A stretch of 64,000 bases of DNA from Panorpa germanica (lineage: Eukaryota; Arthropoda; Insecta; Mecoptera; Panorpidae). Shown here piece after piece: positions 1-64,000 of the stretch. The stretch is from positions 10,664,001 through 10,728,000 of the forward strand of contig OY783209.1 of NCBI GenBank assembly GCA_963678705.1. The letters run 5' to 3'. The notes beneath the pieces are model-generated. The model did not search any database and had not been told where the DNA came from. It saw only the letters and a list, made by a program, of their open reading frames with translations. Within the stretch, counting starts at the first letter, position 1. Every line of letters starts with the position of its first letter. The position numbers and the translations under genes are program-made.

Positions 1-2183
1 ATTCCCTATTAAACTGGTTTTTGCTTGTTAAAATGATTTTTTTATGCATATAATAGTTAAATAAATGAAAATCTACCTATAATTAATATCAAATTTATAT
101 TAATTCAATTTAAATACAAATTAAATATTTTGAAAAAGGAATAATAAATTTTGCAACCCTGCAAATTTACGTGTGTTGACGCATGCGTGATTTGGTTCTT
201 TGACCAATAAATTGTTATATTTTATATAACATTTATTCCGATTTTAAATTTCCCGCTCAAATTGGCATTTGCAACGTTGCCAGCTTATAACCTACATTTA
301 CTGTTTTTTACTGGTTTTATTTAAATATTTTCGTAAATAGGTATCCTTTTGATAATTTTCTTTTTGCAATAGTTACAGAAAAGATTATTTTATATACACC
401 TAGTGTTTGAAAGCCGTGTCACCATTTTTTTTATAGTTAAAAGATATATTATGTGGTGAAATTGAGCTAAAAATTATGATTTGTATGGAAAATGACTATT
501 TTTAATCATGTATAAAAAGAAAACTATGAACCCTAGGTCTCTAAAATTTTGAGACAGCATGTATTTTAACTATTTGTATCGACCCTCCAAATTTCACAAC
601 GTTTTCATCATTTACGTTAACCTCTTGTACCTCCTTAATAAAAATTGTTTTTTTTTCTGCAAATGATTGATATTAAAAGACATCAAGAAACGAGAGTTAA
701 GTAATCATGTAATTTCTGTGACGTAATTTGTGGATGACTCCTTCTAGGTCTCATTTAGGTCTTAATTCGGACTTACAAGTATGTGTGAAAACATTTATGC
801 TATGTTGTATCAGTGAAGAAGCTCCATTTTATTGTTAATCAACATTACCATAGCAAAATATCATTCGTAAAAAAACATTTTATAAAAGTAATGTCTAAGA
901 CAGGTTAATTAAAAACACAATAAATTCAATAAAACACAAGGCAGTTTACTTTCTTTGTCGTATACTGCATCTTCCATTGTTGTAAACGCTGCAGGTCCTT
1001 CTTTCAAAGCTATTATTTATTAAACATGACTATCAACAATCAAAAACCATTTATAATTATTTAAATCAAAAAAAGGTCAAGTCAATTCAAGGTGAACCAG
1101 AAGTTGAAAGCGACCAGACATTACGACAGTTCTCAAGTCGCCAACAAATTATTATATTTTTTATAATTAAAACAATACTAATTACCTGAATTAATGAAAC
1201 TGATAAACTAATAGGGTCTTTAGCTAGATGCTAAGCTGATTGTTTTCCATTTTTGGAATTAGTGTGGTAAGTGATTAGAGCTACCCTCTAGTTAGATCCT
1301 TTATTTTATTTCGATTTTCTTTTTGGATAGTCTTCTTTTTTTTATTTTATAATTTTATTTTTAAACTCGAATGATTTTGTGTTAACCTTTTTTCTAATTG
1401 CATAAAAAGTTGTTCTGTTTTTAATAAAGCATGTTTTGTTAATTATGTTATAGTTATATGTTGATAGATTAACGTCACTAATAGTTAATTAATTTTATTA
1501 ATTAATACACAATCATTAGATTCATTACAAAATACAAAACAACATTTAAATTGTGTTGTACTTAGTTGATATTCACTTTTAAAACAATTTGAAATGAACA
1601 AATAAGTCACACTAGGCAAAGAAATGCAAATATATACTTTTACTGAACAGAATTATGTAGAATTTACGTAACTCTAAACGTATGTACTACATAAACGTTA
1701 CGTGAATGTTACATTCGTATTTACTAGTCTTTTCTTATGTATCACAATATTTAAGAACTTAAACTTAAGCGTAATAAAAATATGAAATATAGATTTTGTA
1801 TTTTAGTGCCACTGTTTTCATTGTTTTTGTCGTTGCTATTAGTTGTTTTAGAAAAGCTTAAAAAGAAATCAAATTGGATGTTCTAAAAGAAAGATCTCAT
1901 ATGAGAGCTACATAAAGACAATGGACCGTCACCTCCAAAACGGGACCTTTGATCATATTTAACAATTACAAACTAAATATGTCGTGTAAAATCATACGCT
2001 TATTCTTTCAGTTCTTAAATATTTCATTGAATTACATAACTATATACCCAATAAACACAATTTTAGCATTTATGTAATATTTATCTGCCAGTTATTACGT
2101 AAATGTTACATAATTGTGTTTATTTGGATTCAATTAAACTAGATTCTGATGTACATATCCTAAATATGTGTTCTCCGCTGTAG
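1..2183. other. slowpoke intron, 3' part
   Basis: AT-rich sequence without a convincing exon, ending at the acceptor of the first visible slowpoke exon. Near its 3' end (about 2048-2130) a short hairpin has ends reading CCAATAAACACAATT and its reverse complement. It resembles small hairpins at about 12593-12771 and 27247-27557. Nothing else is recognised. Confidence 0.6.
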
Positions 2184-5100
2184 GTCCATGAAGCTGATGC
2201 CTGTCTTGTGCTAGCCAATAAGTATTGCCAAGATCCGGATGCTGAAGATGCTGCAAATATCATGAGAGTCATCTCCATTAAGAATTATAGCGACGATATT
2301 AGAGTTATTATTCAATTAATGCAATATCACAACAAGGTGAGCAGATCGAATTTTGTTAAATATAAACTTATGTTTTTGTATTGACTGTCGGACTATACTT
2401 TTCTCTCCGACTGTTACGGCCATTTTTAAATGATTTTAAAAAAAATTAAGGGAGATATCATTCTCTTCATTTAAGGTCATAATTGATGTTTTTGGTATTA
2501 ATGCTACGTTTTTATAGGCCTATCTACTTAATATTCCATCCTGGGATTGGAAACAAGGAGATGATGTAATTTGTCTAGCTGAACTAAAACTTGGCTTCAT
2601 TGCACAAAGTTGTCTAGCGCCTGGATTCTCGACTATGATGGCTAATCTTTTTGCAATGAGATCATTTAAGACGGTGAGTAATTCAATATTTGAGAGTTTC
2701 TATATTAATTTACTGAATATGGGTGAATTTCATTTAAATTTTAGTCCTTATTATAATGTAATAGAGATATTTCAAGGTTAAAAAAATTAACCTAAAAAAT
2801 GGGTGTTGGGTCAACTAACATAACCATTAGTTAATTAACCATGGTTAAGCTACAGTTATGTAGCATGTAGGACTAGAACAAAAATGATAACGGGAGCAAG
2901 AGTATCAACCAAGGTATATAATAAACGTAAGCATTGCCCAAATACAGGCAATACAAATTTAAAACCTCTTTATAAGACTTTGTCTTTAAACTTTAAGCAA
3001 AGTGAATGAAATTCTTCCGTAAATATTTCAGCAAACCCAAATCTGAATGTCAATTTAAATGTCACCTTTAATTATAAACTTTTATGCAAATGAATAGGCC
3101 ATTTTACGTTACGTTAAACATATATTTTACAAGCAGCTGCATTACAATGGTGAAGTAGAAACTATGTAAAATATATATATAACTGTGTTTGCTGAATCCA
3201 ATTTTTAGGTTATTTAAAAATGTGGCCTTATTTATAGATTACACTCTTTAATAATTAAAGAAACAACGCTGACAATTTTAATTATTAATATCTCCTGCGA
3301 CTTAATCAAAAATAATTGAACATTTGAGGTTATGATCAGATTTATAGAAATTAAGACATCCCAGTAAACATTTTGCAGTAAATTCTACTTAATTTCTATT
3401 ACATATCATGAATTTTTTGTCTGGAACGTGTTCGTTTTCTATTCAGTCGTTCATAGGAAAGGTCCTTTTTATGAGCTACAGACATTGCAACGACGGTTCA
3501 CTGCTGAATTAAAAGCGGAGTCGGTTTGTGATTTATGACTGGAGTTATAAACTTGATACTAGCAGGGGTATAAAACTTAATGGAATTCTACTTTTTAGAG
3601 TCTGCAAAATATAAATATTTAAATGAAGAAATAAATAGATGTAATCTTTAGTACGGATCGTGATTTTTTTAATGAATATTATTATCTTCAACAATACTCG
3701 TTATATTAGTTTTTTACATTGTTTTGGTGATTCAAAAATTCACGATCGGCAGGTCTGCGTTAGGTTTAAAACCTCTGTCTTACCATCGCTAGATACTATC
3801 TTCGTTTATATACATTATATTCGGGGATTGAGGGAGATAGCGTCTGTGTATTACCATTAAAGAAATCTTTTGTTGAAAAAGGATAGCATATACTTTAAAC
3901 ATACTGTACTGAACAAAATACTATACAAGTGTAACGGTGAAAAATATATTTTACTTGTCTAACCGCATCTCGTTTCTCTCTCAATTTGGAATAAATGAGA
4001 TGAAAGTGAACTTAAGAAAATATATCCATGTGGGAAAGAAACAGAAATACTTAATGAATGATGTTGGAAAAAGAAAGAATATTATTATGAAAAAATTCTA
4101 ACAACTAACACAAAATCTGTGACAGGTAGAGAACTTGTAAAGCGTTAGAATAGAATTGTACGAGTGACTCGAAGTTCACCAAATAGGGCACTTCACCAAA
4201 TTGTTTACTGGGTATGATCAGATTTATAGAAATTAAGACATGGTGCATATGACTATTTTGATTCTAAACTTTGTAGAAAGTCTAACACAGAATGGTAAAA
4301 TGTACAAGGACCCGATTTACAAAAAGGCCGACTTAATTGTTTGATATTTAATTACATAATCCCGATCAGTTCGATGATGAAGATCTTATAAATAAGACCA
4401 CATCTTCTTAAGACCAATATCAATAACTGTAAAACATTTTACTAATCAATTATTTCATTTAGTTTCTAATTTGTTTGTTTTATGTAAATGTTGAATGTTT
4501 ATTATGTATATATTATGTAACACTAATTTGGCGAGCGGGCGCTCTTGCAGTCACCGGATATGCAGGTGTGGACCAACGACTATTTGCGCGGCACTGGTAT
4601 GGAGATGTACACCGAGACCCTTAGCCCTACGTTCATTGGCATGCCCTTTGCGCAGGCCACAGAGTAAGTCGCGATCGCGATGAATCATTGGTGCTTTAGG
4701 GAAAATGACAAATTATATCAATTTACAACAATAATTAAATATATTGTAGTTGATGGCGAACTTTATAAAGTAACAGCCTAATTTAGGACAAATTCCTAAT
4801 AATAGCAACACCATTTTTTAGTTTTTATTTCTAATATACAGTGGTTCATGGCTAAGCTAAGATTCGAACAAGCCATGGTCCTGGGTCTAGTGACTTTGGT
4901 CGCACGGTTGGCTTTCCGGAAACCGCGTTCTCTTTTTGACACATTAACAAACGTGCTGGCTGTTTCTAACCTAACTTCTAGTAAAAGTGGTAGTGGCAAA
5001 CAAAAACTAAAGATTTTAGCATTAAAAATGCCAAGATCTTGCAGTGTATCGAAGTGAAAGTGTTGACAGAAGTAAACATTAAGTAGAAAAGATTCCTTAA

Positions 5101-8100
5101 ATAGTTAAACTACACTTTTCTGTGTTTCTGTCATTTTCTTGAAATGATTTGTGGTTATGTTTACAGCGCGACTGGTTTTGTTAAAGGTAACACTTTTTCC
5201 ATTAACCTGTATACAGGACTATAATCAATATACTGTATTTATAAGACAATAACACATCAAGTGGTGTTGTGTTAGTTTTCTTTACATTCGTACGCAACAG
5301 ATAGAATTCTTTGGTAATTATTCGATATAGCTATACCTTTTATTTTGAATCTTATAAAAAGACTATTGCACTTTCGTATATTTTCAGGCGCTTTTAATAT
5401 AGTAAAAACATGTACAAATCACACGTAATATACATTATACCATTTTTTATTAGAAAAATAGACAGTGTTTATGCTTAAAGGTGACCAATAAATGTGACCA
5501 ACAATTTCATATTATTTCTAACCTCAAATTTGAAATTTTAACTTTAACCATTAATATTGTCTTTTCCTAAATATAAAATGGTATAACGTATATTACGTAA
5601 GATTTGTACATGTTTTTAGTATATAAAAAATGCCATAAAACATACAAGAGTGCAGTAGTTTTTTTTATAAGATTCAAAACAAAAGGTGTAGGTATATTAA
5701 ATAATTACCCATTCTTTATGTCAGTCGCCTACTGTCATGAACGATAGTGGTTAATTCTTTTATTTATTCAAACGTACTGCTACTATAAGTAAGTCAAAGT
5801 AAAGCCCCATCACCAGACTGTCAAGTGTTGTATTGATACATTAGTCATTGTCTCTAAAACGCACCTCGGATAAAAACGTTCAGAAAACAAATCGAGTGAT
5901 TCGTAAATCTCCGTCAAATCGTTTCATTTCATAAAACTACACATTTTCAATTCATCCGCATCACAAAAAATCAACAAAAAAAACGCTGGCTAGCTTCAGT
6001 GGTTCGATGTTCTATTAGGAGTGCTGTTACCTTTTGACCTGTGACCTATACCTTTATATTATATGTGTTTGTGTCTACAAATTGTTGACTCGAAAGAGAA
6101 ACCCCTTACCTTGTTGTTTTCCTTCAACCCTTATATCGTGTGTGGTGTATTTCGTTTGTTTCGACCCTGACACGTACCATTTTTATACCTTATCACATAT
6201 TCACATTCTCCTGATTCTTTGTATTATAGTAGATCCAAACGTCTAACCCCCCTCCCCCCTTCCCTAACCATAATCTCTGTCCTCCTTACTGTCTTCAAAT
6301 CTGTTGGCCTATAGAATGCTATCGATGTTGTTCATGTATTCCACATATCATTAAAGCAATTTTAATCGGTTTTTGCGGTTTTTATAAATATTATTACACT
6401 TTTTTTTCGTGTACTAATTTTATATGTGTATTATCACAATTTAAAGGTGATTAGCTTCTTGATTTGATTAGAAATAAAGTACTTTATTGAAAAGTGTCTT
6501 AGATCAGATTACATTCGATTTTATTTTATTTTATTACCTTTCAGATTTCACACAGATTTCAGTTCCCAATGCAATAAGTTCACTGTTCAGTCCGATTGTG
6601 ATTTCAAAGTACAAAGGTCTAATAAGAATCTGACAGTATGCTCTTCGTATAATAGTCCAAGATCCCAGGACCGGCAGACATCACTTATTTTCTGATGAAC
6701 AAAATGTATAAGATTGAGTAGTGTTAGTTTGTACAATGATCGTACGCCTATCTGCTACCTTGACCAAGCGGCCATTTCCCAGGTAATCAAGGTTTATGTC
6801 TCACTCACTGTCATGCGCATGTATAATGCCCTCTCGCTCCTACTCATAGCGAAATTAAAATTGAGTCTAGGGGATGTTTGGCCCCTTGGATCGGTCTATC
6901 CTCTGGTAAAACGTTTTAAAACAATTGTCTTATAGACGCTTTAAAGCTGACAAAAAAATTACTTAAACTTACTTATTTTCTGATGATGCATTTTTAATTT
7001 AAAACGTTTTACAAGAGGATAGACCGATCCCCTAGACCCAATTTTAATTCCGCTATGAGTGGCAGCAAGAGGGCATTATCCGTGTGCATGAGAGTGAGTG
7101 AGACATAAACCTTGATTACCTGATACCTGGAAAATGTCCGCCTGGTCAAGTTAGCAGGTAGGCATACGATCATTGTACATACTAACACTACTCAATCTTA
7201 CACATTTTGTTCATCAGAATATAAGTGATGTCTGCCGGCCCTGGGATCTCACTCTATAGTGTCAGATCAGGGGCCTTATATTCTTGACTTTCGCTCTCTG
7301 GTAATGTGACGGAAACATTCTCCTTTTGCAAAAATTAAAAGAATTTAAAGGAACCATTTTCCTTACATAAAATGATAGCATAAATAGGGAAATAGTTAAG
7401 AGATATAATTCTTCCATCAATTTCTTGTCTCTCAGATAAAATGTTAATCCCGCGGAAATGGCTAAGACACCATTCAGTACAGTACTATTGCAAAAATCAA
7501 AGTCAGATCTAATCACTTGACAGATGCAAATACATTGATTCTTACTAGCGAATATTCCGTACCGCTCAAAACACATATAAACTGTACATTTTTATTTAAA
7601 CATTTTATAATACGTTATTTTTATTATTTTGTACACTAACCATCATATTCAACATAACCTAAAAACACACTCTAACAAAACGTAACGTCAACGTGTTCAA
7701 CGCTACGTCGATCTAGCTGGGGGGAATCAACATAACCTAAAAATTCAACAAACTATTCATCGTCTCCAAAGCCAGTGACACTCTGGTGAATAGATGGCGC
7801 TTTAAATGCCACTTTATAGATCTCCCTGTGTGTACTTTCAGTCACCTGACACGCAGGCGTGGCAGAATGACTACCTACAGGGTACTGGCTGCGAGATGTA
7901 CACTGAGACGTTATCCCCCTCGTTCACCGGCATGACCTTCCCCGAAGCCAGCGAGTAAGCCCCATAACGTTAGCATAACAATTAGAAGATTGCAATTAAC
8001 AAAACAAATTAACAACGTTAATTAACAACTCAACTTCACTTAACATACAGACATAATATTCAAATCACGTTTTTTAAATATTATTTCTGTGTGATTCAAT

Positions 8101-11100
8101 AATTGACCCACTGTTTATTTTTATTTTTACAAATCATTCAATTATTTGCGAGAACATCGAATTTATACAATACGAGAACATCTGACAGACGGTGGTGTAC
8201 GTTTTTATACTTGCAAGAATTATCGAGTTGATTAAATATTAATTCTAATAAAACGAAGAGCAGAAGTGAAGCAGCTCACTGATTCATAGAGCCAGAGTTC
8301 GTTTGAATAACGAACTGCACAATCAATTGTCTTAAGGGGCTTGTGTCCTCATTTTTTAGTGGTCGATTTTTCAATTGTTGATTGAAATTGATGTTAATAA
8401 ATGTGTATTGGCGTGTCTATTTTATTAAATATCTAAATATTGACCATAGGAGATATAGCAATTTAAAGTTTGAATTGTAGTTTTAACGCTAGAAATGGTC
8501 GGCCATATTTGTATGACGTGAAATGCATTTTAACGTCAGTTATTTGTTGAGTAGGTCAGTGCTGTGGTAATGTTCTGTAGCTGTTGGTAGTCAAATAATC
8601 AAGTCAAATCAAAGAATAATAAGTTTTTATTTTATTTAACCCTGCTAAGGCAGACATAATATTAAAATATGATTGTTCCTTGAAATAGCTGTAAATAATA
8701 TTTGATATTTTGATATATAAATACATATAGCAGAGCTTTATGAGCTGTAAGGTTAGTAACCTTACACAAGGATTGTGATGTCACATGCACTTGGAATGTG
8801 TACAACATTAAATCCCTTTAATAATTAAAGAGACAAAATGACTTTTTTAATTGTTAATATCTCTTAACACATAAGGGGTTATTAAAAAATAATTGAACAT
8901 TTGAGGTTCTAGTAACCCACTTTATCAATATATAGTACACTTTTATAGAAATTAAGACATAGGATACAAGCCCAAGTAAACGTTATTTTACCCATTTACA
9001 ATGCTTTACCAACGTCAATAGCTATTACATTTCTTAGGGTCCTATTGGAAAAATATTCTTCGCTCTTTTGTTGTATACGTCAACAGAAAAATCAAAAAAA
9101 TCTCAAATTTTTACCTTTGACCCCGAATAACTTTTGAAGCACACATGGAATCGATGGGGATTTTTAAAACTTTATTTGTAATGGTAAACCCCAGCTCTCC
9201 ACCAATATTTGGCTCTCCGGGATTTTTTGTTATTTCAAATGTCTATCTTGACCGGACTGGGCTATATTATTAAGGTAAAAATTATCGCACAATAAAAAAC
9301 ATACTAGATAAATACATAATATAAAGAACAATATCTTCAATATAGATAATCTAAAATATAAAAACTATTGACAAGTAATGTTTACGCAACAATTTTTTTT
9401 TAAATAAGAGCTTAATATGAAATCTGGGAAACGTAGAAATCAAATTACATAAAAAATCAACTCGTATGACAAACCATTTTTTGCGCCCACTTCTGATTTG
9501 GCGTGTAAAGCAAAAGGACACTTGGCTTTCAGAAATTGAATACAAAATACGCCTTTCCCTAATTTTTTGTCAGTATAAAAACGTTCCCACTCTGTCTAAC
9601 ATATGATATTAAATAAAAAATCGTTTATAAAAACCCAAGAATAAATTATCCTAATTAAACTCAAATTTTCTCCTACTATTCTGGAATGATACTCCGAATC
9701 CATTAGCACTGCACGGAAAGAATAAACTTTGAAAATAAACTAAAATCTAAAAAAAAAAAAATATTAGTATTTTTTTTGAATGTTTTTAAATGGTTGGTCA
9801 TGCTGTGTGTTGTCTTGGTTAGTGGATTTTTTAATTATTTTTTTTATTGTATTTTAAATTATTTTAACATATTTTTAGGGTTTTAGACCTTATTATAATT
9901 GCAACTTTTTAACTAATAACCGTTTTAATTAATTCCTATTTTTTTTTTTTTTTTTATAACAATTATTCGTTTATTTTTATGCAAATTAAGAAACCTGTAA
10001 TGTAAGGTATCTCTTTAATTTAGTTATTTTTTATTCCATATTTTTCATCATTATTGTATTATGAAAACCAAATAAATCAGATTTGAAAAGAAGTGCAAAA
10101 TAAAATCGAAATTATGCACTAATTAATAAAGAGCATCTAATTTATTTGGTGGTTTTCGTGTATTCAATTATATTGTATGAACCTTAATCATATCCTCTGG
10201 TTGCATGTTGCCTTACGGTTGCTTATGCAATAACAACTCTGCAAACATTTCAAGTTTATTCATTTTCTATTCATATTAGTTTAATACGAACCCATTGATT
10301 TTGTTTTTAAATATTAAATACCATAGTTGTATATGAAACTTAAGTTAGCGGTTAGATATCATTGTTCTATGACCTTAATGGATAAACCTGACATATTTGC
10401 AATGTAACAAATTCTTCTTCTTTCAACTTTCTACTTTCTACAACTGTACAGCGATGCATTTACTTCACTCGCTGCACAATTTCTGACTGATTTATCTTTC
10501 TATTGCACCGAGCACATGCACACATCCATTATATTGTATATTATTAAATAAGTTTACAATCACTCACAAAAAATAGACAGATTAAATAAAAATTGTATGA
10601 ATAATTCATAGAAATTTATTTAGATTTTGCAAAAATTACAAAAAAAAAATAGAATAGAAATATGTACTAAGAATTTGATGTTCGTTTTATTCAAAATTTC
10701 ACTCGGTTATCTTGACGAGCTTATCTCCACACCATGCGCCTATTTTAGCAACACGAATGAATATACTCAACTGCTAATAAAGTGTTGGGCATATATCGAC
10801 CTGTGCTCTATTTTACTCGCAAAACGTAGTGTAACAAAGCAGGTTTCACTACAAACGATATTTCATTTCTAGCTTGAAGAATCAATACTTGTGTAATTGC
10901 ATGTCAGAAGTATTTCAGAATGGTTTTATGACAAACAATTCTATAGATTCAAATAAAAATTACTAGAGAGATTGTGCGTCATGACTTTAACGACAACTGG
11001 TGGTAAAAATGAGTACTTTATGGATAATTTAATAAACTGTCATCAACTGTCATTTATTGATTGAATAAATTCAAACTATTTTCATAAAGTCACTATTGAA

Positions 11101-14100
11101 AACAATTTGTTGCATTGTAATTAAGAACGGCAGATTCTTGGTACATGTTTTACCTAAGACTTTTCAAATAAGCTAATTTTTGAATAGATTTGTTTTGTAT
11201 TTGACTGACCAAAAATATTTGCTTTTTTAACAATAATTTAGAATAGATTCTTACCTTAACGCTTATATAAAACGAACTGCTCTTAATAGATTCACAAATT
11301 AATTATTAGGAATAATTGAAATAAAATCGATTATAATATCATTGAACTTTACAACATCTAGGTTATGTTTTACAAAATTAAAACTCCTGCTTCTGGCGAT
11401 AGAAATCAAAGGAGGAGAGGAGGGAAACGATAGCAAAATATCGATAAATCCAAAAGGCGCTAAGATTCAAGCAAATACACAAGGGTTCTTTATAGCACAG
11501 TCTGCTGATGAGGTTAAAAGGTAACGCCCAGGTGAAAATCCACTAAAATCTACAGGATAAAAGACTTATTGATAATTATGTAATTCTAGAGCTTGGTTTT
11601 ACTGCAAAGCTTGCCACGAGGACATCAAGGACGAGACACTAATCAAGAAATGCAAATGCAAAAACTGTGAGTTGTTTCTTTTACAAATAAACTAATAATT
11701 CTCTTTAACATTTCCTATAACAATAACACAACGAACACTAAAAAAGGTCTTCAATAATTTCCACTACTAATAACTGTATAAAACTGTATAAAATAATAGA
11801 AACACAAATTTGAATCCCTATCTAACCTTCTACTTTAAAACATTTAAACACTACTTATTCTATTTTTATAAATGTTCATGTATAACTAAATATTATTTTA
11901 ATATTTTTATAAATTATGATTTCATTTTAAAATAATCGAGTTAACATATTGTAATCGTTCTGCCAGTGGCAGCCCAGCAGCGGACTAAGTTCGGTGGCGA
12001 CTTAGGTAAAAAAATGAAAACGCACTTATATGCTAAATGCTGATTGGTCTTAGAGAATTTATATTTAACAACAATAAAGTTAACATAAAATGTTGATAAA
12101 AAAATAATTGATTTTCAAGTGATTTTAAGTTCTCTATGATCACTTGGCAGTGTTACTGATAATTAGCTTCATTTCTCTCGCCTGCAGTCCATGAGGCGAT
12201 ATGTCATGTGCCCTGTTGCCCTTTGACCTTTGCCCTTTGCCCGTACGGCTGAGCATTCTGATCAAGTGTTGCCGCCCTTCTTTCATTTTTTTAATACTAT
12301 TTGTCTTGAACTTTTAGACGTGCTTGTATCGTGGCTATTAGAGTTAAATTACTACTGTTCAAATCCTTTTCGAATACTCTATAACTTATAGAATACACAC
12401 TATTCTAAATTTCTATTCTAAGAAAAATAAAACTAATTTTCTGTAAAATATCTAAATGTTATTTGCAACTATTCTATTTATTCTAATAGACTTTAATGCA
12501 TGTTCAAGTGAATGTCAATTCCTTAACTATCAAAGTAAACTTTATCTTTCTAGCTCTTCTTCACAACTATCTTATTCTGTAATAGATAAAACAATCCCGC
12601 TAAATACAAAACATAAACATTACTTTAAAAGTTGGTCAAATTTTACGTAAAACCGCTATTAATATTTATAAGTACATCTAGTTAGGATAAGTGAAATTTT
12701 AAACACAATTTCTTATGTCACAAGTGTGAATTTTTTATGTAAAATATACATAATTGTGTTTAGCGGGCTCTTAGCATAATCTCCTAGAATTTAAAATCGA
12801 AACTAAACTTTCAGATTATGTAACATAAATATATGAAATATATAAAGTAAAATTTCATACCAGGTAGAATATGTAACGCTTTAATCACCTTGTGGTAAGC
12901 TAGCAAGCGTGAAACTAGCTATCACAGAAAGATAACTATCTACCTATGTACATGTGTTTTAAATAATTCGGAAAGGATCTCTAATACCAGAAGCCCCACG
13001 ATACTAGCATCCCTTTTTCTTGACAGTTGGCATGGTTTTCAAAGAACTTCATATCGGATTTCTGACCCGGTGCTCCACTAATTTTGCATTTATTCAAATC
13101 CTTTTAACGTAGACCGAACTACTTATGCGTTAAAAAATGAAAGAAATGTATAAATATGTAAATTACAAAAGATAGTTTTCAAAATTATGAAACAAGGACA
13201 TACTCGTATATTGAAATTGATTTTTATTATTTTTGTACGTTGTTGAAACGTATCTTTGACAGTTGTCAAGCCTTATATGTTTTATAGGTTATAAATGCCG
13301 CGAAATTTAAAATTAAAGCTGGTTTAGAATAAATCATTGTTATTTAAATCTAATATGAAACGTTTTAATTGAATTTTTGTACAGTACTCAAAATATTCTG
13401 CCAATAGACTCTTTTGATAGTTTCCTTTATTGTATGTATTTTTGTTTCATAATTTAGATTTGTATATAATTAAAGATGATTGGAAAACAATTTCTTTCAT
13501 TGAAAACGATATGATCTATTTTAAAATGCGGAATGTTCTATTTAATCTACACTTAATTATCCTATTTGCACAATTACTAATTTATGCATGGATTTTATTA
13601 TTGTTAATAAGACATTACAGTTAACAAAACTGAACACAATAATACTCACCCGTAACATATATAAAATTCATAACAACAATTAACTAAAAATAACAACAAT
13701 ATAATGTATACACTATGACTTCAACACATTATATAATAAATAATCCATCGTTTGTGTTCTTCTTTTTCAGCTAAAAGAATATTTAAATAAATAATATTAT
13801 AGGTTATGTCATGAACATAATTTTTTAGGTTATAAGAAATTGAATATGATTTACAAACAAACAAAAAACCTGCTTTATTCTGTGTTCTTTTAATTAACTT
13901 TCTTTTATTTTAACCATCTGAAACCCTGGGCTAACACATTCGGCTATAAAACATTTAAAAACCTCATAAACTCATCATAAAACACAAACCTAACCTAAAA
14001 AAAAACATGTCAAATAAAAACTTTGCTTTAAAAAAATGAAACATTATAAAACAATTCAGTGAACTTGAACAGTAAGACACAACAAGTTACTGACTTTGGC

Positions 14101-17100
14101 TTTTTTTTTTATAAAAAAACAACTTGGTGAATTTTATTTAAATTTTGTTTATTTTTTCATAACGAGTGACGCCATTTTGGATTTGGATTTTGCCTATTTC
14201 AGATGTTGGGATGATAATGATGCAGACTGGAATGGTGAAGCAAGGCCTTAACAGTGCCTGCCATGGCTACCTCGAGGGTAGGATTTATCATCATTGCTAT
14301 AATGCTATTCTAATAACAATATACTTTATGACAATGTAATACGGCAAGAATTATATTTACAAGTTAAATGCTTATATCAAATTAGTTGTAATAGTTGTAG
14401 TTACGTTACATAGAGGTTGAATGTTATATAGATATAACGTTCATATTATTACAACTGATACTTCAAAATTTCCATATCTAAAATCTGTTTACGTAAAACC
14501 AATACATTATCCTGTTTCATTCACTTAGATCGTGACGTTCAAGTAGTAGAATTATTCAATAAGGACAGCACTTTGTGGTTACTTCCAATAGACCTTATCG
14601 CACGTAGACTTCTATGCTTCTAGACCATTTCTATTATCCTATAATATAGTGCTATTCATCTAAGTAACATCAATTGTATTTACTACATTTAAAAACAAAA
14701 TACAGCAGTTATGTAAATGTGACTTTTACGCATACTGGGTTACTATATCTTCACTCATTAAACACACAGGCAGTAAATATTTTAAATGCGAATCTACTGT
14801 AAATATAATTCAATTCCTCTGCAGCTGGTTTGCCTGGTTCTGGGTTCGATTCTCTTCGGCTCAGAACTGTTCGCATTCAGTGTAGCTTTCCATGGCTGTT
14901 TTGCATATGATACCAATTGTTATTTAATGGCTTAATGTTTACCGCATTTGTTTATTACTACGCTAATAATAATTTTAATAGAAATAATACATAATATTAT
15001 AAATAAACATTATTATTTTTTTGCTAAAGCTGTGGCTATTTGTTGGCAATGTTACTGTACTCTTTTTGAAGCCGCTGCCATATTTAAATTAAATCGCACC
15101 TTTCAGTCTCTTCCTCAGGATAACAACTCTTACACACACCATCTACTACCTACTTTGATACACCAAACTTAAATTGTTTTAATTCAGCTTACTTTGTCTA
15201 CTTCCTTTACTCAAATTACCGAAGTAAACACGAAAAACTTTATTCTGCATGTTATTTTCAGCGGTGACAACATATCATTGCTCTATAATGGTGTCACGTG
15301 ACCATTATGCATGTGACGTCATTATGCAGCAATGAAATTTTAAGATCAGTGAAAATAACATACAAAATAAAGCTCTACGAGACAGTATTTATGTAGCACC
15401 TACATTTTTGAAACGTTTAAGTGTTTATGCTACATTAATGACACTGATGTTGCTTCACACTCTTTTTATAATTACGTGCTGCAGGAAACACAAAATATTG
15501 CAGAGCATTTTTATATGAGTGCACCGATTGAGATTTTCTTATGAATAAATATTATTGCTTTTAAAGTAAGACAAAGATTAAAACTAATTAAAACAATTTC
15601 GTTTGTTAAGGTAAATATTTTTTTATAATATCAAATTCAACGTGCAGTATAACGATTTTCAACATTCTTTTTGATATTTTTATATAAGAGGTAAAGTGTC
15701 GTAATTAAATTATGATTTGTAGTTTCTTATCTCAATTTACTGTAGTAAAAAATTATATCTATATAACCCGGTGTTATTTTTTTTACTATTTGTCTAAAGA
15801 GTTTGGAGAAAAACTGTCTGATACACTATGAAACATATTATAGCCTGCATACATACTTTATGTAAGGATTTTGTTTTATGAACCATGTAAGAAATTAGGT
15901 AAAAATAACACTTGTTTTGTAGGAGTATTCATCGAGTTAGAAGAAAACCAAGTCAAAGAAATTCCAATTGATTTCGATACTACAGAATATCAGTTACGAC
16001 AGGTTACCTCTTAAACACAAGTATCTAAAACAACAGAAAATGTGTTTACTATTATATTACAATTTCTGTAATTATAAAAAATCTATAATTATTAAACTAA
16101 ATGTTTGTTGAAATCTGTAACAATTAGATGCAAATGAATTTGATATCATAAGAGCCCGTTGATATCATTTAACACAAGTATCTCTCTCACAGCACAGTAG
16201 GAAACAAGCCCAGGGTTTTTCAGTTTCCAAGATTTTGTAGTGAAATGTATTAACTGATAATAAATGTGTAACAATCGCTAATATATGTACATATAGCTAA
16301 AAACCTATATATGTATTAATTAAGATTGATTTTGAGTTGAATATATTAATTCTAAGGCTAGAGATCTTGTAATCCTCAACCACAATCCGAAAAAGAACAA
16401 AATGTCACAAGATTTTTCCTTAAAAAGTATGTTTTTACACTAATCCCAAAATATCTCTCTCCCTCGGATCGCAGTGGCCACATTCCGGAAGGGCGTAAGA
16501 GCGGTTCAGATGGTTGGACGGGCAAGTACGTATCATTAAATCATTATCATGATCATTTGTCATTTGTCATTTATCATTTATCATTTGGCATTGCCATTGT
16601 CGTTCACATTGTTTGATTCTATTTTGACACATCAGAAGTCATTTCAGATGGACCGTGTTAACTATATACGCATTTAAATGCACTATACAATTATAACCAC
16701 TACTCGCTTTCAGTTTGTCAGTAAATTAATCAATTTTAGATATTTATTTGTGCAGTATATGCTAAAGACCGTATCATACTCTTAAGATGTAACAGTCCCA
16801 CAAAGCTATAATAGATGGCGACAGTGTGCTAAAAATTCAGCTGTCTCGTATTAAAATTTTAATAACTTTGCTCATTTCAATGCTTTTACAATTCATTTTC
16901 CCATATGGTTGTGAACCATAATTTAAATATTTTAAATTGTAGAAGATATTACCAATTAGAATCTTCATTTGTGTCAAAAAACAAAACTTATTTGAAAAGA
17001 TTTATTTTTCCTTACAACTTTTTTATTATAAAAGTTGCAACAAAAAGTTATTAACAAAAGTTGTAGATAATACTGTTATCTACAAAAAAGCTCTTTTCAA

Positions 17101-20100
17101 AATTTTTGTGGAAGTTCTAGTTTTCAAGACAAACAAAAAAATACCGGTACATGGTAATGTCAAATTTAAATTCAGGATATAACGGATTTGGCAGAGGTTA
17201 AACCTAGTTTCTAAAATTGATGTGGATGGTAATACTTCTGAATTATCAGGGTATAACATCATGCAGTACATTAACAATATTTGTTGTCACTTATTAACCT
17301 GTTACTCTCTACAACGATTTTCTTCTGTGTAATTTACGTCTGTTAATTAATTTAATTGTTAACAATTAAGAGTATGATATAGGCAATAGCAATCTTCTTC
17401 TTCTAAATCTATCTCGATCTACTAACTGTAATTTCTAAGTGATAACCTCATATTCTATGTCATGAATGAAACAATTAATTTATTCTATGTGTTTCTATAC
17501 TGGACTGACAATAAATTGAACGAATTTTGAATGTTTCATTTATTTGTATATTTATATGTATGGGTGTGTGTTAGAATTTAAGATGAATTCTCATTGTTAA
17601 ATGTTTTTTTGTTAGTCAACGAATTCATTAAACAGTTTTATTGTCGTGGTGGTCTCCGTGTTAGGTTTAGTTTATTGTTTTGTTTAGGATATTGTTTAGT
17701 ATACTGTCATTTCTTAAAGTCAATGATAAATAATATATATAACATTTATGTAACACATTAAACTATTCCATTCCATAATTACCTTTCCACGCGCGCGCCT
17801 TTAGTCAGCAAACGTCAAAGTGACACTTATATAAAATGGCGGCAAATTTAAAACAGTCAGTTTTCATTGTAATATATAAATCAAATTAATGATTTAAATA
17901 ACGATTAATTTAATTAAATATATTTGTATTTAACATTGGCTTTAAAATAAGGTCATCATTTAATTAATTGTTGTATCTGTAATTGAGGTTATAGAAATAT
18001 CGTCACTATTTTTTTAATTATGGTTATGTTTTAATGTCGTGTTTTATATCATTTATACTCGTACATGTTTTTATTATTATCTCAGCATTGAATTTTGATT
18101 TTCGTGTTGAATCTCTTCTTATTTTTTTTACATATATTTCGCTACCAATAATTCGTTACCAATTTTATTTAATACTCGTATTTATTTTCTATATTTTTCA
18201 ATTTCATAATCATGTTAAGATTTTTCATTGTTTTAATTTATTTTTCATTAATCATGTATTATTAGTTTCTAATATATTGATTAATGAACTGTTTTATATT
18301 TATTGCATAATTGATAAAATAAATTAAGTAAAATTAATTACATATCGGTTACAATTAGTTACATATCGGCTGCATTGATTCTCGGACCAGCGTAATAATT
18401 TCTGAGTTTGGTTATTAGGAAGTTTAGTTGATTATAATATACGGGGATTCGACACCATAGAACCAAGAAAGTAGAAGGTCGTCGGTGATAGGAAATGAAT
18501 TAAATTTAAAAATTACCCATTTTAGATTAAATATGACTGGGTCTCGTTTATGCAAAATATGTTTAATACCGATTGCTCTACAAACAATTTGTCGTATCTT
18601 AGCAATCTCGTATCAGAGAGCGGTTAGACAGTAGTCAAACAGCGTTCGGGAGAACATATGTGGTAGTACTGTACTGGGTACTGGGTAGTAACACGACTTG
18701 CACCTCGGCAAACCTCGTTTGGAAAGTATTAGGAAGGCAATCAGAGGGGGTACGGAGCGTTCCGGCCGGTGCATACATGCTGTCCAAAGCTTCATGTAAT
18801 GTCTCACTAATATCTAATAGAAATCCAATCACCATTCAGAGTGATAAGATTCGCATCTAATTGGATTCCGATCAAAATTTTTTGTAGGGTAGACCTACAT
18901 TATTTTCATTATTAACATCATCTGGTATTGTCTTTCCTTTTATTAGAGTGAGTCCAAAATAACAACGATGTTGTGGAAAATTTCTATACTTAAAATTAGT
19001 AACAATTCCAGATAACGATTGAAACCTAATCCGAAACGAGTATAATCTAACCTCATTCCATTCTTAAACATATTTGTAAGACACCGTAAAAATTTTAAAT
19101 GTTTTATTAAATTTTATATATTAAAATTATTAACAATGGCTAGGTGTATTTTACATTTTTGGTGCGTTTGAATCTATATGATATAATTTTAAGCGATATT
19201 AATTTAAAAACGATAATTTTACCTAATTTATTTATCATTTAGTCTCTTTTTAAATTGCAAATTCTCATTTACTCATTTATCAATATTCATTTAAATAAAT
19301 CTTTAACCTTGGTATACCTATGACCAATATTTCTCTTTATTCTATGTCCATTTATATTCACAATGGGTCCATATTTATTTTGGAGCAGACGAGGAAATTC
19401 CTTACACAAGTAAGTTAGGACAGATAGCACAAAAAATCACCAAAAAAAATCACAAAAAAAAAGTAAACTAAACAAATCAGCTTATATCACGAACAAATAC
19501 ACAACAAAACAAACAAAAACAAACTGACTGACATATATTTAGCGTAATACAGTAATTTTAGAGCACCCCTGACTTTATCACGCCCTTCTACGACTTAGGC
19601 GCATGAGTAATTTGTTTACACATTATACTGAAGTTAGCATGCTAATGTTTAACAGTAACTTGTCTTTATTGATTGTTTGATTGATGTTAAATGTTTTTCT
19701 TATTGTTGATTTGTATATTGTTGTAAGTATAAATGTATAATACGTATCTTCTGGCACATTGTTGTAATGTATGACACATATATGTATATATAAAATATAA
19801 ATTATATTAAGATGCATGAAATATGTATATTATTAATTTGCTTTAGTTTATTTAATTACATAATATTATTAACTAATGTATACCGAAATTGTAAACACTT
19901 AAGTAATATTTATGTAATATTATCTCAGGTTGGAAATAAATCTTGAAAACTATTGTATAGTTCAAATTACGAGAGTTCGAAGCGGCAACAAGTTGTAGCG
20001 TAAAAATGTGCGATACAATGAAAAAGTATTGTCTCAGTATTTTTTTTATAATGTATATAAGAGCGAGTTAGATAAAATTCAACATCGTATCGTAGATTTA

Positions 20101-23100
20101 TACTGCTCTTGTAAGCTCTTTTATGCATGAGTAACCTTCAAACTCTCGTAATTTGAACTACAGCAAGATAACAAGTTCAAAATCCCATTGCAAGATAATT
20201 TTCTATCTGGGATGAAGCAGACACAAATATATTTAGAGTGTGTTAATCATTTCTATTAAATCAGTATGAAAATATTGTAATCTCCTTGATTTTGCAATAG
20301 ACACTCTAAGAAAAATTTCATTCAAATATCTGAGCGCGTTAAGGAGCGACATCTGCTGTATTAGCTATCATAGTTTTTCCAAGAGTTTAATATTTCAGTA
20401 GTTTAACTGGTGGAAACGTGAGGATTTTAATGAACTTGTAAACCATGACTTCATTTTTATAATACTTTTTTAATAATTCCTTATATTGTAGGAAATATTA
20501 ACAATTAAAAAAGTCACTTTATCTCTTAAAGTGAATCGATACTTGGCCATTTTTTCTAGCGAAATATAGATGGCAATACTATACAGCAGGTTAAATATTA
20601 TCAAAAAAAACATGTTTTTTTTATGTTTAAATCGTTTTATGTAAGTAACTATATACGCGAATCAAAATCTAAAGCTGCAATTAGTTAGATGAATAACGTA
20701 TCTACATCTTCTACTGACTTTTAATGAGTTGGAACCGCAAAAATAAGTTTTGAAAATGAATATTGCTATATTTTCTAGTTAAATTCCAATTTTTATATGA
20801 CTGGTAATATTTCTAAGGGTTTGTCATAAATTTTATAACCTTTATTTATGACAAACCGTCAACTCATTAAAAGTCACTGGAAGAAAGCTTAAAATGTATA
20901 TAGGTTACTCATCTAACTAATTGCAGCTTTAGATTTTGATTCGCGTTTATAGTTACTAACATAAAACGATTTAAACATTAAAAAAACATGGTTTTTTTGA
21001 TAATATTTAACCTGGTGTATAGTATCGTCATCTATATTTCGCGAGAAAAAATGACCAAGTATCGTTTCACCTTAATTCATTAAAGGGTTCCAACGTTATA
21101 AAAAATGTCAACGCATGGTATGTCACATCCGATGATTTGCCATCTCTTTTATACATCAGAGACGCTTACGAATGTGTGTGTGTTATTTAGTACCAACCGA
21201 TATCGCCCGGTATATTCTTATCCTTAATTTCAATTTCGTTAAATGGTATACATTAGTAAAATATTATAAAATTTAGTAATTTGAAATTATTTTAAAATTT
21301 TGTTGAGAATTTTCGGTATGAGCGGTTCTTGGTTGCAGATGAGCACCACCCCGCACCGACGTTCACACCGCCAGAGTTGCCCAAGAAAGTGCACGTCAGA
21401 GGTATTTCCACGGGTAAATCGATTGTCTGTCTCATTCACTCACATTCATTTTTAAATGCATTTTTCGGTACTTATATTATTGCTATCTCATTTATTTCGG
21501 TAAAATAAATATTTTTATATAAATCGCTTCTAAATTTTTATTCAATTAGATTATTGCTATAGCATAAATTTTAGTCAAATTTATGCCATTTTTTTAGATG
21601 CTTTCTTAGTTTATGAGTACAATATTTTATAAGAAACATTGATTTTTCTAAAATAACTACAATTATCTTTAGCATTTTTAAAGATCAGTTACGATATTTT
21701 ACCTCTTTGTCTAGGGTCGATCTGTGTTATTTCTTGAGATCGGAAAAGATGTGTTTTGTCTTTCTTTCGTTTGCTTTTTAGAAGTTGTCAGACCGTTTGA
21801 CAGAGGTGGTTCATGTTCCAGACCGACAGCCGATTGCGATTCTAACCTAGAAGTTTTTAGTAGATCGACTTCAGCTAGCATTGATAAATATTATTAGATA
21901 ACAAAATTACCTTATCATAACTACAAAATACATCACATTTGCCTGTTGTTCAACCACTCAAACTTGAAACCTTACTTTCAAAATAAATTATCCTGATAAA
22001 CTGTAATTTTAGAAAAATTCACAAAATATTTTTGAAAAATTATTGTAACAAAAACTAAGTAAAACTAGCTATAGCTTAAAAAAACAAAGATTTTTGCAAA
22101 ACCGCACATTTATTAGAAAATAACGGCACGACTAGAATAAAGCAAAATTCTTAATGAATTCTGACTGAATACTAAACTATAATTTTAATTTTTAAATTTG
22201 CATGCTTTTTTAATCATTATAAATTGCATTTTCTTTTTTAATATTTTATTTTTTAACTAAAATTGATGCTCATCTTAAATAAGTATACAATATATATAAA
22301 GTTTAATTAATTAAAATCTTAATTAGCTAGGATTAGTACATGTATTTCTATTTAATAGTTACTTGAATTCAAATAACGCGCGACTTTTATGAAGAAGTAA
22401 CTAAGATGGCGTCGTTTCATTTACTCAGCGCCATTTTAATTAATATAAAACAAAGAAAAACATTGCTTTTATGACAATGATTCTTCCAACATGCTGAAAA
22501 CTGAAACAGGCCACTTACTATGGACAACTAATGTCAGTAGGGTGTATTGGATTAGTTTCGTATTAGCCCATTTTATCACGAGAGTAAACTTCTACTTCCA
22601 GAGCTAGCTGTGGCTCGTACAAAACAAAAGTCAAAACCGACATCATTTTGGTCGTTTCTGTTCAGATCGAAAACAGCTTTTCTATTTTGATTCTTGATTA
22701 AAACGTTTTTGTTTTCGTATATTCGTATATTTCATTATGTGATTTTTTGTACCACCGAAAATACTTTTACAAAATTTCAAAAACAAGTGACGACTTGTTG
22801 TTACACGTTTTAGAAATTAAGATTAAAATTAGATAATTAGAATTAGCAGCACGGAGTTAGCTATGAAACTATAAGTTAAAAAATAAGACGAGCATCATTT
22901 TCAGTATGTAACGTGTTCTCCAAAAAATAATTAATTACTAAAAAACCAACTGGCCTTCATTGATATTTTAAAATAAATACAAAATTTTTATTATAATCGG
23001 CATTTACAATATTTTCAGTTCGTTATATCCAGTCAGATGTTTATTTCACTTTAACCTATAAATTAAAATAGATAAACACAAAATATGACAACGAAGTCAT

Positions 23101-26100
23101 ATTAATTAAAACTAGATAAGCTTGCTTAATTAATACGCCTAATAGTTTCGACCTCTCATTAGTCATCTTCTGATAACTGTTGTGGAACCTCTGTAATGAA
23201 CAGATCTGTAGCACTCAATCATCTCATACTTATTAAGGCACTCTGCGCTATTTTGTGTCATTTACTTACAGTAGCCAAATATCACTAAATTATTATTTGT
23301 TTTATTTCATTAAAATATATGCATTTAATATGGCGCTGTAGATTTATTGGAACCAAATAACTTAGTTCTGTTTTATGCAAATGGCCGTTGGTAGTAGTAC
23401 GTTCTAATTTCCTGAATAATTAGTTTTTATGTTTGTTTCTTTTAGGTTATGTGATTTTATAAATGTTTAATATGTTTTTATGTTCATAGGGGACGTTTCA
23501 AGAGAGCGGGAAGATTTAAATAGTAAGTACAATCATGAAAATTTACATTTTTGTCAGTATTGGTGTGTTCAAGTATACCTTTCTCGCTAATTTGCTACAA
23601 TCTTGCAATCAATGGAAGTAGACTGAACACACCTAGGGCCCTATTCCTGAATTTTGCAAGCAATGTTTGCAATCGAACAGATTCGATCGAAACGAGTGAA
23701 GTAAGATTCGATCACAACTGAAAACACTATTCCTGAATACAATCGAAACCGATCGAAACTAACATTCTCCATTCGATTGAATATATTGTGTAGAACGTTT
23801 TGTAGACCAGCAAAATGCGGGAATTTAAATTAATTTAAATATTTTTTGTAAGTTGGATATCATTATCTGGTTAAACTATTATTTCTACTGTTTTTCTGGA
23901 TTTCAAAAGAAGCATTTATCTTAGTATAGTACAAATTTAATATTGAATATAGAGTTTGCATAATAATTTATATATTCTCCTATTTATTAATTTTATAGAA
24001 CTTTTAATCATTTCACAATTGAATTTTAAAAATTATATGCATTAATAGAATATTAGAATACATTATATTTGTTAAATTACGATAGATTATTTATGAATAA
24101 ACACAATATACTGTTTCTAATTTTATTAATAAATAAACAGTATATTCTATTATAAATAAGATCTATTAATTAAGTGTTTTGGCTACGTCTAGTTTCTGAT
24201 TCTAATGGTTGTATTTTTTTAACTGTATTTCATTTTCCATATAATTTAACTCCGTTTCTTCAAGCTTAGCTAAATTATTTAAAGCCATACTTCTTAGAGA
24301 TGTCATTTTTATTAAATTAATATAAAGCGCAATAAAAAGTAATAGAAAATTTTTAGCTTAAGCTAAAAGTTAAGTTAATTAACTTCAACAAATATTAATT
24401 TTTTTGACATTTCTAAAAATCTCTTGCCTGATAACAGTGATAACTAATAAAAATCACTAAAATTTACTGTTCGATCGTACATTCGCAAGCTAAATAGTCG
24501 ACTTGCAAATGTTCACTTTTTTACTCGATTTCTCTACTCGTAAATTTTCGTAAAATTTTCAGGAATAGCACTTTTGAGTAAATCGAGTGATTTTTACGGA
24601 AAGAAGAAGAGTTTACGATTCGATTGAACTCAGGAATAGCGCCCCTAAACATAACCTTAAAAAAACTAATGTACATATAAATTAAAGGTAAGAAATTTGT
24701 TTTTAATTAGTAACTAATTTATATTGTTTTTCAGTGATCAACCGAAACCATCGAAGTCCAACACCAGGCGTTACACAATTAGTAAATTCAACGAAACAAG
24801 TAAACAAAGTGAAGCCCAACGTTAATCGAGCTCCTGCTGACAACTTAGTCTCCCCCACAGGGTATAATAGCAGGTAACGCCACCAGGGCGGCAGTTACTC
24901 ATTTCTAAACAATTACAAATACTTTATAAATCCTAAGAATAATTATAAAAAAATCTTAATTAATTTCAAGAAGCAATGAATTTTGAATTGAATTGTTGTA
25001 TAATATTTTGTTCAAATTATTTATTCTCTTTTTGGGCACAAATACACATTCACACACACATATTTACGTTACCAATTTTTAACAGTTTATTTGTAATTTA
25101 TACACAGTAGTTAATACACAGTATTGGTGGTTTCATTCTGCACAAGACACTTAGGTTATTAATCGATATAGCTACACCTTTTCTTTTGAATCTTATAAAA
25201 AAACTACTGCATTTTTGTATGTTTTATGGCTTTTGTTGTATACTAAAAACATACACAAATCACTACGGTTTATACATTATACCATTTTTTATTTAGGAAA
25301 AGACAATATTAATGGTTAAAGTTAAAATTTCAAATTTGAGGTTAGAAATAATATGACATTGTTGGTCAACTTTAAGCATAAATACTGTCTATTTTTTAAT
25401 TAAAAATGGTATAATGTATATTACGTGTGATTTGTACATGTTTTTACTATATTAAATGCGCCAGAAAATATACGAATGTGCAATAGTTTTCTTATAAGAT
25501 TCAAAACAAAAGGAGTAGCTATATCGAATAATTACCGACACTCAAAATATATATAAAGAAACAAGCACAAGATCAAAAAAGATGGGTGGTTTCGATACTG
25601 CGCCTGATTGTGAAATAGGGTTAAGAATAGCCTCGTGAAATTAATATCGATGGTGGTAGAGATGATGTTAACTGTTACGCAATAAAGCAAAGGGCTATGG
25701 AACCTTCTAGAACAAATGTCGGTAACTGACTAGGACAGTCATCTACATTAATACATTTAAAATATATTATGGGATTATATTTTCTTACAAATCTGTTCAC
25801 AAATTACTTAAACAAAAAACTGAAGAATTATTCCACATATTCATTTTTCATTGCTTCAAAATACTTTAGGAGTTGGTAAACAAATAAATCATTGTTAGAT
25901 TTTTAATATTGTTTTGTTAAATTTCTGATTCTATCACGAGCTTTAGAGGGTTGGTAACCCTGCCCGTTAATTTGATATGTGTGCTGCACTTAAGTGCACC
26001 TCATAGTTCACATTTAAAAGTAATCAGTAATCAAGTAATCAGTATGTGAAAATCATTTGAATTTTGATTGTTGTATTTAATAAAATGTTGTTTAAATATT

Positions 26101-28047
26101 TTACTAAATATATTTGCACCGTAACAACAGTGCACTGTACGTTTTTTTGGATTGTGCATGAAATGCTAAGACAATAAATATACTTCCAAAATAAATGTCA
26201 ACCTCTAAAGATTAAAACATACTAATAACATAAAAAAACTAAATATATTTTATTTCTTCGTAATATTTATTCTATTTTTTTGTCTTATATTAAAAAGAAC
26301 ATGTTAAAGAGGCTCGGTAGTTTTACTGAAATAATCCTGAATTGCATTCACTAATGAACGACGTTTATCCACACAAACATAACCTACAAAAATTGTCGAT
26401 AATTTTCAAATCCATTTTGGTTGTCAGTTAAATTTATTTCGAAGAAAAATCTACAATTGTCTTACATAATAGAATTTATTTAATGAAATATAGAATTGAC
26501 ATGGTTGTTAATAAAAAAAATATACGAGGCATGTTTTTTAAGTAAGTACCGTTTTGCGATTCCGCCTTTGCAGCGCTACGGTTGGCGTTCCGCGCATGCG
26601 CGCTGGTTACCTACATCTCTTGTCTACGCACTGACGCCATTACAGTCTGATTCTTCATTGTATACGTTGTTTACTGAGTGTTTAAGATGCCTCCGATAAT
26701 CGTGAGTCCCGCCGATTGTGAAGTACGGGCTGTTATACGATTTCTTAGTGCTAAAAGCGTAAAACCGATCGATATTCATCGTGAGATCTGTGAAGTTTAC
26801 GGACAAAACATTATGAGTGATGGAATGGTAAGGAAATGGGTGAGAGCATTTAAAGATGGCCGCACAAATGTGCATGATGAAGAACGGAGTGTGCGAAGTC
26901 AAAACAGTTGTGATACAGTGATTAACAAGTCAGGCGGCAGAATTTTATGAGGAGGGTATTCAAAAACTGGTGCCACGTTATGACAAGTGCCTCAATATTC
27001 ACGGAAATTATGTAGAAAAGTAGATTAAGGTACAGGCTTTCATGTAAAAATAAAATTATTGCGATATCTTTGCACGTCTTTTTTTAATTCCAAAACGGTA
27101 CTTACTTAAAAAACACGCCTTGTATATAAAAAATTTAAATTGAAAGTTTAACAATATCATTAAAAATCACATCTGCCAAATATATTTTACTAACTTCGAC
27201 AAAATAATAAAGCGGATTTAAAAAACTACCACGTCTGTTTAGATTTCTGATATATCCGTTAAACACACTTACGTATATTTTACATAAACAAACACTACGG
27301 TTTACATAAATTTTTATATAAAATTTATCATTTATATGTTATTACTCATATACGTAATCTTTGTACAAAAATTGTTCGACTGTATTTTGCATATTTTCTA
27401 CATTATTGTAATAGAAATGTTATGTTACATATGTATAAAATATTATATTACACGCATTTAATAATATCACAAAAATAATAAATAAAATATTGGTAGATTT
27501 TATTACATAAGATTTTACGTACGTATTATATAAAATTTACGTTTTGTGTTTAGCAAATACAATAATTATATATACGAGTATATCCGCCCGTGATAGAACC
27601 ATTTTCCAATACATTTAACATAGTAATTATTTTACAGATTATAAGAAAAATTTTCATTATTCATAAACCAAAAATTTTCCATTCAGTTTTCACTTTTCTA
27701 TTAGTTTATTTTGTACAATAATTTTAATAATTATAAATATAATTGAAAAATACAAAAAGTATCAAAATAAAAGAATTTGCTGCAAAAATTTTACTTTCTG
27801 AATTATTTAATTATTTATAAAAGATTAATACATATGTGTATATACAGCGCCAACTTGAAAAAATTGAATTTAGTATTTTAAGTGACCAAAAAAATAACAA
27901 TTGTCTTGAATTATTTTTGAAAGGGCATGTATATACACAATCAGGGAAATTACATCTGGAATTAAATTTTTCAGCAAAGTTTCTATTGTATTTGCATATT
28001 TTTTCAAGTTTATGTTTGCATAATGTTATTGTTACATATTATCGTTA

Positions 28048-28091
<44 letters not shown>

Positions 28092-31000
28092 CTTATATAC
28101 ATATAACGTTCATATAATTGTACGTGTTTTTTGCTGAAACCTTGTGAAAACGCCACCTTTACAGAGTTACCTGTTGTGTTTTAGGCCGGCCCAGGCCGAG
28201 ACCGAGCAGAGCACTTACGCCGGGTACCATCTAGCCTATGAAGTCAAAAAACTCATGTACGCTTATAGCCATACTACCACTGTCGCTGTGTCACTCTTTG
28301 TCTTTATTAAAGCATGCTCTAATATCATCAGATCTGATCAATTTTACTAAACTAAACTTTTAAAAATATTCTAAGTAAAATAAAGGTTGAAACTTACGTA
28401 ACAAATACATATTTGCTACATAAACTACGAGTTATCTAGTTGAGTCCAGTAGATATCATTTACGCAGTAGTATTTTTTAAATAAATCAAATTCTCTATAT
28501 ATAGTATTTGAGCTTTTAAAACGTAACAGGCGTATCAGATAATCTCTACGTGTCTGCTACGATGCTGAGCTTATTTATTCTTAATATAAGCTAAATATTC
28601 CACGGTTTTAAATTGCAATATCTGTTATTTTACCATCGCGTTCTTTTAACTTTATTATTAGTTAGTGTTCCACAAAATATAGCTTCTACGTCAAAGCTCA
28701 ATCAATATATAAAAAGCTCAAGTTATGAATGAGAATCATCTATTCTCTAGAGTTCAACTACTTTCTAAATTAAGTAATTAGATAGTTTATTTAAAAAAGA
28801 TATCTAAGTAAGTAATTAACTAGACATAATGATTTTAAAGAAATTGGTCAGATCGATCGATGCCCAGATGTTTCTAAAAAGCTTTGCTTTCCGCTAAATG
28901 CTATGTTTGTATTTTTTGCACTATTTTGTGAAATAATTTGCACTTTTACAAATAATTATTATTATTTATATATATATTTTTTTTACTAGATGTGAATATA
29001 ATAATAATTCTTATAAGTATGCTTTACGATATGGAACCCATTGTAAACTATTTTTAAACAACGATAAATCTACATAACAGGCGGGAATTCTAAGCTATTT
29101 AAACCACGATTCTACTAAAAAATTTAATTATATAATTAAGATTACGAAAAGAACTCAGTAGTATATATACTTATACAATACTTTTTGTTATTTTGTGTTT
29201 ATCTTGAAACTACTTTCTTTGAACTAGTGACCAAGATAACTCGAAAACTACTCAATTGATTTTAATCAAATTTACACCATATCTTCTTTATACTATTAAC
29301 TAGAAAGCAGTAAAGGATTTTTTTGATTGGATGCTTCGTTCACCTGCCATTTGCATAAAAGAAATTTAAATTTGTTGTACAATTAAAAATTTAAAAAAAA
29401 GTCATTAAATAAATTTTGTAAAATAAAGAAGGGTGCATGTTCCCCATTAATTTGGTTATTAATTATTGGTTGTTATATATATAAACTTTGATTTTCTGTT
29501 AAAGTTTTTTTTTTTAAATTATATACAACATATTAAAAATACAGTGTTCTTTCCACAAATTAAAAAAAAACAATTACATGTGAATAATCTAACCTTTCCT
29601 TTCGCACAATGCACTTACTGTAATCCACGCAGCTAGAACTTAATTAAACTTAGAACTTAGTTACTAATAAACGGTATTTGATGTTGATGAAATGAAGGTA
29701 ATGGTTTTACAGCGCACAATTTTTTTTAATTAGCACAAAAAGGGCTGATGCACTTGAGCATGCAATTTTTTAGAACTCTATTACTGTGCTATTTTCCTTA
29801 TATTTTTCTTTATATTTCTCTTTCAATTTCTTTGTTTTTATTTCGTCGACATCATATATTCATAGTCGAGTTTTTTAATATCGCTGTAAAATAAAAAATG
29901 GACGATTTTTTAACTGTTATTTAAGTTTTACTTAGAGATTTTTTTAAAATACGAAAATACACATTTTAATATCATAAACTATAAATTTCTCTTGGCTTAC
30001 ATTTAATCAATAGTAAAACTTAATTACCCGTGCTAAAAAAAATCGATCTAAAGTAATAAAGGATTTTTCCTTTACTAATATATTCAGTACTAACAATTTG
30101 TAAGCGGCAAATAACATTAAGATAGTCTAATGTCTTTCTAATTGCAATTCGAAATGATTTAGAAGTTTTTGTGTATTTCGAATTACAATAAATATTCTAT
30201 TCCTGAGCGAGCGCTACTATAGAATATCACTTACCATTTGGTACACATCCTAGTGAAGACACGTGATATAAATGTTATGTAATATTTACTCACTGTACAC
30301 GTGTGATACACATGCATTTTCATTGTACTTGTGTTCACTGTATTATTTTATAAAAGCTAGTGTAATTAATTCAGTTTACGTCTCTGAAGTTAGCGAAATT
30401 GAGTCGCCTAAGTTAATATAAACGGGTTGGATTTTCTTTTTTAAATAAGTAATATAATTTGCTTATTAACTTAAAAACTTAGAAATTATCCTACCACTAA
30501 TAAGTATTAAATCCAATCAATTTATAATTCATTTGAGCGATTGTTCGTTTCAATTATTCGCTAATTTCTAATTTCATTAAATATAAATATTTGCAGGAAA
30601 TATTTTCGCATAGTCATCTAAAATTTGATGATAAATAATTGCGTATTACATGCTGCAGAAAAAGAATATTTTCATATATATATTTACTTTAATTTTATTT
30701 CGTCATGTATTTACTTTTATTTTAAATATTACTGATATATATTGACTGTAAATAACACAGATTGGCATGATTTTAAATAATTTGCAACAATTTTGTCTAA
30801 TCACTATTAAGATAATCTCAGGTGTTATTGGATTCAAATTCCAAAAACACTCTTTATTTTATATAACTTTTCCAAAAAAAGATGTCGATAATTATAAGTT
30901 ATGTCAAATTATAATTTGCTTGTTCTTTGTGTGCTAATTGCAAGTTGTCTTAATCAATGTGTAAGCATTTGATATTTATAAAATATTTTGATAAAACTTT

Positions 31001-32828
31001 TTACTTCAATTCTTTGTCTTTCTTTTGTGAATCTTCTTTGATTAGTGGTAAAACAAATGTGAAATGTTCTCAAGTGCTCGCTCAGGATAGATAGTAGTTC
31101 ATAGTCATAGTCTATCATACAATAGCACAATCTAATTTTGTCCTCTATATATCACAGGCCAACCAGTCGGAGCAGTGGCCCAAATGCTCAGAATAGCAAT
31201 GGGGTATCTCTACCAGCAGGATTGGCGGACGACCAATCCAAAGATTTCGATTTTGAAAAGACTGAAATGAAATATGACTCAACTGGTATGTTCCACTGGA
31301 GTCCTGCTAGAAATCTAGAAGATTGTATATTGGTAAGACAATATTTTAAAATAATTAAGTATTCTTAATAAAATAAATAATATTTTAATTTTTATCCAGG
31401 ATCGAAACCAAGCGGCTATGACAGTTTTAAATGGACACGTTGTGGTTTGTTTATTCGCTGATCCTGATTCACCACTAATAGGTCTAAGAAATCTTGTGAT
31501 GCCATTAAGAGCAAGTAATTTTCATTATCACGAACTTAAACATGTTGTCATTGTTGGTTCTGTTGATTACATAAGAAGAGAGTGGAAAATGTTACAAAAT
31601 TTACCTAAAATTTCGGTTCTTAATGTAAGTTACTAGTTTTTTTTACGTATCTATTTTTTACGTTTCTAAAGTTTCTAACGTATTTATTTTATTTTTAGGG
31701 GTCACCTTTAAGTAGAGCTGATCTTCGTGCAGTGAACGTCAACCTTTGTGACATGTGCTGCATATTATCGGCTAAAGTACCGAGCAATGACGATCCAACA
31801 CTAGCTGATAAAGAAGCTATATTAGCATCCTTAAATATAAAAGCAATGACTTTTGATGATACAATAGGTGTCCTCAGTAATAATGCAGAACAAGACAACC
31901 TTTCACCTGTTGGCAGTCCAATTGTTCTACAAAGAAGAGGCTCTGTTTATGGTGCTAATGTTCCAATGATCACTGGTAATTTTGTGTTACAATTAATCAC
32001 ATTACAGCAACCAAACTTTGCATCAAATGTTGCAGTGCCTCTTATCCATTTATTATTCTTTCAGAACTTGTTAATGACAGCAATGTACAGTTCTTGGATC
32101 AAGATGACGATGACGATCCAGACACTGAACTGTACCTGACACAACCTTTTGCATGCGGAACAGCGTTTGCTGTTAGTGTGCTAGATTCACTTATGTCAAC
32201 GGTAATATATTTTAATTTTAAATCATCATCATAACAGGGGAGGAAGTAATATTCGCATTTACATTTTCAGACGTACTTTAATCAAAATGCCTTAACATTA
32301 ATTCGATCTCTAATTACGGGAGGAGCAACCCCTGAATTGGAATTAATTCTCGCAGAAGGGGCTGGTCTTAGAGGGGGGTATAGTACTGATGACAGTTTAT
32401 CTAATAGAGACAGATGTCGAGTAGGACAAATATCTTTATATGATGGACCATTAGCACAATTTGGCGAAACTGGAAAATATGGCGACTTGTTCGTCGCCGC
32501 GTTAAAGAAATATGGAATGTTGTGCATCGGCCTTTATAGATTTAGGGATACGAGTTCGTCATGTGACGCAAGTAGTAAACGATACGTCATTACAAATCCT
32601 CCTGACGACTTCTCACTATTGCCTACAGACCAAGTAAGTTCTATCTCAAGTCAATGTGCCTTGCTGTTGTTGATACAGAAACTAAATGAGAAAATTACTT
32701 TCCTTCAGGTGTTCGTACTAATGCAATTTGATCCTGGTGTCGAGTATAAACCTGTACGGGGCCGCGGGGCGACAGGACAAGGAAGCGGCACGGGTGGTGG
32801 AGGCTCTAACAAGGACGACAACTCCTGA
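2184..32828 (+). CDS. slo: Slowpoke calcium-activated potassium channel, C-terminal 770 codons (5' end outside window)
   Basis: Pore-forming subunit of the large-conductance K+ channel in the plasma membrane, gated by voltage and internal Ca2+. Only the cytoplasmic gating ring is in this window. Exons: 2184-2336, 2518-2673, 4551-4663 or 7842-7954, 11362-11520, 11590-11666, 16475-16525, 21339-21401, 23490-23522, 24735-24873, 28185-28256, 31158-31332, 31400-31624, 31699-31975, 32065-32201, 32271-32633, 32709-32828. The first exons ([17 protein letters not shown]) belong to the first RCK domain. The CKACH motif, known in BK channels as haem-binding, is in 11590-11666. [11 protein letters not shown] opens RCK2 at about 31266. 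The Asp-rich calcium bowl ([13 protein letters not shown]) lies at about 32095-32140. The protein ends in a Gly-rich tail followed by TGA. All junctions are GT-AG and phase-consistent. Upstream exons (membrane segments, pore) are missing because the window starts late. Identification is very secure; exact exon edges are by eye. Confidence 0.97.
2674..4550. other. slowpoke intron with nested repeats
   Basis: About 3249-3359 resembles the 3' part of the TIR element seen at 8335-8971 and 61808-62445. It is interrupted by a second element at 3360-4212. No exon is recognised. A 66-codon open stretch at 3660-3860 lies inside the inserted element and looks non-coding. Confidence 0.55.
3360..4212. 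mobile_element. TIR element (CCCAGTAAACA ends) flanked by a 29-bp direct repeat
   Basis: The element begins CCCAGTAAACA and ends with its reverse complement TGTTTACTGGG. An identical 29-base sequence flanks both sides (3331-3359 and 4213-4241). Its right end, read in reverse, matches the left end of a shorter relative at 52503-52780 (CAGTAAACA followed by TGAAGTGCCCTATTT). No transposase is seen, so it looks like a non-autonomous element. Confidence 0.65.
4551..4663 (+). CDS. slo: slowpoke mutually exclusive exon, version 1
   Basis: 113-nt exon between acceptor TTGCAG and donor GTAAGT. It encodes [20 protein letters not shown] and continues through [18 protein letters not shown]. It has exactly the length and phase of the exon at 7842-7954 and encodes the same stretch of the first RCK domain, so only one of the two can be used per transcript. 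Paired exons at this place are known from insect slowpoke genes. The choice should tune gating. Confidence 0.93.
5312..5709. mobile_element. Foldback MITE, family A copy 1
   Basis: A nearly complete palindrome. The left end runs GGTAATTATTCGATATAGCT and on into CTTTTATTTTGAATCTTATA, and its reverse complement closes the element at about 5709. The family member at 25154-25536 has the same arms. No coding capacity. The transcript would fold into a long hairpin. Confidence 0.8.
6655..7255. mobile_element. Foldback element B
   Basis: Two inverted arms of about 260 bp (6655-6920 and 6999-7255) are separated by about 78 bases. The left arm starts GTCCAAGATCCCAGGACCGG and the right arm closes with its imperfect reverse complement. 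The short open frame at 6714-6935 lies in the left arm and looks non-coding. Confidence 0.8.
7842..7954 (+). CDS. slo: slowpoke mutually exclusive exon, version 2
   Basis: 113-nt exon between acceptor TTTCAG and donor GTAAGC. It encodes [20 protein letters not shown] and continues through [18 protein letters not shown]. It is homologous to the exon at 4551-4663 and differs at about ten residues, including Met to Cys before EMYTETLSP. Same length and phase, about 3.2 kb downstream of version 1. Confidence 0.93.
7955..11361. other. slowpoke intron
   Basis: Contains the TIR element at 8335-8971. The rest is AT-rich with several poly-A/T runs (for example near 9750 and 9941-9955) and small open frames without recognisable features. 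Confidence 0.6.
8335..8971. mobile_element. TIR element family C, copy 1 (GGGCTTGTGTCC ends)
   Basis: Starts GGGCTTGTGTCCTCATTTTT and ends ACATAGGATACAAGCCC, whose reverse complement matches the start. It is highly similar along its length to 61808-62445. A diverged partial relative covers about 3249-3359, and related end sequences occur near 51313 and 62502. There is no open reading frame of note, so it is a non-autonomous MITE-like element. Confidence 0.8.
11967..12005 (+). CDS. slo: slowpoke optional linker exon (13 codons)
   Basis: 39-nt candidate cassette exon after acceptor CTGCCAG and before donor GTAAAA, phase 1 on both sides. Spliced after 11590-11666 it reads [13 protein letters not shown] plus one base. 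Its first codon is Leu, like that of the alternative downstream exon 16475-16525 (LATFRKGVR). It lies in the poorly conserved RCK1-RCK2 linker, where slowpoke genes carry most of their splice variation. Not confirmed by transcripts. Confidence 0.6.
   Translation, partial: WQPSSGLSSVAT
14203..14277 (+). CDS. slo: slowpoke optional linker exon (25 codons)
   Basis: 75-nt candidate cassette exon after acceptor CTATTTCAG and before donor GTAGGA, phase 1 on both sides. It reads [20 protein letters not shown] then GYLEG and has no stop. It can join either 11590-11666 or 11967-12005 to 16475-16525 without a frame change. Its higher GC content than the surrounding intron also suggests coding. Possible use as a cassette or alternative exon is inferred. 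Confidence 0.55.
15923..16014 (+). CDS. Possible alternative terminal exon of slowpoke
   Basis: After acceptor TTGTTTTGTAG an open stretch in phase 1 reads [20 protein letters not shown] then EYQLRQVTS and a TAA stop. It could be joined to any of the phase-1 exons upstream. No downstream donor of matching phase is seen, so it would end the protein before RCK2. An AATAAA lies about 245 bases further on. It could equally be chance or a gene relic. Confidence 0.25.
19389..19409 (+). CDS. slo: Possible slowpoke 21-nt microexon
   Basis: Between an acceptor ending GAGCAG and a perfect GTAAGT donor lies a 21-nt stretch that keeps phase 1 on both sides. If included between 16475-16525 and 21339-21401 it would add EEIPYTN between GRAN and EHHPAP. 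The polypyrimidine tract is weak, so this is tentative. Confidence 0.35.
19956..20163. mobile_element. Small MITE with ~24-bp TIRs
   Basis: The left end reads TAGTTCAAATTACGAGAGTT and the right end is its reverse complement, AACTCTCGTAATTTGAACTA. The element is about 208 bp with no coding capacity. Confidence 0.75.
20526..21074. mobile_element. Foldback element D
   Basis: The left arm contains GATACTTGGCCATTTTTTCT and continues to an ATCTAAAGCTGCAATTAGTTA segment. The right arm repeats both in inverted order (TAACTAATTGCAGCTTTAGA ... ATGACCAAGTATC). Arms are about 170 bp or more around a looser centre, which itself has a second inverted pair (TTGTCATAAATT / TTTATGACAA near 20822-20855). Confidence 0.8.
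21402..23489. other. slowpoke intron
   Basis: AT-rich intron between 21339-21401 and 23490-23522. No exon, RNA gene or clear mobile element recognised. Confidence 0.6.
23635..24645. mobile_element. ~1-kb TIR element (GGGC..CTATTCCTGA ends)
   Basis: Begins GGGCCCTATTCCTGA and ends TCAGGAATAGCGCCCC, inverted copies of each other. Subterminal blocks at the left carry repeated TCGATCGAAAC-like motifs and an extra CTATTCCTGA copy. A further AGGAATAGC copy lies near the right end. No transposase frame. It sits in the intron just upstream of exon 24735-24873. Confidence 0.7.
25154..25536. mobile_element. Foldback MITE, family A copy 2
   Basis: Same arms as 5312-5709: GATATAGCTACACCTTTTCT at the left and AGAAAAGGTG-like sequence inverted at the right, with the central GGTATAATGTATATTACGTG block. 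The two copies match in both arms, so this is one family inserted twice in slowpoke introns. Confidence 0.8.
26525..27122 (+). mobile_element. Internally deleted mariner element, copy 1
   Basis: Inverted ends (CGAGGCATGTTTTTTAAGTA at left, its near reverse complement at right) flanked by TA, as expected for Tc1/mariner insertion. Inside, 26687-26900 encodes the start of a mariner transposase, including [20 protein letters not shown] and the HTH-region [18 protein letters not shown]. About 26940-27023 encodes a transposase C-terminus ([10 protein letters not shown] ... [10 protein letters not shown]). The catalytic middle is gone. At about 600 bp it is roughly half a full mariner, so it is not autonomous. 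Confidence 0.9.
26687..26950 (+). pseudogene. Truncated mariner transposase remnant
   Basis: Starts [20 protein letters not shown] and reads through the N-terminal DNA-binding region to about codon 72 of the family pattern. After DEERSV it leaves the transposase sequence at a deletion junction and stops soon after. The DD-D catalytic domain is absent. Compared with 54837-55082 the breakpoint is different. Confidence 0.88.
28047..28090. repeat. (AT)n microsatellite
   Basis: An almost pure alternating T-A run of about 40 bases in a slowpoke intron. Confidence 0.95.
28257..31157. other. slowpoke intron before the RCK2 exons
   Basis: AT-rich intron of 2.9 kb. No exon, RNA gene or clear mobile element recognised. 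The open frame running past 28256 (to 28350) is read-through of the upstream exon. Confidence 0.6.
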
Positions 32829-35593
32829 CTGCTGTTGTGTAGCGCCCTAACGGACGGTCCCTACTCCTACATATAGGCTACCCGCCTGTCCACCTCGTCC
32901 ATCGTCAGTTGACCGTTACCGTTACTGTTTCCGTTTCCTAGTGTATTGTTTTTAAAACTTCACGAAATAATAGTTCCAACCATCAATGAACTTCGTTTTA
33001 AGTGAATTTATTATTTCAAAACATAACCTAATTTTAGGGGTTTACTGATTTTACATTGTGTTACACCTTTTTTATTATTACTTGTAGTAGTTTTCATATA
33101 AAAGACATCTGCATTTGTGTTTTTATTTTATTTACTTTATTTTTATTTGACTTAATTATAATTGTGATTTAATTGGTACGACTACAACGAGCCTTGGCGA
33201 GGACTAGAGTAAACCGGCCCGTCAGCAAAGGGTTGCTGCACAGATACCTAAAGAAAATGCTCGACATGTTGAAATTTGAGAATATTATTTCGTGTAAATG
33301 GTATGAAATTAAAAGAAATAGAACAATTGTTATTTAAATAATGAAAATAAACTTCTAAAGTTTTAATAATATATAAATAGTTATGGACACATCGATTTCG
33401 AATCAAAAAATGAATAAAAAATATGTTTAAAATATAAAAAATTATGTGTTGTTAGTAACACATAGCGCGATATGTGTTACTCGATGGAATACAAAATCAA
33501 CAATAAATAAAATAAACTCTGGGTGTGATAGGTGTCCTCAAGAATTATTCGAGCTTCGTAGAATGTACCCTAGAAGATTAGCACGCGTGTTAAAGTGGCT
33601 TAAAGGCTCCAAAAAAAAAAAACAAAACCAACACAAATGCACGTGGTTATTATTGTTATTCACCTGCAAGTTTTCATCATGCAACCAGTGCAACAGTTTG
33701 TAGCCTGCAGATTACAGAATACTGCCGCGACGCGTTACGTGGCATATGAGATTCGTGTGATATAATTATAATGTTGTTTACTCAGGGCGATTGTAGTGAG
33801 TGTGTGAGTTAGAGAGAATTGAAAGTGCTAGTGACCACAAACAAAATATTACAAATTTCTACTTTATTGTATGTTATCTTTTAAAAGTTTAATAAAAGAA
33901 AATTTTAGTTAAGAATCAAACCATAATATGTTTATAGAACCAAAATTTCTTGTTTTAACCTTAAAATGGGTATTTAATAAAGCTTTATTACATAATATGT
34001 TATACATTAAATTTAAATTTATTGAAATACCAAATTATTTGAATAAGCAAATTCAAATCTAATGTTATGAATTTTTAATGTTAAATACAAGAATTGAAAC
34101 CGAAAACATTTGTTGTAGATTCTATATTATGTCATGTTACTGTAGTAATAGTTTATCAAGTTCTCATTGGAGGACATTTTAATTCATAGAGTATACCAAC
34201 TTATGTTACTAGGCTTGAATTCGATTCCAATTCATGTTACAATAAATTATTGGTTTAAATCTTCGGTAAAAATTATTTTTACTGTAAAAATCATTGTAAT
34301 CGTAATTAAATTATGTTACTTTAAAATTGGCCTAAGAACATAATAAAGACAAGTAAGAATAGTGACTTATTTTTAATTTAATCTGAATCAAATTCTTAAA
34401 TTCAAATAACAGTTGGAATTTACAGTGATGATATTCTAATTGCGGTTACCACCACTGAGCAGTCCTCGTTTGTGTAAATGTTGAACGATGTATGAATGGT
34501 AGTATGAACGTAGGCGCCTAACGCCTGTGCCCTGTGCCCGGTGCATCGGTAATTCTAAAGCAAATCTAAACGCTAAATACTCATGGCTATTGTGTGTTCA
34601 TAAGTGGTAGAGTTTAGCAATTAGCATTCTTTTTAGACGTCAGATCTCTGTGTGTGTTTTACACTTGCTACATGCTAAATATTCTACTTCATAGTGAGTG
34701 AGTGAAAAAGAGCACATGTGAGCTGTTTATATAAAACGATGTACGAATTAATGAATTAATTAATCAGTCAAATTTGTAAAAAATAATGAAAACAACAATT
34801 AATTTTAAAAAATACATTTGATAGATGTGTTTTCACGCGACTGCTATTGACAAATTGTTTTGTATTCTTTATGAGCATTAATAAAAATTAAATAAAAATC
34901 TCCTTAACTAAATTAGAATTAAGCATAATTAAGAATGGAGATCTACATCGTATCGCCACATTGTGCGACTCCTGTGTAGAGTTTTACATTTTGAGAAAAA
35001 TTATAGTAAATACAGAGTTTTATATAAAAAATTATTCATGTTATCATAAAGTAATTAATTTTGTTTTAATTTATATAGATTTTTATTGTCATAGATATTA
35101 TATAAAATATACAATCACTTCTCAACTTTTACTACCCTACGCATGGGTTCAGCTTTTTATTATAAAAATCATTACATTGTTCGTAAAAAATTAAAAATAT
35201 ATAGGAATCATTATAATATTGCAAATTGCAAAATTTTTTACACATACCACAGGCCACATTGGTAAAAAAAAAATATTATGTAAAATATAGTGTTGTTCTG
35301 AATTCTAATTGGCTATTGTCTGAACTGGCTATTATTGCACGGGGTCGCTAATACTAAAACTTAAATACTGTTGTTGATGTTATATGATTGTTAAACAAAC
35401 ATGCAAATATTGTACATAATAAAAAATATACAGAAACAAACAACATTTTGTTTTTATTAATATACTATGAACCCACCCACAGTTACTGAACTCACAGTTA
35501 TCGCCATGGTTAGTTAAGATTGCCAGTTGAAGAGAAATAACAGTAAATTCTTCTGCCGACTTAGTTGCATGGTATTACTTTTAAACTTGCTAT
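32829..35593. other. slowpoke 3' UTR and intergenic DNA
   Basis: Follows the slowpoke TGA. The first ~120 bases are GC-richer than the rest and are probably 3' UTR. Several AATAAA-like sites are present (for example near 33413) and I cannot choose among them. The open frame at 33446-33703 shows no recognisable domain. Confidence 0.5.
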
Positions 35594-38500
35594 GAATTTC
35601 TTGTACTGTAAATTTTGCTCGTAAGTAATGTTGCTGCTCTGTCAGGCGCAATGATGACTAAGTTTTTTTAAATTCATAGACATTATTTCTAATTTTTTTT
35701 GTTGGATTTCTACAAATTTTTTGATACAGTTGTGTTCGCTAAGCTTTAAATTAAATAACTGCTTCATTACATTTCAAATATCTACTCGATTCTGGCTTTT
35801 ATGCGACTTTTTTTTAAATTCATAGACATATTTTGTAAATTTTTTTTTTGATTTCTTAAAGCTTTTTGATGCAGTTATGTTCACTAGGCTTTAAAGTAAA
35901 TAACTGCTTCATTACATTTCAAATATCTACGCGATTCTAGCTTTTATGCGACCTTCTTAAAATTCATGACCTTTTTTTTCTAAAATTTTTTTTTGGATTT
36001 CTTGAAATTTTTTAATGCAGTTATGTTCGCTAGGATTTAAATTAAAGAACTGCTTCATTACATTTTAAATATCTTTGCGATTCTGGCCTTTATGCGACCT
36101 TTTTTAAATTCATGGACTTTTTTTCGTTAAATTTTTTTTTGGATTTCTTGAAATTTTTTGATGTGATTATGTTCGCTAGGCTTTAAATTAAAGAACTGCT
36201 TCATTACATTTTAAATATCTTTGCGATTCTGGCTTTTATGCGACCTTTTTTAAATCCATGGACTTTTTTTTCTAAAAATTTTTTTTTGATTTCTTGAATA
36301 TTTTTGATGCAGTTATCTTCGTTAGGCCTTAAAGTAAATAACTGCTTCATTACATTTTAAATATATCCGCGATTCTGGCTTTTATGCGACCTTTTTTAAA
36401 TTCATGGACTTTTTCTCGTTAATTTTTTTTTTGATTTGTTGAAATTTTTTGATGCGATTATGTTCGCTAGGCTTTAAATTAAAGAACTGCTTCATTACAT
36501 TTTAAATATCTTTGCGATTCTGGCTTTTATGCGACCTTTTTTAAATCCATGGACTTTTTTTTCTAAAATTTTTTTTTTGATTTCTTAAAATTTTTTGATG
36601 TAGTTATCTTCGTAAGGCTTTAAATTAAAGAACTGCATCATTAAATTTTAAATATCTACGCAGAAACTCAAAAAATTGCATTGCTCTTAAAATCATAAAA
36701 GTGAACCTTTTCATCATTTTTAACAAGATTATAGTCTTCTTTCATTGAATACTCCGATATAGAGATTTAATATATTGATGTATCATAAACTAAAATACTT
36801 AATTAAAAATGAATTATAAATATGAAATCAGCATTCAAAATTGAGGTAAAATCCGTAAAAAATGACCTATATTTTTCTTAAATTTTTATGAAAAGTAAGA
36901 AGGTTATACTCTTGTTACTTTTCATAAAAATTGAAAAAAAAAATCTTTATTTTTATAATGGTTTTTAACATAATTTTGAATGCTGATTTCATATTTATAA
37001 TTGATTTTTAAATAAATGTTTTAGTTTATGATATATCAATATATTAAAAATGCATACTCCGGTATGTAATGAAAGAAGACTATAATCTTGTTAAAAATGA
37101 TGAAAAGGTTCACTTTTATGATTTGAAGAGCAATGCATTTTTTTGAGTTTCTGCGTAGATATTTAAAATCTAATGATGCAGTTCTTTAATTTAAAACATT
37201 ACGAAGATAACTGCATCAAAAAATTTCAAGAAATCCAAAAAATAATTTTAGAAAAAACAGTCAAAATTAAGTTAAAATCCGTTATAAAATGACATATTTT
37301 TCTTAAATTTTTATGAAAAGTAAGAAGGTTATACTCTTCTTCATCAATATATTAAATCTCATTATCGGAGTATGTAATGAAAGAAGGCTATAATCTTGTT
37401 AAAAATGATGAAAAGGTTCACTTTTATGATTTGAAGAGCAATGCATTTTTTTGAGTTTCTGCGTAGATATTTAAAATCTAATGATGCAGTTTTTTAATTT
37501 AAAGCCTAACGAAGATAACTGCATCAAAAAATTACAAGAAATTCAAAAAAAAAATTTAGAAAAAAAAGTCCATGAATTTAAAAAAGGTCGCATAAAAGCC
37601 AGAATCGCGTAGATATTTAAAATGTAATGAAGCAGTTCTTTAATTTAAAGCGTAACGAACATAATTGCATCAAAAAATTTCAAGAAATCAAAAAAAAAAT
37701 TTTAGAAAAAAAAGTCCATGAATTTAAAAAAGGTCGCATAAAAGCCAGAATCGCGAAGATATTTAAAATGTAATAAAGCAGTTATTTAATTTAAAGCCTA
37801 GCGAACATAATCGCTTCAAAAAATTTCAAGAAATCCAAAAAAAAATTTCAGAAAAAAAAAATCCATGAATTTAAAAAAGGTCGCATAAAAGCCAGATCCG
37901 CGAAGATATTTAAAATGTAATGAAGCAGTTATTTACTTTATAGCCTAGTAAATATAACTGCATCAAAAAAATTCAAGAAATCAAAAAAAAAAATTTAGAA
38001 AAATAAGTCCATGAATTTAAAAAAGGTCGCATAAAAGCCAGAATCGCGAAGATATTTAAAATGTAATAAAGCAGTTATTTAATTTAAAGCCTAGCGAACA
38101 TAATCGCTTCAAAAAATTTCAAGAAATCAAAAAAAAAATTTCAGAAAAAAAAAGTCCATGAATTTAAAAAAGGTCGCATAAAAGCCAGATCCGCGAAGAT
38201 ATTTAAAATGTAATGAAGCAGTTATTTACTTTATAGTTTAGTAAATATAACTGCATCAAAAAAATTCAAGAAATCAAAAAAAAAAATTTAGAAAAATAAG
38301 TCCATGAATTTAAAAAAGGTCGCATAAAAGCCAGAATCGCGAAGATATTTAAAATGTAATAAAGCAGTTATTTAATTTAAAGCCTAGCGAACATAATCGC
38401 TTCAAAAAATTTCAAGAAATCAAAAAAAAAATTTCAGAAAAAAAAAGTCCATGAATTTAAAAAAGGTCGCATAAAAGCCAGATCCGCGAAGATATTTAAA

Positions 38501-38975
38501 ATGTAATGAAGCAGTTATTTACTTTATAGCCTAGTAAATATAACTGCATCAAAAAATTTCAAGAAATCAAAAAAAAAATTTAGAAGAAAAAGTCCATGAT
38601 TTAAAAAAAGGTCGCATAAAAGCCAGAATCGCGTAGGTATTTAAAATGTAATTAAGCAGTTTCTTATTTTAGAACATAAGGAACTTAACTGCATCATAAC
38701 TTTTCAAGAAAATGGATTTTAATCTATTTTTAAAAATGTCCATGAACTAAAAAAAGGTCGCATAAAAACCAAAACCGCGTAGGTACTTAAAATCTTATAA
38801 TTCAGTTTTTTATTTCAGAACATAAAGAACATAACTGCATCAAATTATTCTAAAGAATCAAAAAAAAAAATTAGAAAAAAATGTCCATAAATTTAATAAA
38901 ACTTAGACATCATTGCGCCTGACAGAGCGGCAACATTACTTACGAGCAATATTTACAGTACAAGAAAATTATGTA
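35594..38975. mobile_element. Large foldback element with tandem-repeat arms
   Basis: Outer ends are inverted copies: TTCTTGTACTGTAAATTTTG at 35601 and its reverse complement near 38975, followed inward by GCTCGTAAGTAATGTTGC and CTGTCAGGCGCAATGATG. Each arm is a series of ~146-bp direct repeats containing GCGATTCTGGCTTTTATGCG and a CATGGAC-poly-T block. About six units lie at 35650-36660 and nine or more inverted units at 37560-38890. The inner arms around 36660-36760 and 37070-37160 are also inverted, around a centre near 36900. Degenerate repeat units continue to about 39500. No open frame. This is a foldback (FB-like) architecture; the family is unknown. Confidence 0.85.
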
Positions 38976-40332
38976 TTTTGCTATTATTTGCTGACAATAT
39001 TTACAGACTAAATGTAACAATTAATTGAAGCCGGAATAAATATTACGCCACCATATGAATCGCGAAAACATATAAACGTTCACTTGGAACATTATAATAC
39101 AGGATTTTAATCTTTTTTTAAAAATGTCCATGGATTTAGAAAAGGTCGCATAAAAGCCAAAATCGCGTAGATATATGAAATTTAATGAATCAGTTCTTTA
39201 TTTTAGAGCATAGCGAACATAACTGCTTCAAAAATTTTCAAATAATCTAAAAAAAAATCTTTTCACAAAATTGTCCATGAATTTAAAAAAGGTCGTATAA
39301 AAGACAGACACGCTTAGTTATTTAAAATTTAATAAAGGATTTTTTTATATTTGAGCATATCGAAGGTAACTGTATCAAATTAATTGAAAAGAATAACTTG
39401 GTTTCTAAAAGAAAGCCAGAAAAGCGTAGATATTGGAAATTTAATTAAACAATTTATCAATTTATAGTGTAGCGGATATAGATCAATTAAAAAATTAAAC
39501 ACATTCGAAATATTAATTATTAAATTAAAAAAATACATAACTCACTCTCGTTGTCTTGCAACGGTCGAGCAGGTAGTATGTTTAAATATCGCGCTCTAGA
39601 ATCTCACGATTATATTATTTACACTTTAGGTAACACTACGCCAGGCACATTCCCGGAAATGTGACGTCGACTGCCAACTGATCGAGGTGACGTCCTGCTA
39701 AATAACATTTATTAAATAAAAGTAATAAATAGTACGACATAGTTTCCAAATTTCATAAAATTAGTTAAGGTAAATATATCATAAAGCCATTTGTGGAATA
39801 ATAGTGACAATAAAATTATAAGGTGTGAATACTTTCATTCAGTGAATTTCATTTGACAATCTGTCCACGGGTCTAAGTCGTGATTGTGACATAGGGGTTC
39901 AATTGTTTGGCGTTTGCATCTGATACAAGATTTAAGCTAATCAATAGTTTTGTATTTATTCTTCTTTGTCAATTATTTTAAAATTTGTTGATAAATTTGT
40001 TCCCAAACAAAATTGTATAGTATTAGATTTATTATATAATTCTATTTCATTTTCTAATTTGACAAAGATAGTTTCCTAACCTGAAATCCAGCTGAGTCAT
40101 AGTTTAAAGTGTAAAATACATTATCATTATATTTTAAGACTGAAGGTCTTCCGATTTATAAACACCAAGTGATTATTAATTTACAAACAACGCAATAAGT
40201 ATTTTGCATACATATTTAAACAAAGCCTTTGTGCGTATAAAATGTTTGGCATGCTTTACTCATAACAATTGTAATTCAATGGTTTTAATATTTATAAAAT
40301 ATATTTGCTTACAGTAACAAAATCCAAGCACA
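38976..40332. other. Repeat margin, then Sar1 upstream region
   Basis: 38976-39500 holds degenerate units of the preceding repeat. From about 39560 the sequence is less AT-rich and probably contains the Sar1 promoter. A 5' UTR acceptor (CTTACAG) lies at about 40313, 20 bases before the Sar1 ATG, so at least one upstream non-coding exon is likely. A candidate donor AAG|GTAAAT lies near 39770. Confidence 0.45.
39662..39694. promoter_or_regulatory. Two TGACGTC sites upstream of Sar1
   Basis: TGACGTC occurs at 39662-39668 and again at 39688-39694. This is the CRE/ATF-type core bound by bZIP factors. In Drosophila the bZIP factor CrebA directly activates secretory-pathway genes, COPII components among them. 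Their role here is inferred from position and motif only. Confidence 0.4.
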
Positions 40333-42153
40333 ATGTTCATTTGGGATTGGTTTACTGGCGTTCTAGGATACTTAGGTAAGATATGTTTGTAAATGTACCT
40401 TATAAGACCGTATTCATTAAGTATTAACCTCTATAACTTCAAATGATCTTACGATTACTAGATGATTTAAATATTACATTTTAATTTTCCATATTACAAC
40501 TCTTTGTTGATATTTAATTGTTCGGGATAGGTGTTAAAAAGCTTAATGACTGCAGTCGTAATGAAAATGCATTGAATGTTTTATAATATTTTTATTGTAA
40601 TTATTTCTTGTTAAATACATAATTATTAAACTTATATTTATTGAGAATATAGGCATTAATAGCTATTTGAAACGGGGAAAATATTTCTTTGCTGGTTTAA
40701 AATGTAGTGGAAAATCTTCTTTAATAAAATGCGCTCAGGAAGATGGTTTATTAGAACCCATGGAATATTCTACAGATATTAAATTAGCTTCATTTTATTC
40801 CCCTATTAGTGATAATGTTCCAAAAATAAATATATCTTCGGAATGTAAGTTTTTATTGATGTTTTATTGGATTCGGCATGATCTTCGCTATAAAACTACC
40901 TAATTTCAGCTTTACTTGTTTTTTATATCTCATTTTTATTAACAGCATGTGCTTTATTTGTACAGGATTGTGGAAGAAGTCTGGCAAGCTATTGTTCCTG
41001 GGGTTGGACAATGCTGGTAAAACTACACTACTCCACATGCTGAAAGATGACAGACTTGCTCAACATGTACCCACTTTACATCCCAGTAAGATAACAACAG
41101 ATACATTTATTATGTAGTATTGTTGTTTAAAAAACAAAAGTTATTATTTGCCTCACAAATATATTATTGTCAACAATAAGCTATATGATAATGTAAATAT
41201 AGAATCGCTATTGCCAGATTTCGTAATATCCTGTTTTAATAAAAATGCATGCATTACAAACAAATTAGACAACATTTAACCTATTGTGATATAAATTTAT
41301 AACTTTAAAGCATGATCAATAGAATTGTCAAAGTTGCAAAGACACTCTGTTTATAAATATTTCTATTTTATTATAATCAAATATTGCCATTTTTATTTCA
41401 GCATCCGAAGAGATGTCAATAGGAAATATGAGGTTTACAACGTTCGACCTTGGTGGACACACGCAAGGTAAGCTACTACAAATAACTTTCTAATATTTGC
41501 ATATTTTTTAAAGAACAAAAACTATAACACACACACACACAAATATACCTTTATCAGATCAGCCTTATCTTAATACTGATAACAATTAATAACGTATTAT
41601 TGCCTTCGAAATCCCAGTAATAATGAATAATGTATTTTTGTCCTAATTAGCATATATCTGCTTTTGTTGATTTATATTCCATATGCATTTCATTAAATAT
41701 ATTTGGTTTATTTCAGCTCGTCGTGTTTGGAAAGATTATTTCCCGGCAGTTGATGCAATCGTTTTTCTAATTGACGCAGCTGACCGATCAAGATTTCAAG
41801 AAAGTAAAATTGAATTAGATTCATTGCTAACAGACGAGACTCTGGCAAATTGTCCTGTTCTTATTTTGGGAAATAAAATTGATAAACAAGAAGCAGCAAG
41901 TGAAGATGAACTAAGAAATCATTTTGCATTGTATCAACAAACAACTGGAAAGGTGTAGTAATTTATCTATGATTTTAATTGCAAATGTACGTATAATAGT
42001 TGTAACTTCAATCTTATTTTTGCTTTTATTAAACAGGGTAAATTAGCACGAAGTGAAATTCCCGGACGGCCTTTGGAGTTGTTTATGTGCTCCGTTTCCA
42101 AGAGGCAAGGATATGGTGAAGGATTCCGTTGGTTGGCCCAATACATTGACTAA
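40333..42153 (+). CDS. Sar1: Small GTPase Sar1 (COPII coat assembly)
   Basis: Sar1 starts COPII vesicle budding at the endoplasmic reticulum; in its GTP form it inserts its N-terminal helix and recruits Sec23/24. Exons 40333-40375, 40966-41085, 41402-41467, 41717-41952 and 42037-42153 give 193 aa, the usual length. Visible motifs are the N-terminal [15 protein letters not shown] amphipathic helix, P-loop GLDNAGKTT, switch I HVPTLHPTSEE, DLGGHTQARRVW (switch II), NKID (G4), [16 protein letters not shown] (G5 region) and the C-terminal QYID. Kozak context GCACAATG. An AATAAA lies near 42260. Introns have standard GT-AG ends. The alternative exon in intron 1 is listed separately. Confidence 0.98.
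40653..40844 (+). CDS. Alternative Sar1 P-loop exon (diverged duplicate of exon 2)
   Basis: A 192-nt open exon in Sar1 intron 1, between acceptor GAATATAG and donor GTAAGT, phase 1 on both sides exactly like canonical exon 2 (40966-41085). Splicing it between exon 1 and exon 3 gives [20 protein letters not shown] and continues with [13 protein letters not shown]. It aligns with [20 protein letters not shown] of the normal exon but is 24 codons longer. The P-loop Gly-Lys-Ser/Thr is kept (GLKCSGKSS). The Asp of DNAGKT is replaced, and at the junction the switch I Thr becomes Ser. It reads as a mutually exclusive exon making a variant ~217-aa GTPase. It could also be a decaying duplicate, but there is no stop and both splice sites are intact. 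Confidence 0.7.
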
Positions 42154-43010
42154 ATACTCCTAAAATAACACACTTGTAAACAAGGATTATCATCCAATAA
42201 TTATATCAGTGGGTTCTTATACCAACATGAATTTTTTTACAATTTGTGCGTGTAAGATAAATAAAGCCATCAATATTTTGATCAACAACCTAATTTAATG
42301 TAATAAATAATTAGATAATGCAAATTACTTCAAAAAGTTTATTCAATTAAACTAAATTATTTAAATTAACTTTTAAGTGAATTAGTTTTTATTTGTAAAT
42401 TATTATTGTATTTGTTTTTGTAAAATGTTCGAAAGAATTGTATAAAATTTTCCCAAAATGTTCTATTGATACAAATTAAATTTCATTTTTTAAGAGTGTT
42501 AGTCGCCTGTTGTATGTAACAATTCGTTTTTAATTTAATAAAGAAAACAAACCTTTTGTATCGAATAAGCTAAATTAATTTCAGCTATTATGTCCAAACC
42601 TAAATTTAAATAAATGGTTTTTAGGTATATGAAATTGTTTTATTTATAAAATTATTTAAGAGATTTATTCATAGTAATTATTTATTACATTTACTTCTCT
42701 AAAGTTTAATTTTTTAAGTAATAGTTTTTGAGAGAATATGTAACAATCTATCTTACAAAATAAAACCACCCGCCTCCTTGGTATATTCGTATTGTTTGTA
42801 TTTAACATGATGCTAGCAAAACAAAATGTATTAGAACAAAATCAGTTGTATGAAAGGGAGGTCAAAATGTAACTCCTTCCCGTATATAGTAATTAACAAT
42901 TAAATCCGGAGTTTTTGTAATTTATGTTGAATTGAGAGAAAAGTCTTACTATATTATAGTCTAATGTATAATAAATAAATATAGTAGAAATGAGAAGTTA
43001 CTAATTAATA
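42154..43010. other. Intergenic: Sar1 3' UTR and promoter of the first repeat-family gene
   Basis: Sar1 3' UTR with AATAAA near 42260, then AT-rich sequence. 42834-42955 is conserved with 51829-51951, upstream of the paralogue. Confidence 0.6.
42834..42955 (+). promoter_or_regulatory. Upstream block shared with the paralogue (copy 1)
   Basis: Contains AACAAAATCAGTTGTA, AACTCCTTCCCGTATA, AATTAACAATTAAAT and GGAGTTTTTGTAATTT in this order. The same blocks in the same order lie at 51829-51951, at similar distances from the respective ATG. As surrounding non-coding sequence has diverged, this is probably promoter or 5' UTR under constraint, or recently duplicated. Confidence 0.55.
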
Positions 43011-46000
43011 ATGTCTTACATAACGCAACGAAAGGAAAGAACCGGTACTATCTTTAACGATGATGTTAGACCATCTCGCAAAAGAAGCGATGGTCGTCTT
43101 AAACGATTCGAGTCCTCCACTGACACAAGAGCATGGAATATTTGTCCTGATGTTAGAAGCGTTTTCTTGTTAGATTATGTAGGGGCAAGCGGAACTCATG
43201 ACGCTACAGTGAGTACTTGTGTTACACAAAATCACATTGTGATGAACAATATCTGATACAGCATTTTATTTTTAGAATGATACCCAAGATGTAAGTATTA
43301 TAATTATTGTATTATTTGAGTACTTGAAAGAATTTGTTTTTTGAAGTGAAAAAAATAAAATTAACCCTAATTTCAACGATCTCAGAATAGTGATTAAGTT
43401 TCATTAATTCAACGTCGAATTTAATACTGAAATTATTAATTACTGCAATTAAATATTAAGTAAATTTGAATTCCTAAGATCAATGATTAGCATCTCGTTA
43501 GTTAGGCTTCGCATTTCTGTTGCGTTTCTTTTTTTAAAAAAAGGAAAGCATGTTTCGATACAACACAAAGTTTTGATAGTATCAACTTGTGAACAAAGAA
43601 AGATAAAATTAATTATTTTACTAATCATATGAATTTAAAATATGACTAAAAATTTAATCCAGCATCTAAATTTAAATTTGAAATAGCTATATCTCTGTCA
43701 ACTTTTGTACATTTAAAAAAATAAAAAGGGCAGTATATAAATAATAAAGGCATACTCGAATATTTTAATAAAGGAACACTTTATAATTTGTTAATAATTT
43801 TAATCTGTTATATTATTTGTAGGCAACCCGTGATGCGGCGTCTGGTGCGGAGGCGAGTATAGTTATTCCTTTTTTTAGCATAAAATGTATTAGCAGAAAA
43901 ATTACTGATTTGAAAGAACGTTTTTCTACAAAGATGTGGATTGGGTCTCGATTTAAAATTTGAAAATCTTCTACTTTAAAAATATGTTTTCCTGAATAAC
44001 TTTATTCTATTATGGCCAAAACCACAAAGAAAACCTACAAAAGGTTGAATCGCATCCTCATCTCTAGTTTTAGACACCTTTTAAAGATATCATTGCAATT
44101 AATATAATATTCTTTTATTTTTCAGACAGTTTTTCGGCCAGTAAGTAAAAATCACTAATTACTATTCGATTTCCTATTTATAGATAAAAAATATCATCTA
44201 AAATAACTAAAATATTTATCCTAATAATCAAGGCTGCAAATAATTTTATTTGCAGATGCTGACTACTGGAGATGGTGGTATTTGCAGATGTGGAAGGGTT
44301 TGTAAAAATATTCAAATCATCAATGTTACATTTAAAATAATTACATGATTTTTTAAGATCTTAAATTAATTTAAGATTATTCTCGAAGAGTTGGACGAAG
44401 AGGATGAAACGGAAGTAGCGGATGAAATGGTTGAAACGGATGATGCCACATTTAATAGAGAGAAGGTAATGTTATGTTACTCGGCGTATGAATATAGTTT
44501 ACTATGAAACAGTTTTATTAATTTTCTATGTAATTTTATTGTATTGGCTATCAGGAAACCACAAAATGACAAAAAAATCATACGCATCTTCAATATGATG
44601 TCAAAATGACCCCAAAATGTCTACTGGGTTTCTTCTAATATTATTCCTAACAATCTCCAAGTCTCTCTCGAACTCTTCCACGTTCTCGTTGATGTCCCGG
44701 TCCATTCTCCCGTATATTTTCATTCTTCTCTTCTTCTGCTCTTTCTTATCCAATTACTTCGTCTCCACCTATTTATATAAATTATAAATTAATAAAACAA
44801 AGAAAATATTTTATAATAAGTAGAATTAAACATAATACTGGTGCCAGGCTTATAATACTCAATAAACTTATAGCAATATTTACATGATATTCACCTATGC
44901 AAACATACCTGTTAAATAAATGTTACTTTTGCATTTATTGTGTAAGTAATATACTTTATAAGGAAATGATGTATCTTTTAATAACAAAATAAAATAAACT
45001 AATAATTTTATTCTTTATAGATTGCTGTAGTTGAATTAGAAAGTGTAAGTAAAATCGAAAATAACATGAAAGTATTATTTACATATCTGATACGAATTTA
45101 CAATGTAAATGTTAACTTACATGTTATTATAGAAAACGGATTTGCTATAATTCTTCTACATATTATATTAATTTTAATAATTATTTCAAAATATTTACAG
45201 ATTGGTGTAGGCGATAGTGATTCAGACGTAAGTGAGAAATATGAAAATAATAAAAAATATAATAAATATAAAATATATAGTATGTGACAAATTGTATTAG
45301 ACATTAATTATTGTTCTTTACGTTATGTTCCGTATTTTCAGAGAGGCACTACTTCCCGTTCCGTAAGTATTCTGTACAAACATTTTACTTATTCTAGAAT
45401 TTAGCAATATATACATACGGTCAATAAGTTCCTTGTTTTCAGGCATCCGTCAATGGTGAAACACGTCGTGTAGAACCAGATTCAGATGCCAGACCAGATT
45501 TAGAAACCAAACTGGATTATGCTCTTGAGGAAAACAAATATCTGCGAAAAAGATTAACATGCTGTGAGGAAAAGCTCAGTAAATGTCTCAGACAATTGGC
45601 TGACTATGGAGAATGTAACAATTATAATGTACCAGCAGAATTTAATCGTCTTGAAGAGAAACTTCTGAAATGTAATTTGTCGCAAGAGGACCAAATAAAG
45701 GCTTATAAGAGACAGGTCGAAGTTCTTAAATACTACTGCAAATCTCTACAGAAAATGAAGAAAGAAAATCGGTCTTCATTTTTCTCCAATTCAAGAGATG
45801 ATGTCAGTCTTTCTGCTACTTCCTCCGCTTCAGACGTTTCTTCAAACAACAGTCATATGCAGATCTTAGTTTCCGAACTGCGTGACACTGTATCGAACCT
45901 TAGATTTGTTAGGAAGGAGCGCGATTGTCTGCGAAATGAAATATTGCACTTGAAAAACAAAATTAATGAAGCTAATGAAAGCAATAGCGAAGAAATATCT

Positions 46001-49000
46001 ATTCTAAGAACACGGTCCAGTATTTTGGACAGCATTACTTCTGAGAGCAGTGACTCACACTACGAAGGAGATGATGAAGCGTTGAAGAAACTGATAAAAA
46101 GAATTAGAGATGCAGACCTATTGCGATCCGAACGTGATGCTGTGCTAATGGAATTAGATATATCCAAATCAGAATATGATAAATGTCAATGCGAAATTGA
46201 AAGTCTATCTAAAGAAATGTCATATCTGAGTAAATCTTTGGAAAGCATGTCATCAGAAAGGGATTTACTTTTGAAAAAAATTCAAGAATATCATAAGTTG
46301 GAAATGGAGTATGAAAAACTGGAGCGTCGTTCCAAAGAACAATATCGAAGTTTGGAGGTTTACCAAAAGAAACAGAGTATGTACAAATCGCGATGCAAAC
46401 AGATGAAGAAAATGGAAAACCAACTACGAAAAAACTTGTCTTGTGCGGAAAGTGATATAGCAAGTCAGGAAAATGAAATTGCTGCACTTGTGGATACTAT
46501 AAGTAAAATATCAGTAGAAAAAGTAAGCCTGAATTTATTTTTAATTTTGCATACAATATAGTTCGAGTGTAATTCAGCTGCAGTTGTTAATAGACCAACT
46601 CATTCCATGAGTATATTATATACAACCATAAGGAGCTTAATGTTTTCAATGTCTTCAACCTTTTCACTTGTGTTAACAATATAACATGAAGTAATATTTA
46701 TCTTTGTATTTCAGATAAAATGTAGAAGCTCCTTAAGCACATTGAATGTAGAGATGTCTCAAACGGCGTTTGAGTTGTGTATATGTAGAGATGAACTAAA
46801 ATCTTGTAAAGACCAAATAAAATCGAATGAACATTTACGATTTACCGCCTCAGGAACCGATCAACGGTTTGGCAGGAAAGGTAACCAAACCGAAATAGAA
46901 GGAAATGGATCAGATTGTGTGCAGCAAATACTGGACCAAGTTAGTGTTAAACAAAGAGAGCAAATTCAAAAAGGAGATTCAAATGATTCAAAAGTTCGTA
47001 TTATTGTTGAACTGTTAAAAGAAAATGATCAAGATGAACGAAAAGATGACTTTGAACTTTCAAGAAAAGGAGATAAACGAAATGGCGATGATGGCGATGA
47101 TGATAAACCTCCGAACAAAAGAAGGAAAAACGTCCCATCGACATGTGTGCTGGAATGTCCTATGCAACATATCAGATTTGCTTTACATGAAACAAATAAT
47201 GCTATAACTGCAATTATTCATAAAATTAAAGAAGAACACGAAAGCAAAAAAGCAGGAGCAACAAGTGAGCCTTGTGTATGCATTACAGAACTGGAAGAAG
47301 AAGATTCGGCTGATGCGGCCAAAGAATCAGAATCCGAGATTAATATGGCTACAGAGTGCGGTTGTAATAATATACAAGAAATAATTAAAAAGGTAGCAAC
47401 GTTACACGCAGAAAATAAAGCAATGAAACAGAAAATAGAAGAAGTTAGCGCCGAAACTGGACAGAGTTTTGGTGACCTCAATTTTGTTCCAACAGATACA
47501 GATGTTTCAAATGATGTCGAGTGTAATAGAATGAGAGATTTGTGTATGAGATTAAAATCTTTGCAGTATGCTCATGGGAAACTAAAAAAGTATTATGAAG
47601 AGGTTGGTGGAGGACCTTTAAATATAGCTGTGGGACCAGATGGTCATGTATTAGAACTTGGTCCAGATGGCAAACCAATTGGAATGCAATATGGTACAGA
47701 TGGTTTACCAATCTTAGGACCAGATGGAATGCCAATTGGAATGCAATATGGTCCAGATGGTTTACCAATCTTAGGACCAGATGGAATGCCAATTGGAATG
47801 CAATATGGTCCAGATGGTTTACCAATCTTAGGACCAGATGGAATGCCGATTGGAATGCAATATGGTCCAGATGGTTTGCCAATCATAGGGCCAGATGGAA
47901 AGCCAATTGGAATGCAATATGGTCCAGATGGTTTGCCAATCTTAGGAACAGATGGAAAGCCAATTGGAATGCAATATGGTCCAGATGGTTTGCCAATCTT
48001 AGGACCAGATGGAAAGCCAATTGGAGGTCAAGCCATTGGTGCTGATGGTTTGCCAATCATAGGACCAGATGGAAAGCCAATTGGAGGTCAAGCCATTGGT
48101 CCAGATGGTTTGCCAATCTTAGGACCAGATGGAAGGCCAATTGGAGGTCAAGCCATTGGTGCTGATGGTAAACCAATTGGAACACAAGCAATTGGTCCAG
48201 ATGGTAAACCAATTGGAACACAAGCAATTGGTCCAGATGGTAAACCAATTGGAACACAAGCAATTGGTCCAGATGGTAAACCAATTGGAACACAAGCAAT
48301 TGGTCCAGATGGTAAACCAATTGGAACACAAGCCATTGGCCCAGATGGTAAACCAATTGGAACACAAGCCATTGGTCCAGATGGTAAACCCATTGGAACA
48401 CAAGCCATTGGTCCAGACGGTAAACCAATTGGAACACAAGCAATTGGTCCAGATGGTAAACCTATTGGAACACAAGCAATGGGACCGGATGGTAAGCCAA
48501 TTGGAACACAAGCAATTGGTCCTGATGGTAAACCAATTGGAACACAAGCAATGGGACCGGATGGTAAGCCAATTGGAACACAAGCAATTGGTCTTGATGG
48601 TAAACCAATTGGAACACAAGCAATTGGTCCAGATGGTAAACCTATTGGAACACAAGCAATTGGACCGGATGGTAAGCCAATTGGAACACAAGCAATTGGA
48701 CCGGATGGTAAGCCTATTGGAACACAAGCAATTGGGCCGGATGGTAAGCCAATTGGAACACAAGCAATTGGTCCGGATGGTATGCCAATTGGAACACAAA
48801 CCATTGGTCCGGATGGCCAGCCAATTGGAACACAAACTATTGGTCCGGATGGGCAGCCAATGCAATTCCATGACCAAGGTGCAGGGTCGGAGTTAATAGG
48901 CTCGACTGGACAGGAATTGGCATCAGAAGTTGCTCTGACTCCTGAACAAAGAGCAGCTGTAGGTCAGGCATCATCTGTTCAAGGACAAGGCGCTGTACAT

Positions 49001-50923
49001 GGAGTTACAGGAGAAACTGCCTCTAAAGTTCCGCTAACAGCAGCACAACAAGCAGAAGCAGGGAAAGGAGCAGCAGGTGCCGGACAAACTGCTGAAAGTG
49101 GTGTTGCACAGTCTTCAAAAGGTACAACCGCAGATGATAACTGTTGTGCGGAATTGGATGCAATGAAAAAGGAAAACGCAAAACTGAATCAAGCTTTGAA
49201 AGCAGCCGGCATTACTCCTGATATGGCAGATCAACTTAGTAAGGAGCAACAAGCAAAAGACGATCTGATGAAATCGATTGATGGTCATAAAGATCAACTA
49301 GCAGCAGCAGCAGCAGGTCCAAATGTGGCTGGCATGAAGCCCGGAACACATGTACAGGGTCAATTAGATGATCTTACAGGTGAATTAAGTTCTTTGCAAA
49401 AAGAACACAGAGCTGACCTTGATAGAATGCAACGTGTGCACGGTGACATTCTGGACGAAACTATCAAATCGTACAGCCAAGACATTATGGAAATGGAGAA
49501 AGAAAAGTCGAAATGCATCTGTGACTTAGAAAGACAAACCAGGGAGTTAAAGCGCAAGCTGAATCAATGCAAAGTCGTAGTAAATAAGTTTATATTTTTT
49601 GTTTTCTTTATGATTAGAATATGATTTGCATTTATGTTATATAATTTACTTATCTTTTAAGAGTAAAACTCTTCCCTTGGATGCCAAAAAATGTACTTGT
49701 CCGAATGCCTTGACTGAAGACGAAATGGTTGCTACAGAAGCCGACATGGATAACATTATAAATAAACTAGCGAGTAGAGGGTTAAAGGTAATTGGAAGAT
49801 TTTTGGAAAGAATTCATTAACACTAAGTCATCTTGTTTGAATGAAATTCTATATACTTTTATTATTAGGCGCTCACATATAAAGATCTTAGAATACTGCA
49901 TGCAAAAACGTGTAAGGCGACAGCTGCCATGAAAGGATTAAAAGGACGCCGCGGGAGGTCTAGATCGGGGAAGTCCATTTCAGCTAGTGGTGTATCGAGT
50001 AAGTATAAGTTAAATTATAATTTTCTTAGAGAAAAGTTAACAATTTTAATCTTCATATTCCAGCTGAAAGGTCTAAATCTGAAAAAGATATTTGTATAAG
50101 TCCAATAGCTTTACAAAAATCTTATAAAAGTTTGCTAAAGAAGCAAATGTTTACCCAACAAAAGTGTAAGTAAATGAAATGTTTTATGTCATTTACGATA
50201 GCCTGGGTGTTCACAAATTTGTGGTATTTTAATTTTCAGTCGCATCACTTCAGTATAAAATGATTGAGGATAAAAACTCACTGGAGACAATGCGCCAGAT
50301 ATTGGAAGCAACACAAAAGGAAAATCTGCAATTCCGGGAACTACTTAGGGGCAAAATTTGTCAGTGCACGACTAATCTCCCAGTGTAAGTAAACAACATA
50401 TGGTGGTACCCTCATTACTGAACTAGACTTTATAAGTTGGCATTATTTTAGGAGCGATGCTGGTGAAATTGGAGGAACATATCGGTGTAAATGCGCTCTT
50501 AGATCGATGGCGACCCAACCCAATAAAAAGGTAATCCCCTTTCTTTAAACAATCGCATTTCGTTATAAAATAATTAAACAATGTTATGTAATCTGAAACT
50601 GTTTTCCAAAAATAGCATATGAAGATTTCTAAGCCACTGGTAAAGACTTGCAAATGCAATGAGAGAACGTGTGGATCTCAAGATCCTTGTGGTGCAGTTG
50701 CCCCTTGCGCAGACCCTGCAAATAACTTTCAAGTTTTCACGGCACTAACGTCAATGAGGATGTAAATATACGTTTCTTAATAAGTAAGATTTATTATTAA
50801 GAATTAATATTATAATATTGATTTTTAAATATTTTTTATAGACCAGATTTATCGGAGCTAGACGACAAAACGAATGACTTCATCAACAACATTAAATTCA
50901 AACGAAGTTCCAAAAAATTATAA
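43011..50923 (+). CDS. Large coiled-coil / GPDG-repeat / C-x-C protein, tandem gene 1
   Basis: No known family recognised. Eighteen exons: 43011-43208, 43276-43290, 43823-43852, 44126-44140, 44256-44297, 44376-44465, 45021-45044, 45201-45227, 45342-45362, 45443-46522, 46715-49579, 49662-49787, 49869-49998, 50064-50165, 50240-50384, 50452-50530, 50616-50761, 50842-50923. Total 1738 aa. Residues 1-66 are a basic N-terminus (MSYITQR, RKRSDGRLKR, LLDYVG). About 67-154 come from eight tiny phase-0 exons. About 155-514 are charged coiled coil. About 821-1230 are GPDG repeats. A second coiled-coil region (EEHRA/KEHRADLDRMQRVH) and Cys-rich exons follow. C-x-C occurs ten times (CRC, CQC, CIC, CVC, CGC, CIC, CTC, CQC, CKC, CKC). 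No signal peptide or membrane segment, so probably an intracellular structural protein (inference). AATAAA at about 51040. The donor of exon 3 would be GC (GAG|GCGAGT). Confidence 0.85.
47633..48861 (+). repeat. In-frame GPDGKPIG tandem repeat of gene 1
   Basis: The first part has 57-bp units (MQYGPDGLPILGPDGMPIG, six copies with MQYG, then units with GGQAIG). The second has about nineteen 36-bp units of GPDGKPIGTQAI with a few variants (TQAM, GLDG, GMPIG, GQPIG). All periods are multiples of three, so length changes keep the frame. Long open frames in the other frames and on the minus strand here are by-products of the repeat. Confidence 0.97.
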
Positions 50924-52008
50924 ATTAGTAATTATTTATATAATCAAAAATATACACTGTCAAATAAATTAATGTTCTAATCATCTGTAAAACATATGTT
51001 TGTGAAAGTATTGTAAAGTACAGTATTTGTAAATTTCAAAATAAAAGCAACTGACTGAAAACAAAATTATTTATGAGTTATTATTTGTCCAGCTGATAAT
51101 TTGAATATATATTAATGCAATATACATAACATTTGGTTGAGAGTTGGTCAAATGCCTTGTTTCATTTACCATATTTAACGTTGCTCCTCCATTTTGCAAG
51201 TTTGTCTTATGTTTTGTACAATAAATGTAGCTCGTAACCGTTTAGTATCGATGCTAATTCCAAAGTTTACTCTAGAATGCACTAGAATGTAATTTTTGAA
51301 TTTTATACGGGGAAGAATGGGCTTGTGAATTCATTTTTCGGGGTTGATTTCTTAATTTTCGATTGTAATAAATTTTAATATATGTATTTTTAGTTTTGTC
51401 ACTTGTTTTACAAGTAATAAGTAATTGAGATGTGTGAGAATGGCGATTATTTTTCCTTTTTTATAATCTTCCTAACATAATACTTCACGGGATACACAAA
51501 GCAGCTGTTAATAGCGTCTCTGATGGCAAATCGATGCATCAAAATTTTGTATAACCAACGTTATACCTTTTAATAATTAAAGAGACAAAATGACTTTTTT
51601 AATTGGTAATATGGCCTAAAATATAGCTAGCTACATTAAAAAAGAATTGGAAATTTGATTTTCAGGTAGCCCACTTCATCAATATATAGAACAGTTATTT
51701 ATATTTCTGGAAAACAAGCTTCAAAAATTAAAGCAGCAATCAAAGCATGAATGTCATTTCAAAATTTCCCATTAGATTCATGACCGGCGCCTGCTTTCAG
51801 GGTTTATCATTAAACAAAATAATATTGAAACAAAATCAGTTGTAAAGAAAGAAGGTGAAACTAACTCCTTCTGTATGTACCAATTAACAATAAAATTGGG
51901 AGTTTTTGTAATTTTTACATGAATTGAAAGAAATAACTTACTATATGTTCTAAATATAGTCAATGTGTTGTACATAGATATAACAGAAAAGCCAATAACT
52001 CATCAGAA
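50924..52008. other. Intergenic between genes 1 and 2
   Basis: Gene 1 3' UTR with AATAAA near 50963 and 51040. From about 51313 a sequence starting GGGCTTGTGAATTCATTTTT and an internal AATTAAAGAGACAAAATGAC block (51570-51600) shows a diverged relative of the GGGCTTGTG element family. The end of the intergenic region carries the conserved upstream block of gene 2. Confidence 0.6.
51829..51951 (+). promoter_or_regulatory. Upstream block shared with the paralogue (copy 2)
   Basis: Counterpart of 42834-42955: CAAAATCAGTTGTA, AACTCCTTCTGTATGTA, AATTAACAAT and GGGAGTTTTTGTAATTTTTA, ending about 57 bases before the gene 2 ATG (about 55 for gene 1). Likely promoter or leader. Confidence 0.55.
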
Positions 52009-55000
52009 ATGTCTTACATTACACAGCGAAAGGAACGGACGGGTTTATTTAGCTATGAGCACGCGCCAACTCGCAAAAGAAGCGATGGTCGTTTGAAACG
52101 ATTCGATTCTTCAACTGATGCGAGAGCATGGAATATCAGTCCCGATATTAGAAGTGCTTATTTGTTAGATTATGTGGGGAGAAATAGAACTCATTCTACT
52201 GAAGTGAGTCCAATTATTACATAAAATCAGAATGTAATTTAAATAGATGTTAATATCTGATACAACGTTTCATTTTTAGGATAATGGTGAACAGGTATTA
52301 CAACATTTCTATTATGTTGAATTTTCAAACAATTTTGTTTTTTGAAAAACTACTTAAATCTGAATTAAAAAATGTTCGTTTCTTTTTCAGGCTGCGCCGG
52401 TGAGTAACAAATAATTCCAACATTCTCTAGTATATTAAAAGAAATAATTCTGTGTATTTAAGATAGTTCCAGCGTGGTATAGTATAGTCAGAACATTTAC
52501 TACCCAGTAAACATTTAGTGAAGTGCCCTATTTTGTGACGTTTTTATCACTATTTCACTTCAATTATAGTTCGCATCAACTTTATCTTCATTTGTATTCC
52601 GACAGGTGGAGTGGTTCCGTCATCTGTAGCCGATAAAACAGACATTTCATATGAACGATTGTGAAAAACTGAACTATAAATGAACTCTTTCATGACAAAA
52701 AAATCATACGCATCTCCAATATATTGGACATCATATATGATGTCAAAGTGACTCCAAAATGCTCCAAAATGTATACTGGGTATTGTCAGAAATTCAAAAC
52801 TTTACACGAATACCCACAAATACTGTCAAATATTTTCGGTTACGGTTATCTGCCAATGTTGCAAAATGCCTTACTGCCATCAAAGATTTATAATTCTCGT
52901 TCTTTAGTCTACACTACTCGAGATAATTTTGCGCGCAGCGTTGCGAGATCACCATTGACCATGAAAAGAACGTGATGGAATTAACAAAATTGATATTTTA
53001 CATTATTATATCTCGAATATAAAACTGTGAAATGCAATTTCTTTTTTAAATTTATTTAAAAACATTTTTCTTTACTCTCCCAAAAATTTTCAAAATTCTA
53101 TCGCGAGATTTTTTGTAAATAATAGAAAATAGGAAGTTTTACATGCTTCAAATGGGAGTTGAAACTCCGGAATTTATTAGTAAACATTATTCTTAACCTA
53201 TAAATAAGAATTTCAAAATATCTATCGAGTAGTGGCTGCATGCTGGAACTACCTAGTTTTACTTGTTTGTTACAATCACATTAAATGTATTGCATATTTG
53301 TCTTTTGCAGTTGATGGTGGACACAGCTGTAAGTTTTATTAATATATCTTTGCTATATATGTATTATATTCTATAAATTAACATAATATCAAAGTGATCA
53401 GTTTCATTGATGCTCTGAACATTTTAAAATTTTATGTTAAAAAATTAAATAAAAAATGAACGAGGTAATCTAATCGAAAGAATCCTATGCTACTCACTAG
53501 ATAATGTCATAAAGAAGGTAAATTTTTTATTAAAATCGACTGATACATTTCGAGATACCGTGGCGGTCAGTTCAAAAACAGTAATTTCGAGTTAAATGCA
53601 ACAGAAGAAATATATACGAATATACTACAGCGCTAAATTTAAATTGCAAACTTAGGTAATATTCGGAGTTGGTTTGGGTAAACTATTAAAATATTCTCAA
53701 AAGTAAAGTTAATAAATTTAAACAAAAAACTCCTCCTTAATTAATACATAATAACAAATAAAATCATTTAAAATAACTCAAATATTTACAGATTGCTCCA
53801 GACGGACTAAATAATAGATTTGTAAGTAAAAATTAATATCGATGTTTTAATTGATCCTAATAATCAGGCACTTTAAATTGCTTTCTATTTGCAGATGTTG
53901 ACACCAGGAGATCGAATTTGCAGATGTGGAAGGGTGGGTTTGTACAAATACACAAATCATCAATATCAAATTCAAAATAACTGCTAAATTGTTTTCTAAA
54001 TTATTTGTCACATGCTATCGTTAATTCAATATTTTCAAAAATAGTTACCAGTAAATAAATAAAGTATCTAGATATTTTGGAAGTATCTGAAGAGTAATTT
54101 GAGCAAACTGGTATTTTGTTCCTTTAATTGGCAGCGCCTTAATAAACTATTTTGGTACGGAGTGAGTAATATATTCTTACAATACCAAATAAATCAATTT
54201 TAGATATTGCAAGATGTCTCGGAAGAAACAGATGAAACAGAAGAAACAAATGAAACCGAAGAAGCGGATGAAACCGAAAAAGCGGATGAAACCGAAAAAG
54301 CTGATGAAACGAAAAAAACGGATGTAATGGTTAGAAAGGAAACAACTCTATCTTCATTTAATTATCTATCTTAAATTTATATTCCCTCTTATAAATATTA
54401 CTTTTGTGTACACATCATAAAGAGTGTAACATAACCTAACTAAAGTTAAATAAACTAATAATTTTATTCTTTATAGATTACAGGAGGTGAAATAGAAAGT
54501 GTAAGTAACATGAAATTGCAAAGTAATTGGTAAAATACCGTTTGTAAGGTTTACAGTAAACATATCTGTTATATTACTCCTACATATTATATTAATTTTA
54601 TTAATTATTTCAAAATATTTACAGATTGGTGTAAGCGATAGTGATTCAGACGTAAGTAAAAATTAATATAAATACGAGGCATGTTTTTTAAGGAAGTACC
54701 GTTTTGCGTTTCCGCCTTTGCAGCGCTACGCTCGGCGTTCCGCGCATGCGCGCTGGTTACCTACATCTCTTGTCTACGCACTGACGTCATTACAGTCTGA
54801 TTCTTCATTGTATACGTTGTTTACTGAGTGTTTAAGATGCCTCCGACAATCGTGAGTCCCGCCGATTGTGAAGTACGGGCTGTTATACGATTTCTTAGTG
54901 CTAAAGGCGTAAAACCGATCGATATTCATCGTGAGATGTGTGAAGTTTACGGACAAAACATTATGAGTGATGGAATGGTAAGGAAATGGGTGAGAGCATT

Positions 55001-58000
55001 TAAAGATGGCCGCACAAATGTGCATGATGAAGAACGGAGTGGGCGTTCTTCGGTTTTTACAGTACAGTGGTTAACAAGTTAGGCGGCAGAATTTTATGAG
55101 GAGGGTATTCAAAAACTGGTGCCACGTTATGACAAGTGTCTCAATATTCACGTAAATTATGTAGAAAAGTAGATTAAGGTACAGGCTTTCATGTAAAAAT
55201 AAAATTATTGCGATATCTTTGCACGTCTTTTTTTAATTCCAAAACGGTACTTACTTAAAAAACACGCCTCGTATATAGTATGTGACAAATTGTATTAGAC
55301 ATTAATTATTGTTCTTTACATTATGTTCCGTATTTTCAGAGAGGCACTACATCCCGTTCCGTAAGTATTCTGTACAAACATTTTATTTATTCTAGAATTT
55401 AGCAATACATACATACAGCCAATTAGTTTCTTGTTTTCAGGCATCCGTCAATGGTGAAACACGTCGTGTAGAACCAGATTCAGAAGCCAGACCAGATTTA
55501 GAAACCAAACTGGATTATGCTCTTGAGGAAAACAAATATCTGCGAGAAAGATTAACATGCTGTGAGGAAAAGCTCAGTAAATGTCTCAGACAATTGGCTG
55601 ACTATGGAGAATGTAACAATTATAATGTACCAGCAGAATTTAATCGGCTTGAAGAGAATCTTCTGAAATGTAATTTGTCGCAAGAGGACCAAATAAAGGC
55701 TTATAAGAGACAGGTCGAAGTTCTTAAATACTACTGCAAATCTCTACAGAAAATGAAGAAAGAAAATCGGTCTTCATTTTTCTCCAATTCAAGAGATGAT
55801 GTCAGTCTTTCTGCTGCTTCATCCGCTTCAGACATTTCTTCAAACAACAGTCACATGCAAATCTTAGTTTCCGAACTGCGTGACACTGTATCGAACCTTA
55901 GATTTGTTAGGAAGGAGCGCGATTGTCTGCGAAATGAAATATTGCACTTGAAAAACAAAATTAATGAAGCTAATGAAAGCAATAGCGAAGAAATATCTAT
56001 TCTAAGAACACGGTCCAGTATTTTGGACAGCATTACTTCTGAGAGCAGTGACTCACACTACGAAGGAGATGATGAAGCGTTGAAGAAACTGATAAAAAGA
56101 ATTAGAGATGCTGACCTATTGCGATCCGAGCGTGATGCTGTGCTAATGGAATTAGATATATCCAAATCAGAATATGATAAATGTCAATGCGAAATAAAAA
56201 GTTTATCTAAAGAAATGTCATATCTGAGTAAATCTTTGGAAAGCATGTCATCAGAAAGGGATTTACTTTTGAAAAAAATTCAAGAACATCATAAGTTGGA
56301 AAAGGAATATGAAAAACTGGAGCGTCGTTCCAAAGAACAATATCGAAGTTTGGAGATTTACCAAAAGAAACAGAGAATGTACAAATCGAAATGGAAACAG
56401 ATGAAGAAAATGGTAAACCGACTACGAAGAAACTTGTCTTGTCAAGAGAACGAAATTGCTGCACTTGTAGATACTATAAGCAAAATATCAGTAGAAAAAG
56501 TAAGTCCGAATTTTACCATGATTATACGACATCAACTATAAGGAAACTAAACGACATTAATCTTTTCTATGTCTTCAATGCCTGTGTTAACAATATAACA
56601 ATAAGTAATATTTATCTTTGTATTTCAGATAAAATGTAAAAGCTCTTTAAGCACATTGAATGTAGAGATGTCTCAAACGGCGTTTGAGTTGTGTATATGT
56701 AGAGATGAACTAAAATCTTGTAAAGACCAAATAAAATCGAATGAACATTTACGTTTCACCGCCTCAGGAACCGATCAACGGTTTGGTAGGAAAGGTAACC
56801 AGCTCGTAATAGAAGAATCAGATATTATACAACAAATACTAGAGCAAATTAATGATGAACAAAGAAGGAAAATTGAAAAAGGTAAATCGAATGATTCCAA
56901 AATTCGTATCATAGTTGAACTTTTAAAAGAAAGAGATGAAGAGAAAAGGACAGACGACTATGGACTTCCAAAAAAAGAAGATAAACGGAAAGACGAATTT
57001 GGTATTTCAAGGAAAGAAGATAAACACAAGGATAATAGTGATAAGCCCCCAAACAAAAGAAGGAAAAACGTCCCATCGACATGTGTGCTGGAATGTCCTA
57101 TGCAACATATCAGATTTGCTTTACACGAAACAAATACTGCTATAACTGCAATTATTCATAAAATTAAAGAAGAACACGAAAGCAAAAAAGCAGGAGCAAC
57201 GAGTGAGCCTTGTGTATGCATTACAGAACTGGAAGAAGAAGATTCGGCTGATGCGGCCAAAGAATCAGAATCCGAGATTAATATGGCTACAGAGTGCGGT
57301 TGTAATAATATACAAGAAATAATTAAAAAGGTAGCAACGTTACACGCAGAAAATAAAGCAATGAAACAGAAAATAGAAGAAGTTAGCGCCGAAACTGGAC
57401 AGAGTTTTGGTGACCTCAATTTTGTTCCAACAGATACAGATGTTTCAAATGATGTCGAGTGTAATAGAATGAGAGATTTGTGTATGAGATTAAAATCTTT
57501 GCAGTATGCTCATGGGAAACTAAAAAAGTATTATGAAGAGGTTGGTGGAGGACCTTTAAATATAGCTGTGGGACCAGATGGTCATGTATTACAACTTGGT
57601 CCAGATGGCAAACCAATTGGAATGCAATATGGTCCAGATGGTTTACCAATCTTAGGACCAGATGGAATGCCAATTGGAATTCAATATGGTCCAGATGGTT
57701 TACCAATCTTAGGACCAGATGGAATGCCAATTGGAATGCAATATGGTCCAGATGGTTTGCCAATCTTAGGACCAGATGGAAAGCCAATTGGAATGCAATA
57801 TGGTCCAGATGGTTTGCCAATCTTAGGACCAGATGGAAAGCCAATTGGAATGCAATATGGTCCAGATGGTTTGCCAATCTTAGGACCAGATGGAAAGCCA
57901 ATTGGAACGCAATATGGTCCAGATGGTTTGCCAATCTTAGGACCAGATGGAAAGCCAATTGGAATGCAACATGGTTTAGATGGTTTGCCAATCATAGGAC

Positions 58001-60918
58001 CAGATGGAAGGCCAATTGGAGCTCAAGCCATTGGTCCTGATGGTAAACCAATTGGAGCACAAGCAATTGGTCCAGATGGTAAACCAATTGGAACACAAGC
58101 CATTGGTCCAGATGGTAAACCAATTGGAACACAAGCCATTGGTCCTGATGGTAAACCAATTGGAACACAAGCCATTGGTCCTGATGGTAAACCAATTGGA
58201 ACACAAGCCATTGGTCCAGATGGTAAACCAATTGAAACACAAACCATTGGTCCTGATGGTAAACCAATTGGAACAGAAGCCATTGGTCCAGATGGTAAAC
58301 CAATTGGAACACAAGCAATTGGTCCAGATGGTAAACCAATTGGAACACAAGCCATTGGTCCTGATGGTAAGCCTATTGGAACACAAGCAATTGGTCCTGA
58401 TGGTAAACCAATTGGAACAGAAGCAATTGGTCCTGATGGTAAACCAATTGGAACACAAGCAATTGGTCCAGATGGTAAACCTATTGGAACACAAGCTATT
58501 GGTCCAGATGGTAAACCAATTGGAACGCAAACTATTGGCCCAGATGGTACGCCAGTCGGAACACAAGTCATTGGACCAGATGGTCAACCAGTTGGAACGC
58601 AAACCATTGGTCCAGATGGTAAGCCAATTTCCATAACGGAAGATACAGGAGTAGGTGAATCAATGCAATTCCATGACCGAGATGCAGGGTCCGAGTTAAT
58701 AGGCTCAGTTTCACAAGAATTGGCATCAGGAGTTGCTCTGACTCCGGAACAAAGAGCAGCTGTAGGTCAGGCATCATCTGTTCAAAGACAAGGCGCTGTA
58801 CGTGGAGTTACAGGCGAAACTGCATCTAGTGTTCCCCTAACAGCAGCACAACAAGCAGAAGCTGGGAAAGGGGCAGCAGGTGCAGAACAAACTGCTGAAA
58901 GTGGTATTGCACAGTCTTCGCAGGGTACAACCGCAGATGATAATTGTTGTGCGGAATTGGATGCAATGAAAAAGGAAAACGCAAAACTGAAAAAAGCTTT
59001 GAAAGCAGCCGGCATTAACCCTGATATGGCAGATCAACTTAGTAAGGAACAACAAGCGAAAGACGATCTGATGAAATCGATTGATGGTCATAAAGATCAA
59101 CTAGCAGCAGCAGCAGCAGGTCCAAATGTTGCATCTGATGGCATCAAAATCAAACCACCTCTAAGGGGTCAATTAGATGCTCTTACAGGTGAAGTAAATA
59201 TATTAGTGTGTAGGCACTTTACAGCATGGTAATATAAATGAAATGAATGTATTAGTAATATTTGGCTATGTTTTATGGTTGTGTTATTTTATCCAACAGA
59301 AACTATAAGAAAAAGTCAGGAAGAAGTTGATTCTTTGTCTGAAGAACACAGAGCTAACCTTGATAGAATGCAACGTGTGCACGATGACATTCTGGACGAA
59401 ACTATCAAATCGTACAGCCAAGACATTATGGAAATGGAGAAAGAAAAGTCGAAATGCATCTGTGACTTAGAAAGACAAACCAGGGAGTTAAAGCGCCAGC
59501 TGAATCAATGCAAAGTCGTAGTAAATAAGTTTATATTTTTTGTTTTCTTTATGATTAGAATATGATTTGCATTTATGTTATATAATTTACTTATCTTTTA
59601 AGAGTAAAACTCTTCCCTTGGATGCCAAAAAATGTACTTGTCCGAATGCCTTGACTGAAGACGAAATGGTTGCTACAGAAGCCGACATGGATAACATCAT
59701 AAATAAACTAGCGAGTAGAGGGTTAAAGGTAATTGGAAGATTTTTGGAAAGAATTCATTAACACTAAGTCATCTTGTTTGAATGAAATTCTATATACTTT
59801 TATTATTAGGCGCTCACATATAAAGATCTTAGAATACTGCACGCAAAAACGTGTAAGGCGACAGCTGCCATGAAGGGATTAAAAGGACGCCGCGGGAGGT
59901 CTAGATCGGGGAAGTCCATTTCAGCTAGTGGTGTATCGAGTAAGTATAAGATAAATTATAATTTTCTTAGAGAATAGTTAACAGTTTTAAGAGTTTCAAT
60001 TACAAATTGTTTTCTCATATTCCAGCTGAAAGGTCCAAATCTGAGAAAGATATTTGTATAAGTCCAATAGCTTTACAAAAATCTTATAAAAGTTTGCTAA
60101 AGAAGCAAATGTTTACCCAACAAAAGTGTAAGTATATGAAATGTTTTATGTCATTTACGATAGCCTGGGTGTTTACAAATTTGTGGTATTTTAATTTTCA
60201 GTCGCATCACTTCAGTATGAAATGATTGAGGATAAAAACTCACTGGAGACAATGCGCCAGATATTGGAAGCAACACAAAAGGAAAATCTGCAATTCCGGG
60301 AACTACTTAGGGGCAAAGTTTGTCAGTGCACGACTAATCTCCCAGTGTAAGTTAACAACATATGGTGGTACCCTCCTTACTGAACTAGACTTTATAAGGT
60401 GGCATTATTTTAGGAGCGATGCTGGTGAAATTGGAGGAACATATCGGTGTAAATGCGCTCTTAGATCGATGGCGACCCAACCCAATAAAAAGGTAATCCC
60501 CTTTCTTTAAACAATCGCATTTCGTTATAAAATAATTAAACAATGTTATGTAGTCTGAAATTGTTTTCCAAAATAGCAAATGAAGACTTCTAAACCACTT
60601 GGAAAGACTTGCAAATGCAATGAGAGAAGGTTTAAATCTGAAGAACCTTGTGGTGCAGTTGCCCCTTGCGCAGACCGAACAAAAAACTTTCAAGTATTCA
60701 CAGCGATAACGCCAATGAGGATGTAAATATACGTTCTTTAATAATAAAGTTTTTTTATATTCAAATCTGCGAAAGAGATTTGCGTGAGCGCGTTACTTGA
60801 AGACCCAATAATGTTATAATATTCTCTTTTTCATTTTTTGTATAGGCCAGATATGTCAGAACTAGACGACAAAACGAATGACTTCATCAACAACATTAAA
60901 TTCAAACCAAGTTCCTAG
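52009..60918 (+). CDS. Large coiled-coil / GPDG-repeat / C-x-C protein, tandem gene 2
   Basis: Paralogue of the gene at 43011-50923; function unknown. Twenty exons: 52009-52203, 52280-52294, 52391-52399, 53311-53328, 53792-53821, 53895-53933, 54204-54329, 54477-54500, 54625-54651, 55340-55360, 55441-56499, 56629-59188, 59300-59520, 59603-59728, 59810-59939, 60026-60127, 60202-60346, 60414-60492, 60577-60722, 60846-60918. Total 1714 aa. Exons 2-10 are 9-126 nt, all phase 0. Exon 7 encodes an acidic run of ADETEK/ETDETEE repeats. Residues about 169-521 are coiled coil, 836-1190 GPDG repeats, then coiled coil and Cys-rich exons with CTC, CQC, CKC, CKC. Relative to gene 1 it has an extra intron (59189-59299) and a mariner in intron 9. 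Ends SFKPSS-like (KFKPSS) before TAG. AATAAA at about 61020. Confidence 0.85.
52503..52780. mobile_element. Short TIR element (CCCAGTAAACA family)
   Basis: Starts CCCAGTAAACATTTAGTGAA and ends GTATACTGGG, in intron 3 of gene 2. Its left end matches the inverted right end of 3360-4212. A solo end of the same family (ATCATACGCATCTTCAATAT ... TCTACTGGG) lies at about 44569-44630 in an intron of gene 1. Confidence 0.6.
54675..55271 (+). mobile_element. Internally deleted mariner element, copy 2
   Basis: Same ends as 26525-27122 (CGAGGCATGTTTTTTAAG ... GCCTCG), flanked by TA at 54673-54674 and 55272-55273. It lies in intron 9 of gene 2. The matching intron of gene 1 (45228-45341) shows the uninterrupted TATATAGTATGTGACAAATT sequence, that is the empty site. 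It retains the transposase N-terminal part and the C-terminal end but not the catalytic middle. Confidence 0.92.
54837..55082 (+). pseudogene. Truncated mariner transposase remnant
   Basis: Starts [20 protein letters not shown] and reads through the N-terminal helix-turn-helix region to DEERSGRSSVF, then leaves the family at a deletion junction (TVQWLTS, stop). The C-terminal coding end follows out of frame to about 55171. It cannot make active transposase. Confidence 0.88.
57571..58634 (+). repeat. In-frame GPDGKPIG tandem repeat of gene 2
   Basis: Seven 57-bp units (M/I/T-Q-Y/H-G with GPDGLPILGPDGKPIG), then about seventeen 36-bp units of GPDGKPIGTQAI with variants (GAQAI, GTEAI, ETQTI, TPVGTQVI). 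Copy number and variant order differ from gene 1, showing independent expansion and contraction. Confidence 0.97.
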
Positions 60919-61345
60919 AAATCGTAAATTAATAATTTGTTATATACTCAAAGCTATACATTGTCAAATAAATTAATGTTCTAATCATCTGTAATCTGTA
61001 CAGCATTTGTAAATTTCAAAATAAAAGCAACTGACTGAAAAAAGAAAGAATTATTGAAACATTAATGACATCCATTTACATTGGCAACTTTGCACGCCGC
61101 TCAACATGCTCAATCGAGTTAAAAGAGCAAGATACGTTGACTAAATCTGTACCGGATTTGTTAATAATCCCTCGTCATTGGAAAATATTGTGACAGTTAA
61201 ATGAAACAATTAATCAATTTGAAACAAAATTGAATAAGTAAATAAAAAATGAAAGCTTCTAATTGTGTCATAATATAAAATAAATTTAACGTAATAACGT
61301 AATGTTATTTTTTCGAAATAAATTCAAGGCCAATGTGAATAAACC
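60919..61345. other. Intergenic between genes 2 and 3
   Basis: Only 427 bases. Gene 2 3' UTR with AATAAA near 60966 and 61020, then AT-rich leader of gene 3. The upstream block shared by genes 1 and 2 is not evident here. Confidence 0.6.
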
Positions 61346-64000
61346 ATGTCCTACATAACCCAACGAGAGCAGAGAAGATTGGAAAGCGATCTGATGGAAG
61401 TGTATCATTCTAACAGGAAGAGAAGTGAGGGCCGTTTGAAACGGATAGACTCTTGCAATGATCGTAGATCCTGGCATGTTAGCGATCGAGTTAAAAGCGT
61501 GTACTTGATTGATTACGTTACCCATCATGGAACTCAACGTGTGAGTAAACCTTGAATTGCTTGTTGCTTAAATCTCTTCAAATATTAATACATGTTTTCT
61601 TTTTGCTACCTATAGAATTATATTGACAAGACTGAAATGGTAAGCATAATACGTTTTTCCTAAGGTTTCTCGGACATTGCGACCTAGATTAAAGAGCCCT
61701 AAATTAAACAATACTAGTCCTTCTTTATTAAAAGAGATTTTATTTTCAGACAAATGCTTCTGGCGCTGCAACGGTAGCAAAAGTTCAATTATTTTAATTA
61801 GTGTTCAATGGGCTTGTGTCCTCATTTTTTAGTGGTCGATTTTTCAATTGTTGATTGAAATTGATGTTAATAAATGTGTATTGGCGTGTCTATTTTATTA
61901 AATATCTAAATATTGACAGAGATATAGCAATTAAAAGTTTGAATTGTAGTTTTAGCGCTAGAAATGGTCGGCCATATTTGTATGACGTGAAATGTATTTT
62001 AACGTCAGTTATTTGTTAAGTAGGCCAGTACTGTGGTAATGTTCTGTAGCTGTTGGTAGTCGAATAATCAAGTCAAATCAAAGAATAATAAGTTTTTATT
62101 TTACTTAACCCAGATAAGGCAGACATAATATTGAAATTTGATTGTTCCTTGAAATAGCTGTAAATAATATTTGATATTTTGATATATAAATACATATAGC
62201 AGAGATTTATGAGCTGTAAGGTTGGTAACCTTGCACAATGGTTGTGATGTCACATGCACTTGGAATGTGTACAACGTTGAATTCCTTTATTAATTAAAGA
62301 GACAAAATGACTTTTTTAATTGTTAATATCTCTTAACATATAAGGAGTTATTAAAAAATAATTGAACAATTTCAGGTTCTAGTAACCTACTTTATCAATA
62401 TATAGTACACTTTTATAAAAATTAAGACATAGGACACAAGCCCATTGTGTTGTGACGCCTATTATTTTAATTTGTTATTTGATCATTTTATCTTAGTTAA
62501 ATGGGCTTGTGAACTCTTTTTTTAGGGGATATTTTTTAAATTTTTGATCAAATCTGAATTTCAATTTTGTTTTAATGAAGTTGGGGAAATGCAGATGAAA
62601 TATATATACGATATTCATGATAGACTTCTTTCAGAAACTAAATGGAATAATAAAGAATGATGAAGTCCCCACGCCTTCTTCAAAATACGCTCTGCTTGAA
62701 AATGAGTTCTTGCGTTCAAGGTTAGCCGAGTGCGAGGAACAGCTCTCCAAATGTCAGCTTCAACTTGTAAAGGTTGGCATCATCGATTTCCCTAATAGAG
62801 TCAATATGATAGAAGAAAAGTTAACAAAAAGCTGTCTATCATATAAGGAACAAATTCAATTATATAAAGAGCAAGTGAACATGCTTAAGAGTCATTATCA
62901 GACCTTAGAACTTGTCAAAGAAGAAAATGATTCGCTTAGCGCTCAACTGAGTTCATATTTTGAAAGTCAAGACAATCTAAATAATCCTAGTGCACCTATA
63001 CACCTGTCATCAGCTGTCTCTTGCGATTCTATGAGATCTCGTAATCTTCCAAGCAAAGTCTCGGAACTACGTAGCACGGTTGTAAGTTTTCAATCTGTCA
63101 AAAAGGAACGTGATTCTCTTCGTAAGGAGGTGGAACGACTCAACAAACGACTTCAGCAAAACAATGAAAAGTATTGCGGCGAGTTACTGTGTCTGAGAAA
63201 ACAAGCGCGTGTACTAAAGACTGTCATTGAAGAACGAGATGAATTACGGTCACTCCTTAACCGCTATGAAGGTGTTGACGAAACCATGAAGATGCTGTTA
63301 AAGAAAGCTAAGGATGTAGAGTGTATCCGGAAAGATCGAGACTCGATAAGAATTGAACTAGACCGTGTTAAAAGAAAATACGACAAATGTTTGGGCGACC
63401 ATCAAGAATTGTCTGTACAAGCAGAAATGATGCGGTCTTATGCAAATATTTCTTTAGCGGAGGAAGAACGTTTAATGAAATTAAGCATTTTCTATAAAAA
63501 TTTAGAAAATGAGAATAAAGAGTTGACGAAGAGTTTACAAAATATTAAAAGTGAAAGAGACATGTTTAAATCACAATGGGGTAAAAATATGTCACTAATT
63601 GTGAAGAGGAACCAGAAAGGACTTGATATGAGCAGCCAGGTTGATGGCTTAAAAGTATCAACTGCAGCAACCCAGTGTATCCCTTTCAAAGAAGAGAAAA
63701 CATCTGTTACACAGGTAAGTGTTTCTAATCATAGTGAGATTGAATATTAGTTTGTGTTAACATTGGTCGTTATTTTAAAGCAAACACAGAATAATTCTGT
63801 AGCTGTAGCCAAAGTCCAAACATCAATGAACAAACTGAAGGACCAAATAAAGCAAACCAATGATTGCAGCGCTCTGAACTCAATTCTCCTTCAAATTGGT
63901 GACAAACAGAGAAGAGAAATTGAATTCGAGAAAACAACCGAAGGAAGAATTCAATCCATTATACAATTATTAAAACAATCGGAGGGTTGCCCTCGTGATG
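61346..64000 (+). CDS. Diverged paralogue of the tandem family, gene 3 (3' end outside window)
   Basis: Third head-to-tail member; function unknown. Exons 61346-61540, 61616-61639, 61750-61773, 62635-63714 and 63781 onward, all phase 0. The N-terminus keeps MSYITQR, RKRSEGRLKR and VYLIDYV. The 1080-nt fourth exon, the same length as in gene 1, encodes coiled coil with ALLENEFLRSRLAECEEQLS and EEKLTKSCLSYKEQIQLYKE, colinear with the long exon of genes 1 and 2. The last visible exon (LNSILLQIGDKQRREIE, IQSIIQLLKQ) matches the start of their giant exon. The exons for ICRCGR and the acidic run are not found; the intron where they would lie is filled by a MITE (61808-62445). Whether it has the GPDG repeat cannot be seen. 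Confidence 0.8.
61808..62445. mobile_element. TIR element family C, copy 2
   Basis: Near-identical relative of 8335-8971 with perfect short ends: GGGCTTGTGTCC at the left and GGACACAAGCCC at the right. It lies in intron 3 of gene 3. A further end fragment of the same family (GGGCTTGTGAACTC) follows at about 62502. Confidence 0.88.

Follow-up and report, generated by a model that had tools for sequence, protein, structure and literature searches.

Cysteine-rich, repetitive and duplicating structural proteins that are not secreted are common in the male germ line, and dense repeats of the cysteine-glycine-proline type are a trait of the cysteine-rich ODF/Mst proteins of the sperm tail. We take these sperm-tail structural proteins, of the Mst(3)CGP and ODF types, to be among the closest known kinds to the gene family of Panorpa germanica described here, and the Tesmin/LIN54-type CXC domain to be the named comparison for its C-terminal region, which bears C-x-C pairs. 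Coiled coils of the CENP-F leucine-zipper and TPR types are heptad-repeat rods, a property that they have in common with the array proteins. The bicycle genes of aphids and relatives form a diverging family with many small exons, as in the array; nearly all of their internal exons are of phase 2, and N-terminal signal sequences are reported for many, though not all, of the proteins (PMC9168663).

On the evidence below, the locus would encode large structural proteins that stay inside the cell, a family expanded in tandem and most likely belonging to the male germ line, in the sperm tail or the spermatid. To this reading, made by analogy, we give a probability of roughly 40%.

Organisation and extent of the array

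The window, i.e., the whole stretch of 64,000 nucleotides that was analyzed, cuts through a head-to-tail array, and three of its genes (g1, g2 and g3) start inside it, with MSYITQR at 43011, 52009 and 61346, all on the + strand. The features in the window are the following.

42834..42851, + strand: variant of the upstream element of g1 (2 mismatches of 18 against the g2 core)
43011..43208, + strand: g1 exon 1, N-terminal module MSYITQR...RKRSDGRLKR...LLDYV
43276..45362, + strand: g1 block: eight small exons, all of phase 0 (15, 30, 15, 42, 90, 24, 27 and 21 nt)
45443..46522, + strand: g1 coiled-coil exon, 360 aa (1080 nt; heptad periodicity z 6.4 against shuffles)
46715..49579, + strand: g1 giant exon, 955 aa, with GPDG repeat tract (2865 nt; tandem-repeat rows 47659-48852)
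49662..50923, + strand: the seven C-terminal exons of g1, bearing C-x-C pairs, with FINNIKF close to the end (stop 50921-50923)
51828..51845, + strand: upstream element of g2 (core), 181 bp ahead of the ATG
52009..55360, + strand: exon 1 of g2, followed by eight small exons of phase 0
55441..56499, + strand: g2 coiled-coil exon, 353 aa (1059 nt)
56629..59520, + strand: g2 giant exon 56629-59193 (2565 nt, GPDG tract) and exon 59320-59520
59603..60918, + strand: g2 seven C-terminal exons, end FINNIKFKPSS (stop 60916-60918)
61222..61231, + strand: upstream element of g3 (core), 124 bp ahead of the ATG
61346..61540, + strand: g3 exon 1
62635..63714, + strand: g3 coiled-coil exon, 360 aa (1080 nt)
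63781..64000, + strand, continuing past the window: final exon of g3 in its short form (the stop occupies region position 64111-64113)

Rebuilding g1 returned 18 exons and 1,738 aa, the same numbers as in the sequence-only reading. Its 30-nt small exon requires a GC donor, while all other splice sites are canonical with consistent phases; the 42-nt exon encodes CRCG, and the 17 introns comprise 13 of phase 0, 2 of phase 1 and 2 of phase 2. The neighbouring g2 was likewise a multi-exon paralogue, but the 20 exons and 1714 aa assigned to it were replaced by 19 exons and 1,699 aa. The g2 small phase-0 exons, which correspond to the g1 block, measure 15, 9, 18, 39, 126, 24, 27 and 21 nt.

The 464 Mb genome carries eleven array paralogues, g1 to g11, spanning about 102 kb (C6:10707011 to about 10809330, the array ending at about region position 145.3 kb). 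A twelfth member was found by exon 1 on contig C2, and a thirteenth, with a clear exon 1 match, lies at C6:13.3 Mb, 2.5 Mb from the array. The proposed array of three genes was therefore right as to the paralogues that start in the window and too small in number, the family having eleven array genes and two dispersed relatives. In the same genome, the mitochondrial tRNA order reads I-Q-M, then ND2, W-C-Y, which speaks against most moths and butterflies, M-I-Q being the order in most Lepidoptera. ARAGORN provisionally called trnS1 as Lys(ctt), and neither TTAGG nor TCAGG was found as a six-fold array.

Members are characterised by exon 1 (MSYITQR...RKRSEGRLKR...LLDYV), a coiled-coil exon of 353-450 aa, and C-terminal exons that bear C-x-C pairs and, towards the end, FINNIKF. 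The N-terminal module of exon 1 was recovered at 13 loci, and most members have a basic motif of the RKRS-GRLKR type. A nuclear protein, too, might show the RKRSEGRLKR basic motif and RS-rich stretches, of which GRRGRSRSRS is an example. The coiled-coil exon occurs in all eleven array genes and in the C2 gene; a 64-aa piece of it from g6, used as query, matched 10 places, all within the array. Its conserved length, as had been claimed, holds in g1, g2 and g3 (1080, 1059 and 1080 nt), with heptad signal above shuffles. Of the 11 array genes, 8 have a giant exon followed by the C-terminal end with FI(N/S)NIK; in the C2 gene, six of the seven C-terminal exons follow. The giant exon attributed to the array genes is present in g1 and g2 (2865 and 2565 nt), but g3 is a short form.

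Evidence for constrained genes

The array members look like real genes, because their exons are open, their synonymous change is saturated while amino-acid change is constrained, their intron phases match and an upstream element is common to many of them. With a choice of exons that favoured stop-free stretches, the coiled-coil exons are free of stops in 12 of 12 cases (eleven array genes and C2). In all pairs but g1-g2 they gave pS of at least 0.64 and pN of 0.35-0.54, and the C-terminal exons of eight members gave pS of at least 0.65 and pN of 0.32-0.51. The g1-g2 pair showed dS of 0.07-0.08 and omega of 0.26 and 0.38. Both the coiled-coil and the C-terminal exons are under purifying selection.

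The C-terminal exons are entered in phases 0,0,1,1,2,0,2 in g1, g2, g4, g5, g6, g10 and g11, the first six phases recur in C2, and g8 has six such exons. Heptad power exceeded the shuffle mean in all 12 coiled-coil exons (z 3.0-9.2), with 3 of 200 shuffles reaching the g5 value and none that of any other member. Eight C-terminal regions, g8 not among them, were submitted to a C-x-C shuffle test, and in seven of them no more than 5 of 2000 shuffles reached the observed count, in C2 26 of 2000. Nine cysteines were invariant in an alignment of six members chosen without g4, g8 and C2; the cysteine pairs are partly lost in g4 and mostly in g8. In the coiled-coil exon tree two of nine inner branches were starred (g1-g2 and g9-g10) and in the C-terminal exon tree one of five (g1-g2); the trees do not resolve the remaining duplication order.

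Comparison with known families

The sequence-only reading had recognised no family, and this was borne out when exon 1 and the C-terminal exons were used as queries: no Pfam family scored above cut-off and no PDB chain reached a significant E-value. The Tesmin/LIN54-type CXC domain was not among the Pfam matches up to E 1 for the C-terminal exons of g1 and g6. The open-licence PMC literature returned no relevant paper on DUF7486, the GPDG-type repeat, the family motifs, a sperm link or CNAAATT in spermatocyte promoters. What had been put forward as the best candidate for an undescribed system is a tandem family without a recognised name; "system" exceeds the evidence, and gene family is the fitting term.

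The coiled-coil exon of g1 matched CENP-F_leu_zip (PF10473) with 24.1 bits against a cut-off of 34.5 (E 4e-5), and Nucleoprot-TPR was matched in g1 at E 0.0031, also below its curated cut-off. These weak matches, together with the basic RKRS-GRLKR-type motif of most members and an RS-rich stretch, would agree with a nuclear, centrosomal or spindle scaffold, in which the exon-1 motif would direct nuclear localisation and the coiled coil would act in a CENP-F-like or TPR-like way. However, coiled coils yield such sub-threshold matches freely and, to our knowledge, core cell-division genes seldom form fast-diverging amplified arrays, so that we consider such a scaffold unlikely.

Short or possibly damaged members

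In the gene models g3, g7 and g9 are without C-terminal exons. The g3 stop adjoins the point where g1 reads EPCVC. Both g3 and g9 stop within about seven residues past the same homologous point, and the next genes begin 0.8 kb and 0.5 kb after the respective stops; the long open stretch of g7 is interrupted by a stop in frame. These stops would suit a partly decaying array, with some members active and others, above all these three, left as remnants of unequal crossing-over. Against it, g3, g7 and g9 have open coiled-coil exons that show constraint, with synonymous divergence close to saturation, and g4, g5, g8, g10 and g11 retain the FI(N/S)NIK end. We regard partial decay as improbable, on a par with the nuclear scaffold.

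The central spacer

The GPDG repeat had been proposed as a feature of the family. It proved to be a variable insert, abundant in only 3 of the 10 giant exons examined; the others carry unrelated repeats, and among the paralogues GPDG, SSSKGAEAGV, PNRSLLVQV and QHISQASASAG are encountered. The g1 tract matched DUF7486 (PF24307), an uncharacterised Pfam family, with 38 bits against a gathering cut-off of 27, a likeness that covers the repeat alone. In 7 of the 10 giant exons GPDG is not abundant. The g6 tract had no match to DUF7486 at E 0.01.

The GPDG tracts of g1 and g2, built of 12- and 19-residue units, might serve as elastic or beta-sheet elements of secreted silk, cuticle or glue proteins, and the AF2 model of g1 47540-48880 (447 aa) indeed drew each 12-residue unit as a strand and a turn. 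That model was computed from a single sequence, with a mean pLDDT of 61 and a pTM of 0.38, and its Foldseek matches (engineered OspA, designed proteins and Rhs-type repeats) are generic beta repeats; a PDB sequence search with the tract gave nothing better than E 0.029. These structural matches were rejected as homology; all that they reveal is the modelling of regular repeats as a beta meander. Moreover, by hydropathy none of the eleven array genes has a hydrophobic N-terminal segment within its first 50 residues (best 12-residue Kyte-Doolittle mean 0.71). This and the restriction of the repeat to a minority of giant exons make secretion of this kind very unlikely.

The upstream element

The bipartite upstream element, a pattern written from the very genes that it marks and with C2 in view, gave five + strand matches and none on the - strand in 176 kb, all at -104 to -193 of g4, g5, g6, g10 and g11; a further match lies at -157 of the C2 gene. 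As written, it was not found at g1, g2, g3, g7, g8, g9 or the C6:13.3 Mb gene. Genome-wide and on both strands, AAACAAAATY-N12-40-TGTAAC had 621 matches against 289 for the reversed control. This excess is no evidence of a promoter class, because most of the matches listed (C1 and C2) are one identical 29-mer of a dispersed repeat, and a genome-wide class was left without support.

Discussion

The placing of the proposed structural proteins in the male germ line draws on analogy. In such proteins the coiled coils would form dimeric rods, the repeats would act as variable spacers, and the cysteine pairs would cross-link neighbours by disulfides or bind metal; from these three elements the array proteins would build a filament, sheath or matrix, most likely in the sperm tail or spermatid.

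Like the Mst(3)CGP/ODF proteins, the family appears intracellular, cysteine-containing, repetitive and fast-evolving. The exon-1 copy at C6:13.3 Mb adjoins a cysteine- and proline-rich frame with PPC-type tracts, and this putative frame, joined to its exon 1 by a model alone, points towards the germ line too. By contrast, the array members are long coiled-coil proteins with few C-x-C pairs and no Pfam match to such a family. The giant exons of nine array members contain 1.1-2.1% cysteine and none of the dense cysteine-glycine-proline repeats, such tracts being found only in the C6:13.3 Mb frame.

It is possible, though doubtful, that the genes represent an undescribed insect superfamily in which selection preserves the two ends and the coiled-coil rod, the central spacer being swapped time and again for unrelated tandem repeats. 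Neighbours would be partly homogenised, and an upstream element would be common to the members. Such a rapidly evolving structural set might be shaped, e.g., by sperm competition or genetic conflict.

Bicycle-type effectors, suggested by the eight consecutive small exons of g1 and g2 in a fast-evolving family, were rejected as next to negligible on exon phase (only 2 of 17 g1 introns are phase 2) and on the absence of a signal-like segment by hydropathy, the long coiled coils being a further difference from bicycle genes (PMC9168663).

Very large, apparently functional insect genes with no match in the domain library constitute a clearly bounded set on which expression and knock-out studies can be carried out. 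With spacer repeats exchanged inside a framework that stays fixed, they offer a natural series for probing the role of the spacer. If the proteins are sperm components, as the germ-line reading would have it, the array would be a candidate case of sperm evolution particular to one lineage.

A tandem array of eleven paralogous genes

The genome (464 Mb, 249 contigs) was scanned for members of the family, whose genes open with an exon 1 encoding MSYITQR. The MSYITQ pattern occurred at 16 places genome-wide against one for the reversed control, and 11 of them lie on the + strand of the contig of the window (C6), from 10707011 to 10802563. The resulting head-to-tail genes, g1-g11, are listed below together with their upstream neighbours.

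Genes of the array and upstream neighbours (window numbering, continued through the following 112 kb; exon 1 was read in frame for every gene)
31699-32825: slowpoke BK potassium channel exons, upstream of the array (Pfam Slo-like_RCK and Slowpoke_C, E 2.1e-42)
40860-42150: Arf/Sar-type GTPase exons, immediately preceding g1 (Pfam Arf, E 1.8e-24)
43011, +: g1 start
52009, +: g2 start
61346, +: g3 start
64923, +: g4 start
70775, +: g5 start
78640, +: g6 start
85377, +: g7 start
119884, +: g8 start
128516, +: g9 start
131360, +: g10 start
138563, +: g11 start

The exon 1 of a twelfth member, on contig C2, was used as a protein query and returned 12 places, namely C2:23541645 (-), C6:13312801 (-) and ten array genes, all but g4, whose exon 1 has diverged. 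The pattern places on C3, C11 and C13 were absent from these results and are probably due to chance. A 64-aa piece of the g6 coiled-coil exon found 10 places, every one within the array, g11 not being among them. The array is real, larger than reported and nameless in the libraries used (Pfam, PDB); the sequence-only reading had recognised the family but counted three genes.

The GTPase is presumably Sar1, in agreement with its earlier placement before the array, and we take exons further upstream, e.g., near window 2184-2381, to belong to slowpoke. A 146-bp unit is tandemly repeated in two arrays, at window 35664-36661 and 37461-38901, whose consensus units appear by eye mutually reverse complementary, and there is a mariner-type transposase N-terminal helix-turn-helix (Pfam HTH_48) at 26678-26947. 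A duplicated block separates g7 from g8 (region 93973-118000, C6:10757973-10782000); it contains reverse-transcriptase-like frames, a copy of part of g7 (region 102221-102922) and near-identical open frames 14-16 kb apart, which resemble ABCA transporters; a 69-aa piece of such a frame had no Pfam match at E 0.01. Downstream of g11, region 146913-151745 carries on the - strand a similar pair of enoyl-CoA hydratase-like genes or parts of genes, one 59-aa piece of which matched Pfam ECH_2. The mitochondrial contig (C249, 16,386 bases) shows the tRNA order I-Q-M, then ND2 and W-C-Y, which together with other features marks the host as an insect. Of 20 COX1 matches, 19 fall outside this contig, each partial (C1, C3, C5, C6, C10, C12, C15, C16, C21 and C115); they are nuclear copies of mitochondrial DNA.

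Gene models

A full gene such as g1 comprises exon 1, small exons, a coiled-coil exon, a giant exon containing a spacer, and C-terminal exons. Reading of the splice sites returned for g1 the 18 exons and 1,738 aa originally proposed, ending at 50923, while g2 was again a complete gene, with 19 exons and 1,699 aa instead of 20 and 1714 aa. All models other than g1 were built with a purpose-written spliced protein-to-genome aligner, several last-exon ends being placed manually. The models of g1, g2, g4, g5, g6, g8, g10 and g11 reach an FI(N/S)NIK end; that of the C2 gene stops short of it, with six of the seven C-terminal exons covered. Both g3 and g9 are short forms, with GEPCS-stop and QPCKCSDKPSID-stop, respectively, where g1 has EPCVC, the next ATG following 0.8 kb and 0.5 kb on. 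In g7 a stop splits two long open stretches of one frame, and no C-terminal exon of this gene was found.

The eight small exons after exon 1 in g1/g2 are all phase 0 and multiples of three (15/15, 30/9, 15/18, 42/39, 90/126, 24/24, 27/27 and 21/21 nt); the block is not present in the g10 and g11 models. Near the end of the giant exon g2 has an intron (59194-59319) that g1 lacks, and introns at about the same position were seen by eye in g5, g6, g10, g11 and the C2 gene.

Longer matches between g1 and g2 show about 70-75% identity over 42.8-45.25 kb, and 88% and 90% across 45.27-51.07 kb. The jump in identity suggests gene conversion or unequal exchange of the 3' part between the two genes.

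Coding constraint and protein modules

The coiled-coil exon is free of stops in all 12 members; since exon picking favoured stop-free stretches, this alone is weak evidence for real genes. Stronger sequence support comes from the gap between pS and pN. For all pairs except g1-g2, pS was at least 0.64, near or at saturation, with pN 0.35-0.54 in the coiled-coil exons, and at least 0.65 with pN 0.32-0.51 in the C-terminal exons (8 members). The g1-g2 pair gave dS 0.07 and omega 0.26 in the former and dS 0.08 and omega 0.38 in the latter. Heptad (3.5-residue) periodicity exceeded the shuffle mean in all 12 coiled-coil exons (z 3.0 to 9.2), the signal being reached by 3 of 200 shuffles for g5 and by none for the others.

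The spacer differs among members. GPDG-like motifs number 38 in g1, 33 in g2, 30 in g6 and 4 in g5, and none in the giant exons of g4, g7, g8, g10 and g11 or, by eye, in the C2 sequence. Other repeats are SSSKGAEAGV in g5 (7 matches), PNRSLLVQV in g8 (5), QVQQ in g10 (4) and, by eye, QHISQASASAG in C2. The flanks remain recognisable by eye, with NxAIxAIIxKIK...EPCVC before the spacer and RMQDLAxATKKANELANEN, reduced in g1 and g2, after it.

Alignment of the C-terminal regions of g1, g2, g5, g6, g10 and g11 (n = 6; g4, g8 and C2 set aside) revealed a common FI-NIKF end and nine invariant cysteines, eight of which form four C-x-C pairs. No more than 5 of 2000 shuffles reached the C-x-C count in seven of eight regions, and 26 of 2000 did so in C2, g8 lying outside this set; the pairs are mostly gone in g8 and partly in g4. 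C14:13095001-13097000 encodes RDSFRGKQCGCTTNPPDE, with C-x-C and PPCGQPYC beyond, and may at most be another relative of this module, its database scores (E 1.19 and 0.435) not being significant.

Pfam was scanned with six pieces of g1 and five of its relatives, and the sole match above cut-off was the uncharacterised family DUF7486, on the g1 GPDG tract. Matches in PDB stayed at E 0.11 or above for the C-terminal profile and at E 0.029 or above for the GPDG tract, and an exon-1 protein had none at E 10. The proposal of an unrecognised family holds for Pfam and PDB except for that tract. These blanks do not exclude homologues, and public 'uncharacterized' proteins may well include relatives.

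An upstream element

A bipartite element, A(A/C)ACAAAA(T/G)(C/T), 10-40 bases, (T/A)GTAAC, has five + strand matches in the 176-kb region, all of them 104-193 bp upstream of g4, g5, g6, g10 and g11, and no - strand match. The C2 gene carries it at -157; as written, it is absent upstream of the other seven of the 13 genes checked. Taken by itself, the first half has 19 matches on one strand of the region and 13 on the other, and ten of the 13 genes (g2-g7, g9, g10, g11 and C2) have it within 200 bp of the ATG. An 18-base core from g2, allowing up to 4 mismatches, was found upstream of six of the 13 genes (g1, g2, g4, g5, g10 and g11) and in 22 of 1000 windows of 320 bases drawn at random from the region; upstream of g8 and the C6:13.3 Mb gene it scored no better than in common windows. 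The enrichment is partly circular, as the motif was derived from these genes themselves; this applies less to its position and to its occurrence at the unlinked C2 gene. Genome-wide, a dispersed repeat inflates the count of a similar pattern: an identical 29-mer, AAACAAAATTTAAAACTTTTTTTTGTAAC, recurs in a dispersed element with many copies among the matches listed, e.g., C1:864306-864334.

A putative cysteine-rich relative and the possible role of the family

Downstream of the exon-1 copy at C6:13.3 Mb, C6:13303895-13311364 (-) holds a frame that stays open for 2,490 codons and encodes 113 cysteines, along with proline-cysteine tracts and CDPECxALE-like modules; its splicing to that exon 1 is a model only. 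For a reading of the family as sperm-type cysteine-rich proteins, this frame beside exon 1 is the main hint, and not a strong one. The architecture itself, which combines a coiled coil, a low-complexity spacer and cysteine pairs, is an ordinary one. Our best reading is that the family would encode large rod proteins that are not secreted and that join cysteine pairs with exchangeable spacers; the rods may dimerise, their cysteines may bind one another or metal, and their site may be the sperm.
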